Shown here: positions 1 through 64,000 of the stretch, one piece after another | Position numbering within the stretch: position 1 is the stretch's first letter | How the letters are laid out: each line of letters begins with the position of its first letter | Assembly: GCA_018398815.1 (NCBI GenBank) | Contig: CM031615.1 | Location: 48,986,469-49,050,468 of the forward strand | Direction: 5' to 3' | From: Conus ventricosus | Lineage: Eukaryota > Mollusca > Gastropoda > Neogastropoda > Conidae | Length of the DNA stretch: 64,000 nt | The notes under the pieces: generated by a model | What the model was told of the DNA's origin: nothing | Database searches by the model: none | Seen by the model: the letters and a program-made list of their open reading frames with translations, nothing else | Position numbers and translations under genes: made by a program

Positions 1-1580
1 GCTCAAACCCTGAACTCCAACTCAATATAGCTGCAGTAAGAAGGGGCCATAACCCCAGTAATAATAATTTCCTAAAAAAAAAGTTAAGGGGTCAGACGAA
101 AATCTTGTTTTTAAATTTTCAGGTCTCAAAAATGTTTAGGTGGTCGCATTTTATAACTGCTAGAAAATGTACAGAAAACAACACACACACACACACAGCA
201 CTGAGAAAGAAGATGACAGAAATAAGGGGGAACAAATAACAAAGTTAATAAAACACCCCAGATCATACCAGACATTATTCAGATTCTTGGTCCAGTGTAA
301 GTAAAGTGTTCTGATCTGAAGTGAATAAATGTGAGCACCTACACTATCTGAATCTTTGAGGTGGAACTTGGTTAGTGGGATGTCCTTTTCGATTATTATC
401 ACAGAATTTCCACTATGTGAGCCATTTCCGTCAGTGTTGAAATATCTGATTGCTTATCCCACATTCCAGTCGCCTTAGAACAATTATTAGAAGCCTGGAA
501 ACAAACTGGTGAGTGATAAATATTTGTGGTTCTTTAGACAAAACAATGTAGCTTTGCCACTCTTTGTCTTTCACTGTATCATGCAACACATTCATATACC
601 TATAACGGAGCCATTTTAATTGTCCTAACTGGTCATGTCACATTGAATACTCGACCTTTGTTACATTTGCTGCATTATTACCTGTAAACCACAGCTGAAC
701 TGTCGATTCTGATTCCAAAAAGCTTAATTTTGTACAGTTTCCCATGCTTTTCGCACTTGGCCTAATCACATGATCTAGTGGTCTTATCACAGATTGGGTA
801 GTTTATTTTTGTCGACTGTTGTTGGTTTTCAGACAGTAGAGAACAGTTCTCAATCGGAAGTTGTTAACTGATTCAGAACAAGCTAAAATGTCAAGGAAAG
901 ACATATTCATCTACTGTGATTGTGACGGATCGGGCAAGAGAGCTCGTACATGACACTGCTCAAAGCTGTAATGCTCACAGGGGAATTTCACAGCATCATG
1001 GTAAATTTTGCTATGTTTTGATTGAGCACTGGCCTGAAATCCAGTGCGTCAGATGGGAATTTTATGGTCAGAGACACACATCTGTGCATAAGAATTATCA
1101 CTGAACAAGTGCGAGCCACACAGATTTTGACGACTAAATAACACCTGAAGAGAAAAAATAATCATTACAAGTCAACAACTGTATTCATACAAACGAACTG
1201 TATTCATACTAATGACAGACAGAATATAAACGTCAGCAGACTGAAAAAAATGAAGATTAAACTTGATCTAGCCTGTTAACACCCAAATACCGTTTCCCAC
1301 ATGACTTCATCGAATTAAAAAATGACAACAGCACAAAAAAATTATCAAGTACCTGTTCAGCCTTCTTCTGCAGAAGAGTGAATCATCACACTGTATACAG
1401 TGAAGTAAAAGTTGTTATAAGACACTTGAGACCATCCATGCAGACACTGTAAAAGGTTCATCAGTTTTATCTTCACTGGGAATCTGTCCTAGATACAGAG
1501 CTGGATTTCCCATAGGACAATTTGATCCAATCCAGGCACACACGGTTAGGCTGGGTCTTTTGCTTTATCTCCATTACTTA
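1..1580. other. No gene recognised; probable last RPS23 intron
   Basis: I see no convincing coding exon here on either strand. The open frames are short and do not resemble known proteins. The stretch is AT-rich with a short CA run near 181-197. The final coding exon of RPS23 (the C-terminal third of the protein) should lie on the minus strand at lower coordinates than the exon at 1956-2076. I could not find it here, so it probably lies beyond the left edge of the window. Confidence 0.5.
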
Positions 1581-1840
1581 CTAAGGCCCATTGCTCTTGC
1601 CAGAGCATAGGCCATCAACAACTGCCCGCCAATGACCACGGTCCTGGGCAATCTTTTCTAATTCACCCCAGCTGCAACCCATCAGCCTGGTGTCCGCTTC
1701 CAGGTCCTGCCTCCAGGTGTTTCTTGGTCTTCCTCGCTTCCTTTTGCCTTGGGGATTCCAGGTCAGGGCTTTTCTGGTGGTGTTGTCCGGAGGCTTTCGG
1801 AGCGTGTGTCCTATCCACCGCCATCTTCTTCATCTCCATT
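1581..1840 (-). pseudogene. LINE 3' fragment: C-terminal tail of a non-LTR retrotransposon reverse transcriptase
   Basis: The minus frame reads about 80 codons that match the familiar C-terminal tail of animal endonuclease/reverse transcriptase LINEs. It contains [12 protein letters not shown], then [12 protein letters not shown], then [14 protein letters not shown], and ends [11 protein letters not shown] followed by a stop at 1581-1583. The upstream RT and endonuclease parts are absent, so this is a 5'-truncated dead copy lying in the RPS23 intron. The family assignment rests on these tail motifs alone; no catalytic domain is present. Confidence 0.75.
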
Positions 1841-1922
1841 GCCAGAAGCAAAATGATAGTCAGCATATCTTATGTCATTTCAATGACCTTGAATTTAGAA
1901 AAAAAAAGTTTTCTTACATTTA

Positions 1923-2123
<201 letters not shown>

Positions 2124-3330
2124 TTAAAGGAACTGCAATACAGATCTAAAACTGAACAAACATATGGCAATGATCTTTGTGCAAAGCTACACACATAAGC
2201 ACATGGTTTAAGTGTTCAAGCACGTGCTGAAATGTGTTCTGCATATGCGCAAGTGTCTGGCTATGCTGATTGCTAGTATCTCTTCAACTAGTGTAAGGGG
2301 TGTGCTTGTGTTAACTTTCTTGTTATGAAAGGAACAGAAAGTGTACAGCACTAAAGACAAACGCCGTAGATGGAATATCAATCTCAATTTGTTTAATTAA
2401 AACAATCATTCAAATTCCTTTTTTTCCCCCTTTTTTCTCTCCTTTTTTTTCCTTTTTTAAAAAATCAGATAATGTTCAATAATAATTATAATATTCATTC
2501 AAATTCTTTATCATTCATTATGAATAACATACATCACACATGACATAGCAACAGAATGAACAGACTCAAGTAAACGAAGCATTAACCACTAGCCTGCTGA
2601 CTAAATTTCTATGTCTATATGCTGAAAAAAAAAAGTAACCTGATCTACAAATTCACATGTACTACCCTCTTTTACACTGGGTTTTCAATCGATTTCAGCT
2701 TGACCTATAAAAGTACAAATTACAAACAAAGAAAACCTGGGCTTTTACAGCTTATCATTCTCTACGCTAGCTGGAAAACCGAAAAAATAGTTCTCTCCAA
2801 CTGAATCATAGATTATGGGCCTACCAGTTTAGGGTTATTAGCATTTCTCTCTCTCTTCCTCTTCCCATAACAAGTTCCACATCATCAGCTACTGTCAAAA
2901 TCTTCATTATCTTGATTGGGGCATTTCATCTCAAAATTTGCACAGCTTGAACAAGCGTGAAGAAACATCAAGCAGCCATCTGATGAGCCATGGCAGTAAA
3001 GTCTGAAAGTAAAGGCCCTACCCAGATTGGAAAAGTCTGGTATTCCATGCACACAAGGCAAAAGTACAGCTTCTTAGATTCACACAAAAGATAGCTTCAA
3101 AGGAAACCAACTCTCATCATGATCAACAGTATGCAGGATGAAAAGAGAGAGAGTTCAGCCTGTAGAATGTACGCTGGAACTACATAGCGACCTAAGCTAA
3201 ATCAGTAAATGTACATCTAGTACATTGTATGGGCCTGTACACTGCAGCATTTTTAAAGTCAAATTCTGCTGCCTAAAACAGAAAGAAAAAAAGAAAGAAC
3301 AGATTCCTCATGGAATAATCATCATCACTG

Positions 3331-3636
3331 GAGCTAGAATAGCTTGGCTGCTAGAGCGCCGGACTCGTAATCTTGGTGATCCTGGGGTTGTGGGTTTAAA
3401 TCTCCACCGGGCCATTTTGGTACAAGGGGTTTTTCTCTCTGAGTTTTAACATTGGTTCTGACTCCATTTTCCAAACAGTCCTTCAAATGAGACTATAGTA
3501 TAAACTGAGGTTCCAAAGTGTGAATGCATGCATAACATCTTGCACACACATAAAATCCCATCACCAACTTTTGGAAGAGAAGGCCAGTCTGGCCGTTTGT
3601 ATGGATGACACATTACACATAGCATGCACTCTGCGT
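3331..3636 (+). repeat. tRNA-derived SINE, family 1, 3'-truncated copy
   Basis: The left part resembles a tRNA, with an A-box-like stretch (tagcttggctgctagagcg), an arm with the loop ctcgtaa, and a degraded B box (ggtttaaatctcc). A tail follows that is shared with the copy at 42261-42662, including gagactata, aaatcccatcaccaact and ggatgacac. The anticodon-like loop suggests a tRNA-Thr ancestor, but the stems are mismatched and the non-tRNA tail is long, so this is a SINE and not a functional tRNA gene. Confidence 0.8.
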
Positions 3637-3710
3637 GAAAAATCAAAAGAATGAAAGAGTTGTTAAAATGAATGAACAATATTGACTGAATGACAAGGGA
3701 AACGATTTAA

Positions 3711-3862
3711 TGAAGCGCCAGCAGGCAGCTCTTCAGTCGGCTCTTCCCAGGTAGGCAGCCTGTTGAGTTTATGAGAATGCAGATTGTGAAGCGCTCAGGG
3801 CTTGGTCTCTAACCGAGGATCTATAGGCGCTATATAAGTACTCTTAACAATAATAATATTAA
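3711..3862 (+). repeat. SINE/MITE-like repeat, family 2, plus copy
   Basis: It ends with gaagcgctcagggcttgg, then a tctctaaccgagg block and ggcgctatataagta, a 3' end common among animal SINEs and MITEs. A related minus-strand copy lies at about 48985-49105 (ataagagcacttatacagc ... gagaccaagc ... taggcagcc read in reverse), so two copies in one window support a repeat family. Confidence 0.65.
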
Positions 3863-3896
3863 TTTGCTCTTGAAAAAAAACAAAAAAACAACTGAC

Positions 3897-4056
3897 ACTT
3901 TTTCCAAGACAATTCCCTTGGCGTGAGATGATCCCTGGAAAGGGTTAGCCTTCCAGCGGGTCCCCAGGTGAGCCTTTTTGTAGTCCTTGTCATGCCACTT
4001 CTGGTCACGGCGACGATCTTGCAGCTTCCGAGCTGTCCGCAATCCCATAGGCTTTC
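3897..4056 (-). CDS. RPS23: Ribosomal protein S23 (uS12), second coding exon
   Basis: The minus frame reads [20 protein letters not shown] and then [19 protein letters not shown] up to GIVLEKV, the N-terminal half of cytosolic RPS23. The exon opens at a CAG acceptor with GA|AAG|CCT, so the start codon and first glycine base (ATG G) lie in a separate upstream exon, the usual animal RPS23 arrangement. That tiny exon could not be placed with confidence at higher coordinates. The donor is GTCAGT at 3896-3891, and the phase joins exactly to the exon at 1956-2076. The frame is intact and residues known to be conserved are kept. Confidence 0.95.
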
Positions 4057-4284
4057 CTGGTCAAAAAAAAGAAGAAAAAAAAGGTGTAAATGCTAAAACA
4101 GAACATGGGTGAATATGCCTCTATCAGTCTATGTGTAGAACAAAGCAAAATGATGTACAATGGCTGTTTCATTCAAAGAGGAATGGATCCTAGTAAGTGC
4201 AGCTTTTGTCTCCAACCCGGGACACGATAATATCTGCAAAAATTCTGCACTGACAATATCAGGAAGACACCAAGTGTTTCTGCA

Positions 4285-5010
4285 GCCGCCACTGTTGTCC
4301 TTGAGTGGTTGCCATCTCACAGTGGGGTAGATTGCAATGAGAAAGCTTGCACCCTTTCCAACGCCGACATCAAGCAAGAGCAGATCAGCCACCCAGTATC
4401 TATGGAGCAGCGAAACACCATCATCCACAACTACTGAACTAGTGCAGCCCCCCAGTGGAAACAACGACTTGTAGTTTTGTACAGTAGAAGTAATCAGCTT
4501 CGGTGCTGACCCAGTCCACCAACTTCAAAGATATGAACAGACAATCCTCATCCAAATAAGGACTGACCTAGCGTTGCTGACTTTTGAGCCAACCTATGAA
4601 TGAAAACAAATGCTGAAATACTGAGCCACCAGATGAACACAATGAACATTAAAGTAATGAGTCTTGAGCTACTGGTCTTCTTCTGGCAGGACAACAACAA
4701 GCAGACAAACAGTAGCTGCCAGCTCAGTACTTCAAAATTTGCTTTCACGTTTTGACCTCTTGTCTGCAGTCTGTATGCTGTGAAACTGAGCCAACTTAAT
4801 CATCTCTGCAGCTCCAGAACAACCACTTAGTACAAATCGTTCATCAACCATGTGGGACCAGAAACCAGACCCCTAAACATGTGCTCCAGCATTGTCCAGT
4901 TCGCAGCCTGCTATAATTCCAAACCTGGCCAGAAGGTGTAGGCAACTGTGTCGACTTGGAGAAGACCAATGGCTTCTTCACAACAATGAACCTGCAGATT
5001 CCGGCATGAC
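4285..5010 (+). pseudogene. Degraded I-group LINE remnant: end of RNase H domain and C-terminal zinc region
   Basis: At 4295-4450 the plus frame reads VVLEWLPSHSGVDCNEKA, the end of a retrotransposon RNase H domain (normally W-[IV]-P-[AS]-H-x-G-x-x-G-N-E-x-A-D). The second catalytic aspartate has become cysteine (EKAC). From about 4870 another frame reads TPKHVLQHCPVRSLL and then QTWPEGV, the terminal HxxxxC part of such proteins, followed by stops. Several frameshifts separate the pieces, so this is an old inactive copy. It differs from the I-group element at 5172-6960 and lies on the opposite strand. Confidence 0.6.
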
Positions 5011-5171
5011 CTGTGGTACCTGATCGCTGAAGTGACAGGTCTTGGTTCCTATTACTACCACCCCATCTTGTTGACCCTGACTGGTCATCTGGATTAGTTG
5101 CAAAGCGAGGCAACTGCAGGGAAATCTAAACAAGTTCTAAAAAGTACTTGTAATGACTCCACCAAACAGCG

Positions 5172-6960
5172 TAAGATAAGATAAGATAATGTTGCTTATA
5201 GCCCAGCCGACCGCAAAGGGCCACATCAGGGCTGTCACCACGTTAAAATCAACTCACCAGTCATTTAAAAAAAAAAAAAAAAAAACCAACTTTCACACAT
5301 CTCGTTAAATGACCTCGTCTACAAACGCACCAGAAACTTTGTTAAAAATCTTTCTGCCGTAAAATCTTAAATCAGATGAAAAATGTTAATCTCTCTCAAA
5401 AACTCAAGGATCACGTCAGGCGGGACATCCCTGAACAGGATCTTCATGGACTCCGCCGTAAAATGTTTGTGTCTCACATCGTGCAAGTCCCAACACTCTA
5501 AAAGAACATGTTTCACTGTGAGTGGCGCATGACATGGAATGCACCACGGAGCTTCTTCACTCTTTAAAAGGTAAGAATGGGTAAAATACGAATGGCCGGT
5601 GTGCAGCCGGCACAGAACCGTTTCCTCTTTACGACCTCCCGACGTAGATGGGAGGAACTCCTTAAGGTTTGGACGGATCTGAAAGAGTTTGTTATTCGTC
5701 TGTGTGTTCCAATCCTCCTGCCAGAGGTCTCTCACATAATCGTTAATTTTCGGTTTCACATCTGAGCAGGGGATATAAATGTTGGACAGTTTTTCTCTTG
5801 TGGCGTTCTTGGCTAAACGATCAACCATTTCGTTCCCGCCGATGCCAACATGACCAGGAACCCAAGCAAGAGTAATGTTGTAACCGTCCGCCTTCAACTT
5901 GCTAAAAAGTTCCAAAAAAATTAAAAGTTCTGGATGCTGAAGGTTGCGGCCAGCTATGGCCTCCAAAGCTGACAGCGAGTCCGACAGAACCAGAAAATCC
6001 CTCTTCGAAGAATGTGAAATTATCTTCAAAGCCAGTACCAGAGCAGTAAGTTCAGCAGAATAGACAGAAGCATCTGAATGGATATGTTCCAACAGTATCT
6101 GAGAAGGAGCGCCAGGGCAGTAGGCTGCACAGGCCACTCCATCTTCAGACTTGGAACCGTCAGTGAAAACTTTTTGACAGGATGGGAATTTGGAACAGAG
6201 CTCAGCATACAAAGCCTTGTACGCCAGAGAGCTGGTAGACTCTTTGCGAAAAGCTGCAAGATCGAAACGAATCTCTGGTGTGAAAAAGGTCCACGGAGGT
6301 TGATCCGGAAACTTGGAAAAATCCGACACAACTCCTAGGTCTAGACCTGCATTCCGCACGTGAGGCTGCATACGCAGACCAAACGGCGGAATACATTTAG
6401 GGTTGCTGTCAAACTTACTTTGGAACGGATGATCAAAGACACAGTCATAGGCAGGGTTTTCTGGTTCCGAGAACAGTCGGATATAATAATTCAACGACAG
6501 TTTCAGCCTGCGGTTGGACAATGAAGGTTCACCCGCCTCTGCGTACAGGCTGTACACAGGGGTGGTGCGGAACGCTCCAAGACAGAGACGAAGCCCTTGA
6601 TGGTGGATAGGGTCCAAGAGTTTGAGGTAAGACGATCTTGCGGAGCCGTACACAGCACAACCGTAGTCCAGTTTGGAACGGACCAGGGCTCTGTAGAGGT
6701 GCAACAAAGTTTTCTTATCAGCGCCCCAGTCGGTGTGCGCTACGACCCGCAGAATATTCAGTGCTTTCTGGCAAGAAGTTTTGAGGTTTTTGATGTGGCT
6801 GAGAAAGTTGAGTTTTTGGTCAAAAATAACTCCCAGGAATTTGGCTTCTTTTACAGCTGGAATGGGAGATTTCCCTACTTGAAGTTCAGGATCTGGGAAA
6901 AACTGACGGAAATTATGGAAGTGAATACACTGCGTCTTTGTTGGAGAAAAGGTGAAACCG
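5172..6960 (-). mobile_element. I-group non-LTR retrotransposon (LINE), 5'-truncated copy with 3' UTR and pentanucleotide tail
   Basis: This is a minus-strand LINE with an intact 3' half (the ORF at 5367-6960), a 3' UTR and a tail of repeated TTATC units at about 5172-5191. The same 3' UTR recurs at 14566-14723, where it is flanked by a perfect 17-bp target-site duplication, and in a related form at 55576-56033. The 5' side stops at 6960, exactly where a fold-back repeat begins. It is either a 5'-truncated insertion or a copy cut by the fold-back element. Confidence 0.85.
5367..6960 (-). CDS. LINE ORF2 3' half: RT thumb plus RNase H domain
   Basis: The open frame runs without interruption for about 530 codons to the stop at 5367. 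It starts after the RT catalytic core: GFTFSPTKT and FLGVIFDQKLNFLSHI are the post-palm and thumb motifs (FLG.. and H..). An RNase H domain follows with FTDGSK (first Asp), SAELTAL (Glu), VLSDSLSAL (second Asp) and WVPGHVGIGGNEMVD (His and last Asp), so all four catalytic positions are present. A C-terminal CRLHTGHSYFTHSYLL ... CIPCH ... VLLECWDLHDVR zinc-like region closes the protein. RNase H downstream of RT in a non-LTR element points to the I superfamily (I/Nimb/Ingi). The fingers and palm of RT and the endonuclease are missing, so this copy cannot move by itself. The first ~14 codons of the open frame (6961-7001) belong to the neighbouring repeat. Confidence 0.85.
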
Positions 6961-7220
6961 TGGACAAATGAATCACAAGACAAAACACAATGTGTTTTCA
7001 TCTCTTAGGTCTTCTTTAGGCAAGATAAACAACGCTCAGGAAAACTAAATAAGCAATCATTTATCTTTGTCAAATTTGGCGCAAGATGGGCGCTGAATGG
7101 AAAATAGGCTGTCAGATGACTGCTCTTTCATTTTCTTTGTCCTGAGTGTTGTTTGTCTTGCCTGAAGAAGACCTAAGAGGTCGAAACGCGTCGTGTTTTG
7201 TCTTGTGGTTTGTTTGTCCA
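6961..7220. repeat. 260-bp fold-back (inverted-repeat) element with hammerhead-like core in each arm
   Basis: The left end begins TGGACAAATGAATCACAAG and the right end finishes GTGGTTTGTTTGTCCA. The outer about 80 bp at each side are reverse complements with scattered mismatches, enclosing about 100 bp. Each arm contains CCTGAAGAAGACCTAAGAGG followed by TCGAAACGCG, or its diverged complement. The CTGAAGA ... GAAAC spacing around a small stem resembles a hammerhead ribozyme core. Related copies lie at 11020-11074 (one arm only) and 13100-13290. No coding capacity. No target-site duplication was seen. Confidence 0.7.
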
Positions 7221-7309
7221 TGTGTTCGGGGGAGTCATTGTAAGTACTCTTTAGAATTTGGTCATTTGGAGCTTATTTTTTGGATGACAATAAGTCCCAT
7301 GTGAAGCAC

Positions 7310-10300
7310 ACATCAAATGAAAAAGTTCTTTGTACTAGGTGACTTTAACACAGACTACCTGAACAACCCCTCTCGACACCTAACAGAAATCATTCAGTTA
7401 CACAGTCTTCACCAATTAGTTACTGAACCAACCCGAATCACCGACACTACATCAACTTGTCTAGACCTCGTCATAACACAAACCCCCGATTTAGTTGAAT
7501 TAACTCAAGTCTTACCCGCAGTCCTTAGCGATCACAGTATTCCATGCTTGCACCTTAAAAACACAATTAAAAACAATAACAAATTCAAAAGAAGTATATT
7601 TAACTACAATAAACTTAACAGAGACGAATTTTGTCGATTGCTACAACTTGTAGACTGGCAGTTCATTTTAAATATGAGAACTGTTGACGAAACCGTTGAA
7701 TATTTCACTGATACTTTCATGAGTATAGCTAAACAGTGTATGCCAACTAAAGTTATTACAGTCTACCAAAATGATGTACCTTGGATGACTGATGAAATAC
7801 GACTCTTAATAGCAAAGCGCAAAAATATTCATGCAAAGGCTAAACAAACGGATTTGCCGGAAGACTGGCATAGTTTTAGGCAATTTCGGAATTACGTCAC
7901 AGCAAAAGAAAGAGAACGACAGGCTGAGTTTTATAAAGAGATTGATGACAAGGCATCAGATCCACTAAACTTTGGCCAAAAGGACTGGTGGAAACTAGTT
8001 CGTTCTTTTTTCAATAAAAAGGGCATTAACACTGATGACATTCCTCCTTTACTGTCAAACGGCACAACGTATTATTCTAATAAAGACACAGCCGATATAC
8101 TAAATAACTTTTTCATAGACCAATCCACTGACTCTCGACAACGACGATGACGAACTACCACAGATGTCGTTTGCCAACTATGAAATTAATGAAATTGTAC
8201 TTACTGAAGACGATATCATATCAGTTATTAGAAATCTCGACAAGACAAAATCATGTGGTCCAGACCTCATCCACAACAAACTACTTATTTGTGCAGTAAA
8301 TGTTATAGCTAGCCCTCTTACCCAGTTGTTCAATAAATGCTTGAACGAAGGTACATTTCCGTCCTCGTGGAAGAGAGCACATGTTTCACCTATTCACAAA
8401 AAAGGACCAAGAGAATTGTGTAATAATTACCGGCCGATCTCGCTCCTTAGCTGTGTTGGTAAAACTCTTGAGAGGTGTGTCCACAAACATGTGTACGCAT
8501 TCTTAAAAACAAACGAAGTCATCACTCCTTTGCAATCAGGTTTTACACCAGGCGATTCCACAGTCAACCAGCTTTTGGACACATATAATTATCTTTGTTC
8601 CTCTTTTGATCGTGGGACCACAACACAAACAATCTACTTTGATATCTCAAAAGCTTTTGATCGTGTCTGGCATAGAGGACTTTTACTAAAGCTAGCAGCA
8701 GTGGGGATCAGAGGGAAATTACTGGACTTTTTTCGCGATTACCTACATAATAGACAACAATCAGTAGTTATTAAAGGCGAAAAGTCCGAGTTGAAAAGAA
8801 TTCCAGCAGGTGTTCCCCAAGGATCTGTCCTTGGTCCTTTACTGTTTTTGTTATACATTAACGACATTGTAAATGGAATTCAGGCAACAATTAAATTGTT
8901 TGCCGATGATACTAGTTTATCGCTTGCCTTAAATGATCCACAAATCGGAGAAGAAATCTTAAATTCTGACCTTCAGAAAGTTGCCAGTTGGGCCAAACTT
9001 TGGAAAATTAACTTCAACGAGAATAAAACCGAACTTGTCAATATTACCCGTGATCAGTGCCACATTTTACCACTCACATTTGGAAGGAAAACCTTAGAAC
9101 CGTCAAAATCTCATAAACATTTAGGAGTAACTTTTCAGGATAACTGCAAATGGGACGAACACATCCAATTCATAGCCAACAAAGTGAATATGTTAATTGC
9201 GTGTCTTAAAAAATACAAATACAGACTAACCAGAAATACTTTGGAGACGATGTACAAATCCTTTATTTTACCCCATTTTGACTACGCAGACATTTTGTGG
9301 GACAACTGCACAGATACTCAGTCAATTATCTTAGAAAAGCTACACCTAGAAGCAATTCGTACCATCATTGGTGGGGTTAAGGGAACAAGTCACCAGAAAT
9401 TATACGAAGAATCTGGCTTTTGTTCATTACAAGAAAGACGGAAAAGACACAAGCTGATACAATTTCATAAAATGGTTAATGGCGTCTGTCCAAACTATTT
9501 AGCTGATCTTCTCCCTTCTCTAGTCTCTGACCAAAATCGTTACCATAGGCGTCGGCCACTAGAAAGAACAGTGCCACGATTTAGAACTGAATTATATAAA
9601 AAATCATTTTTACCTAGTACAGTAGGTACAGTCATTTTGTGGAACAACCTTCCAGACAACATTAAGTCAACAAACTCTATCAGCCAATTTAAACGTTTTC
9701 TGACTACGTCAGACACCACTGTTCTCTCCTACTATTACACTGGATCGAGGCAGGATCAAATAAACCATTGCAGATTACGCTTAGGAATGAGTAATATTAA
9801 TCAAGACTTACACAACAGACATTTACTGGCTGATCCAAAATGTGCGTGTGGCCATCACACAGAAAACACAGAGCACTACCTGTTAGATTGTTCAAACTAC
9901 ATACAGATAAGAACGAATACGTTATTCACTCTCAATCCTAACTGTATTGATACTCACACACTTCTTTTTGGTGACCAAACATTAACCAGGGAAGAAAACG
10001 AAAAAAATTTCAAAACTGTGCACCAGTTCATCGCCCAAAGTAAACGTTTTTTAAAGTTTTTAATGTTATAGCGAATTAGTGTTCTTCCTCATCTTCCTGT
10101 TCTTCTTCAGGTACTTGTTCTTCCTGATCTCCTCATGCTTGTTCATCTTCTTGTTTCTCCTCTTCTTTTTCTTCTTCTTCTCATCGATGTTGCTGCCAGG
10201 TTGGCCCTCGGACGGCTGTGTATGGTGGTTTAGTACTCCCTCAGTTTACGACTTTGCATTAGACCCACTGCGACACGGGGCTGGGCTCTTTGGTGTTTTG

Positions 10301-10310
10301 GGAGACGGAC

Positions 10311-10352
<42 letters not shown>
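7310..10352 (+). mobile_element. APE-type non-LTR retrotransposon (Jockey/CR1/L2-like), 5'-truncated copy
   Basis: This is a plus-strand LINE with the second half of an endonuclease, a linker and a full reverse transcriptase (7317-10071), followed by a short U-rich 3' region and a CT run at 10313-10351. The endonuclease starts abruptly at its GDFN motif, so the 5' end is truncated close to 7310, just after the fold-back repeat. The exact 3' end is not certain. Together with the minus-strand I-group LINE it makes a head-to-head pair around 6961-7220. Confidence 0.8.
7317..10071 (+). pseudogene. LINE ORF2: partial AP endonuclease plus complete reverse transcriptase, one frameshift
   Basis: Segment 7317-8150 shows the endonuclease C-terminal half: VLGDFNTDYLN, then DLVITQ, then LSDHSIPCL (catalytic SDH). 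The frame then breaks close to 8118-8125, and the sequence continues in another frame through 8164-10071 as an uninterrupted RT of about 635 codons. RT landmarks are SCGPDLIHNKLL, HKKGPRELCNNYRPISLLS, QSGFTPGDSTVNQLLD, FDISKAFDRVWH, GVPQGSVLGPLLFLLYIND and LFADDTSLSL (catalytic FADD). The C-terminal CACGHHTENTEHYLLDC is a CCHC-like knuckle. With one frameshift and no endonuclease N-terminus, this copy is defective although the RT itself is open. The family placement is by motif style, not by phylogeny. Confidence 0.85.
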
Positions 10353-10354
<2 letters not shown>

Positions 10355-11019
10355 AAATTTGTGTAAGTTCGGTGCATTGGGAATCATGGTATTTGGTGTG
10401 TAGATTGCTTGTTTGCATCCCTGTTAGATTCTTTTGATCTGTTCTATCTTCTTTCCTGTCTTTTAATTTAAGCTAAGATTTCTACGTATTTTCCCATTTT
10501 GATATTCATTATTATTATTATTAATGAATACTTATATAGCATTTTATTCAGCATTTTTCTTTCTGTCTTACTTGTCAATGTTGATCATGCAATCCGCCGA
10601 TGTGTTTTTTGTTGTTAAATTTTCCGTCACTGAGCACATTATAAGCATTTGCTTGTTGTTGCTTCAGTTCAATAAGTTGTTTATGTACACATCTGTTCAT
10701 TAAAGAAATGTTTAAAAAAAAAAAAAATGAAAAGTTTATAGCTCATGATCTCTCTTTCAAAGTTGGTTCAGTCTCTATTATAACTTGTAGTTGACTGAGT
10801 TCAGAGTTCTATAACCCAACACCCAGCACTTGCAGCTTCTTCACCCTGTTTCCTGGAGGTGGTAAGTTAACACTGGGTAGATGTGGTGCAGCAGCAGCAG
10901 CAGCAGCAGCAGCACCACCAACAACGACGGGCAACAACATTTAACTTAAGAGGCGACTGCATGCAAAAATCTACACAAATTTGAAAAATGAGTTATGAGG
11001 CTCTACCCAAAAACATAGA
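10353..11019. other. Non-coding, low-complexity spacer
   Basis: There is no recognisable gene. The stretch has ATT repeats near 10508-10525, an A-run at 10711-10728 and a CAG/CAC run at about 10888-10922 (nine or more CAG units). The small gaatacttatatagc piece near 10525 resembles the end of SINE family 2. Confidence 0.5.
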
Positions 11020-11074
11020 TGAACAAATCCCAAGACAAAACACAAAGTGTTCCGACCTCTTAGGTCTTCTTCAG
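11020..11074 (-). repeat. Solo arm of the fold-back repeat family
   Basis: The stretch gaacaaatcccaagacaaaa ... gacctcttaggtcttcttcag is the reverse-oriented arm seen at 6961-7030, without the partner arm. It carries the same GACCT/AGGTC stem. It lies directly upstream of the plus-strand LINE at 11125. Confidence 0.65.
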
Positions 11075-11124
11075 ATTAATATTAGAGATTCATTTATATT
11101 TTATCATCCCCTTACTTGCTATTA

Positions 11125-12635
11125 ATGAAGTTGGTTCCTTAATTTCAAAACTTAAAAATAAAAAAGCAATGGGTCCAGATAACTTAAATGCTTCTATACT
11201 CAAGCTTGCTCTACCTTACATTGTTGATACCCTTACGTATGTTTATAATTTGTGTATTGATCAGAATGTCTTCCCATGTGGTCTAAAGGCAGCAAAAGTG
11301 GTTCCCATACCCAAATCAAGAGATCTCACTGATTTAAACAATTTTAGACCAATATCTCTTTTATCCGTTGTATCGAAACCTCTAGAGATGCATGTTCACA
11401 AACACCTAACTAAACATATGGAACATCACAAACTGTTCCACCCATTTCAGTCAGGCTTTCGTCGAAATCACGCATGCCACACGGCCTTAACACGCCTCTG
11501 TGATACATGGCTATCAGCCATCAACGAAAGAAAACTCACTGGAACTGTTTTCCTTGATTTTAAGAAAGCGTTTGATCTTGTAGACCACAACATATTATTA
11601 AAAAAAATGACTGCATATGTTCAAAATCCGGCAGTAGTCACCTTCTTTCAGTCATATCTTGAAAGCAGGACCCAGCGTGTTTACTTAAACGGTACTTATT
11701 CCTCTGAAGGAATAGTGAGCTGTGGCGTTCCACAAGGCTCTGTCCTTGGACCTCTTCTCTTCTGTATTTTTATAAATGACCTACCGATGCACATATCTCA
11801 CAATGATGTCAGCTGTGATCTGTTCGCTGACGATAGTTCTCTTCACTGTAGTGATACAAACATCATGTCTGTACAAATATCGTTACAACAAAGTATCACT
11901 GATGTCTTAGAATGGTGCAACCAAAACCGAATGGTCCTTAATCCGCACAAAACAAAATGTATGGTCCTAGCATCGAGACAGAAACATCAACGACAGCATC
12001 TTATGTTGAGCCTAAAAATGAGTGACACCTTGATCGAGCGGGTTACCGAACACCGTGTCTTAGGCGTGATCATTGATGAGAACTTTAAATGGCAATCACA
12101 TATAAATCATGTTTGCAAACAGTTGGCTCGCAATTTGTTTTTACTCAATAAACTCAGTTATTATGTTGAACCACATATCCGGAAATTATTTTTTGAAGCC
12201 CATTGCCTTTCTCACATCAACTATGCGTCCACTGTCTGGAGTGGTGCCGGTGAAAATCACATAAAAAAGATCAACTCTATGCATAGACGGGAATTAAGCT
12301 GATTCTTCCCGACAAGTCTCTATCAACCACGGGCAAATTCGCAAAACTAATGATGTTACCACTGCAGAGCCAATTGTCCTATAATAAGGCAGTACTAATG
12401 TTTAAAGTCCATGCAAACATGGCGCCAACATATCTTGCGGAGTTTTATCCAAATGCCAACAACGCGATATGATTCAAATAATTACATTTTACCACGTGTC
12501 CGCATTGATTTGTTCAAATCTAGTTTTGCATTTTTTGGTCCATCTGTGTGGAACTCTCTTCCTCCGTCTGCCAAAACATGTCAGTCACTGCCGTCCTTCA
12601 AATCAGTAATACTTAAACATTTACTTGAACAATGA
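11125..12635 (+). pseudogene. CR1/L2-like LINE: reverse transcriptase, frameshifted C-terminus
   Basis: The frame opens near 11125 with KLKNKKAMGPDNLNASILKL (the RT entry motif) and stays open to 12302. RT motifs follow in order: VVPIPKSRDLTDLNNFRPIS, FQSGFRRNHACHTAL, VFLDFKKAFDLVDH, GVPQGSVLGPLLFCIFINDL, LFADDSSLH (catalytic FADD), VLGVIIDENFKWQSHI. After a stop at 12300 the homologous C-terminal part continues in other frames, with WNSLPPSAKTCQSLPSFKS near 12552, ending at 12635. The endonuclease is absent. A long GT repeat (12703-12772) follows closely. It is a 5'-truncated inactive copy, different from the LINE at 7310. Confidence 0.85.
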
Positions 12636-12701
12636 ATCTAACCTTTTGATCATAGTCTCAACGCCCTACTTTTATGCTTGCCTCTATACTAGCTAATGAA
12701 A

Positions 12702-12702
<1 letters not shown>

Positions 12703-12772
<70 letters not shown>
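12703..12772. repeat. (GT)n microsatellite, about 70 bp
   Basis: Uninterrupted GT dinucleotides, followed to 12850 by degenerate GT/GC alternation. The short open frames across it (CVCVCV) are artefacts of the repeat. Confidence 0.95.
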
Positions 12773-12773
<1 letters not shown>

Positions 12774-12775
12774 TG

Positions 12776-13099
12776 TGGATGTGGGTATGCGCATGCGAGC
12801 GTGTATGTGTGGGCGTGTGCATGCATGTGAGCGCGCGCGCGTACGTGTCTGTGTAATTTTGTAATGGATTTTTTTTTTTTAAATAATAATTATTATTCTT
12901 ATTACTATTGTTATTGTTAATATTATAATGTTGCTATACTCTTCATTGTTTCTGTCATTATTAATATGTGCAGTCTGTTTAGTTGAATGTTGTAGAATAG
13001 CAAGGACAGATTGGAAGAATAGGCACTGCCTAAAATCTCTATCCTTGAGTAATAAAGTTTTTGAGTCTTTGAGTCTTGAGTCTTCAGATACACAACACT
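12776..13099. other. AT-rich spacer, no gene recognised
   Basis: This stretch holds AT-rich sequence with TTATTA repeats near 12880-12920 and the short repeated phrase gagtctt near 13061-13085. Nothing with coding character was seen. Confidence 0.5.
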
Positions 13100-13290
13100 C
13101 AGGACAACAAAAATGAACGAGCAATCAATTATCTTGATCCAATTCTATGCATGATGGACATGGAATCTTGAGCCGAATTGGATGAAGGTAAGTGACTGCT
13201 CGTTCATTTTTGTTGTCCTGAAGAAAACCTATGAGGTCGAAACCTATGAGGTCGAAACCTGTCATGTTTTGTCTTGTGATTCGTTTGTCT
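13100..13290 (+). repeat. Fold-back repeat family, second copy with duplicated core
   Basis: An inner inverted repeat pairs cactcaggacaacaaaaatg (from 13097) with the complementary stretch at 13195-13218. The right outer arm then follows (cctgaagaaaacctatgagg, tcgaaacc, tgttttgtcttgtgattcg). The motif ctatgaggtcgaaac occurs twice in tandem at 13230-13258, a local 18-bp duplication of the hammerhead-like core. The left outer arm is absent. Confidence 0.65.
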
Positions 13291-13371
13291 ACATTTTGGG
13301 GTGAATGCTCATAAATCATTTTTTTTTTCAAATTTGAGTACCTTGCCTTACAAGTAACAACTCTGCCCTTA

Positions 13372-13612
13372 GGACTAGATTCTGGCTGAAGTTTTCAACT
13401 GGTCTGTCTTTTCCTTGAACAAGATTTGTACTCATTTACTGTAAAAAGAATGCCTTTTAACACATTAAACACAAGTACATTCATACAACCCTGGCGCGCT
13501 GGTGACCTACTCGTTTTTGAGTGAACCAGTATTTTAGGAAGAAGGACTAGTTTCTAGTTGGTCTCTCTCTTTCTTGACAAAGTTTTGTACTTATTTACGG
13601 TAAAAAGACTGT
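13372..13612 (+). repeat. Diverged duplicated segment flanking a LINE family B 3' end
   Basis: The stretches 13372-13450 and 13543-13612 resemble each other (ggactag ... tggtct ... cttga.caa ... tttgtact.atttac.gtaaaaaga). Between them, 13493-13544 is the 3' end of LINE family B in plus orientation (gcgcgctggtgacctactcg ... gtgaaccagtattttagg). The duplication may predate or accompany the insertion. Confidence 0.6.
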
Positions 13613-14017
13613 GTGTAATTGACTGGAACCATCTGGAAGAGCGTACCGTGCATGAGAAGACAGTAGACAAGATTGTGTGCAGCACTTTCATATTTCCTGT
13701 GTTTGCACTGAAATTTGTCAATTTCCCCCAGAGGATTTATGGCACTGAATCAGTTAAATGAGCAGCCATGATCACGTGGAGTATGCTGCTGCTAAGTCTA
13801 CATTTTGCACAGACATCGAAAGATGTCACTTCTTAAAATGACAGTGAGGACATTTGTTTTTACTGTAACTTGTGCTGCCTGAAGAAATTGCCTTATGGCT
13901 GTTTGGTAACTTGTTTGTCACAGTCGTTTGGTGGCACTGTAAATCTAGAGCAGTAAATTTAGAACGAGAAGAGGGGAGCTCTCTTTTTCAGTTTAGTATA
14001 TTCGCCAGTATCTTTTT
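13613..14017. other. No gene recognised
   Basis: No protein-like frame, RNA gene or repeat family could be supported in this stretch. Confidence 0.4.
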
Positions 14018-14548
14018 CAGGTTCAGGTTCAGGTTCAGATTTAGGGGCGATGATTGTTTCATCATAGCCTCACGGCTTTATATGCCCCTTCTTTATATGC
14101 TCTGTCATTGGTCAGGTCGACAGCGAGCCCAGTTTTTATTTTCGACCATCAAAGTCGAACATGATGTCTGTTATTATTTCATGCTTATCGATAAGATTTT
14201 TAAAAGAGTTAATATTTGGTGCACGTTTATGTTCGGAGTTAGTTTATTCCAAATTGGTGCTATCCTCTGGCTGAAGAAATGTTTCCTTATATTAGTATTA
14301 ACTTGCTGTATTTGTACTTTGTCACAACTGTTACGGGTTATGTTGGTTAGTGCAGGTTCAAAAAAACATGCTTGATCAATATCATCTAGATTATTGAAAA
14401 TTTTATAAGTTTGGATCAGATAGATCTCCTCTCATCCTTCTAGCTTTGAGGGATGGTAACCTTAGGTACCTTAATCTGTCTTCATATGGATAATCAGCAA
14501 TGTCCGGTATTAACTTAGTTGCTCTTCTCTGCACCTTTTCTATTTCTA

Positions 14549-14565
14549 TTGACTGCCTTTTTAGT
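14549..14565. repeat. Target-site duplication, left copy (17 bp)
   Basis: The sequence ttgactgcctttttagt is repeated exactly at 14724-14740 and flanks the inserted LINE 3' fragment. Confidence 0.95.
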
Positions 14566-14723
14566 AGATAAGATAATGTTGCTTATAGCCCAGCCGACCG
14601 CAAAGGGCCATATCAGGGCTGTCACCACGTTAAAATCAACTCACCAGTCGAAAAAAAAAAAAAAAAAACAACTTTCACACATCTCGTTAAATAACATCGT
14701 CTACAAACGCACCAGAAACTTTG
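14566..14723 (-). mobile_element. 158-bp severely 5'-truncated I-group LINE insertion
   Basis: This piece matches the 3' UTR of the element at 5172-5340 (shared gcccagccgaccgcaaaggg, tcagggctgtcaccacgtta, ctttcacacatctcgttaaa) and ends with the same TTATC tail at 14566. It has an A-run in the same place. A perfect 17-bp duplication of host sequence on both sides shows it arrived by target-primed reverse transcription into the older LINE. Only the UTR and tail were copied. Confidence 0.95.
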
Positions 14724-14740
14724 TTGACTGCCTTTTTAGT
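14724..14740. repeat. Target-site duplication, right copy (17 bp)
   Basis: Exact second copy of ttgactgcctttttagt. When one copy and the insert are ignored, the older LINE reads through at this point. Confidence 0.95.
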
Positions 14741-15414
14741 CTTGGAGACCATATCACATTGCCATATTCAAGAATCGATCTCACCATTGCCTTGTATAGT
14801 CTAAGAAAGGTATCTCTGTCCAAGTATGTAAAAGTTCTCTTAATAATACCAATCATCTGCACGGCTTTCTTGACGGTCTGTGCAATGTGTCTGTCAAAGA
14901 GTAAGTCTTCATCAAATGTTACTCCCAAGTCTTTTTCCTCTTCACAGCACGTTATTTGAACTTCTTAATCCCCAACTTTCATACTGTAATTTAATTTAGG
15001 GTTTCTTTTGCCGATATGTAGGCCTAATACTTTGCATTTGGATGCATTGAAGTACAAATTCCATGAGTTAGACCAATTTATGAGTAGCTCAATGTCATTT
15101 TGCATTGTAAGGTGTTTAGATGGTGAACTGTACAACTTAGTATCATCAGCAAAAATCTTGCATGTGCTTTTTAACCCGTCTGGTAAGTCCTTTATAAATA
15201 TAGTAAATAATATAGGTCCCAGTATGCTGCCTTGGGGATTCCACTAATGACATTAGCATTACTAGAAACAGAAGATCCAACTCTAACATTCTGAACTCTA
15301 TCTCTCAAGAAGTCTTCAATCCAATCTAAAACTTTTCCCAGTATACCATACGATTTGAGTTTACTAAGTAGTCTGGCATGTGGGACCGAATCGAGGTTCT
15401 GTTCCACGGCCTTC

Positions 15415-16585
15415 TTCTTCTTCTTCCTAAAATACTGGTTCACTCAAAAACGAGTAGGTCACCAGCGCGCATATTAAAAAATAAAATAAAATAACATAAA
15501 ACAGTGCGACTCTGACTGTTGGCCCCTGGAGCAAATTTGGCAACAAGGGGTCGCACTCGATTTAAAAGCAATGGCCAAATTCAGGCCCAGGTGATAATAA
15601 AATATCTGGGGAAATAAAAATAGAAAATCATCAATATGCAGATCTCAAAACTGTCGAATCAATTTGTCCCTTGAATGAGATTGCACTTGTGGCAATCTTG
15701 ATGGGACCCGGCAGTGAGTTCCACAGCCGTACAGAACTGGGATAAAAAGAATGTAAGTGGCTGTCAATATTTGATGCAGGTATGGTATAACATTGACCGC
15801 CACTCCTGGTGCTACTTTTATTCAATACTAGTTGTTCCATTGGAATATCAATTACTTTAGCTCTGCCTTTGAAAAAGGTGTTAAGTTTAATAAAAGCTCT
15901 TCTCTCTTCTAAGGGTTTCCATTCTAATTTCCTCATGTTCTTCCTAGTATTCCCCTTTTCTCTGATGTGGTTCCCTGTTACGAACCGTGCTGCTCTCTTC
16001 TGAATCTTTTCGAGGTTATCAATGTCCTTTAGATGGTAAGGATCCCAAACTGACAACCATATTCCAGTACTGGTCTAACCAGTGTTTTGTAGCAGTCGTC
16101 TTTAACCTTTTGGGGCAGTCATTGATGTTCCTGTATAAGAAAGCTAAGATGTTATTTGCTTTCTTACATACTAAATTGTAATGTTCTTTCCATTTGAGAC
16201 GACTATCTATAATCACGCCTAAATATTTTGCAGCATTAGTTTCTTTAAGAATAGTATTATGGATAGAATAATCTGATCTAATTGGTGAGCGTTTGTTACA
16301 TATACGCAACACTTGGCACTTTTGGGATGAAATTCCATTTTCCAAGTTCTTTCCCACTCTTGTAAAGCGTTTAGATCTTCTTGTAGAATGCGAGTATCAT
16401 TCTTGCTTCTGATTGTTCTATATACTAAACTGTCATCTGCAAAAAGCCTTATAGTAGTTCCAGGAGAAAGATTTCTACTTATGTCATTTATATAAATTAA
16501 GAAAAACAAGGGCCCCAGAACAGTTCCCTGTGGTACACCTGACAAGGCCTTAATGAAATCGTTTTTGTGAAATGTGAAGTCATAC
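15415..16585 (-). mobile_element. LINE family B copy 1 (RT palm to 3' end), inactive
   Basis: On the minus strand the RT palm starts near 16560 with [20 protein letters not shown] and RLFADDSLVYR (catalytic FADD). It continues with the YLGVIIDSRLKWKEHY motif (about 16200) and VWDPYHLKDIDNLEKIQKRA (about 16050), and ends with a terminal SVRLWNSLPGPIK block near 15700. The 3' UTR (15440-15620) ends in GAA repeats at 15408-15428. Frameshifts near 16060 and 16330 break the frame. A nearly identical copy lies at 40850-41972, and 3' fragments at 13493-13544 and 38085-38282. The copy is 5'-truncated within RT. Confidence 0.9.
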
Positions 16586-17314
16586 AAAAAATATTAGATT
16601 TATAGGAGATAAATCACTAATCTATCGATAAAGTAACTCACCCATGACGCAGGTTTCTTCTGAAGGTCTAGTTGGTTGAACACGTGAAAATGCGGATGTA
16701 GTTTGTGGCGGAAGTTGTAATATTGTCTATTTACATAAAACCGAGACTAACTCTCGTTTGGATGAAGAAAATAAAAGAAAAAGAATCAGTGAATGAATGA
16801 ATGAATGAGTGAATTAATGAATAAATGAATGAATGAAAAGAAATATCAAAACAAAAAAGTCTCCAAAGTATTTTTCCCCTCTTACAGACATTTTTCTCTC
16901 AAAATACAGGTCAGTTAATTTAACTGAACCAAGTGTCAAGAAAGACAGAAATCAAAGTAACGACAATGATGAATTGAATTTATAAATGTGAGTGATTTTT
17001 GTTCACTTCTGTTGTGATGATAAAAGGTACTCTTATTTCAGAGTGTGTTTTTTTCTAAGACACTTTTTGTGACAGGAGACAAATAATTTTTTCCAACACG
17101 GGCCAATCGATTAGAATCACTAAAGTACAAATTCAGTCTTTTAGCAATGTGGATGTGAAGATCGTTCTTGACCCTTATAGCCTAAGTCAGTGCCTGTGTG
17201 TATGTTGAACATCAACTTGCATTTCAAGATTGTCAAAAGAGATGCAAATTATCAGCTTTCGATTGGTTTGGAATCAAAATATGCGACGAGTCAAAAACAA
17301 AAACGCATGAGTGT

Positions 17315-17316
<2 letters not shown>
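16586..17316. other. No gene recognised
   Basis: The stretch includes an imperfect GAAT repeat at about 16790-16840 (tgaatgaatgaatgag). No coding exon, RNA gene or repeat family was recognised on either strand. Confidence 0.5.
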
Positions 17317-17348
<32 letters not shown>

Positions 17349-17511
17349 GCTCATTCATCCACACATAGTGGTACACACATAGTAACACGCTGTTCCATGC
17401 ACAAATCACATCATGACACATTACGACACACACACTACACATTAATTTTTAACAAAAGCTTGCACAAAACAAACAATAGATAAAGGTAGAATGATGGCCA
17501 TCCATAGTCAT

Positions 17512-17547
<36 letters not shown>

Positions 17548-17581
17548 TCATGAAAACACACACACACACACACACACACAG
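17317..17581. repeat. Cluster of (CA)n microsatellites
   Basis: Pure CA runs lie at about 17317-17345, 17514-17544 and 17555-17580, separated by degenerate CA-rich sequence. The reading frames through them are low complexity. Confidence 0.9.
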
Positions 17582-18356
17582 CGATTTCGATAGTCCACAA
17601 ACACGCTGTTTACAAGGTGAAATGAACAATCAGAAGAAATTTAAAATGCTAATTGCTGATAACAGGTTCAAGGTTCAGATTTTGAAAATTTGTCTCATGT
17701 TTCTGCTTTTTATCCCATTGCTTTATAAGCTGCCAGGGGATCTGTCCTATAGTGATTTTGAAAAATCTGAAGCTCTGCATATGATATGTTTTCATTCATC
17801 TGAGAATGTGTACAAGACACCTTTGAATGGAAATTTTAAGGCTTGTAATTTCAAAGTAAATGATCAACATTTTCCTTTTATGTAAATCTAATTTAACTAA
17901 ATTTTCCCTTTGAATTGAGCCTCTTTTGAAAGATGTAGAACGTGAAGAAATCTATATCTTCACAGTGAAAGTTTTGGAGACAAACGTTAAGATTCGGTTT
18001 TAAAAAATAAATATCACCATTTCCTTTCAATAGTACGGACCATTCCTTCTTTGAATCTGTGTGTTTGAACTTTTCTTTCAATTTTCATTTCTGGAACTGA
18101 TGCATTAAAAAATACTATAGAGGGATTGAAACTGAAGAATGATCAAGTCTTTAAATCGCAATATATCTTGAGGTTTGATTACTGTGGTACCTGCCATACA
18201 AACCAAGTTCTTGCTCTGCTGTGCTCTTTTGGGTAGCATCATAGCACAAAAATGGAAATGCATTTTCAAATTGCCAGCGCTATACAAGAAGCTACCATGG
18301 GCTGACAAAACCCCATATATTTTCTCCACTTGAAAATACAAATAAGGAAGAAGAAG

Positions 18357-18358
<2 letters not shown>
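17582..18358. other. No gene recognised
   Basis: One plus frame (17550-17885) contains a hydrophobic stretch near 17690-17730 but has no recognisable homology, and it begins inside a CA repeat. I do not call it a gene. Confidence 0.4.

Positions 18359-18424
<66 letters not shown>
18359..18424. repeat. (CA)n microsatellite, about 66 bp
   Basis: Uninterrupted CA dinucleotides. Confidence 0.95.
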
Positions 18425-18426
<2 letters not shown>

Positions 18427-18595
18427 CCACCACCCTCTCAAAACTCTATTCACCCCCTAGGCATGCTTCCTGCAGTTTCCTGTTGTCTATTCATAATAAT
18501 GATAGTAACAAAAAGGACAATTTCCATAGCCCCCGTCCTACCAACGTAGGCTACAGGGCGCTTGACAAGTTTTAACAAATCAATATCTAAAATAC

Positions 18596-18800
18596 ACGCA
18601 AGAAACATGCACGCACGCAGGCATGCGCGCGCGCAGGCACGCGCGCACACACGCACACACGCACGTTACGCACGCGCGCGCAGGCACGCGCGCAACACAC
18701 GTGCGCACGCACACACGCGCGCCACACACGCACGCACGCACACACATATATACACACACACATGCGCGCGCGCGCAAAACACACATTCGCAAATCATAAA
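18596..18800. repeat. Alternating GC/AC purine-pyrimidine tract
   Basis: About 200 bp dominated by CGCG, CACG and CACA steps (for example gcatgcgcgcgcgcaggcac). Long alternating purine-pyrimidine DNA of this type can adopt Z-form under supercoiling. Frames through it (RACARAC) are not genes. Confidence 0.85.
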
Positions 18801-20494
18801 CATACGCAAGCACACACATACACACATTCTCAAACAATGCTGCATATATAGATACATACACTATATATAACACAGTGAAAATCTCATTCGTACACAAGCA
18901 AAGTGTGCAAGTGACAGGTAGCAATTTAGCAGAATTCCAGGTGGTATTTCTGCATATGCCATTTAAAAGACAAGTTTTAAGAGCAAACTTGAAAGCATGC
19001 AACTGTATTGTGCTCTCCAAAAAAAAAAAAAAAAGAAAAAAAAAGGACACAAATTGTGCTCATACATGTACACACACACACACAGAGCCATGCACATTTT
19101 AAAATTTCAATCATCTTAACCCAGTCGAACACAACATATTTTCAGGGCTGTCAAACTCCAGCAAGAAAAAAGTCACATAAAGAACAATCGGACCATAGAA
19201 AAAAAACACATCCGGAAAAGAAACGAACGACAAAATGCAGTTCTCAACTGGTCTGTTACAAGCACTCCAGTGCCAAGAGCACTGGAGTTAAAACAAATTA
19301 CATTTCAGTGATACAAAAAAAAACCCCACATTTCTGCACTGTTAGTGTCCACTCCAGACAGTGTTTACCATGTTTCACTACCTGGCATGTCACGAATTGC
19401 TAAAAAGAAAAAACAAAAACAAAAAAAAAAATGATGAGATTCCAAAGACAAGAGAATGGTCCAAGAGGGAAAACAATGGCTGTAAGATGAGACGAAGGAA
19501 CGGATGTAAAAGCAGGGAAAGGGGAATAGCCAGGATTGAAAGAGGTACTGGAACGCAAATAGTCTTGAGCACTGCTGTGGGAACGGTTGGTAAAATCCGA
19601 GAGAGGTGAAGAGTAGATACTGAGTTTGGAAGGTTTGGGCACTGGAGACAATAAGTGAGGGGGTGCCTGGGGAGCACTTGAGACTCAGTTGGTTTTAAAA
19701 TGGAACCGCAGGGTCTGAGGTTAGTACGAATTCATGAAGTCTGATTGGGAGCGAATGGATGAGACTGTTAAGTAGGTCTGCTGGGGAAAAAAAAAAGAGA
19801 CAGGAACGAAGAAAACAGTTGAGAAGGGTTTGACAGTCAGAATGGAACAGGCTCATGAACAGGGACCAACTGACCACTGCAGCCAGCTTTACTTAAAATC
19901 GTGGTCATAGAAAAAAAATGGGAATTTGTGTTTAAGAGTATTTGACATTGTGTGCAGCTGGGAATAAGAAGTGATGCACCAGTCACCTCCTATTTCCCAC
20001 CTATGTATCGCATGGAGATGAAATTGTGGTAAAATAATGTCTAACATGCAAATGTAATGAGAGGCAAGAGGATTACAAATTTAAAGGAGATGGAAAAGGT
20101 TTCGTGTGAGGGGGACACTGGCATTACATGATGCTGAAAATAGTAAGTGGTGCCCCCCCCCCCCCCCCCTCTCAATCCCCCTATGTTCAGGCAAAGGTGT
20201 GGACTGTAATTGATTCAAAAGACATGGACACTTGAATGAATGGGTTGTAGGTCAGGCAGAATATTGGATGAATTGAAGTCCTTGAGATGATGATGGAAAG
20301 GAAACTGGACCACTAGTAGGGAGATGGGTGTAGACAAAGGGGTTGGTTTGAAAAGGTTTTGACCAAAAACACTCGGTTGGAACAGGTACAGAAAAGAGGT
20401 CGGTGGGAAAATGAATGGATGGGCTCATGAAAGCGAACAGAATTGTGAAAGATGGATGAGTAAACATCTGAAAGTGTGAAAGTGATAAACAGTG
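18801..20494. other. Left flank of the Polinton; no gene recognised
   Basis: There is AT-rich to mixed sequence with A-runs near 19021-19044 and a C17 run at 20154-20170. Open frames of 60-130 codons lack recognisable domains. No target-site duplication for the adjoining Polinton was evident: the six bases before it (acagtg) do not match the six after its right end (aggtga). Confidence 0.5.
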
Positions 20495-20583
20495 AGAGAA
20501 CGGGGAAATACCAATCCTGGGCCACTTCCGCCCTCACCCAGTTTCGGGCGAAAGTAACCCAGGATTGGTATTTCCCGTTCTCT
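20495..20583. repeat. Terminal palindrome (hairpin) inside the left TIR
   Basis: Outer arm 20495-20521 and inner arm 20558-20583 are complementary over 26 bases with one unpaired base. The outer arm reads AGAGAACGGGGAAATACC, and the inner arm complement reads AGAGAACGGGAAATACC. A weaker inner stem (9 of 12 positions: cttccgccc with gggcgaaag) leaves a loop of about 12 bases. The structure lies at the extreme terminus. Confidence 0.9.
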
Positions 20584-20684
20584 GACAAGTAAGACTTCAA
20601 TAACCAAAAAATAACGATTATCTACAAACAAACATACTGTGTAGGGTTATCCGTTTTCAATACTAATTTACTAAACTTTTCAGA
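20495..20684 (+). repeat. Polinton left terminal inverted repeat
   Basis: This matches the reverse complement of 36007-36193 with a few substitutions and small indels, for example gacaagtaagactt.aataacc, acgattatctacaaacaaac and atactgtg.agggttatccg. It ends two bases before the ATPase stop codon, so the coding region abuts the repeat. Confidence 0.95.
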
Positions 20685-20686
20685 TT

Positions 20687-21232
20687 TCAGTTTTGTTTAA
20701 TCCTGTGTTTTTCCTGGTCATTTTCAATAACATCATTTTCACGCAAACATTCATCAAATGAGTCTCTGTCTTTCATGTGAAATAGAACTACAGTCTTTAA
20801 CTGTTCTCTAAAGTCTTTTAAAACTGAGTTATATTTTTGACATAAAATCCACACACTTATTCCAGCATGTCTTCCACTGAAAGCCAGTTTTGACAAAGTA
20901 TTTCTTTTTTTAACTATGTCTCTTTCTGCCGAACAGTCATCTATAATAAATAATGTCTGCGTTCCTTCAAACAGTCTATAAAACTGTTCTAAACATTCAC
21001 TCAGTTTATTGCTGGGATCAACTAAATATATGTCATCATCTGTCCATAAAAACCTTCTATCATGATATGCTTTGTTCCATTTAAGTGTTGGACAGAAAAC
21101 CACAATATGATTAAAATTATAACGATAAACTGTTTGTAACAGGTCGAGGATAAATATTGTTTTTCCACAACCAGTCTGCCCACAAATCAATGAGCAATGA
21201 GGAGTTTTTGTCATAAAGTTTAACTGCTCCAT
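20687..21232 (-). CDS. Polinton packaging ATPase (FtsK/HerA, poxvirus A32-like)
   Basis: This 181-codon open frame is closest in motif pattern to the genome-packaging ATPases of Polintons and large DNA viruses. Walker A is GQTGCGKT (residues 18-25) and Walker B is LFIIDD (about 94-99). A conserved segment near 116-125 (FSGRHAGISVW) and the sensor-like ILCQKYNSV follow. The predicted role is ATP-driven DNA translocation into a capsid. It starts at the ATG at 21230-21232 and stops at the inner edge of the TIR. The protein is somewhat shorter than I would expect for this family, mainly at the C-terminus, but the frame is intact. It is the last of a run of minus-strand genes. Confidence 0.9.
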   Translation of the reverse strand: MEQLNFMTKTPHCSLICGQTGCGKTIFILDLLQTVYRYNFNHIVVFCPTLKWNKAYHDRRFLWTDDDIYLVDPSNKLSECLEQFYRLFEGTQTLFIIDDCSAERDIVKKRNTLSKLAFSGRHAGISVWILCQKYNSVLKDFREQLKTVVLFHMKDRDSFDECLRENDVIENDQEKHRIKQN

Positions 21233-21373
21233 AGTTTATAGCAGAATTTAATCTAATCCAGTTATTATTTTTATCATACTCTCTGTCAAAACTTGTTCAG
21301 TATAATAAAACCTACGAGGCCTAAATGTGTAAGATTAATCCAATTCAGTTCTGTAAGATTGTTTCTATTTAAG

Positions 21374-21810
21374 TCAACATTGATTTTGTTTGCTTGTTGT
21401 TATGATCTTAATATCCTCGCCATTGTGAAGAACGACGATGGTAACGTTAAGACGTTTAACGTCTAAGTTTTGCCAGCTAATATTAATTCCTTTTATAAGG
21501 TCATCACTAACGCCCACAACCCCATCCCTCTCCACATCTTTAAAGACAGAAATTTCAAATATCATTGTGAACGTGTCTCCTAATTTTCTGCTTGGAAGAA
21601 CTGTAATTTTGTAGAAGCTTTTTTTACAACTGTTTCTTTTCTGTGGAGGATGTACTGCTTTTTCCCATACGGCGTTATTTCAATTTCTTTCCGACTATTG
21701 TCGTCCGGCATAAGACTTACATGTAAAGGGCCAGAGTTGAATGCTTTTCTGAAACTTTTTTGACGGCTAAAATATGTAAATGGGCTTATGAATTCAATTT
21801 TATTTCCCAT
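21374..21810 (-). pseudogene. Conserved small Polinton protein in two frames (function unknown)
   Basis: Two adjacent open segments, 21580-21810 (starting MGNKIEFISPFTYFSRQKSF) and 21374-21565 (containing DNLDVK-like WQNLDVKRLNVTIVVLHNGE), appear to be one gene of about 145 codons broken by a single frameshift near 21600, because the second frame is also open upstream of its ATG. It lies between the ATPase and two other minus-strand genes, in the structural-gene cluster. I do not recognise a catalytic motif. A virion or accessory role is inference from position only. Confidence 0.6.
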
Positions 21811-21816
21811 TCAAAA

Positions 21817-22104
21817 TTATGGTTCTAAGTGCCATTTGAGGTCAGGTTTTCGAACTATTTTATATTCATACTGACCAACATTATTTGCTTCTAGATTGCG
21901 CAGCTGTTCTAGTTTAGGAAACTTTTTACTGTCGCCAACCTCTTTGCGTTTATAATCACCATCTTTAGTGTACTCAAAACCATACAAAGCGCCTATCTCA
22001 CCGTTCTGTTCAAAGTCCGCAACGTCTGCAAGGTCTTTTAATTCTAAAGTTATACACCTCACAGGCGCTAATGTAACTCCTGGTTCTTCTGGCCCACGCG
22101 ACAT
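21817..22104 (-). CDS. Small Polinton protein, intact, function unknown
   Basis: This 95-codon open frame starts MSRGPEEPGVTLAPVRCITL and ends KPDLKWHLEP. It is acidic with a lysine-rich centre, has no membrane segment, and shows no motif I can assign. Its stop is six bases from the start of the next minus-strand gene, which suggests a co-transcribed cluster running toward the left TIR. Confidence 0.6.
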   Translation of the reverse strand: MSRGPEEPGVTLAPVRCITLELKDLADVADFEQNGEIGALYGFEYTKDGDYKRKEVGDSKKFPKLEQLRNLEANNVGQYEYKIVRKPDLKWHLEP

Positions 22105-22159
22105 TATTTTTTAGTGGCGTATTATTTTATTTCCAAAACAATGTGCAGGTTATCACATT

Positions 22160-22811
22160 TCACAACTTTCCCGCTTTGTCTTTGATTTTTATATTAAATG
22201 ATCCAACCCTCCCACAAACTAATCTTTTAAACTGTAAATTAGGGAATTGTATAATTTCATAATCGCAATATGCAGCTTTCCCTGATGGAAGAGCTCTTAA
22301 AACAGTTGAGGGCCTTCCGTCATATAAGTTTTCATCAGTGCTCAGCTCATCCAAATGAACATAGAGTAATGAATGTAATGCAAGATCGAGCGGACTTTCC
22401 CCCTCATAAGTAGTTTGGGTTGGTGTAACTCTAAATCTATAATTGTTAGCTGTAAAGCCTAACATTTTAGCTAGTTCTTTATCAAAATAGTAACCTACTT
22501 CTTCTTCAGGCTTGAATGTTAACATTGTTTTTAGATTCGCATTGTTAAGTTTGAGAGTAATGTCGAAGTTACTCATTGCTTCTTTTAGTGAGCAAAACCC
22601 GTAATAACCATCAGCTATTGTTAACTGGCTAACTAATGTTCCTGCATTATCAATTTTTTGAATTCTTATTATTCTTCCTGGATTCACTTATATTAAACCA
22701 TACGACTTTGTAAAATATTTCATGAAGTGCAACCATTTTGGCTCCGCATTCGTTATCAATAGCATGTTCTAAAAACGAAGGGCGGTCTTGGGTTGTTATT
22801 GTTACAAACAT
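22160..22811 (-). pseudogene. Probable minor capsid (penton-type, jelly-roll) protein with one frameshift
   Basis: The ATG at 22811 opens MFVTITTQDRPSFLEHAIDN. After about 42 codons the frame is lost near 22685, and the homologous reading continues as an open frame to the stop at 22160 (including GYYGFCSLKEA, LLYVHLDELS, TVLRALPSG and a C-terminal KRLVCGRVGSFNIKIKDKAG). The pattern of a ...LYV.LD... strand followed by a C-terminal ...I.I.D..G segment is familiar from Polinton proteins that I associate with the minor capsid. This is from memory of the family, so the specific role is tentative. The start codon is only 21 bp from the divergent gene at 22833. Confidence 0.5.
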
Positions 22812-22832
22812 TTTTTTTTAAACGAAATAAAA
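22812..22832. promoter_or_regulatory. 21-bp divergent intergenic gap
   Basis: This A/T-only stretch apart from one C and one G (tttttttttaaacgaaataaa) separates the start codons of a minus-strand gene (22811) and a plus-strand gene (22833). Any promoter elements for both must lie here or overlap coding sequence. Confidence 0.5.
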
Positions 22833-24039
22833 ATGAGTGCATTCAAATATACTGGTGCAAAATATTCTGTTGGGCCGCACTACAATCTTAAAAATATAGC
22901 AACTGATACTCTTGACATTGCTGTGACCCAGACTGCCTCTTTTCATAAAAAGGTGAGTACTCCATTGAAGAGCTATCTTAACCCCCTATTGAAAACGACC
23001 ACATCAAGAAAGCGTGGTTTAGTCATCCGATGCAGTTTTATCAGAACCAGTTAAACTTTGCTGTGTTTTGCGCATCAACTGGGTGTGGAGTGTCATATGT
23101 TGATCATTTAAATCACCATGATCCTTTGGTGAGGTCAGTGTACAGATTTCATTTTATTACACCTTCAGACGTATTTTGACTGAACTGCAAGCACCATTAC
23201 CAAATGACAAACCATTTAATCCACTCAGCAACAGAATAGACATGAAGGCTTTTGAAAGGATCTGTAACGAATTCAATATTAACTTCAAGACAGGCTTTAG
23301 ACAAAAGTTGGATCATAATCATGGCCTAGGCGACCTTTATTTTCGGGGCACGCACAGAAAGTATAACTATGACTGGCATCCTCCTTTCAAATCTTTCTTT
23401 TTTGGCACAACTGTTGAGCCCGGGCCCCTACAGCAAGAGCATAAAACAGCATGGACAACATTTATCTTAGACACTTCTAAGGCCTAACTAGGGCGGGAAT
23501 AGAACGAATAAAACGACTCTATTCGTACTTACGTTTGGTGTTTGCTAGGTTCGCAAGCACAGCAAGATCGAGCATAACTGATCTTTCTACTGCTTTGACG
23601 CACAAAAACAATACTTAGCAAATTTAGAGGACGCCATTTAATTCTACAGTTGATTTACCTTCAAGTATTCAAAGGTACCAACATGTTTTACAATACGCAA
23701 GATCGAAAGTAGACTTTGCTGTTGGCACTGGTTTATACTGCTGCCTTCTGACCTCAGACTCCAGATAGGTACAATAATAAACTATAATAATGAAATTCTT
23801 ATAGCAGGCAATGAACAGAAGGTTGGGAAAAACGACATAAATTCTGAGCCAGTAATATTACAAACAATAAAAGAAACCCAAGATTAAGTCATCTAATTCC
23901 CGAAGTCCAAACCCCCAAAGTCATTGAAGGCTCAGCAAAGCTCGCGGACTCTGTTCGCGATGACCATGAATATGAAAAGACAGCGCTTGTTCTTGGATTA
24001 ACTGGCATAGGATTACTTGGTCTTTATCTTACTAAATAG
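22833..24039 (+). pseudogene. Conserved Polinton structural-type protein with C-terminal membrane segment, several frameshifts
   Basis: The ATG at 22833 opens MSAFKYTGAKYSVGPHYN. After a frame change near 22990 the sequence continues with FAVFCASTGCGVS and then RILTELQAPLPND (23180 on), KAFERICNEFNINF and the GLGDLYF region, open to 23487. Further pieces in other frames include GLTRAGIERI (about 23490) and a final block (about 23895-24039) ending in the hydrophobic ALVLGLTGIGLLGLYLTK. I recognise the FxVxCAxTGCGVS and xRxICNEF motifs as typical of a widespread Polinton protein of uncharacterised function. At least four frame changes make this copy non-functional as assembled. Its 3' end overlaps the convergent minus-strand gene by about 28 bp. 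Confidence 0.65.
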
Positions 24040-25213
24040 TAACCCAACTATTACAAGAACTAATGACCATAAGTGCTCGGCCATAAAGCCACTACTTTGC
24101 TTGCAGTAGACAAAAGCAGCTGACAATACTCCCCAATATTCCTGGTAAAGCGTCCACGGCTTTACCAGCTAATTTTTTTAATAAACTTGCAAGATGATCA
24201 AGCTGTTTTTTACCCATGATTTATCAGGCGGAGATGGAGGGGGATGGCGGCGGAGGTACTGAACTTTGGCCACCGCCGCCTGTAATAGCCAACACCATGT
24301 ACTTATTGCAAATCCTAAGGCAGTTATAACGCTTGCTAATGTGACGCCTTGCTCTCTAAACAGCGTTCGTATTCGTTCTGCTAGCGTTGTGTCTTCATAT
24401 AAAATTTTCCGGATATTTTTCTCTTATTCTATTCACTTGAGTTCGTAATTGGTCCCGGTTAGTAGTCGTCACTTCTAGTCTTGCTGATCTTTCTTGTTCA
24501 AGATCTTTTAGTCTTTGGGCTATTCTTTCTTTAATATCAGGCCCTAAGTTGGCGTCATCAGCCTCAACGAGTTTTTCTTTTTCTCTTTTTATATGCTTAT
24601 CTAGTTCACCTAGTTTTGCTAAATTGTTTGTTAATTCGCCTTTGTGGTTCTTAAAGTACGATCAAGGGCTAATAATTCTCGCATAGGCAATGGGGAATCA
24701 TTAATTGTTTTTAACGCTGTTTCTTCTGAAAAACTGGTTTCTGCTTCTATTGCATTTATTAATTCGCCCTGCCGATTGATTTAATTCTTTAAGTTCCATG
24801 TTTTGCATTTGGTTATCTGTCGGGAGTTCTTGTAGTGTGTTTTGAAGTTTAGCAACTGCATCCCTATCTAATTTTGGTCTAGCAATGCCAAGGCGATTTT
24901 GTACGCTCGCAGGGTGCCTATTTCTAATTGAACCCACGGCTAAAAACTTTGATGGTCTTTTTTAGTTGTAAGCCGAACAAGTTGTCCTTGGGCGTTTTTC
25001 ACAGACAAATGCCCATCTTCTAATTCAAAATCATTTGGGTCTATAAATTCGGGACGTTCTTGGCCTAAACTTTTGTAAATGCTTCGACCGTACTTTCTGT
25101 TAATTCACGCCGCATTGAGAGCGTTGAGCGATGCTGTGTCAAAGGGATCATTTCACTCATGTCGTCTCCAGGATCAAAAACATCATAATCTTCTTCGCTT
25201 CAATTCCTGCCAT
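24012..25213 (-). pseudogene. Polinton coiled-coil protein with two hydrophobic segments, several frameshifts
   Basis: It starts at the ATG at 25211-25213. Recognisable blocks on the minus strand are YDVFDPGDDMSEMIPLTQHR, SVKNAQGQLVRLTTKKDH, the open stretch 24701-24937 (KLDRDAVAKLQNTLQELPTD) and a charged coiled-coil part (KREKEKLVEADDANLGPDIK). The C-terminal half holds RIRTLFREQGVTLASVITAL (hydrophobic segment 1), a Gly/Pro-rich linker, a SLLKKLAGKAVDALPGILGS block and a final membrane segment near 24040 (HLWSLVLVIVGLLF). This layout is familiar from many Polintons, though its role is unknown to me; membrane association is predicted. At least five frame changes. It is divergent with the capsid gene, with a gap of 39 bp. 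Confidence 0.65.
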
Positions 25214-25252
25214 GTTTTTAAATAATTAACTTTTTATTTTGCTTCATTAAAA

Positions 25253-26521
25253 ATGGCGCAGCAAGCACATGGCTCGATTCTTGACCCGCATAGAAGACTG
25301 AAAGAACCCAATGGCGTGAAGGGAAATAAGCGGAATATTACTGTTCCAAATAATCCATTACTATTGATGCAGATCAAATTCTTACTGTCAAATTTCCAGA
25401 CCTAGGAGCGGATGAAGTGATTGTGCCAGGCTCTGCACGTCTTACTTTCAAAATAGAACTCGCTTCAACAACAGACCCAAACAGGACAGTTGTACAGAAT
25501 CTGGGGCGGGCAATCGTTAAGAAAATTTCTATAAAACTTGAGGGGCAAGAAATATTTTCTTTACACAATGCAGAATATTTTTAACCTATTCTGATCTATG
25601 GCTAACCGGGAATGAAAGGGCTGATCTTGCGTTTCAAGGAAATCGAAAATGAAGAGAAGCGCTAAAACATAGAATAGGCGCTGAAGATACTAAAGACGCA
25701 AAAAGTATGTAGCCGTAAAGTTTGCGTATGGAAATCGCTTTTCCATTCCTTAGATTTTGAGTTGTTAAAAGCGCATGCACCATACTTTCAAGGAGCATTA
25801 AAAGACAGATTGTCATATGAACTAACTTTTAATGAATACAAACGTGTTATCAATCATCAGACACCGAAGCAAAGTACAGCATTTCTGACATCTCGTTAGA
25901 GTTTGACGTTGTTAGCAACCCTAATTTAGCAAGGCTGATTGAGCAACAATATCAGTCAAAATTAGCAATATATTACGAAAGAGTGATTCATCATACAACA
26001 TATCCCAGAAGCAGGGCAGACACTATATGGAATTTTAGTTTTAGCGTCGCTGCAAGGTCCCCTTAAGGTATTTTATTGCTGTGTGAAGATGAAGAACCGT
26101 TCAAAAGAGCAAGTGAAAAGTTTTTTAATCCTAAAATAACGAAAGTGCAATGTACAATTGACGGTAGTCCCAACCAAATCTACGCTAGCGGGCTTAGACC
26201 TTATCATCATTTTGACGAAATAAGAAAATTGTTTGGGGTGGGAGGGGTAGAAGTGTAACAGCAGACCTAGTGTCTAAAGATTTACATCTTCACAATGTTA
26301 GGCTTGATGATTATTTAACAACAAAATACGGTTTATGGGTTGACCTAAGGTCAACGGAGGATAATCAGTTGTATGGAAGCGGAGAGAGCTGTGAGAGACG
26401 TAATAAACATTCAAATTGATAAAGAAGAAGAAGCGATAAAACCGCTTAATGTACATTTGTTTTTAATATATGATGCGCAGCTGAATATTAAAGAAAACAG
26501 ATTAAAAGAGATACGATACTA
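25253..26521 (+). pseudogene. Polinton major capsid protein (double jelly-roll type), many frameshifts
   Basis: The ATG at 25253 opens MAQQAHGSILDPHRRLKEPN. The homologous reading then hops frames. One long open block at about 25357-25582 contains VPGSARLTFKIELAS and NRTVVQNLGRAIVKKISIKL, a signature of the Polinton major capsid protein. Later blocks include APYFQGALKDRLSYELTFNE, EFDVVSNPNLARLIEQQ, the open frame at 26076-26258 (ITKVQCTIDGSPNQIYASGL) and a C-terminal NVHLFLIYDAQLNIKENRLK ending at 26521. Total span is about 420 codons. The predicted fold is a double jelly roll forming icosahedral capsid hexamers. I count roughly eight frame changes, so no full-length product is possible from the sequence as given. 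Confidence 0.8.
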
Positions 26522-26544
26522 AATTATTTTTATTTTAAAAAAGC

Positions 26545-27110
26545 ATGTCTGTTACGGTTTATCCAAATGTGCCTACAGCGCCGCCAAAAGAAGAGATAGT
26601 AGAAACCCCTAACATAAAAACCTTCAGATTAACCAACATTACACAAATGCAGCAAGTACTAGAGCAAGACCTTTCAAAATACAGCAAAACCAAACGAAGG
26701 TATTCTGCTGCCTTTAATGCTGTTACATATGTTAATACTGGAACATCGACTATAAGCGCTCTATCAGCAGGAACGAGTGTAGGCCTCTTAGCAACAGGCA
26801 TAGGTGCACCGCAGCTTTACCTCTAGGCGGGTTGTCTTTAGCTCTCGGTCTGTGTTCATTAGCTGTAAGTGGCGGCTGGCAAAAAATTAAAAACTAAACT
26901 CCAAAGCACACAGCTATGGTTCAACTAATAACGGCTAAACTTAGTTCGTTTAAACTGACAATAAATAAAGCACTAGCTGACTCAAACATCACGGATGAAG
27001 AATTTAATCGTTTACAGGCCGATTTTGATGACTACAAAAGACAAAAGTTTGATCTTCAAAGAAAGGCGAGGACAAGTTTTTCTCAACAGCCAGACCCGAG
27101 CAGATAAAAA
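26545..27110 (+). pseudogene. Polinton membrane protein with hydrophobic centre and coiled-coil C-terminus, one frameshift
   Basis: The first open part (26545-26826) starts MSVTVYPNVPTAPPKEEIVE and runs into a small-residue hydrophobic region (STISALSAGTSVGLLATGIG). A frame change near 26815 leads to a second hydrophobic segment (GGLSLALGLCSLAVSGG) and then, in the frame open at 26916-27107, to AKLSSFKLTINKALADSNIT and EEFNRLQADFDDYKRQK, a helical tail. Paired hydrophobic segments followed by a coiled coil suggest a membrane-interacting virion protein, which is inference. The family recurs next to the capsid gene in other Polintons as far as I recall. Confidence 0.6.
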
Positions 27111-27299
27111 AGGAATGCTTAAAAAAAGTAACGAGACATTAAACTCTGTTCTAAACAGCTCACATTAACAACATCGAAGGGTGTTTATACTTTAGTTTAT
27201 GAGTCTAAGCACAAAAAGACCGTTGATATTGATTCTGATTAAGCCGTTGTATTTTTTTTTAATTTAAATAAATATGTTGGCTTAGAAAAGAAAGACAGC
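27111..27299 (+). other. Gap between Polinton genes, probably the decayed C-terminus of the preceding gene
   Basis: Frames here contain SNETLNS-like and VLNSSH-like fragments but no open reading. The stretch ends in an AT-rich run (27250-27280) before the ATG at 27300. Confidence 0.4.
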
Positions 27300-30200
27300 A
27301 TGGCTAAGATATATGAAGGCCAGATGAATTGTTTGAAGGAATGCTTGAGAGAGAGCGTTTATCAAGAGCACTGAATGATATTGATTTAGAAGTCATTGAC
27401 CCAACAAACGTACAGGCAAGTGTTGTTCATGCTATTTCTCAAGTTCCAGGCAAACTAACAATAGACCCGCCAGTTAAAGTAATGTTAGCTGTTTTAATCG
27501 ACTATGTAACAATAAATGAAGAAAATCTAGAAGTCTGGGTCTCGACTAAACAACAGACTATTCTTTCCTCTAATGACTTAACACCCGGTTGGGCAGACGA
27601 AACTGCTTACACAGTTTGACGCTGCCGCTGAAGAAGCTAAAATGAGAGGCTCTGGTTGGTCAGAGGGCGAAGTCTTAGAGATTAGATTAAAACAGGCTAA
27701 GTATGCACCGATTGTAGGCAAGGCTTACATTCCGCTGCCCCGAGAGTTGGTTTTAAAGAGAGCAGTTTTAAACATAAAAATTCAGACAACAAATGTTTCA
27801 TGTGGTGCGTTCTTGCAAGGCTGCATCATGTCCGCGAACACGCAGAGGAGAGTGACTAACTATCGGCAATACACCAAAGATCTTAACTTCAATGGAATAT
27901 CCTTTCTGTTAGTGTAGACCAAATTGATCAGTTTGAAGAACAAAACAAACCAATAACTGTCAATATCTACACATGGGATGAGGAAACAAATCTACAGCCG
28001 ATTAAAGTGTCCAAGAACAGTCCAACAATTGGCGAGCCAGACAAAAATCATGTTGACTTACTACTAATGTTTTCACCAGCGGGGCTGCCACATTACACAT
28101 TGATACGAACAATGAGTAAACTAATGCAGCATACTTCAAAAGATGGGCACAAACAAGAATTCTGCAGAAAATGTTTAACAGAATGCCATCTGTTCAAGCC
28201 GCAAGCGAACATAAGAAACATTGTATCGGCCCAGTTGACTGTAATACAGAACTAATTACGCCCCACCTGGATCTAAAGTTAGTTTTAAGAACTGGAAACG
28301 GATGCAACATTCTCCATACGTAGTTTACGCAGACTTCGAGTCGCTTATTGTTCCTATGAAGGGCCAGCGCCACAAAAACTTCGAAAAAACAGTCTTAATG
28401 AGTAATCATCAGATTTGTTCATTTGCCTTCATCATTGTTAGGTCGGATGGCGCTCATTCAACGCCAGAATTATACAGAGGGCGAGATGCTGCAGAATACT
28501 TCTTAAACGCATGCAGCAAGTGCGTAATGATTGTTCTAATAATCTGAATTTATCTGAAATCATAATGGCGCCTGAAGACCAAGAACAGTATGCCTCAGCC
28601 ACTCACTGTTGGATTTGTGGTTTAGAACTCAGTGAGGAAGCCAATCCAAAAGTAAGAGACCATGATCACATTAGTGGAAAGTTCAGAGGAGCAGCACATA
28701 GTAAATGCAATCTTCAACTAAAGTTTGAACCAAAGACATGGAAGCTGCCTGTATTCTTTCATAACTTGCGAGGTTACGACTCTCATCTTATAATGAAAGC
28801 AGTAACCGACTCCTTCAGGGTGTCATGCATTGCACAGTCATCAGAAAAGTACATGTGTTTCACTTTAAATAACATGTCTTTTTATGACTCTATGCAGCAC
28901 ATGATGGGTTCATTAGAGTCGCTGGCTATATCCTTAAAGTCCTGCCCAATAACGGAAGAATATTTTGACCCAACGCTTGTTAGAAAGGGTGTTTACCCTT
29001 ATGAATACATGAACAGTTGGGAAAGGTTTGATGAAGACACACTTCCCCCTAAAGGCGCGTTTTTTCTAGTCTCAGAGGAAAGGACATTAGCGACTCCGAT
29101 TACCAGCATGCCCAAGATGCTTGGCAAAAGTTAGATTGTTTAAAACGATGGGAGACTATCATGACTCCTATTTAATGGCTGATACATGTTTGTTGGCGGA
29201 CGTCTTTGAAAATTATAGGAAGACCTGCATGAAACATTACAGCCTGGATCCCGCGCATTATATTTCTGCGCCCGGGATGAGCTGGGACGCTTTCTTAAAG
29301 TTTACTGAGAGTAAAGATTGATTTATTGTCAGATTTACCAATGATTCAGATGATTGAAAACGGGTTGCGTGGGGGAATTAGTATGGCGTCGCATCATTAC
29401 TGTAAAGCAAACAACAAATACTTGGACGACTATGATCCGAGTAAAAGGTCTAACTATCTCATGTATTTAGACGCAAACAATCTGTATGGTTGGGCAATGG
29501 CGCAATCACTTCCATTACGTAACTTCAAGATGTACACAGGTACGAATAATATTCAAAAGGCATTAAAGTGGTTTGAACAGTTTAACGCCTGATCAGCAGC
29601 GTGGCTTCATTCTAGAAGTTGACTTAGAATATCCTCATGAACTCCATGACCTCCATAATGACTATCCATTAGCAGCAGAAAGTCTAAAGATGGATCCAAG
29701 AGAGCCGCCTAAACTTGTGCCCAATCTTCGGGGCAAAAAAAATTATGTCTGTCATTACAGACTTCTACAATTTTATTTAAGGCATGGTTTAAAGTTAACA
29801 GCTGTTCATCGTATAATTGCTTTTGATCAAGAACAGTTCATGAAACCATACATCATGAAGAACACTGACCTCAGAACTAAATCCACAGATGCTTCAGAAA
29901 AAGACTTTTTCAAGTTGATGAACAACAGCTGTTTTGGAAAGACTATGGAGAATCCGCACAAGCGCAAAGATGTCAGATTGGTCACCAGAGAGAATGAAGC
30001 AATTAAGCTGACTTCAAAACCTAATTATCAGGACTTTAAAAGATTTCATGATCAGCTTTTTGGCATAATGATGAAAAAAAAGAAAGTCAAATTAGACAAA
30101 CCTGTATTTATTGGGTTTACTGTTTTAGAATTATCAAAGCTTTTGATGTTAGAGTTTCTTTATGACTACTTTAAGCCCTCGTATCCCGAGTCCAGAGTGC

Positions 30201-30693
30201 TTTACCACAGATACAGATAGTTTTGTTATAGATATCCCTACTGAAGACATCTATAAAGACATGGAATTAGAAGTAGCTAAAGGAGCGAGTGGATGGTACG
30301 ACACATCCGATTACCCTAAAGATTTTGCCTTTACATTCAATTACTAACAAGAAGGTTTTAGGAAAGATGAAGGATGAATTATCTGGAAAGGTGATCAAGG
30401 AGTATGTGGGGTTAAGGTCAAAAATGTACAGTATTTCGAGCCAGGAGAAAATCATTAAGAAAGCAAAGGGAATATCTCGCAGCGTTGTGCAGTCAAACAT
30501 ATCGCATGGCAACTACAAAGAAGCATTGTTTGGTAATAAGACTTTTCATCATGACAACGTAAAACTGCGATCTAATCTCCATGAGATCAACACAAACGGT
30601 TGTAACAAAGAAGTCGTTAGATAGAACAAACACAAAACGGGTGTTTGTTAATCCAGGGTTTTCATATGCAAATCGGGCACTGGAGGACCACAT
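27300..30693 (+). pseudogene. Protein-primed family B DNA polymerase (Polinton PolB) with embedded endonuclease-VII-like zinc motif; many frameshifts
   Basis: The N-terminal region spans 27300-28260 (GSGWSEGEVLEIRLKQAKYA, AYIPLPRELVLKRAVLNIK, zinc-like FCRKCLTEC). The 3'-5' exonuclease begins at 28320 with VYADFESLI (Exo I). At 28590-28735 a CWICGLEL ... VRDHDHISGKFRGAAHSKCN motif resembles an endonuclease VII/HNH treble clef. FFHNLRGYDSHLIM (Exo II) and YHDSYLMADTCLLADVFENY (Exo III) follow. Polymerase motif A is YLDANNLYGWAM (about 29465), motif B KLMNNSCFGKTMEN (about 29915), and motif C DTDSF (about 30208), the last in a different frame from motif B. The end (about 30660-30693) lies near VNPGFSYANRALEDHI. 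All catalytic motifs survive, but at least seven frame changes break the gene. Confidence 0.9.
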
Positions 30694-31000
30694 AAACAGG
30701 GGGGGTTATATTTTTCATCAACTTTTATTATAAGATCAATCATAGCTTCATCCAATTCATTTAAATCTTTTCTCATGTTTGCTTGATGCGTTCGAATTTT
30801 TTTTATTTATTTCAAGATATTCTTTTTCCCCAATTTGGGGGTTTGAGTTGTAGGTGATCTGGATGATTTAGCATGCATTGATTAATCCCCGAAAATGTTT
30901 CCTTAATAGCATTACACACATGAAATGATTCCCGTATCATTTTCAAGGTCTCTTCCTTTACCATTCTTGTTTCGTTCTGCGCTTCCTTCTGGCCTTCCAT
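30694..31000 (-). pseudogene. Small helical Polinton protein, frameshifted, function unknown
   Basis: The minus-strand open frame at 30812-31000 starts MEGQKEAQNETRMVKEETLK. Beyond a frame change near 30825 a likely continuation contains KDLNELDEAMIDLIIKVDEK, reaching about 30700. It is charged and helical with no motif I can assign. It lies between the convergent polymerase and integrase genes. Confidence 0.45.
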
Positions 31001-31073
31001 TTTAAACCAAAATATGTTTACGTAAATTAATTAAAGCGGAACTGTGTCTGGTGGATTATCTGCAGTTCTTCTT

Positions 31074-31979
31074 TCACAAAAGATCTTGAGGAGCTGGTTG
31101 TTTTGTTGTGTCAGTTTCTCGTAAATAATACACGGGCGGATTCATTTTTACAATTCTTTTTATTTCATATGGATCAACACTCCAAACCGGATCGGTTGCC
31201 CTGATGCGAGTGTCCCCTTCTGCTTCCCCCGGTAAATAAAGGTACCTTACTTTCAAACCAAATGGTAATAGTTTGCCGGATGAAGACTCTCCTTCAACAG
31301 CATTTATTGTTTTTCTTTTGATTGCTTGTACTGGTTTTAGGCCTTTAAATTCTTCATTATTCATTGCGCGCAAAACTGAGGGCAATCTTCTAACCCATTC
31401 TGTGTTGCGAGAGTTGTCAATAAGCTCTCTGTGATACTGGTAGGAGAAAAGTCTTTCGGCTAACTGTTTGTTAAAGTTTTCAACTAAAGCCTGTGATCTG
31501 TGAACTCCCGGAATGTCTCTTCTAATAGTAACTCTGTGTTTTAACAATAATTGATTCACTTGGCCTTTAAATTCTTTCCCATCATCGACTTGAATCATGC
31601 GAGGATAAGTTAAAGGGCCTCGTTGATATATCAGTTGTATGGCAACAGCAACGGCAGAAGCACTCTTTTGTGTTAATGGTTCCGCATCTTTGTATCTTGA
31701 AGCTATGTCAATGACTGTGAGTGCGTACTTAAATCTTTTTCGTCTAATCGTATCAGAGGGTAAATATAGAAGGTCCATTTGATGGGTGTCGTTTGGAGTT
31801 GTATTGACAAAGTGTGGTCTCTGTATTCGCCTAGGCGCTGGTAAATAAATTTGCCAAATCGCTTGTTTAGATAACCATTTTTTTGCTGTTTGTTCACTAA
31901 CTCCAGCTGCTTGGCTTAGCTTTTGTATTGCTGTGATGCCCTTCCAATATCCTTTGGGCGAATAATAGATTTTGTTCAT
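31074..31979 (-). CDS. Polinton integrase (retroviral-type rve, DDE)
   Basis: An intact 301-codon frame. The N-terminal part (YYSPKGYWKGITAIQKLSQA, then KWLSKQAIWQIYLPAPRR) is a helical region that precedes the catalytic core. The core carries HQMDLLYLP (first Asp, about residue 69), MIQVDDGKEFKG (second Asp, about 132) and SQALVENFNKQLAERLF (Glu, about 167), a D-x62-D-x34-E arrangement typical of this enzyme family. The C-terminal part GLKVRYLYLPGEAEG ... ATDPVWS is typical of Polinton integrases. The predicted role is joining element ends to host DNA with a short target-site duplication. The start is the ATG at 31977-31979, eight bases after the upstream gene's stop. All catalytic residues are kept. 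Confidence 0.95.
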   Translation of the reverse strand: MNKIYYSPKGYWKGITAIQKLSQAAGVSEQTAKKWLSKQAIWQIYLPAPRRIQRPHFVNTTPNDTHQMDLLYLPSDTIRRKRFKYALTVIDIASRYKDAEPLTQKSASAVAVAIQLIYQRGPLTYPRMIQVDDGKEFKGQVNQLLLKHRVTIRRDIPGVHRSQALVENFNKQLAERLFSYQYHRELIDNSRNTEWVRRLPSVLRAMNNEEFKGLKPVQAIKRKTINAVEGESSSGKLLPFGLKVRYLYLPGEAEGDTRIRATDPVWSVDPYEIKRIVKMNPPVYYLRETDTTKQPAPQDLL

Positions 31980-31986
31980 TTTTTAT

Positions 31987-32396
31987 TCAGCCAATATTAT
32001 GTGCAACAAAATACACGACGGTCATACCAAAGGCAATAAACGCGATTTCTTGCATCTTTTGTTTTTTCTGATGGTTGATAAAAGTCACTGAATTTTGGTG
32101 GGGGCAATGTCTGGACCGGTTTGCCTGTTACTAGATAATATTGTTTTATTGCTTGATCAACATTTTTTAAATATGTAAGCTGCATGCCCCTGTTTTTTCA
32201 GTGTGTCATTAATAAAATCTAACTGCTCAAGTCTCTGCTTTTCATAGGCGTCTTGTGCAGCTGCTAGTTGCTCCATAGCTTTGTTATGTCTTTTTCTCTC
32301 GCCGTCATCCCGCAGTTTACTAAATGCGAAATTACTTCCGCTAAAAGCAAGCGCATTCACCACAGCGCCACCTATCATCATTACGAGTGAAGCCAT
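31987..32396 (-). pseudogene. Small Polinton protein with N- and C-terminal hydrophobic segments, two frameshifts
   Basis: It opens MASLVMMIGGAVVNALAFSG (hydrophobic) and a charged helix (RHNKAMEQLAAAQDAYEKQR). After a frame change near 32180 it continues with VDQAIKQYYLVTGKPV and PPPKFSDFYQPSE. A second change near 32065 leads to a terminal hydrophobic AFIAFGMTVVYFVAHNIG and stop at 31987. I recognise the order and the SDFYxPSE motif from other Polintons, where it is one protein next to the integrase. The role is unknown, probably membrane associated. The stop is seven bases from the integrase start, suggesting shared transcription. Confidence 0.65.
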
Positions 32397-32418
32397 TTTT
32401 TATAAATGTATTTTTTAT

Positions 32419-32649
32419 TTACATATTTATACTGTCTGGAATTATTCCTTGCTTGACTAGAAAATTTTTCGTGGCAACCGAAGCTGCAATGATAGCAATC
32501 AGCTTTGCTGAATCCTCAAAGTCTAGTTTGCCAAGATCTGCTGGTTTAATTCTTAACAAGCTTTTACCAAGCATTGAGTATCCTACACTTAGACCTCCAA
32601 TAACAGCAGAATGGTATACAAGGTTGGTAACAGTTTTTTCGGTGCTCAT
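32419..32649 (-). CDS. Small Polinton membrane-type protein, intact
   Basis: A 76-codon frame starting MSTEKTVTNLVYHSAVIGGL, with YSMLGKSLLRIKPADLGKLD in the middle and a second hydrophobic stretch (LIAIIAASVATKNFLVKQGI). The SMLGK...PADLGKLD pattern is familiar from Polintons upstream of the integrase. No function is known to me. It forms a divergent pair with the gene at 32686, with 36 bp between starts. Confidence 0.7.
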   Translation of the reverse strand: MSTEKTVTNLVYHSAVIGGLSVGYSMLGKSLLRIKPADLGKLDFEDSAKLIAIIAASVATKNFLVKQGIIPDSINM

Positions 32650-32685
32650 TTTTTAAAAATAAAATAATTATAATTTAATAAAAAC
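32650..32685. promoter_or_regulatory. 36-bp AT-only divergent gap
   Basis: The stretch between start codons at 32649 (minus) and 32686 (plus) is almost entirely A and T, including ataattataatttaataaaa. It is a likely bidirectional promoter. Confidence 0.5.
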
Positions 32686-33273
32686 ATGAACAGTGATGAT
32701 CTACTACAGCTACAAGGCGGCCTAAACCTTCCCGAACTTATGAATGACCAAGTTGATGGCCAAGCTGTTATGCCCCAAAAGGAGAGGTTGTATTCTTTGG
32801 CAGCGTGTGGAAAAACAAAACAGTTCCTCGGAACTGAATTCAGCATAGAACAGATTCAACAGATGCCTCCACAAGACATTATAAAGTATCATAACAGGTA
32901 TGAAGCGCAGCTGGGGTCTAGAATGGTGAAAAGTGTGGGGCAAACGGTTCTTAGTTTGTACACTAAACTAGTCAGTAGATTTGCTCCCATTGATTCTGAA
33001 CAAGATCTTACGTATGATTTAACGCAAGATCCAGTTTTAACAAAGTCATTAGAGTCTCTAGGGTGTGATCTATACTACAGATTTGGAACATTGTTATCGC
33101 CATTAATCATGGGATTAATAACTTTTAATCATATAGATTTTGTTTCCCTTCAAAATGAACGAGCTGGAAAATCATCAGAACCAGAATCAGGAAACATTGA
33201 ATCAGGTGGAGAAAGTAACCAAGCCAGAAAATCAGCAGAATCAGAAAACACTGAATCAGGTGGGGGCCGGTGA
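32686..33273 (+). CDS. Conserved Polinton protein, intact, function unknown
   Basis: A 195-codon frame starting MNSDDLLQLQGGLNLPELMN. The conserved middle YEAQLGSRMVKSVGQTVLSL, then YDLTQDPVLTKSLESLGCDL and YYRFGTLLSPLIMGLITFNH matches a family I recall from many Polintons beside the integrase. The C-terminus is a Ser/Glu/Gly-rich low-complexity tail (about residues 160-195). No catalytic motif is evident. Its last 119 bases overlap, in another frame, the start of the next gene at 33155. Confidence 0.7.
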   Translation: MNSDDLLQLQGGLNLPELMNDQVDGQAVMPQKERLYSLAACGKTKQFLGTEFSIEQIQQMPPQDIIKYHNRYEAQLGSRMVKSVGQTVLSLYTKLVSRFAPIDSEQDLTYDLTQDPVLTKSLESLGCDLYYRFGTLLSPLIMGLITFNHIDFVSLQNERAGKSSEPESGNIESGGESNQARKSAESENTESGGGR

Positions 33274-33664
33274 AAGCATCCTCATCCTGGGCGTGTTAAA
33301 GCAGGAAAAAAATTAGCAGAGTGGAACAGACAAAAAAAATTAATGTTGCAGAATATAACTCATCATGAAAACATAACACCGCCAGCGCCAGAACAAGTTG
33401 ATTCAATGCCCGCTATAAAAACTCCATGTGATACAAGACCTACAGCACCAAAGTCTTCATGGAATATTGAACTTAAAAACTGTTGCCATTTTTGGCGCCA
33501 TTGCTGCTGTTGGGGGCAGTTATTACGGTTATAAAATATATAAAGAATGGCAGCCAAAACAAAAGCAATCAAAAAAATCTGAACCGTTAAATACAGAAAA
33601 AGACAACTGCACGCCAAAACCGTCAAAACCAAAAGATCATTTTGATCCATTTATAATGCAATAA
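33155..33664 (+). pseudogene. Overlapping Polinton gene: lysine-rich N-terminus and single membrane segment, two frameshifts
   Basis: An ATG at 33155, in the +1 frame of the preceding gene, opens MNELENHQNQNQETLNQ, with repeated Asn/Gln-rich units. Near 33275 the likely reading changes frame into HPGRVKAGKKLAEWNRQKKL, a basic motif I know from Polintons. It changes again near 33470 into a membrane segment (TVAIFGAIAAVGGSYYGYKI) followed by a basic tail ending DHFDPFIMQ at 33664. The layout (basic cytosolic part then one TM helix) recurs in the family. The overlap with the upstream gene is about 120 bp. Confidence 0.55.
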
Positions 33665-33693
33665 TATTTTAAATTTTTTAATAAAAATAGATC

Positions 33694-33928
33694 ATGGCGT
33701 ATTATAAAATGATAAAGTCAATAAATAAAGACATGGAGTCTATAAAAGACATTTCCATAGACCAGAATTGTAATCAATGTGGTTGCTTAGGATGTAAAAA
33801 CTTCATTAAGATCTATGCTGACCCATCTCGCGCAAAAGAACGCTGAGCAAGATATTCTCAGCGATGACGCGTTTTTTGAGGCGTGTGTGTACTATATTAG
33901 ACATCTACTATTTAAGACAAAAACATAG
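33694..33928 (+). pseudogene. Small cysteine-motif Polinton ORF, one frameshift
   Basis: The ATG at 33694 opens a 50-codon frame containing CNQCGCLGCKNF, two closely spaced CxxC pairs that could bind a metal. It stops at 33844-33846. The sequence shifted by one base continues open as EQDILSDDAFFEACVYYIRH to a stop at 33926-33928, so a protein of about 78 residues is likely, broken near 33840. It is the rightmost gene of the element. Function unknown. Confidence 0.5.
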
Positions 33929-34205
33929 ATTGTTTTTTAATAATTATTAATAAGAACTTGGTTGTACTTAGAGGATGACTTAGTTTGATCTTGAGGTAAC
34001 TTAATCAAGAACTTAATCAAGAACTTATTAAGAACTTGAAGTAACTTAATTAAAACTTAATTAAGTTCTTAAGGAGACTTAATTAAGAATTTAGAGTGAC
34101 TTAATTAAAACTTGGAAGTGACTTGGGGTTAAGAACTTGGGGGTGGCTTAATTAAAATCTCTCACTTAGAGGTAACTTAAAGGTTACTTGATTAACCTTT
34201 ACCAA
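33929..34205. repeat. Interspersed AACTTAATTAA-type repeat region in the Polinton
   Basis: Variants of gaacttaattaa, acttaatcaagaact and cttaaggagacttaattaag recur every 15-30 bases on both strands, many containing the palindrome TTAATTAA. It follows the last gene. Whether it is a replication or transcription element is not known. Confidence 0.7.
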
Positions 34206-34966
34206 CCAAGTCGTTCAAAAGTGGGTAACAGGATACACTTCCATAAAATGGTCCAAGGGAAATAAGCGCTGTAACTAGTCTTGGGGATGTTAGAACGAGT
34301 TACTTTCAGTGGCCTATTGTGAACTTGGCTGCGTCTCATTATGTGTAAGCCCTGTGTTTTGTCGCGCTGGGCGACAGTGTGTCATCACACACACATACAC
34401 ACGCGCGTTACACTGTCTAATATCACTTTAAAGTGAAAAGACGTTAAATCAAAGAACAACAACACACACACACACGCGCGCGCATGCACACACACACACA
34501 CACACACATACTTACGCGCACAGCCCGCTAAACAGAACACACGCGGCATTTGCGCCGCACACACTTACACACACACACACACACCCCAACATGCCCACCC
34601 ATGTAACATGTACGGCGGCCCCGGGCGGATCATGTGATAGGACTGCGCACTATCCAATTACTTACTATGGGGGGCCAGTCAGAGCCAGACCCAAAACACA
34701 CACACGCAGAAAGAGAGAGAGAAAGAGAACAACAGGTGAGAATGAGACGGTTAGTTTGACAGGGAGCATATAATTACACGGCAAGCGGCGAGCGAACGCT
34801 GTGTGTATGTGTGTGTGTGTGGGTGTGTATCAGGCTTTACCTTTCGGGCTAATTGTACCGTGTTGGTGTTTTCAGCTTTAAGCAGATCAAACAGCCACGA
34901 ACGGTAGCAGGTTGAGCGTTAGGCCTTGGCCGTTGCTTGCACACACACACACACATACGTACGCGT

Positions 34967-35000
<34 letters not shown>

Positions 35001-36006
35001 GCGCGCATGCACACACACACACACGCACGCACACACTTACACACACATACTTACGCGCACAGCCTGCTAAACAGAACACACGCAGCATTTGCGCCGCACA
35101 CAACGGCCACCTGTCTAGAGGCCGCGCACGCAGCTTTATCGATTGCATCACGAAAAAGTAGTAATGGAGTGGTCTCCCTGTACACGTGGATTGCACCACC
35201 ACCAAAAGTAAGCTTAAATATAAGAATTCAACTACTCGCTATTGGTGGTCGGTTGGCCACCGCAGGCGTCACACTTTCGGAGTTTGGAGTTGCTGAGTTC
35301 AGGGCTGGGCTTCCCTCATTAGTTTGGTCACACAGTTTCGAGTTTCGAGTGAGACCAGAGTCTTGGGGGTCAAGTTCACCCATCCAGAATGAAGACCGGT
35401 GCCAGCCATTCCAGACCCGAGGCCAGCCACCACCACCCAAAAAATCCCAGGGCAAACATACTCCTGGGGTTTCCCCCCTGAAAGCATGGTCGACACAAGT
35501 GACGCCTGCGAATAAAATTAAATCAACAGTCGGCCATGCTCAGGGAGGGGGGGTTTTTGCTATTTTTTATGTTAAAAAAAATTGTATTTTTATTTATCTA
35601 CAATATATATGTTTGTAGCGTGCTGCCATTATTTTTTTCAAAAATATCAAATATTAACACGCACACAGCAAAAATATGTCACACACTACAGTTGTCCCAA
35701 TCCAAACCAAAGTTTTAAAGTCCCAGAAAACACATACCACTTCACAATCAACACCAGCAATGGAAATGACGAGGCAGAGCTGCGTTGTAAGCCCTGCACT
35801 TAATTTAATAAGACTGGCGTTGGTTCAAAATCGCCATGCCCAGTCACGCGGTAAGTAATCGGATAGTGCAGAGTCCTTAGGTAGGCCGTCAACTAGCAAT
35901 TAAAGGCTAGACGTTTGTATATGAGGCGCGTTCAGCCACAACTGCTTTTCCCCCGCGTTACTCTATGGGGCGTGTTCAGTCCCGGCTACTTTCCCCTACG
36001 CTACTC
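34206..36006. other. Non-coding right segment of the Polinton, with CA microsatellites and duplications
   Basis: No gene was recognised in about 1.8 kb, in contrast to the dense left part. CA/CG-rich runs lie at 34383-34420, 34465-34510 and 34940-35060. A block of about 57 bp at 34505-34561 is repeated at 35044-35100 with two substitutions (cttacgcgcacagcc.gctaa). A 27-bp inverted repeat (24 matches) lies at 34639-34665 and 35851-35877. Two imperfect direct copies of gttcag.c...ctactttcccc..cg lie at about 35938-36006. Part of this may be a secondary insertion. Confidence 0.6.
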
Positions 36007-36193
36007 TCTGAAAACTTTAGTAAATTAGTATTAAAACGGATAACCCTGCACAGTATGTTTGTTTGTAGATAATCGTTTTTTTGGTTATTAAAGTCTTACT
36101 TGTCAGAGAACGTAGAATACCAATCCTGGGTTACTTTCGCCCGAAACTGGGTGAGGGCGGAAGTGGCCCAGGATTGGTATTTCTACGTTCTCT
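36007..36193 (-). repeat. Polinton right terminal inverted repeat
   Basis: Reverse complement of the left TIR with a few differences, for example gcagggttatcc against gtagggttatcc. The outermost sequence ends ...CTACGTTCTCT at 36193. Confidence 0.95.
36105..36193. repeat. Terminal palindrome (hairpin) inside the right TIR
   Basis: Inner arm 36105-36130 (AGAGAACGTAGAATACC...) pairs with outer arm 36167-36193 (complement AGAGAACGTAGAAATACC...), 26 matches and one unpaired base. Compared with the left end, both arms carry GTAG where both left arms carry GGG(G). The unpaired base falls in the inner, shorter arm at both ends. Confidence 0.9.
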
Positions 36194-37863
36194 AGGTGAA
36201 TGAGAAGTGGTGTACCCATTCCCCTGTCCCTTCCTGTATTCCCACTCTAATGCGTGGATGCGACGGTCTTCATGCCAACAGAAAAAAAATCTCTAAGTGG
36301 AAATGTAGTTATAACAAAAGTAGCAGCACACAAAAGGATCATTTCCTGAAAAAATAAACAATAGTGGGAGGCAGATTAGACAGAATGGCATGATGCAGGT
36401 TTTAAGACAGAAATCAAACTAAAGACAATGATGACTTGAAATATGGGTGATTAGGCAGGCACTAAGAGCAAAGAACTGCAAGTTGAATGATTAACAATCG
36501 ATGCAACTTAAAAGGGACTTTCTGAGATGTGTCGAGTACGAAGAAGGGGGCCATCACCACAGGCAGGGTAGGCTCGGGTTGGGACTACCCAATGCCACCC
36601 ATATTATGTACTTCATACATTTTCCAAAAGCATTTTCCCCACTTCTTGAGAGAGGGAGATCCAGTTTCATCCATCCGATGTTGATCCGATGGAACCTGTG
36701 TATCTCTGGTTAAGAGATAAGTTGTGCTTGTGCTTGTTACGTGCATGCCTGTGATTGCTTTCTGGGGTTGCAGTCTGCTCAGTCTGTGCCTCTGTTACCC
36801 ACTGTCTATCATGTCAAGACGTTCTAGATTCCGTCACCATCAGTCAACGGTGGTACGATGGAGAAGAATGAGGCGAAGGGGGGTCAACAAATGACCGTTT
36901 GACTTGATAGTCGTGCAAAAGGGAGAGGTTAGAAAGGCAGCTTTATGTGGAAACAGTACAGCACCAAAATGCCATCGCCATGGTAAAAATCTTGCACAAA
37001 GAACAAACAAAAACAAAGCCTCAATATGTGATTTCTTTAATATGAAACGCTACTTGCATGACGGTGATATCAGCACTGACACTATCATGAAACATTCAAA
37101 CAAAATTTAAGTTTTGTAATGGCGTGACTACTCATCTTTTTGACATGAGTGTTTTTCATCGTTACGGCCCAAACTGCCCCTTCCCCTTCCCAAGCTGTTC
37201 GCTGCACAGCATGAGTTAGCTCACGGTCCACCTCCTCCCCCCACCCTATCAGTTCAGGTTAGCCATGCTGCCCCCTTGCTAAAGTATCTCCCAGACTGTT
37301 TTGGCTGCAAGGCATGCTCACACTGCTCTCCTTTCTTCTTTCCCGCGCAGGCATTTAGGCCTACCCCTCCTCTCCCCTTCCGTTCAAGGCTGTCCGGTCC
37401 ACAGGAGAAAAAGAATACTCATACTTGATTTGTTTTATACCCATTCTTATTCTTATGTGAAAAAGCTCCGTGGTGCATTCATTCATTAGTCCATGATATC
37501 GTCCACATAGAGCATTTATCATAATTGAATTTGTAAAACTTTCAAATTTTGCCATGATACCTAACAATTGGTTAGCTTTATTTACACTCTCTGTAGGTGG
37601 GGGTCAAATGACACCTGCTATCGAAGGTACACCAATGAGCCTTACAAAGATACTTGGAAGTTATAGCACTATATTCTACTTGTAGATTATATGAGACTTT
37701 TTTCTGGGTGTTTTAATGACTTTATTATTGGGAATTTGGGTATAAAGTGACATAGGCCTACGGAAAGACCCGAGAGTAGCCGACATCAAATTTGTCGACT
37801 TCGCGACGACGCACTGACTTCAAAACGCAGCATTCTATTAATAGCATAAGAACGAACATCAAG
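36194..37863. other. Right flank of the Polinton and region upstream of Ac45
   Basis: No gene was recognised. A stretch at 37430-37485 (ttttatacccattcttattc ... aaaaagctccgtggtgcatt) resembles the C-terminal zinc region of the I-group LINE seen at 55620-55670 and is probably a small fragment. The last 100 bases before 37864 would be promoter and 5' UTR of Ac45. No TATA box is obvious. Confidence 0.45.
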
Positions 37864-37951
37864 ATGGCTGTGAGTTTGTACGTGATCTTATCCGTGGCCA
37901 TTTCAGCGCATTTGCCAGTGATGTTCCTGTTTTGATGTGGTCACCGGAGAG
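37864..37951 (+). CDS. ATP6AP1: V-ATPase accessory subunit S1 (Ac45), exon 1: signal peptide
   Basis: Ac45 is a type I membrane glycoprotein that assists assembly and targeting of the vacuolar proton pump. The ATG at 37864 opens MAVSLYVILSVAIS, a classic signal peptide. The mature N-terminus VPVLMWSPE, equivalent to the VPVxxW start of mammalian Ac45, is encoded just downstream but in the +2 frame, so one base seems to be missing near 37895-37905. In the ATG frame a stop occurs at 37933-37935. The exon ends AG|GTATAT, phase 2, which joins correctly to exon 2. The frameshift is discussed in the findings. Confidence 0.75.
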
Positions 37952-39251
37952 GTATATAAATGTTTTCTTAATGTCACATCCATCACACATTTTTCGGACA
38001 CAAATGGATGTAGATTTAGTATTTTGCTTCTCGCCTTGAAGCCTTGTGACATACGAGTGCAGAAATATATTAGTGGTTTCTTTTTCTTCTTCCTAAAATA
38101 CTGGTTCACTCAAAAACGAGTAGGTCACCAGCGCGCATATTAAAAAATAAATAAAATAACATAAAACAGTGCGACTCTGACTGTTGGCCCCTGGAGAAAA
38201 TTTGGCAACAAGGGGTCGCACTCGATTTAAAAGCAATGGCCAAATTCGGGCCCCAGGTGATAATAAAAATATCTGGGGTGTCACAATGGCAAGTATCGTG
38301 CTGAAACTATTCAGACACGTTAATGCATTCCTATGGTATGGTAAAATGAACTCTAATTCATAATTAGTTTTGATTTTAATTTAATCACCCGAAGGCATAT
38401 AATTCTAGTTTCTGATAGCAGTTCTACTACCTTGATGACCCATCACCTACTCACTTCAGATGGTGTCATGGTCTCGTGATCATAAAGTGGTTAGAGAAGT
38501 AGCACAAGTCGACAGTTTAAGTGACTGTTTTGGACAATGTCTGCTGCTTTTAGACGTCAAATGTGTTAAACTAATGTTAGCGTTGTGTATGTGACGTTAT
38601 GTTTCAAACGAATACACACAAATATGTTGATTTTCGTGGCATTCACATTTAATCCTAACAATAATATTAAGAGCCTAAGAGAATATTATTATTATTGATA
38701 TCAACGAAGAACAGAAGTTCAGTGACATTCAAATACCTTCTATCACTTTTATTATTTTTAATTTTACAGATGGAATGTGAACGTATTGTAAATTTCATTC
38801 TCATTGATTTGAACTTGAAAGACATCAATTTCATCGATCAGAGCAAATCCGTTATTGAAATTGAGTCAATTTCTTTTTATTACAATATACATAAATAGAA
38901 AACAAAACTTTTCAATAAAACCATTGCATGTTACTAAGAGAACTTTTTGTTTCCACTGATGAAATTGTTGCATGTGCACAGCTTTTTCATTTCATCACAC
39001 GGAGTATATATAACTGAAACTCATGTGTGCAACCCCTCAGTCATGGAAAGGCTTTATTCTCAGATCAGGATTTTGTGTATCATATTTAAACCATAAGCAG
39101 TGTGTACATTCATTCTTATGATCTCATTGCAGCTGCTTGATATCATGTATTATGAAGTGATGGGTAGTGGTGGGATGGGGATGTTTCTGTTTAAAAAAAC
39201 AATTCTCAGGTTATTTTGATTGTTGCAGACCATTGAGTGACCTGCCACAAG
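37952..39251 (+). other. Ac45 intron 1, with LINE family B 3' fragment
   Basis: GTATAT donor to CACAAG acceptor. It contains the minus-strand LINE B 3' fragment at 38085-38282 and otherwise AT-rich sequence. The open frame at 38695-38898 has no recognisable similarity. Confidence 0.65.
38085..38282 (-). mobile_element. LINE family B, 3' UTR-only fragment
   Basis: Matches the 3' UTR of the copies at 15415 and 40850 (gtgcgactctgactgttggc, ggcaacaaggggtcgcactc, aaaacgagtaggtcaccagc) and ends at a short GAA tail. It is strongly 5'-truncated. Target-site duplication not determined. Confidence 0.9.
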
Positions 39252-39355
39252 CTCCAGCCTCGACAAGATCTCACAGGACACCTTCCACTCAGACTATCTC
39301 GCCCGTCTCCTCGGCAATGAATCAAATGTCATTGTAGCATTTTTTACAAGACAAG
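39252..39355 (+). CDS. ATP6AP1: Ac45 exon 2
   Basis: It reads SSLDKISQDTFHSDYLARLL and then GNESNVIVAF before the frame breaks at a run of six T (39340-39345). With five T the frame would give ...FLQDK at the donor, matching the well-conserved xxFLQDKL of animal Ac45 and giving a phase-0 junction to the next exon (LNINDISKYAD). With six T it gives FFTRQ and a wrong phase. Acceptor CACAAG|C completes the serine codon left by exon 1. Donor CAAG|GTATAC. The exon belongs to the lumenal domain. Confidence 0.85.
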
Positions 39356-40640
39356 GTATACCATTTGTTTTAATACAGTGAATATGACTATGTATTTTGT
39401 TCACTCCATATTTGCCTTTTTCTTTTTTTTTTTCTTTCTTTTTTTTTTTAGAGGAAGACAGAAATGATAATAGAATGCAGAGATTATGAAAATGAAAAAT
39501 TCTCTGGTATTTAACAGATGAATTATTAGCTTGACTAAAAGTTGCCATGTCACCATAGGTCATCCATTTCAATGACTGGTAATGAAAAATTATATTCAGA
39601 GAGACGGGGGAGAAGAGGCCCAATGGTGGAAAAGGGGCCAGGGGTGAGAGGGGATAGGAGTAGCAGGTCAGGTGCCAAGCGCTGAGAGAATATACCAAGG
39701 TCTAAGCTGATGACGACTACTACATTACGTAGGCATCCGTTAACTAACGATCTCATGAATGGTGTAAAGGGGCTTTATACTGTATTCTGCTGACTGTCAT
39801 GAATAAGTCTGCTGCTTTGCAATGAAAAGAAAGCGGAAGTATGTCACAATTTCACCAAAATGATGAGACTTTGCATTGAAATTGCTCACAACCACATCAG
39901 GCCTTTGCTACAAGCCTGTGTTTTGGGTGTTCTTGTTATCCATTGAGCACTCATTCTGGCAGGAACTTTGATACTTGGTAGTCACTGTTTGAATGCTGTG
40001 TAAGACAGGGGTGTAAAAGCCTGAAATTGATGGAAAATTTTGTATGCTGTCCATTTTGTTACTGGATAAAGCAAGAAAATGCTGGAACTCCTGGAATTAA
40101 ACAAGAGTTGGTAGAAAAATACATTTTAAATGGTATATGCTCTGCTTCCCTTTGTTGGTTCCAAAGACTGTGGTAGCCTGATAAAATTCATGACCGTTAC
40201 ATCAGTGTTTCCCATAAAACTCACACAGGGAATTTATGCATGTCAGACTACAACTGGACCAAAATGCAATCAGTAAACTTGTGTTATTCAAACGTTTGTA
40301 CGCTTATGTGTTTTAGAATATATAAAGATTACTGAGAATACACTATTCAGATATGAAGAAAAATATGTTATTTTTTTATTTTTCTTTGTTTATTATCTGT
40401 AGATTTAAGTGTGACTTCAAATGTTTTAAACAAGAAAAAAATTGTGTGGAAGTGATTGACTGAATGAGCATAAATTGAAGTATTTCTGGGTTATTCTAAG
40501 TGTAATCAAAATTCATTGTGTAGCTTGTTTTGTTGACAGTGAGAAGTATTATATATATAGTTTCTCCCAATCTGTACTTCTACATGCATGTTTTCTTTCT
40601 TTTTTTTTAATGAATTTTTTTTATAAACACACATGCGCGT

Positions 40641-40697
<57 letters not shown>
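40641..40697. repeat. (CA)n microsatellite
   Basis: Pure CA run of about 57 bp in Ac45 intron 2. Confidence 0.95.
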
Positions 40698-40701
<4 letters not shown>

Positions 40702-40849
40702 GCAAAAGTTTTTATCACAGCAAAAGAGTTAATTTTGTTTGTTTGAATTGATTATTCTTTCTGTCTTATACCTTCACATGAAAAACCTCATTGACTGCAG
40801 CAGCTGATAGTGCTGATCATGATGCTTCTTCTTCTTCTTCTTCTTCTTC

Positions 40850-41972
40850 TTCTTCCTAGTAAAACACTGGTTCACTCAAAAACGAGTAGGTAACCAGCGC
40901 GCATGTTAAAAAGTAAAATAAAATAACATAAAACAGTGCGACTCAGACTGTTGGCCCCTGGAGCAAATTTGGCAACAAGGGGTCGCACTCGATATTCAAG
41001 AAGTTAAAAGCAATGGCCAAACTCAGGCCCAGGCAATAGTAAAACATCTGGGGAAGTAAAAATAGAAACTTATCAATATGCAGATCTCAAGACTGTCGAA
41101 TCAATTTGTTTTTTAAAAGAGATTGCATTTGTGGCAGTGAGTTCCACAGCCGTACAGAACTGGGATAAAAAGAATGTAAGTGGCTGTCAATATTTGATGC
41201 AGGTATGGTATAACATTGACCGCCACTCCTGGTGCTACTTTTATTCAATACTAGTTGTTCCATTGGAATATCAATTACTTTAGCTCTGCCTTTGAAGAAG
41301 ATGTTAAGTTTGATAAAAGCTCTTCTCTCTTCTAAGGGTTTCCATTCTAATTTCCTCATGTTCTTCCTAGTATTCCCCTTTTCTCTGATGTGGTTCCCTG
41401 TTATGAACCGTGCTGCTCTCTTCTGAATCTTTTCGAGGTTATCAATATCCTTTAGATGGTAAGGATCCCAAACTGAGCAACCATATTCCAGTACTGGTCT
41501 AACCAGTGTTTTGTAGCAGTTGTCTTTAACCTTTTGGGGGCAGTCATTGATATTCCTGTATAAGAAAGCTAAGATGTTATTTGCTTTCTTACATACTAAA
41601 TTGTAATGTTCTTTCCATTTGAGATGATTATCTATAATCACGCCTAAATATTTTGCAGCATTAGTTTCTTTAAGAATAGTATTATGGATGGAATAATCTG
41701 ATCTAATTGGTGAGCGTTTGTTACATATACGCAACACTTGGCACTTTTGGGGATGAAATTCCATTTTCCAAGTTCTTTCCCACTCTTGTAAAGCGTTTAG
41801 ATCTTCTTGTAGAATGCGTGTATCATTCTTGCTTCTAATTGTTCTATATACTAAACTGTCATCTGCAAAAAGCCTTATAGTAGTTCCAGGAAGAGATTTC
41901 TACTTATATCATTTATATAAATTAAGAAAAACAAGGGCCCCAGAACAGTTCCCTGTGGTACACCTGACAAGA
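40850..41972 (-). mobile_element. LINE family B copy 2 (RT palm to 3' end)
   Basis: Nearly identical to the copy at 15415-16585. An open frame at 41087-41764 covers MEFHPQKCQVLRICNKRSPI (after the FADD motif), KYLGVIIDNHLKWKEHYNLV, LEYGCSVWDPYHLKDIDNLE and SFYPSSVRLWNSLP. Upstream, in another frame, the palm motifs extend to about 41970 where the copy is truncated. The 3' UTR and (GAA)n tail lie at 40826-41080. The C-terminus is altered near 41105 relative to copy 1. The high similarity of the two copies suggests recent activity of the family. Confidence 0.9.
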
Positions 41973-42260
41973 CTGGTTTACAATGGGATGACGACATGCA
42001 GCATGAGCATGAAGATACTTTTTTCTCTTAATGTTTGTCTGAGACACTGACTCGATTTGTAATTCTTCAGTTATGCCTGAGCACCTTTCCTTTCAGTATT
42101 TGTCTCTGACAGTCACTGGAATTGTGATTCTTCAATGAAGCCTGAGCACATGTTCTTTTTGTATTTGTCTCAGGTAGCAGATGGAATTGTACTTCTTCCA
42201 TTGTGCCTGCATGCCTTTTCGTTTGATATTTTTTTTTAGACAGTGACTCGAATTGTGGGG

Positions 42261-42662
42261 GGCCGGAATAGCTCAGTTGGTAGAGCGCCGGACTCGTGAT
42301 CCTGGGGTTGCGGGTTTGAATTTCGGTATAGGGGGATTTTTCTCTCGGAGTTAACATTGGTTCTGACTCCATTCCCCACACAGTCCTTCGAATGAGACTA
42401 TAAACCGAGGTTCCGTGTGTGAACGCACGCACAACATCTTGCACACACGTAAAATCCCATCACCAACTTTCGGAAGAGAAGGCCAGTTTGGCCGTTGGTA
42501 TGGATGACACGTGACACATAGCATGCACCTTCCCCGAAGATGGAGTATGGCTGCCTTAATGGCGGGATAGAAAAGGGTCATACACACAAAACTCCACTGC
42601 CTGGCTATACAGGGAGTGTCCGCAGGAGTATCAGCCTGCGTACGCAGAAAGAAAAAAAAACA
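42261..42662 (+). repeat. tRNA-derived SINE, family 1, near-complete copy
   Basis: The tRNA-like head has a good A box (tagctcagttggtagagcg) and B box (ggttgcgggtttgaatttc), loop ctcgtga, then a conserved central region (gaatgagactataaaccg, aggttccgtgtg) and a 3' region (tatggctgccttaatggcgg ... tcatacacacaaaactcc) ending in an A-rich tail at 42648-42660. The central part resembles the deeply conserved core shared by several bilaterian SINE families; that link is from memory. The 3331-3636 copy lacks the 3' third. Confidence 0.85.
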
Positions 42663-42994
42663 ACTCGAATTGTGATTCTTCAGAATTGTCTGAAGGTCAT
42701 GTTTGGTAGCTCAAGTTTATTGCAGACAGTGTCGTTAAGAGTGATATTTAAAATTTTCGGTTTGAACTGGCTTCATACACATGCTGAACACAGGTAAGTA
42801 TATCAGTTCCAGAACCCCATCCTTTGCTTTTATGGCGATTGTGGTTCATCATCACTAACATCAGAATCAGCCATTTTCTAGATTCTGGTTGCACATGAAA
42901 ATATATTTGTGGCGGACAGGTAAAAAACAGTACGCTCTTCCGATGCATTTTATGTTATTGTATGTTGAAATAACATGGCCAATATATTTTTCAG

Positions 42995-43072
42995 CTGAAC
43001 ATCAATGACATCTCAAAGTATGCGGATGTGTATAATTTGCACAGTGATGGGGGCGCTTTCAAGAATATCAAG
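42995..43072 (+). CDS. ATP6AP1: Ac45 exon 3
   Basis: 78 bp, phase 0 to 0, frame intact: LNINDISKYADVYNLHSDGG then AFKNIK. It corresponds to the LSxDDFTxYxxVxx segment that follows FLQDK in animal Ac45. TTTTTCAG acceptor and GTCAGT donor. Confidence 0.9.
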
Positions 43073-43500
43073 GTCAGTGGCAGCTGTATGTTTTCTTCAT
43101 GTTGACGGAAACCTGTATAAAGCACCGAAGGTGTTATTAGTTTGTCAAATCTAATAAAATACTGTAGGAACCCTGTCACCTTTTTTTGAACCAATTTTTC
43201 TTATGTGTACATTCATTATTATTAAAAGTTTGTTTGGGTTGTCAGTTGTTGAAAATAATGGTTCAAGTGCTTGAAAAGAAAGTTCGTTGGTTGTTTTTTT
43301 TTCAGAAAAAGAGGTCTGTTAAAAAGTAATGATGTAAGCAGTTGACTGATGTTGAGTCAGAGTATGTTGTTCAGACTAAACAGATGATCAGTGTATTGAT
43401 CTGAATGTTCATCAGAGGCTGATTGTCTCGGCTACAACCCCAGGACAGTTGCCATCAATTCTGTGTTGGAAATGGCTTAAATGGCTCAAGAGCACTATCA

Positions 43501-43640
43501 TTTTTTGCAGCGACAGTCTGGAATTCGCTACCTTTCCATCTACGTCATGCCCCTTCCTTCCCAACTTTCAAGTCTGCACTTGAAACAGTGATAGAATAAT
43601 CAACTAGTTGATTGCGGTCGCTTTCCTGGAAGAAGAAGAA
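43501..43640 (+). pseudogene. CR1-like LINE 3'-terminal fragment
   Basis: A short plus frame reads ATVWNSLPFHLRHAPSFPTF then KSALETVIE and a stop, the terminal block of CR1/L2-type reverse transcriptases. A GAAGAAGAAG tail follows at 43628-43642. It lies in Ac45 intron 3. Confidence 0.7.
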
Positions 43641-43789
43641 GAAATTTACCTGTTTAAATGCCAGTTGCAGAATACCGCCTGAAACATTACTAAATTACTA
43701 TATGTCACTTGCACACTTTCCTCGTGTACGAATGAGCTGTTCACCATGTTATATAGTAGAAACGTTTATGTATGCGACATTGTGTCCCC

Positions 43790-43909
43790 GTGTGAGTGTG
43801 TGTGTGTGCGCGTGCATGTGCGTGTGTGTGTGTGTGCACGCGCGCGCATGTATGTGTGTTGTGTGTGTGAGTGAATGCATGCATATGTTTATGACTCGTG
43901 AATGCAGAT

Positions 43910-43967
<58 letters not shown>

Positions 43968-44000
43968 TGAATGCATGCATATGTTTATGACTCGTGAATG

Positions 44001-44046
<46 letters not shown>
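43790..44046. repeat. GT microsatellites with a duplicated 42-bp spacer
   Basis: GT runs at about 43795-43870, 43912-43967 and 44004-44046 are separated by two near-identical spacers (gtgagtgaatgcatgcatat ... gactcgtgaatgcaga) at about 43868-43909 and 43964-44005. The compound repeat lies in Ac45 intron 3. Confidence 0.9.
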
Positions 44047-44049
<3 letters not shown>

Positions 44050-44156
44050 TATAAATGTTGATTTGTTTAAACTTGTAAAATGCCAAATAACCCATGTTGT
44101 TAGGATGGACGCTATGAAAATTGTCCTCATCCTTAGTATTATCATTATTATTGCAG

Positions 44157-44379
44157 GGCCTGCTGGACGAACACTTCTCCTTGGAGCTGCCACGGGTCCT
44201 GGGGTCACACCTTGCCCTCGGCTCTCTCCGTGACAACTTCCCTGGTGATGTCCACGATGTGACCTCGGCCTCTGACCTTTCTGGCCTTGATCTTGGGGGC
44301 AAGGGCAATCACCTGGTGGTGGTTCGGCTCCTGCCTGTCTCTGGTGCCCACAGTGCAGAGGCTACCATTGCTTCCAATG
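44157..44379 (+). CDS. ATP6AP1: Ac45 exon 4
   Basis: Frame intact, phase 0 to 1: GLLDEHFSLELPRVLGSHLA ... NHLVVVRLLPVSGAHSAE ... ASN. The LVVVRL strand and following residues match the position of the LLLIRLP strand of mammalian Ac45. TTGCAG acceptor and AATG|GTGAGT donor. Codon use is GC-richer than the flanks. Confidence 0.85.
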
Positions 44380-44844
44380 GTGAGTTCGTGGGAAGGTCTT
44401 GTTTTTTTTTAAATTAATTTTTTGTGTGTGCTTATAATCCTTATTATTTTTTCAAGTGTTGAATCGCCGACTATATCGTTTTGAAACTAAATGCGAACAT
44501 TTATAGTTAGAAAGATGGATGAGAAAGGTAGAGCAGCTGAAAATATGGACAGACAAAATTTGTGTGCTGATCACCTGTATTTTTTTTCAAGTATTGACTC
44601 AAGGAGGATTGTTGTTTTGATAGTAAACATGAAAATTTATAGTCTGGAAGATGGATAAGAAAGATAGAGCGGCTGAAAATATAGACAAAGTGCTTTTCAG
44701 TGGGACGTTCAGTGAAGGGAAATGAACTACAATGGGAGAAGCTATTGTAATGACATGTAAATGAAGACAAACTGAGGTAGATGGATAAATTGCTGACAAA
44801 CAAGTCTTGATAAAAACTTTTTTTTTTCTTTTTTTTTTTTTTGC

Positions 44845-45010
44845 TGCGCCATCTTCAGTGCCACCTCAGTGGCATTGTACCCACGCCACTCATTTCAACA
44901 ACCCCCTTCCACAACCACAGCCCGAGCTGGCCCGCCGCAGCTCCGGCACCCGCAATCCATTGGAAGCAGTCAACGTTGTCGGGAGGCAACCCACCAGAGG
45001 AGACGCTGCG

Positions 45011-45015
<5 letters not shown>
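44845..45015 (+). CDS. Possible additional Ac45 exon
   Basis: After a long T-tract and TCTTCAG acceptor (44844) there is an open, GC-rich stretch in two frames up to the CA repeat at 45018. Given exon 4 phase, the expected frame reads VPPQWHCTHATHFNNPLPQP and continues Pro/Arg-rich. I see no clear match to Ac45 and no donor before the repeat. It could equally be non-coding. Confidence 0.25.
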
Positions 45016-45017
<2 letters not shown>

Positions 45018-45079
<62 letters not shown>

Positions 45080-45343
45080 TCTTACCCTTCCCTTCTTTCC
45101 ACCCCCCTCCCCCAGGATTACTAGTTTTGTTTTTGCCAGGATTACTAGGGTTGTGATGAACAATGAACACAAAGAGTGTATTTTAAGCAGAAAAACAAAC
45201 GATTTTAAGCAGAAAAACAAACGACCATATTCATTGATTATTTAACCTTCAGTTGAATGAAAGAAAAGTAAGAGCAGATTTTTTTTCTTCTTTTCCTTTT
45301 TTTTTCCTTAATAAGAAAGTGGAACAGCACACCTCACACACAC

Positions 45344-45408
<65 letters not shown>
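45018..45408. repeat. Two (CA)n microsatellites in Ac45 intron
   Basis: CA runs at 45018-45077 and 45348-45408, each about 60 bp. A 21-bp phrase (ttttaagcagaaaaacaaac plus g) is duplicated at about 45181-45222 between them. Confidence 0.95.
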
Positions 45409-45410
<2 letters not shown>

Positions 45411-45482
45411 CACACAGCCGATGAATCGCCCATTTGAATTTGTCACATGTTTTTCTTTTGCTGTGTTGAGTTTCTGAGCCGT

Positions 45483-45905
45483 CCTATGTGTTCCCTTTGA
45501 TGGCGTGACTCTAGCGCTATTCATTCAGGCTCCTCTGCATCATCCTATGTGTTCCCTTTGATGGCGTGACTCCAGCGCTATTCATTCAGGCTCCTCTGCA
45601 TCATCATATGTGTTCCCTTTGATGGCGTGACTCCAGCGCTATTCATTCAGGCTCCTCTGCATCATCATATGTGTTCCCTTTGATGGCATGACTCTAGCGC
45701 TATTCATTCAGGCTCCTCTGCATCATCATATGTGTTCCCTTTGATGGCGTGACTCCAGCGTTATTCATTCAGGCTCCTCCGCGTCATCCTATGTGTTCCT
45801 TTGATGGCGTGACTCCAGTGTTATTCATTCAGGCTCCTCTTGCATCATCCTATGTGTTCGTCCCTTTGATGGCATGACTCCAGCGTTATTCACTTTTGCT
45901 CTCCG
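45483..45905. repeat. Minisatellite A: seven copies of a 61-bp unit
   Basis: The unit begins cctatgtgttccctttgatg, and starts occur at 45483, 45544, 45605, 45666, 45727, 45788 and 45849, exactly 61 bp apart. Copies differ by a few substitutions; the last has a 4-base insertion. Confidence 0.95.
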
Positions 45906-45950
45906 GCACAGTCACATTCAGATTAACCATGTTTCTGCTCCAGCAACTTG

Positions 45951-46131
45951 GATTTTGTGATGAATGTTAATTGTGTTCAGATCAGACACTTGGGAAAGTA
46001 GCCCGACAACTGATTTGTAATGAATGTTAATTGTGTTCAGATGAGACGATTTGGAAAGTATCCAGACAACTGATTTGTGATGAATGTTAATTGTGTTCAG
46101 ATGAGACGATTGGGAAGTAACCCGACATCTG
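45951..46131. repeat. Minisatellite B: three copies of a 60/61-bp unit
   Basis: The unit starts gattttgtgatgaatgttaa, at 45951, 46012 and 46072. The sequence is unrelated to minisatellite A although the period is almost the same and the arrays are only about 45 bp apart. Confidence 0.95.
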
Positions 46132-46251
46132 CAGAAAAGAAATGCCAGGTACACTGCCCTTTACACTGCCGAAACTTCAGAGGAGGTAAGTATGGATGTT
46201 ATGTTCTAGACGCTGAAAGAATTAAAGAAGAAAACAGTTGTTGGTAGAGAT

Positions 46252-46260
46252 GGGGGGGGT

Positions 46261-46311
<51 letters not shown>
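46252..46311. repeat. 60-bp poly-G tract
   Basis: Fifty-nine G and a single T at 46260. It could form G-quadruplexes and is prone to sequencing length error, so the true length is uncertain. Confidence 0.9.
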
Positions 46312-46314
<3 letters not shown>

Positions 46315-46688
46315 AATCCCTCACCTAATTTTGGTACTCTGCACCACTCTGTAGCCAAATGACTGATCACCTAAAATGCTGCAGTTTACACACATTCTCT
46401 TGCCTGGCATTCCAAGGTTAAACAGTAGAAACTGAAAAAAGAGTTGCACATTTCTGTAAGATGCTTAACATGGAAATAACTTTGCCTGAAATACAGATCG
46501 CTAGAAATAGTTATTTATTTATTTATTTTTTTTAGGAATTTGGTTTCTTTTCAATCTAGACATGAAAAGTTAACCCATGTAGAGTTTTAAAACAAAAAGA
46601 GCGGTGATAACAATTCTGTCTTCAATCCAGTCCATTATTGCAGTCAAAGGGTGGTAAGACGAAAAAGTAACAAAGATATTACCATATT

Positions 46689-47192
46689 CAGGATTTGTAC
46701 AGTCCTTAAAAGTCCTTAATTTTAAGGAGTCTGAAAAAAATCTGATATTGGATTAAAAAAAAAGTATGAAAGTAAAGGAAGTCCGAGTCGCAGTTGACTG
46801 ATTATCTCAGCGATAAGTCATCTGCTACTGGTAAAAACGCCAGAGTTGCCGACCTTCATGGCACCTGCTCATGTGATAGAATGATCTGCCATCTTGAAAT
46901 TGAGAAGCCAGCGTGCCAGGGAAGTGTTCATTTAACATCGTTTGGCTGGACGAAAGAAGAACACAAAGAATGGTTGCAGGCAGACCCAGGTCAAGACAAA
47001 AAGAAGACCTTTTGCTGCACATGCAACAAGGTCCTAGACAGTGAAAAATTTGACTTGTGTCAGTATTTCATGATTATTTTTCTGAAAGTTATCTTTGAAG
47101 TAAGGCCTTGATTTTTTTTTTTTTAAGTGCTTGAAAAGCCCTTTAAAAGTCGTTGAATTTTTTTTTTTATCGGGAAACCTGTATGAACCCTG
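46689..47192 (+). mobile_element. hAT-like element of 504 bp carrying a BED-type zinc finger fragment
   Basis: The left end CAGGATTTGTACAG and the right end (complement CAGGGTTCATACAG) form imperfect terminal inverted repeats, followed inside by AAAGTCCTT-like sequence on both sides, a style typical of some hAT elements. Flanking octamers accatatt and tcagtatt share five of eight bases, compatible with a decayed 8-bp target-site duplication. Inside, a plus frame (46794-47111) reads FGWTKEEHKEWLQADPGQDK and then FCCTCNKVLD, resembling the N-terminal zinc finger of hAT transposases. The catalytic domain is absent, so it is a non-autonomous deletion derivative in an Ac45 intron. Confidence 0.6.
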
Positions 47193-47222
47193 TCAGTATT
47201 TTTTTGTTATACATTGTGACAG

Positions 47223-47482
47223 AGGCAAAAGCGTGAAACTCATCAGACAAGACAGCTGATGGAGGCGCCTCAGGATGCGACCAACGATGGCGTCTTCTTC
47301 AACGTGACCTACGGGAATGGCAGCAGCCTGTATGCGTACCTGACCTACATCACCCTGTGTCTCGTTCCCAGCTTCACCGCTGACACCGAGCCCAGTTACT
47401 GTCCCTACAATTTCACCCTCACTGCAACGGACCTGAAAACGGCTAACATGACGGTGGAGATGGGTGGCAACAGGACTGTGAG
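47223..47482 (+). CDS. ATP6AP1: Ac45 exon with furin-type site and glycosylated lumenal core
   Basis: Frame intact: RQKRETHQTRQLMEAPQDAT, then GVFFNVTYGNGSSLYAYLTY and further N-x-T/S sites (NVT, NGS, NFT, NMT, NRT). RQKR followed by E is a basic cleavage motif near the position where mammalian Ac45 is processed by furin. The segment corresponds to the core lumenal domain retained after cleavage. ACAG acceptor. Donor AG|GTTGGT leaves phase 2, completed by the next exon to serine. Confidence 0.85.
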
Positions 47483-48470
47483 GTTGGTGCTGAAAATATG
47501 GAGTTTAATCATACTGGGGTTGCCTGTCCAGGGCTTGTACTGTCATGAAAGGTTTGGGAAAGCTTGGAGTGAGCGGGGTATCCTCTCATTGGTTTTAAAA
47601 GTGTCTAAAAATTTTACTGAGGTATGTTAAAGTTTGGCTCCATGACTAAGCAGATATTGTTGTGAGTAGGGGGCTTAGTTGGTAGTGTTCTGCATTTGTT
47701 GAATCCGAACAGGCAACACCGAAGTGACCTGGTGTCGGTTGAGTGTCAGTGTGAGTGGGGTTGCCTCATGGGGACTGGGACATTGACTGCTCCCTGTGGA
47801 TTGCCACTATAGGGGCTGCGGCGGGACGGACAAGGCTGTAGCTGTGGATGAGTGGTCGCAATGGGCAATGTTGATGCAGTGCCACTGTGGTGGCACAGAA
47901 GATGTGGTCAGGGGAAAAACGAGAGTAATTGTGCCCTTTGTTGAGTACAAACCATGTTACTTGTTTCTGTCTTGTGTGTTTTTTGCGTGACGATGCTTGG
48001 GATCTAGGGGAGGTCAGTCAGTTTAGTGGATGTGGGTTGTGTTTGTTATTTCTTCTGCGGTGGCTGTCAGCGTGTGTTGGCTTACAGAGTGTGGGCAAGC
48101 TGTAAGGAATAGAGTATTTTTTTAAATACTTTGTGTATTATTATTCTTTCCATCTCTGATATGTTGCTCCCTGACAGCCGTATGTGGATAGCTCCCTGCA
48201 GATTGCTAGCAGTGAAACTGTAGCAGGATGATTATGGTGTGGCTGTGTCATGGAGGAGTAATAGTGGCAGTGAGTGAGAAGAAGCGCAAGATGGGAGTGC
48301 CATAACAGTATAAGAACTGTGCATATATATATATGTTGTTTGTTTTTATAACGGTATAATCCTCACACTTTGCAGTCGTTCTGTTACACAAGAACAGTTC
48401 GTGATCACCAGTTTCATTTTTAATGTCTACCTATATCGGCGTGATTCATGTGGTGCTTATTTCTGCCCAG
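47483..48470 (+). other. Ac45 intron
   Basis: GTTGGT donor to TCTGCCCAG acceptor. G-rich and GT-rich, and no repeat family was recognised. One plus frame at 47796-47990 is cysteine-rich but has no similarity I recognise. Confidence 0.6.
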
Positions 48471-48539
48471 TGTCCAGCTGAAGGTTGACGACTTCAAGGG
48501 CAACTCTTCTACCTCTGAAACCTACAGCCTGGCCCTCAA
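48471..48539 (+). CDS. ATP6AP1: Ac45 short exon
   Basis: 69 bp, entering with phase 2 and leaving with phase 2: (S)VQLKVDDFKGNSSTSETYSL AL. The NSS glycosylation site and alternating hydrophobic pattern fit the beta-rich lumenal domain. TTCTGCCCAG acceptor and AA|GTGAGT donor. The joins at both sides are in frame. Confidence 0.85.
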
Positions 48540-48984
48540 GTGAGTACAGTCAGTCAGTTTTGTTTGAAGGGTTAGGTTGGATGGATTAATAAATGTGTTG
48601 GACACCAGTTCTAAAGGTAGAAGCTTATTGGCAGTGTCCTTTTCTTGAAGGTAGAGAGATTTTGGAGAGGCAAGCTGCTTGTCTTTACAGTTGAGTAAAA
48701 GACGGTCAGGTTTTGTTTGAAAGGTTTATTTTGGAGGTGGACATTGACTGGCTTTGTACTTGAATTAAGTTGGCGTTATGATTGTGTTGAAGGCAGTCGA
48801 GAGATTTAGTTTGGGAAATGCTATATATATTTCTAAGCTGATTGGCGTAATGAATGTGTTGAAGATAGATTTTGTTTGCCTCTTGAAAAGGCTGCTTTTG
48901 AGGTTAAAGCTGTTGAGATTTATAGTTGTAAAGAAGACAGATTCCACTTGTTGTCATTATCGTTATTACTCGTTATCATTTTTA

Positions 48985-49105
48985 TCATTGGTATTATATA
49001 AGAGCACTTATACAGCACCTATCCTTAGTAAGAGACCAAGCTGTAAGCTCTTTACAATCCATGGTCTCTTTTACACCACGGGCTGCCTACCTCGGCAGAG
49101 CCAGC
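48985..49105 (-). repeat. SINE/MITE-like repeat, family 2, minus copy
   Basis: Reverse complement carries gaggtaggcagcccgtg ... agagcttacagcttggtctc ... taggtgctgtataagtgctc, parallel to the plus copy at 3711-3862. Confidence 0.65.
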
Positions 49106-50257
49106 TGATTATGTGTGTGAGAGATTTTTATGTGAAGGCTCGCTTGCTTTGGTTAACTAGGATAGAAGCTGATTAACAGTATAATGGTTTTAAAAGCTGT
49201 TCATGTATCAGGATGCCACATAGAAAGTGGTCCTTTCACATGAATTGTTTCTGTGCAAACTACTATTCTGATTACTTTGAGCTGTCTCAAATATTTTGAA
49301 TTTGGCTTTTAATTATTGTAAGATTGCCATGTAAAGTGCTTAGGAAGCGTTGAATGCTTATACTTTAATGCAAACGGACGCCTACTGAAAATGGCAGAAT
49401 AACTTGCCAAACCTAGCCTTTTTTTCCCTTTTCTTTTCCTTTATTTATTTATTTATTTTTTTAATTAACTCTCAGAGCTACTAACATGGAGAACAATGTG
49501 CGTAATAACATTGCCACCACAGAAACGCTTTACAATGTAAAAAAGATTAGTAGATAGACACTGGAAGTATCGGGGCTTCTTGACAGTTTTTTTCTGTTGG
49601 AAACTAGCCATTAGAAACTGCACAGTAATACACAAAAAACAAACAAGATTCTCACTAAACATTGGGGAAAAGCTGATGAAACCTGTAAGCTGAATCACTG
49701 TAAGCTGAATCATTGATAGGAAATAATGTGGGCATTATGTTTTACCAAGTTTTCAGATTATTTTGCTCTTTCTTACAATTCAGTATTCCATGTTTTTCTT
49801 GTCTCCCACCACGGTAGTTCTTACTGCTGCATTGAGTCGCTTGAGTCAAAGTCTTCCAAAGCGTGAGACGGAAAAGCAGAAGAAACAAATTGTGTGCAGC
49901 CAACAAGCCCGGGTTCTGTGAGCGGTCTGTATCTGACACCCTAGAGTGTCAGGAGATAAGGGCCGAAACGGTTGCTTGAAGGGGCTTCTCGGGCTCTGCA
50001 GGGAGTTTCTACTGTATAGCGTGGAGAATAGCGAACCAACATTGCTTTGCTGTGTGTATCGCGCCTATAGCTGACCAATGTTTACACAACGACTTCACAG
50101 GCGTTTCCTGACTTCCGAGAAAAGCGGAATTGTCTCTGTCCACAACACCCTGTGAGCTATTTTTGCGAAGGTTATTAGTGGCGTCACGTGCCAGACAGAT
50201 TCACCATCCTTCCCTTGCTGAAGTGTCTATTCAGAAGCGCTTGAATTCTTACACATA

Positions 50258-50587
50258 CACGCGCGTGCGCGCGCGCGCGCGCGCGCACCACACACACACA
50301 CACCACACACACACACACACCACACCACACACACACACACCACACACAATGCGCACACGCATGCGCGCGCACTCCACAATATGTACATAAAAGCAGAAAC
50401 TTACCGTCAATACCCTCATTATGATTATTAACATTACAGATGTGGGTTTAGGTATGAACTTTTAACACCCTGACTAATGGAAAAAAACAAAACAAAAAAC
50501 AGACCAGCGTTGACGAAAAACTTCTGCAACCCAAAGTCGAGTGTGTGTGTGTGTGTGTGTGTGGTGTGTGTGTGTGCGTGTGGTGTC

Positions 50588-50635
<48 letters not shown>

Positions 50636-50768
50636 GAGAAAGATAAAGATAGTGATAGAGGTACATGTTGAGTAAACATGACTACACAAGACACTGCACG
50701 CAAATTTACCACTATAAAATCAATAGGAAGAAAAGAAACATGCACAGTGTACACCGGCGCGCATGCAA

Positions 50769-50819
<51 letters not shown>

Positions 50820-51112
50820 TCTGACATAGAGAGAGAGGGAGGGAGAGATTGGGGGTGGGGAGGATGACTGATTGAGAATACATACATAAAGAAACAGACA
50901 TGCACGGATACCTTTGTACACACAAAATCAATAAAAGCATGCAGAGAGAGGAGAGAGAGGGAGGAGAGTGGAGGTGGGAGGGAGGACTGATTAATAATAC
51001 ATATATGAAGAACTTGACATGCACAGATAGCTTTGTACATACAAAATCATTAAAAGCATGATCAGAGAGAAAATGTTTCACATGACAATGGCTTGCACTC
51101 ATAACTGAACAA

Positions 51113-51147
<35 letters not shown>

Positions 51148-51196
51148 ACACACAGACAACACACACACTCTCTCTCTCTCTCTCTCTCCTCCACAC

Positions 51197-51234
<38 letters not shown>

Positions 51235-51293
51235 AAAACACACACCCCTAAAAATTACATATACACGGCATACGAGTCTGAGGCGGGGAGGGG

Positions 51294-51346
<53 letters not shown>

Positions 51347-51400
51347 AACTGAACTGAAACTGACGTGCATGCATGACTTCACAGAACAAAACAGATCTCA

Positions 51401-51450
<50 letters not shown>

Positions 51451-51619
51451 CATATACACGGCACACGGCATACGAGACTGAGGTGGGTCGGGGAGGGGAG
51501 GGAGGGAGAGAGAGAGACAGAGAGAGGGGGGGGGGGGGGAGGAAGAGAGAGAGAGAGAGAGAGAGAGAGAAGCTGAATTGAAACTGACGTGCATGCATGA
51601 CTTAACAGAACAAAACAGA

Positions 51620-51662
<43 letters not shown>

Positions 51663-51740
51663 ACACACCCCAAAACTGACTCACACACACACGCATGCAC
51701 GCACGCATGCACGCACACACACACACACACACACATGTGT
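50258..51740. repeat. Microsatellite and duplicated-block cluster
   Basis: CG/CA alternation (50258-50350), GT and GA runs (50540-50640), GA runs (50772-50820, 51296-51345, 51545-51570), CT/CA (51115-51240) and CA runs (51400-51450, 51620-51662). Within it a block of about 130 bp around gacatgcac.gata.ctttgta (50890-50940) recurs at 51010-51060, and a block of about 200 bp from catatacacggca (51259) recurs from 51451, sharing ctgacgtgcatgcatgactt. This looks like repeated segmental slippage. Confidence 0.85.
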
Positions 51741-52196
51741 ACTCACGACCCTTGAAGGTAAAGCCATGGTTCTGTGTCAATATCCACTCTCATCACATAA
51801 CTGTTCACTATCACTTTTAACACAACACAAACTGTCTTGTCTGCACATGTCTCGTGGTGTGAGTCCTACACTCTCAGATTAGGGGCTTGTGTTACAGAAT
51901 AGTGTGACACTGACAGGGCTTTTGCTGTTGTCCCCTCTCCTCTCTCAAACCGCCCCCCCACCACCCCACCATCCCCCACCCCGACACTTTAACATGAAGT
52001 ACACTTTGCCCGTTTGAAAAAAAATCTAAAAGAAAAACTATAGTTGATGTTCAGTAGTTACTCTCACTTAATGTAATAATTTTTAAAACCTATATTTATC
52101 AATATATGCATAATCTTGGAAATAAGGTCAATATTTCTAGCTGTTATATACACCCATTACAAACATGCAATTCAACTTGTATCAGTGAACATATGT

Positions 52197-52551
52197 CAAC
52201 TTGAAAGTGACATTATCACTATCAAGATCAGAGTTTGATTGGCACTTTCGTTTTGCTGGTTGGGAATACTGTTTGAGAACGGCAGATTTCTTTATCTTTT
52301 TCTCTGGTCTCCCACCTTTACTTGCTGTTGAAAGTGAGTGCATAGCGCACACTGACTGACAGATAACTGGGGTCAAACAGGTGCCATAATTTTGAGGCTT
52401 TTTCAAATTCTGCCAATGCACGGCTCTTTGCTGTAGTTGAATGTTTGCGGTTTGTCAGATTTTTCAAAGTGTTTGCACAAAACACACAAACTATTTTTGA
52501 ATGTACTTCCTCCCTATCTTCCAGAACATTCACATTGAAGATTACGTTATT
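52197..52551 (-). pseudogene. Uncharacterised minus-strand exon-like ORF, one frameshift
   Basis: The frame 52318-52551 reads VNVLEDREEVHSKIVCVFCA ... FEKASKLWHLFDPSYLSVSV and ends after ALTFNSK. Shifted by one base near 52310 it continues GGRPEKKIKKSAVLKQYSQP with a basic, nuclear-signal-like tail to about 52190. A CxxC pair, an aromatic-rich helix and a GRPxKK hook suggest a DNA-binding or transposon-derived protein of a kind common in mollusc genomes, but I cannot name a family. It is antisense within an Ac45 intron. It may be one exon of a larger gene. Confidence 0.4.
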
Positions 52552-52705
52552 TCAGAAGCAACACTCAAACACGTTACTACTGATTTGTTTTTATCTTTCT
52601 TTGATCTCTTAGACCTTTTCCCACACAGTCTACACAAGACCTTAAACGTTCAAAATGTTCAGTGAGAGAGTGACCGTTTTGTTCCATAATCCTTTCGGCC
52701 ATCCC

Positions 52706-52730
52706 CCCCCCCCTTCTCTCTCTCTTCTCT

Positions 52731-52782
<52 letters not shown>

Positions 52783-52787
52783 CTCGC

Positions 52788-52867
<80 letters not shown>

Positions 52868-52876
52868 CACACACAC

Positions 52877-52924
<48 letters not shown>
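52706..52924. repeat. Compound (CT)n-(ACGC)n-(CA)n microsatellite
   Basis: CT run 52706-52786, fifteen or more GCAC units at 52793-52855, then CA to 52924 with one AA interruption. The frames of poly(RTHA) or poly(CVRA) type are artefacts. Confidence 0.95.
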
Positions 52925-52927
<3 letters not shown>

Positions 52928-53941
52928 CACCCTAATGGTTACTACCAACAATACACTTTAATTTGAATTTGCCGATAGAAATAGTAGTAATGATTGGAAA
53001 TGAAGTATTATTTTAATTATAATAATTATTCACTTATTATTGTTATGCTACTACCCTTACTGTTATCAGTAGTATTTTTTGCTTGTAGTAAATATGTTAT
53101 CCTCTACGTTTCCTTTAATTAGGCCTACGTTGCTCTACATGCAACCATAGTACATATAAAATGTAGCAACAATGAAGAAATATGTATATATACAACGGTG
53201 TAAATACGGCCCCTTTACAAATGCTAACTAACTTTTCATTCACAAAGATTTTTGCCACGCCTGGCCTACTCTCGGCCAAAGATGTTCGCCCTCCACCTCC
53301 GTAGGCGCGTACAGTCTTTGCTTCGGCTTACCAGGCCAACGACGCACGCGCGCACAGCAGGTTTTGCCGGTCGCAAAGTTCTGTCAGAAAGTTTTAAACA
53401 CGAACTTAATTATGGTACTCACAGAGAAGAGCGAAATGCCAGCTTTTGTCACACTCTCAAGTACTCACTGCGCCATTGTTCTCGTACAGAAATTATAGTT
53501 AAAAAACCTCTGTACAGTAAATATAATGTTGCACCAGTCTCGAAGCGTCCAAACACACACAGCGTCTGGCCGTGCGGTGGCTGACTAGTTAGGGCCTAGC
53601 CGGAGTCAAAAGGCAAAGCGTTGAGCGAACTAAATGCAGTGGCTCTGAGTGTGCCGGCGCCGCCGTGCCACCCACTCCGTCCATCCTCCTCATTGTTTTA
53701 TTCCCACTCAGGTGATTTTCTAAGTCAGTGGTTCATTAAGCATCATGACCTAATGTCTTGATGCATCATTTTTTTTTTAAAAGATGAATACAGCTGTTCA
53801 TGATTTAGCATTTTGCTTTCTCTCTGGCCTTGGTTTCACTTTTCTTAAAAGGGGGAGGGGGTTAATAAAAACCAGACCTGTTTACCCTTATGATTTTGCT
53901 GTAATATTTACGGAAAAAAAAATCAAAATTACAGGAATTAC

Positions 53942-53956
53942 GCCCCCCCCCCCCCC

Positions 53957-53987
<31 letters not shown>

Positions 53988-53990
53988 AAA
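53942..53990. repeat. Poly-C followed by poly-A
   Basis: About 27 C with one T (53942-53969), then about 22 A. Such junctions are prone to length errors. Confidence 0.9.
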
Positions 53991-54280
53991 ATTAGGGAAA
54001 GAATCAAAGAAAGAAAATTGTTAAACGCTAAATTTTGTCTGCTACCGTTTTGGTCAAAAGCAGTAAGAAGACATTTCCCAGCGTGCCTTGCATCTTTTAC
54101 CTTGTCAAAGATGGCGACGAAGCAATGGCCAGCTCTTCCAAATCTTCAGAAGTTGTGAAAGTATTGCGATTATGAAGATTACAGGGTTTGTTGGTTTGTT
54201 GGGGTAAACAGGTCTGAAAAACAGAAGGAGCTGCCAGTCTGAAATGAATCGCATGACATTTTCTGTTCTGCCCTGCCCAG

Positions 54281-54501
54281 TCTGCTCTTCATGAATCAGT
54301 ATGACCGCTGGGAAATCCTGGATGCTGAGTTGTCTGTCAAGAACTCGTCCAAGGGCGACATGGTGACCAATGCGGAAATGGTGACACGTGGCTACGACCC
54401 CGTCGTCTCCCTGCTGTACTCGTTCCACTGTTCCTCCATGAGTGGTACCGAAGAACACGACGTTGCCCATGCTGGGGTACATCACCTTGGGTGGATTCCA
54501 G
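54281..54501 (+). CDS. ATP6AP1: Ac45 exon, penultimate
   Basis: (N)LLFMNQYDRWEILDAELSVK, then GDMVTNAEMVTRGYDPVVSL and LLYSFHCSS, matching the WxMxxVxV and YSFHC motifs of animal Ac45. The frame is then lost between about 54438 and 54456: the ATG frame would end GVHHLGWIPG in phase 1, whereas the neighbouring frame reads NTTLPMLGYITLGGFQ and ends CAG|GTGAGT in phase 0, which is what the last exon needs (IQPFNV). One extra base is therefore inferred. CTGCCCAG acceptor. Confidence 0.85.
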
Positions 54502-57348
54502 GTGAGTTGTGGTGCTCTCGTGTCTTCTTTTTTTTTTCTTTTTTTTCTTTTTTTGTCACATGTGCTTTGGTAATTCAAATGTTACTTGCTTTCTTTGATC
54601 TGTTGCTAAAGAATTTGTAATTGTCTTGAACCTATATTTTTTTGGCAGTTGGGATGTGTTGCAGACGGACTGTCTCATGTATTTGACGTAAGTTTTTCAA
54701 GAAAGGTTCATTGTCCCTGTCATCCCAGTTCTAAGGTAAAAATTCAAAAGATAGTGTCATAGGTAAATGTAGTTACACATGACTTCTATAAATATTATGG
54801 ATCACAGAACGAAATGAATTTATTGTTCTGTCCTCTGTTAAATTAATAAATCGTGTATATCTGCTACTATCCATGGTTGTACCTTTTGAATGTTCCATAG
54901 GAATTGAGAACAACAGTCACAGTGAGTCTTTTTTGAAAAGGTGATGTCAAATACTGAGAGTTATCATCTGCAACACGTCAGTCTAGTCCTGTCTAGCCAG
55001 TGTGCATTAGAATGGGCGTTTCAAAGCTATGAATTTGTGTTGGTTTGTTGGCACAAGTGTTAATCCATTCCTTAAGATAACTTTGGCAGTTAAAAAAGTT
55101 CACTGAAAATGCAAATATATTCAGAGCTCCTGCTTTTCCAAGAATTCACGGATGTTGGCTAAAGATAGAAAATGAGAAATGACTGGAAAAAAAAAGAAAT
55201 TCGTCCGTAATAAATGTTCAGGGGAGAAGGAAAAAGTGACAGCGACATCTGCCAAACATTCATCCTGTTTTTGGTCATATAACAGACAGACTTTGATGTC
55301 ATGAAATCTAGTTTAACTTTCCTTTTGGGGGGACGGTTGGCTAAAAGTGGAAAACAAGAAACAGGTTTTAAAAAGGTTCATCTGGAAGAAAGTTCAGTGG
55401 AGAAGAAAAATGTGACTGCGACATAAAACATTCAACCTGTTTTTGGTAAAGTAACAGACGGACTTTGATGTCGCAAAATCTAGTGTAACCTTTCTTCAGG
55501 AGGAGGAGGGGGGAAGGAGGAGGCAGTTGCCATTTTGTCTGCGGGATTAAAGTCAAGGTCATTTTTTGACATCGTAAAGAAGAAACACTTTTGTGCCGTT
55601 TGCATACAGGCCATTCGTTTTACACCCATTCTTGTCTTTTAAAAGGTGAAGAAGCTCTGTGGTGCATCCAATGTCATGTACCACTCAGAGTAAAACATAT
55701 TCTTTTAGAGTGTTTGGACTTGCATGATGTGAGACACAAACACTTCACAGCAGGCTCCATGAAAACCTTGCTCAGAGATGTCCCACCTGATGTGATCTTT
55801 GAATTTCTGAGGGAGATTAACATTTTTCATCTAAGATTTTTTCAGAGGAAAGATTTTTAAACACAATTTCCAGTATGCTTTTGGCAGGTATGTTTTAGAG
55901 AGTTGTGTGAATGAGTTTTTTTTTCTCTTTAATAATGACTTGTGAGTTGACTTCAACGCAGTGACATCCCTGATATGGTCCTTTGCGGTCGGCTGGGCTA
56001 TAAGCAACATTACCTTACCTTACCTTATATTGTGACATAATAAATTGAAAAGATGCTGCAGAAGTGCAAGATGCCGGCTTAAAACTGTATGAACAAAGGT
56101 CCCGATTGTGGTTGGAAGGAAAGGTGGCACGATGCACCGCAGATCAGTTCAGTGGTTTATTTAATGTCTTTTCATCGTCAGATGATATTAGACACTTGTC
56201 AAAAAGAAAAGAAAAAACTCCACACTCAACTTATCATCCATGTTGATACTTTCAAACCGACATCTAATATATGCATATTTACACAAATGAAATGCACGAG
56301 TGGTACACAAAATTGTTGGTCTTTATAAATATTTTGCAACCTGTGACTGCGAAATAACCATGGCAATTTCAGCAACATATGAACCATATAAGACAGTACT
56401 GACAGTGGTGACATTGTCAAAGTTATTCTCGGATGTGTGGCAGACTGAGTTAGTTTAAAAACGAGTTTTACAAGTTTCCCAGCACAGATTGAATTATTTT
56501 AAAAAGCGAGTTTGAAAACAAATTTCTAGGGAAAAAGAGAGGAGCATACCCGCCTTCCCCGTAAACCCCCTCCCCACATAGAATGGCACAGTTCTCTCTT
56601 GTGGGAGGGAACCTTAGCCATTTGTGAGGTAAGGGTTTAAGCAGTGATTGAGCCTGATCAGAAACCCCAGCAATAGCAGTGACTGCCCGCCCATGATGTC
56701 AGACACGCACCGCCTGTGTTACAGTGGTGTGCTGCCTCAGTCAGCATGGTAGCCCTGAAAGTAGCGAGTATTTCACTGGTCAGGGTGTGTAGGAAAAGTG
56801 GGGTTTTTTGTTGGTGGTGAAGGAAAAATTAGAATTTGACTTGCTGAAGTTAAGTTCAGGGAAACAATTGCACAACTTGCTACTCCTTGCTGGTCGTTGG
56901 ACTGTGGTGTCTGTTCAGTTTGTTCAATTCGGAATAGGACTACTGCGAAAGAATTGTGTCTATTTTATTTTTATTTTATTGATTAGTGATGATTTTTTTG
57001 TTTTGTTTTGTTAGTGTGTGTGTGTGTGTGCTTTTTCTGTCTTTTTCATTTTTTTTTAATACATCATTTGCAAATTAAGTTACAGAACGCCTTTTTGTTT
57101 TAATTGTGTAGCCGGTATTTTCTGTTGCTTTGCAAGTAAAATTAAGGGGCTAGTGACTAAAATGTTGATCTGTCCAGTAAAACTTTTGAAGCACTATCCA
57201 AACTCTTAAGGAAAAATCCCAATGTTACAGGCTGCAAGTTCTGTCTTTTAGCATACTTTCAGCAGTGACATGTTCTCGGCTGTTAGCTGGGCTGTAGTAC
57301 GCTCTGCGCATGAATCGAATCAACCCTTTCCACCTCTGTTGCTTGCAG
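54502..57348 (+). other. Last Ac45 intron
   Basis: GTGAGT donor to TGCTTGCAG acceptor. It contains an I-group LINE 3' fragment at 55576-56033 and a duplicated phrase at about 55262-55300 and 55452-55490 (taacagac.gactttgatgtc). No other gene was recognised. Confidence 0.7.
55576..56033 (+). mobile_element. I-group LINE 3' fragment, related subfamily
   Basis: The plus frame reads CRLHTGHSFYTHSCLLKGEE and then HILLECLDLHDVRHKHFTAG, the same C-terminus as the LINE at 5172-6960 with substitutions. A 3' UTR follows with ctttgcggtcggctgggcta and tail ttaccttaccttaccttat. The tail unit (TTACC) differs from the TTATC unit of the other copies, so it represents a second subfamily. Confidence 0.85.
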
Positions 57349-57558
57349 ATTCAGCCGTTCAACGTGCAGGACGGGGGGTTCCTGCTGTCCCAGGATTGTG
57401 TGGGGTGGTTCTCCGTGGCCATCTGGATGAGTCTGGTGCCCGTTGGCATCCACATCCTCATCCTGCTCTTCGGCATGTACATGATCGTGTCCCTGTCCAC
57501 CAACGACCGCTTCGACGACCCGAAGGGCAAGCCCCTCATCATCAACGCTGGGGAATAA
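57349..57558 (+). CDS. ATP6AP1: Ac45 last coding exon: transmembrane helix and cytosolic tail
   Basis: IQPFNVQDGGFLLSQDCVGW, then the membrane helix VAIWMSLVPVGIHILILLFG and MYMIVSL, then the tail STNDRFDDPKGKPLIINAGE and a stop at 57556-57558. The pattern IQxFNV...DC...W and the tail S.x.DRFDDxKG are diagnostic of ATP6AP1 from insects to mammals; the short tail carries the trafficking signals. Frame intact and codons GC-rich compared with the flanks. Confidence 0.95.
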   Translation: MQPFNVQDGGFLLSQDCVGWFSVAIWMSLVPVGIHILILLFGMYMIVSLSTNDRFDDPKGKPLIINAGE

Positions 57559-59145
57559 AATAAAAACATGGAAGCATCGTAGCGTGTTCGGAGAGTCCCT
57601 GGGGTCAGGTCTGCCTCTCTAGTATTTGATTGCGCCCACTTTGAATCAGTATCTGCAGGTGTTTTTTTTTAGGATACACCTCCAAAAAGTGTTGGTCCTC
57701 TGTATGAAGGGATTGTTCAGATTTGTAGCCACTGCTTACTGGTTGAGTAGAGTATTGGTTCCTGTTTCCAGGTACACGTTCTGATGAAGTGTACTGGTGT
57801 TTCAGAAATTCGTGCTTGACTGTAAGACATGTTAAGTTTGATACTGGATTTTTGTAAGTTGTAAGGTTTTCTGAGGGCTTAAAGTATTTTTTAAACATGA
57901 CAAGACAGCAACAATGAAAAAAACCACCAGTCTAGTTATGTTAAAAGTGAACTTTGAAAAAAAAAAGTCTGGACATATGCTCTCAGTTGAGAACTCGGTC
58001 AACACATTTGAGGTGCAAGGGTGTAAGCATTAGGATTTGGCGTATGTTTATCAGTGGCTGTGAAAGGAACCGTTATCTTTTGAGAATGTTTGATTTATAC
58101 CATGGACCGATGGGGAAAGAACGGGGACAACCACTACAACTTTCACCTTCTTGAGATGTAGTTAGCCCATGCCTGCATTTAAGGAGTTATTCTGTCTGGC
58201 AGATGAAAAGAAGAGAATGGAATCAAAGATTAAACCAAGGTAACAAAAAGGAGGTGGTGGGGTGCTGGAAAAGATGGGTTTTTCTTGAATCAGCAGAACA
58301 GGTGAACAATAAAAAAGAGAAGGTTTGGGGGGGGGGGGGGGGGGGGGGGGGGCAGATCGTCTTGGGGGAGTGGGCCACCTCTGTCACGCTGCGAATGTGA
58401 ACACACTGCTGGTGTAGAAATTGATGTGGACATCACTTGCTGTTAATTATCTTAGTAACTAATAAACCGTTTCATGTTTGAACTGCTCTGTGATTTAGAT
58501 TCCTTTCTCCCATTGTCCCCCCCCCAAAAAAAAAAATCAGATTTACAATTTGTATCTAGTTTGGCTGTTTATATACTGTACTTTTTTTTATTTTTTATAT
58601 ATACATGCATTTTTTTTGTAGGTTTTTTGGTGTGTTTTTTTGTATTGAGAGGATGAGGATTGTTTGTGTTACGGTGCATGCTTTTGTTTGGTGTGCAGTA
58701 GGATGTTCTACTCCCTTCTCCAAGTTCTTCACTTCAGAGAACTTCAATCATGATTTCATCAGTTTGATTAGAAATGCGAAATAAATTCTCTGTATGCTAT
58801 CATTCAACTGTTTTATACGAAATGCAAAATTCTCTCTGTGTTAACCGTTTATGATTAGCCTTAGTCAGATATTCTACTCTCTCTCTATCTTGCTCGCTCT
58901 CTCTCTCCCTCTGCTGCCTTTTCTTTTCTTTTCTATTTAAAGCAGTGGCATAGAGCTAGCTGAATGAATCGATTACTAGGCAAGAATGTTTTATTTTTTA
59001 ATGTGTGAATTACTTTGGCTGTTTTTCCTTAAATAGTGTTGTTACTTTAGATCAAAATTTGAATGTTCATTAACATTCCAGTGTGGAAGCAATAGGCTTT
59101 GCTTTTCAAAGTAAATGTAGTTTTAAACAATAAAATTATGCTGAA
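57559..59145 (+). other. Ac45 3' UTR and downstream sequence
   Basis: There is no coding character. Candidate polyadenylation signals AATAAA occur near 58779 (gaaataaattc) and 59129 (aacaataaaattatg), so a UTR of about 1.2-1.6 kb is plausible. A poly-G run (about 25 G) lies at 58326-58352. Confidence 0.5.
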
Positions 59146-59490
59146 TTTATGCCACTTTGTGTCTCTCTTTTGATAGCAGTTTGTTACGTTTGCATGTATT
59201 TTCTGTTTGGAAATGAGTGCACATTACATGTAAACATTTGCTTGCATTCACACACATGAATATGCCAACTGATGGAATTGTCAGATTGACCTTTGGTTTT
59301 ATTAGCGCTCAAGGACATGATAATGAATTGTCAATACGTTTTTTTAGAAAAAAATATTTCTGTAGGAATTGTAAAAAAAAAAAAGATGCAACTCAATTTA
59401 TATTTGATAAAGTGTTCATCAATAAAACTCATCACTCTCTCCCTTCTTCCATTCACCCATTCTTCTCGCTCACACACTTACACATATACA

Positions 59491-59540
<50 letters not shown>

Positions 59541-60308
59541 CCAGAAGACAGTTTCCATTTTCTTCTTCTTTTTTCTATGTAAACACATAAACTAAGCGAG
59601 GCAGTTTGGAAAAAAAAAAGAAAAAAAGATATGAAATAACAAGCGTCATATTTACAAACACACTCATGTCTGTGTGCACACATCAAAGCACACACATGCA
59701 AATTCACACTAATACATGGACGTAAGTACACTTATACCACCACAAGAACACAAATTTACACACACACACAACACAGTAGTGCATACTGGAGTCTGTGCAC
59801 ACCAGTTCCAATGCGTGATAACAATTGTGAACAATAAATTTGTAAATACAAGATATATAATCTTTCATGTGCACAAATTCATACAAATGCACACCTATAT
59901 ACACGGCCATACACAGACACACCATGTGTGCATCCACATACTAAAAAATGCACATATTCATCAATTGTATGTTCTTGTACATAATACAAATGCAAACATG
60001 ATTTGTAATGAAAGAAGTGGGGAACAGGCTGACTTATTTATCATAAGGACCTGACGGCACAGAAAGTTGAAAGTAAAGAATCTTTGTTTTTGTGATACAT
60101 ATTTTGTTGTATATATTTGAAATAAACAAACATATACAGGTAGAAAAGCAAAAAGATGACATGTAAAATTTTGAAAAGAACGACATAAAATAACCGAACA
60201 GATTGCACATACATATGGGCACAAAGCATACAATTTCAACTGACAGAATGGTACTTAAATCCTCTGCGCTTTGAGAGAAGAAGAAATTAAAAAGAACAAT
60301 TTATAAAA

Positions 60309-60464
60309 GCTATGTAGTATTGCAAAACATTGGTTTGTGATAACTCCAATCTATAGTAAACTTGGACAGACTGTTGTTCATATTTGCTATGTAGTATTGC
60401 AAAACATTGGTTTGTGATAACTCCAATCTATAGTAAACTTGGACAGACTGTTGTTCATATTTGC
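60309..60464. repeat. 77-bp tandem duplication (two identical copies)
   Basis: Copies start gctatgtagtattgcaaaac at 60309 and 60386 with no differences seen, so the duplication is recent or an assembly artefact. Confidence 0.95.
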
Positions 60465-60689
60465 GTTATACTGTTCAGTTGTATCTCTGGCATTCAACTG
60501 CTTCTGAAAGGCAAACACATTCTGTAGACATTTGTCTGTTTCAAAAATAAGGAATCTTGCTCTGTGTGCGGAAAGGACGCGTCATCGGGATTGATTTCAG
60601 ATTTAAAAAAATCAGATCTCTAATAAATGAGAAATGTAAAAATACTGGCATTAAGTCTTCCGGATGGCTGTAATTTTATTACATAGTTA

Positions 60690-60767
60690 TGGGGCCAAAA
60701 CCTATCCACTCGCGTAACTGGGAATGAATGGGGCCAAAACCTATCCACTCTCGTAACTGGGAATGAA
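60690..60767. repeat. 39-bp tandem duplication
   Basis: ggggccaaaacctatccact recurs at about 60690 and 60729, with one substitution (cgcg/ctcg) in the unit. Confidence 0.9.
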
Positions 60768-61400
60768 CACATAAGACATCACTGGATAAAACCGATGTGG
60801 ATAAGGCAGAGAGGAATCTTCCCAATACCACACTCGGCTCCATCTCCCCACCAACACTGATGAAACACTGACTTGTTTGAAAAAAATTTCATAAATCACT
60901 GATGTAGAACGTTGACATTATTTTCAAATATTTCAAGACGTTCAAGTAGAGCAGGATCTATGAGAAAAGAAAAGTGGATCACTGGGAAAAGTGGGATTAT
61001 GAAAAAAAGACAACATTTGACAAGTTTAGCAACAATTTGTGAATCTGCTCTGCCATTTATGACACCCGCACACACACACACACACAACACACACACACAG
61101 AGTTTGGGTGGAGATATTCTCATCCGTCACGGCTATAGCAGAGAAAGGGAGGCAAATGTGTAAGCAGAGTGTCAATACAATGCATGATCTCCACCTACCG
61201 CAGTCGACTGCCTGTAATTTATTTTGCAGACAGAGGGGAGGGGGAGGGCGGGGATATGGGTAGTTCAGAAGTTGTGTCTTTTACTGTCGTGGTAGAGGGG
61301 TCGTTTCATCTGTTAGTCTGTCTTTTTGTGTGTCGGGTTTGGAAGGGGAGAGGATGGTGAGGGAGGGAATGAGGAGGAGGGGAAAGGGATGGGAGGGGGC

Positions 61401-61500
61401 NNNNNNNNNNNNNNNNNNNNNNNNNNNNNNNNNNNNNNNNNNNNNNNNNNNNNNNNNNNNNNNNNNNNNNNNNNNNNNNNNNNNNNNNNNNNNNNNNNNN
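61401..61500. other. Assembly gap (100 N)
   Basis: Exactly 100 unknown bases, the conventional size for a gap of unknown length. It interrupts the LINE that continues at 61501, and frames spanning it are meaningless. Confidence 0.98.
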
Positions 61501-62397
61501 GACCACTCAGACACTCTCCAGGAGGATTTAGACAGGCTTCAGGTCTAGTCTGACGTGTGGCAACTGAGGTTCAACGCGGAAAAGTGCAAGGTCATGCACA
61601 CTGGGAAAAACAGTGACCCTTGTGAGTACAAGATGACATTAAAAGGCGAACATATCACTTTAGAAACTGTGTCACTAGAAAAAGACCTAGGTGTAAGTAT
61701 TGATAGCGATCTGAGGTTTAGCAAGCATGTCAGCATTCAGGTCGAGAAAGCGAGTAAACTCCTGGCACTCATCCGGAGAGGTTTTACGGCTCTCGACATT
61801 GTGTCACTCCCCACCCTGTACAAGTCCATCATTCGTCCTCACCTAGAGTACGGGAACGTAGTCTGGCACCCTCGTTTCAAAGGTGATGAGGAGCAGCTAG
61901 AAAGAGTTTAGCGTAGGGCGATCAGACTCATCCCAGAGTTTCAGCATTTGGACTACTGTGAACGTCTTAGAAGACTGGATCTGCCTTCACTGTACTTTCG
62001 GAGGGCTAGAGGCGACATGATTGAATGCTACAAGTACCTGACTGGAATCTATACTGTAACAGGGAACATCCTTCTGCGCGACCTCCACTCACACACTCGA
62101 GGCCACAGTCTTATATTGAAAAAACCCTCAGTCAGAAAGGCAGTCCGCCAAAATGTTTTCAGTGTCCGTGTAGTGAATGCCTGGAACTCTCTGCCTGAAC
62201 GAGTGGTGTCTGCGCCTTCACTCAACGTTTTCAAGACCAGGATTGACAAAGCATGGGCAGATTATAAGTTTTCCTTGGACTCCGACTGGTTTCAAGCGCC
62301 CAAACCCACGCGCACCAACCTGTTACTGGCTGAGTGTGCAAACAATGAAGATGAAGGGACAAGCACTGACTGCAGCGATCGGCTGATAGGCGACTAG
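61501..62397 (+). pseudogene. LINE reverse transcriptase C-terminal half, two in-frame stops
   Basis: Downstream of the gap the frame reads LQEDLDRLQV*SDVWQLRFN, then KCKVMHTGKNSD, EKDLGVSIDSDLRFSKHV, YGNVVWHPRFKGDEEQLERV and a stop, and RRAIRLIPEFQHLDYCERL. It ends with NAWNSLPERVVSAPSLNVFK and a stop at 62395-62397. Both internal stops are TAG where a tryptophan and a glutamine codon are expected, so each needs only one transition. The family is the CR1/L2/Jockey type with KCKVMH and LGV...F..H motifs. The palm with the catalytic Asp pair is hidden by the gap. Confidence 0.85.
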
Positions 62398-62907
<510 letters not shown>

Positions 62908-63049
62908 CGAAGTAAGTAAGAAAGAGTAATCGTCATTAGTGCACATCTTTGGGCTTACGCTTAAGGTTCCAACACGGATACATTTAAGTAGCAACAAAAC
63001 ATTTCAGTTTTCCACATCGACCATTTTCTGGTTGCACGTTGATTCCTTC

Positions 63050-64000
63050 ATGCTGGAAGATGATTTGACGGAAAAAGACTTAGTTATAAAAACTTTAAAG
63101 CTAAACAGTATTCTGTTGAGTTTTATAAAGGAAGATGACGGAATGGGAAAAGACTTAATTATAAAGATTTTAAAGCTCAAAAGTATTCTGTTTCAGTCAT
63201 ATAAAGGCAGATGACTGAATGGAAAAAAGACTTAATTATAAAGATTTTAAAGCTCAAAAGTATTCTGTCGAGTCTTATAAAGGAAGATGACCGAATGGAA
63301 AAAGACAGTTATAAAGAGTTCAAAGCTCAATAGTATTCTGTCGAGACTTATAAAGGAAGATGACGGAATGGAAAAAGACTTGGACAGTTGTAAAGACTTC
63401 AAAGCTCAATAGTATTCTGTCGAGTCCTATACAGGAAGATGACGGAATGGAAAAAGACTTGGACAGTTGTAAAGACTTCAAAGCTCAATAGTATTCTGTC
63501 GAGTCCTATACAGGAAGATGACGGAATGGAAAAGACTTGGACAGTTGTAAAGACTTCAAAGCTCAATAGTATTCTGTCGAGTCCTATACAGGAAGATGAC
63601 GGAATGGAAAAAGACTTGGACAGTTGTAAAGACTTCAAAGCTCAATAGTATTCTGTCGAGTCCTATACAGGAAGATGACGGAATGGAAAAGACTTGGACA
63701 GTTGTAAAGACTTCAAAGCTCAATAGTATTCTGTCGAGTCCTATACAGGAAGATGACGGAATGGAAAAAGACTTGGACAGTTGTAAAGACTTCAAAGCTC
63801 AATAGTATTCTGTCGAGTCCTATACAGGAAGATGACGGAATGGAAAAAGACTTGGACAGTTGTAAAGACTTCAAAGCTCAATAGTATTCTGTCGAGTCCT
63901 ATACAGGAAGATGACGGAATGGAAAAAGACTTGGACAGTTGTAAAGACTTCAAAGCTCAATAGTATTCTGTCGAGTCCTATACAGGAAGATGACGGAATG
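63050..64000. repeat. 78/79-bp tandem satellite, running off the right edge
   Basis: The unit contains cgagtcctatacaggaagat, then gacggaatggaaaaagactt and gacttcaaagctcaatagta. Unit starts (cgagtcc) are at 63421, 63500, 63578, 63657, 63735, 63814, 63893 and 63972, spaced 79, 78, 79, 78, 79, 79 and 79 bp. The 78-bp units lack one A in the A-run. From 63050 to 63420 older units are shorter and diverged. The unit length is not a multiple of three and frames break, so it is not coding. Confidence 0.95.

Follow-up and report, generated by a model that had tools for sequence, protein, structure and literature searches.

Across many copies of a Polinton-type element family in the genome of Conus ventricosus, the two arms of the terminal hairpin change together. 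The reading towards which we lean, with slightly better than even confidence, is that the ends of the element fold back, with the 3' strand as the one that folds, and that the outer arm is re-copied from the inner arm or the two arms template each other. The copy from which the family was approached lies in a window of 64,000 nt, the whole stretch of DNA analysed.

Both ends of this copy start with an 89-bp near-palindrome, at 20495-20583 and 36105-36193, exactly where the original prediction had placed them. Each hairpin consists of a 39-nt outer arm, a 12-nt loop and a 38-nt inner arm, assigned by palindrome and fold (the loops by fold). On the forward strand the left one occupies 20495..20533, 20534..20545 and 20546..20583; on the reverse strand the right one occupies 36155..36193 (outer arm, GTAG subtype), 36143..36154 and 36105..36142. 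They open terminal inverted repeats (TIRs) of about 190 bp, at 20495..20684 (+) and 36007..36193 (-), with 94.2% identity when the right one is read on the other strand (36193-36007). Both left arms carry AGAGAACGGG and both right arms carry AGAGAACGTAG, which bears out the agreement within each end that had been predicted. The match is less perfect than had been supposed: each hairpin has a 1-nt bulge (outer GGGG opposite inner CCC at the left, outer AAA opposite inner TT at the right) and three C.A mismatches towards the tip. At both ends outer nt 28, 29 and 34 are C opposite A (20522, 20523 and 20528 at the left, within 20522..20528, +), and by the fold of both strands this gives C.A on one strand and G.T on the 3'-ended strand, that is, the strand whose 3' end is the terminus. 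DNA folding of the four strands of the two hairpins gave -33.9 to -38.6 kcal/mol (z -10.6 to -13.5), far beyond chance, as none of 200 shuffles of any strand was as stable. The two 3'-ended strands fold at -38.6 and -37.3 kcal/mol (z -12.2 and -13.5). A search of the host genome for the 58-nt hairpin core, with no more than 3 mismatches, gave 269 places, and a control gave 0.

What kind of element is this? Of the features of Polintons/Mavericks it has a retrovirus-type integrase, an A32-type packaging ATPase and TIRs (190 bp, 94%). The ATPase frame at 20687..21232 (-) belongs to the Pox_A32 family (Pfam PF04665, E 7.2e-16, 58.8 bits, cut-off 22.8), and the integrase frame at 31074..31979 (-) matches rve (PF00665, E 4.7e-10, 40.1 bits, cut-off 32.6) and has 632 relatives, 120 of them among the matches listed. 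A 215-aa piece of a type B DNA polymerase of organellar and viral type lies at 29567..30220 (+), its DNA_pol_B_2 match (PF03175 on 29573-30220, E 4.5e-5, 23 bits) being just below the cut-off of 25.8. An Endonuclease_7 domain frame of the T4 endonuclease VII type is found at 28442..29134 (+; PF02945, E 2.7e-5, 24.4 bits, cut-off 23.6); enzymes of this type resolve junctions. Among 17 distinct frames of the element that were scanned with Pfam, in an element whose frames are broken, there was no jelly-roll capsid family and no rolling-circle type nickase. In viral contigs no relatives of the integrase were found, also with an integrase alignment, and the ATPase search gave one weak match, on a 172-kb contig.

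A 6-bp target-site duplication is typical for Polintons/Mavericks, and 5-6 bp are given for Polinton-like viruses, according to excerpts of PMC12747079 and PMC12220804 respectively. The 6-bp duplication, which we take as typical and not strictly defining, was not seen in this family in Conus ventricosus: across 27 end pairs, 19 have 5 bp and 0 have 6 bp, against a mean of 0.7 and a maximum of 5 for shuffled flanks. The window element itself has no target-site duplication (flanks AAACAGTG at the left and AGGTGAAT at the right), and its two ends match two different subfamilies. For these two reasons it is probably a chimera of two elements. The difference between its ends is thus weak evidence for arm templating and was set aside. 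The pattern of the window element is, however, also found in one with an exact 5-bp target duplication (L165/L166).

Is the agreement of the arms a property of the whole family? The TIR interior adjoining the hairpin occurs at 9,333 places in the host genome, and 212 distinct ends were collected, 84 of them chosen blind to the hairpin and 128 via hairpin- or loop-based searches. The hairpin-blind sample was drawn from the top 100 of the listed places that match a 27-nt TIR interior exactly, all on one chromosome. Nine were excluded as already present in the hairpin-based set; among the 91 extracted, 3 were N and 3 had no recognisable outer start, and the other 85 gave 84 unique ends (L218 is the same place as L140). 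L149 and L175 lie within a local duplication.

In these 84 ends the outer stems are hypervariable, with 50 distinct ones, and the arms match in 64. Mean arm identity is 0.80 within ends and 0.60 between ends, and it reaches at least 0.8 in 60 of the 84 ends compared with 4% of between-end comparisons; the 'paired' class is itself defined by arm identity, so that high pairing percentages are partly by choice. The test proposed with the original prediction, whether the arms are coupled more within termini than between them, thus comes out positive, with many two-sided changes. Independent arm changes, named beforehand as evidence against it, are present in part, arm identity being below 70% in the other 20 ends. 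In paired hairpins a stem base foretells its partner 57-75 bp away better than it foretells the adjacent base. Over nt 8-17 of 54 distinct paired hairpins, a base shares more information with its partner than with the next base at all 10 positions (1.43 against 0.43 bits at nt 10); once unpaired ends are included, this holds at 9 of 10 positions in 70 hairpins and at 8 of 10 in 113. This rules out linear linkage as the source of the agreement. In the 16 distinct unpaired hairpins the order is reversed, 0.25 bits for the partner against 0.50 for the neighbour.

An alignment was made of 68 distinct hairpins of 90 or 91 nt that start with AGAGAAC and end with GTTCTCT. Two-sided changes occur there at 24 of the 39 pairs, in 305 cells, compared with 101 +- 10.5 after shuffling and at most 78 when slid, the event counts being inflated by the relatedness of the sampled copies. 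They include the transversion pairs A-T/T-A and C-G/G-C, for which there is no wobble intermediate. On the same alignment RNAalifold predicted 21 pairs, where the structure used here has 39. Lineages differ from one another at many positions of the stem, whereas their TIR interiors are 92% alike, a likeness that is partly produced by the sampling, since an exact 27-nt interior was required.

When did the coupled changes arise? Among stem variants that were found at a single locus and are one step away from a common hairpin, one-sided changes prevail by 11:1. Variants with no more than 8 differences from a common hairpin and seen once have 14 two-sided and 30 one-sided stem changes, where about 2% of ends were sampled and 'seen once' is no proof of a private variant. 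Several coupled variants are common to copies at different loci and therefore predate insertion. As the one-step variants are mostly one-sided, the coupling of the arms seems to arise before insertion. The mismatches also have a strand preference. Among transition mismatches at nt 8-39 of 105 distinct paired hairpins, 177 are G.T on the 3'-ended strand and 13 on the 5'-ended one; with identical contexts merged the counts are 45 and 10 (p 2e-6). This preference points to 3' fold-back copying. It counts against this reading that contexts found in one end only are biased as well, 24:7 towards the 3' strand, where pure mutation after insertion would give an even ratio. In unpaired hairpins, too, the 3' strand has the better fold (17 of 20), so part of the energy difference between strands comes from strand composition.

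In the general layout of the family, an outer stem paired over nt 1-25 is followed by a small mismatched bubble and then by a tip helix that is paired as far as nt 37, and the loop measures about 12-13 nt. The bubble is usually at nt 26-28 (nt 28-29 in the subtype of the window) and persists across ends, with 43-75% matched at nt 26-28. The subtype in which outer GGGG faces inner CCC, with a 1-nt bulge, has been multiplied too (12 ends), so copying, if it takes place, does not happen at every round. A broken tip and an unpaired stem are associated (45, 9, 7 and 9 of 70 distinct, p 0.003), an association that depends too much on the thresholds chosen and on a handful of related lineages to carry weight here. 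Some outer arms are mosaic. In L182 the outermost part equals its own inner arm and the loop-side part is that of another lineage (L179, L194), which is what partial terminal re-copying would leave. In L063 the alien part is at the terminus and not on the loop side, so copying may run in either direction.

How, then, would the arms be kept alike? Under fold-back copying each terminus would be a foldback hairpin. During replication the strand with its 3' end at the terminus would fold onto itself, the inner arm would act as template, and the outer arm would be synthesised or resynthesised from it, or each arm would in some other way serve as template for its partner. Whatever one arm acquires, be it a change or a recombined module, would pass to the other, and the stems could thereby diverge fast yet remain paired. 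We infer that the arms are coupled by copying and not by selection alone; the folding strand would be the 3' one, and copying would run from the inner to the outer arm. The bubble must then be selected or skipped, since whole-arm copying should erase nt 26-28. Its retention is what selection on structure would explain, if the hairpin is needed for protein binding, priming or packaging and a mutation in one arm is followed by a selected compensating change, with no copying between arms. Such selection would also put up with G.T pairs on the 3' strand, and two stem differences of Streptomyces telomeres are termed compensatory in excerpts of PMC7205883. However, unpaired ends were amplified, and the existence of unpaired-arm elements with exact duplications (L157/L158, L167/L168) means that pairing is not strictly required, while pure selection would want it. 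The many lineage-specific stem positions beside the 92%-alike interior would also demand very many double changes, transversions included. We therefore regard structure selection as rather unlikely.

Quasi-palindrome correction is a known mutational process, and chromosomal palindromes might be homogenised after insertion by template switching or gene conversion of the host. Such host-side repair is disfavoured, and we give it very little probability, in view of the one-sided excess of one-step single-locus variants and of coupled variants that predate insertion. It could also be argued that no special mechanism exists, the window element being a chimera of two subfamilies that each inherited a palindrome. 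This agrees with the missing target-site duplication and the ends of different subfamilies, and we accept it for the left/right difference of that copy; for the family it fails, as it leaves the arm agreement in dozens of different stems unexplained, and as a full account it is hardly credible. The original prediction had invoked hairpin transfer of the parvovirus or poxvirus type, which predicts flip and flop forms. All 212 ends, the 84 hairpin-blind ones included, have their loop in the same orientation, with 0 flipped, and the stem bubble persists, so flip/flop transfer was dropped as a simple model. A closed-hairpin telomere or rolling hairpin always resolved on the same side would give a fixed orientation, and the conserved mismatched bubble and the Endonuclease_7-type frame beside the polymerase piece would suit it. 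The absence of flipped ends counts against this variant, as do the encoded integrase and the relative of protein-primed polymerases, and we consider it improbable. An integrase needs open DNA ends. The idea that one arm templates the other survives, as a hairpin stage with copying best accounts for the family; its original argument from a single element, now seen to be chimeric-looking, carries little weight.

Polinton ends are usually taken as plain protein-primed termini. Among the titles, abstract openings and excerpts listed from open-licence PMC literature, none reports hairpin ends or covarying arms for Polintons. The element shares with Polintons/Mavericks the rve integrase, the A32 packaging ATPase, the viral type B polymerase piece and TIRs. 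In mechanism the nearest system is the telomere of Streptomyces linear chromosomes and plasmids, which has a terminal-protein cap and palindromic 3' overhangs; shared are protein-primed linear ends and foldable palindromes in the 3' strand, protein priming being putative here. A stably folding 3'-strand palindrome, as in Streptomyces, is present (-38.6 and -37.3 kcal/mol). Excerpts of PMC7205883 describe two stem differences as compensatory and report that telomeres have switched between lineages, and excerpts of PMC4513846 offer 3'-end fold-back as the origin of a fill-in product in vitro. Streptomyces telomeres, however, are bacterial, form five to eight short stems within the final 180 nt and go with an internal origin, whereas the element here is eukaryotic, virus-like and integrating and ends in one hairpin of about 90 nt, for which a single genome yielded 50 outer stems among 84 ends. 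In parvoviruses the 3' end of the terminal hairpin can self-prime and an asymmetric mismatched bubble is present, a bubble in a terminal palindrome being common to both; unlike them, the ends here have no flip/flop in 212 cases, and no rolling-circle nickase is among the 17 Pfam-scanned frames. Poxvirus telomeres have hairpin ends whose mismatches matter for function (abstract of PMC8956199). They occur in flip and flop forms, whereas flipped ends number 0 here, where ends are known from integrated copies only. Bidnaviruses combine a Polinton-derived polymerase with a parvovirus background and have TIRs as here, but these form no hairpins according to excerpts of PMC4061559.

The element may be a virus-like transposon that is protein-primed and yet maintains its ends through 3' fold-back copying, with coupled and shuffled hairpin modules and lineage-specific paired termini, a proposal that we make tentatively, at a little under an even chance. 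Polintons stand near the root of origin schemes for adenoviruses, virophages and other DNA viruses. If the proposal is true, fold-back repair and protein priming cooperate in a Polinton, linking two modes of linear-DNA replication; if Polinton termini go through a hairpin stage of the 3' strand, one element can combine hairpin ends with protein priming, in the way Streptomyces telomeres do. Since the host genome contains natural variants of one hairpin by the thousand, the rules of terminal copying, namely the template arm, the tract length and the role of the bubble, are directly testable by sequence alone.

An 89-bp near-palindrome opens each TIR of the window element, at 20495-20583 and 36105-36193, exactly where the original prediction placed it. 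Both hairpins have one 1-nt bulge, and at nt 28, 29 and 34 (counted along the outer arm from the terminus) outer C faces A, giving G.T pairs on the strand that ends 3' at the terminus (the 3'-ended strand) and C.A mismatches on the other. The 3'-ended strand folds at -38.6 kcal/mol versus -35.2 kcal/mol for the other strand at the left end, and at -37.3 versus -33.9 kcal/mol at the right; for every strand of both ends, none of 200 shuffles was equally stable. In a gap-aware profile of 60 distinct hairpins, selected for arm identity of at least 0.70, pairing is 95-100% at nt 1-17 and 82-98% at nt 18-25, falls to 53, 43 and 75% at nt 26-28, and is back to 87-98% at nt 29-37, with the loop beyond. 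The dip between well-paired stretches thus marks a small bubble separating two helices, both of which covary; in the window's subtype it is located at nt 28-29.

The element itself (20495-36193) is of the Polinton type by its TIRs, about 190 bp long and 94% identical in self-comparison of the window, and by its gene content. Pfam profiles match a retrovirus-type integrase, an A32-type packaging ATPase and an Endonuclease_7 domain of the T4 junction-resolving type (28442-29134, + strand), and a fragmentary viral type B polymerase scores just under the curated cut-off. The polymerase piece follows the Endonuclease_7 domain closely, also on the + strand, and the two are perhaps a single gene; as a guess from its family, this frame is a candidate actor on branched DNA such as these hairpins. 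Distant relatives of the integrase include, among the matches listed, bins named Candidatus Thiodiazotropha, which are clam symbionts and would be consistent with a molluscan host. A 1.1-kb direct repeat of 94% identity flanks the element at a distance (15411-16546 and 40840-41971), and tandem arrays lie at 63055-64000 and 45482-45892, their periods being about 75 and 61 bp by the offsets in the window self-comparison.

How common and how variable are such ends? In the host genome (3.52 Gb, 12,740 contigs) the 58-nt hairpin core has 269 copies, and the 27-nt TIR interior adjoining the hairpin occurs at 9,333 places, its reversed control at none. For elements of this kind, that many places with one TIR interior in a single genome seem an extreme number of copies. 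We extracted 212 distinct hairpin ends, including 84 from one chromosome that were sampled by exact TIR interior, blind to the hairpin. The stems are hypervariable: over nt 8-24, the 84 unique hairpin-blind ends show 50 different outer stems, and across 56 nt of the TIR interior they are 92% alike, 20 of these nt having been fixed by the search. Stem modules also reassort, 12 types at nt 8-11 and 22 at nt 16-22 forming 37 combinations, with four quartets showing all four possible combinations; for one quartet, and for some nt 16-22 types, a one-base shift is the only difference.

As predicted, the arms agree within an end more than between ends, with mean identity of 0.80 versus 0.60 among the 84 ends. 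Identity reaches at least 0.8 in 60 of them versus 4% of between-end comparisons, and stems over nt 8-24 agree exactly in 24. This agreement is covariation, not linkage. At nt 8-17 of 54 distinct paired hairpins, the partner base, 57-75 bp off, is more informative than the adjacent base at all 10 positions; keeping unpaired ends lowers the count to 9 of 10 (70 hairpins) or 8 of 10 (113 hairpins, all ends). In 16 unpaired hairpins the partner is not more informative than the neighbour (mean 0.25 versus 0.50 bits), and at nt 18-25, compared ungapped, the outcome is mixed. In an alignment that comprises 68 distinct hairpins and does not exclude unpaired ones, pairing cells make up 89.7%, versus 80.2% when shuffled and at most 49% when slid. 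Two-sided changes occur at 24 of its 39 pairs, transversions (A-T to T-A, C-G to G-C) among them, and cells changed on both sides number 305, versus 101 +- 10.5 shuffled and at most 78 slid. The count of further pair types is less striking (52 versus 48.2, with 32 of 500 shuffles reaching 52).

The mismatches that remain are not symmetric. In 105 distinct paired hairpins, transition mismatches place G.T on the 3'-ended strand 42 versus 5 times in the stem (nt 8-25), 49 versus 6 in the tip, 86 versus 2 in the bubble and 0 versus 2 at nt 1-7; transversion mismatches number 87. With identical contexts merged, the ratio is 45 versus 10 (p 2e-6); contexts that recur in several ends give 21:3, and one-end contexts 24:7. 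If duplex DNA mutated symmetrically, G.T numbers on the two strands would be equal. Three processes would each yield this bias: misincorporation in 3' fold-back synthesis, deamination of cytosine on a 3' strand left exposed, and selection for that strand to fold. All three need the 3' strand folded or exposed.

The original prediction rested on a difference between the left and right ends, with matching arms within each. The difference is present, but a chimeric window copy suffices to explain it. Of 27 end pairs, matched by hand as opposite-strand ends some 14-22 kb from each other, 19 have an exact 5-bp target-site duplication (e.g. L109/L110, L157/L158) and none a 6-bp one; a shuffled control for 5 bp gave a mean of 0.7 and a maximum of 5. 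The window copy has no duplication and its ends are of different subtypes (GGGG/CCC left, GTAG right), so it is probably a chimera. The pair L165/L166 has an exact duplication, CACGT, and stems that differ between ends (AGG, TAT), each matched within its own end; such an element could also be obtained by recombination before insertion. A candidate alternative inner border of the TIR is seen at 35960-36020 and in L165, where the TIR stops and GTAGGGGAAAGTAGC sequence follows, in more than one copy. Two other ends, L149 and L175, lie about 4.8 kb apart with the same flank, a local or assembly duplication.

When does the coupling arise? Single-locus variants one stem event from a common hairpin are one-sided in 11 cases and two-sided in one (L092, nt 28). 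Variants that recur across loci include several two-sided ones: an A-to-T change at nt 13 (four ends), T-to-C at nt 15 and A-to-G at nt 11, plus the TATA type. The one-sided exceptions common to several ends are the bulge types GGGG/CCC (12 ends) and GGG/CCCC (2 ends). Counting all stem changes in once-seen variants, not necessarily private in a sample of about 2% of ends, with at most 8 differences from a common hairpin, 30 are one-sided and 14 two-sided, the latter, L092 excepted, falling in more distant variants. One-sided once-seen and two-sided multi-locus variants together indicate that the coupling most likely arises before insertion.

Independent arms would speak against copying, and they exist: coupling holds in most ends, but arm identity is below 0.70 in 20 of the 84. 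In three of these (L173, L228, L233) the outer part resembles flanking sequence, and L239 has an insertion inside an inner arm that otherwise matches. The rest are mostly one group (L157, L158, L167, L168, L171, L172, L191, L202, L204, L207, L223, L232), in which few inner arms stand opposite many different outer arms and the loop-side sequence differs (TTGCTC... then CACC[AG]AG or similar). L157 and L171, the two folded, fold poorly (z about -2). Exact duplications at the unpaired-arm elements L157/L158 and L167/L168 show that these transposed, so pairing is not indispensable.

The pattern is explained most simply if the 3' strand at a terminus folds back on itself and one arm serves as template for the other; an outer-arm 3' end primed on the inner arm would be consistent with the strand bias as well as with the fixed loop orientation. 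Whole-hairpin transfer, the parvovirus-like route first proposed, would invert the loop and is rejected in its simple form, since orientation is identical in all 212 ends, the 84 hairpin-blind ones included. By its sequence, L182 looks like a partial terminal re-copying: the outermost part of its outer arm is like its own inner arm and the remainder like another lineage. L063 has the opposite arrangement, so no single copying direction is indicated. The main rival is selection for structure alone, without copying, which accounts better for the persistent bubble but worse for the transposed unpaired ends.

Are there parallels elsewhere? At the telomeres of Streptomyces, palindromic 3' overhangs fold and are accompanied by terminal proteins (PMC4513846); two changes there are compensatory, and telomeres have been switched among strains (PMC7205883). 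Poxvirus hairpins require mismatches (PMC8956199), and bidnavirus repeats form no hairpins (PMC4061559). Target-site duplications are given as 6 bp in Polintons (PMC12747079) and 5-6 bp in Polinton-like viruses (PMC12220804), so that the 5 bp here differ from the usual length in Polintons. The available portions of PMC6431247 and PMC6723459 do not mention Polinton hairpins, and no account of hairpin ends of Polintons was found among the open-licence literature matches listed. For the ends described here, both processes may operate, with copying acting on the stems and selection on the bubble.
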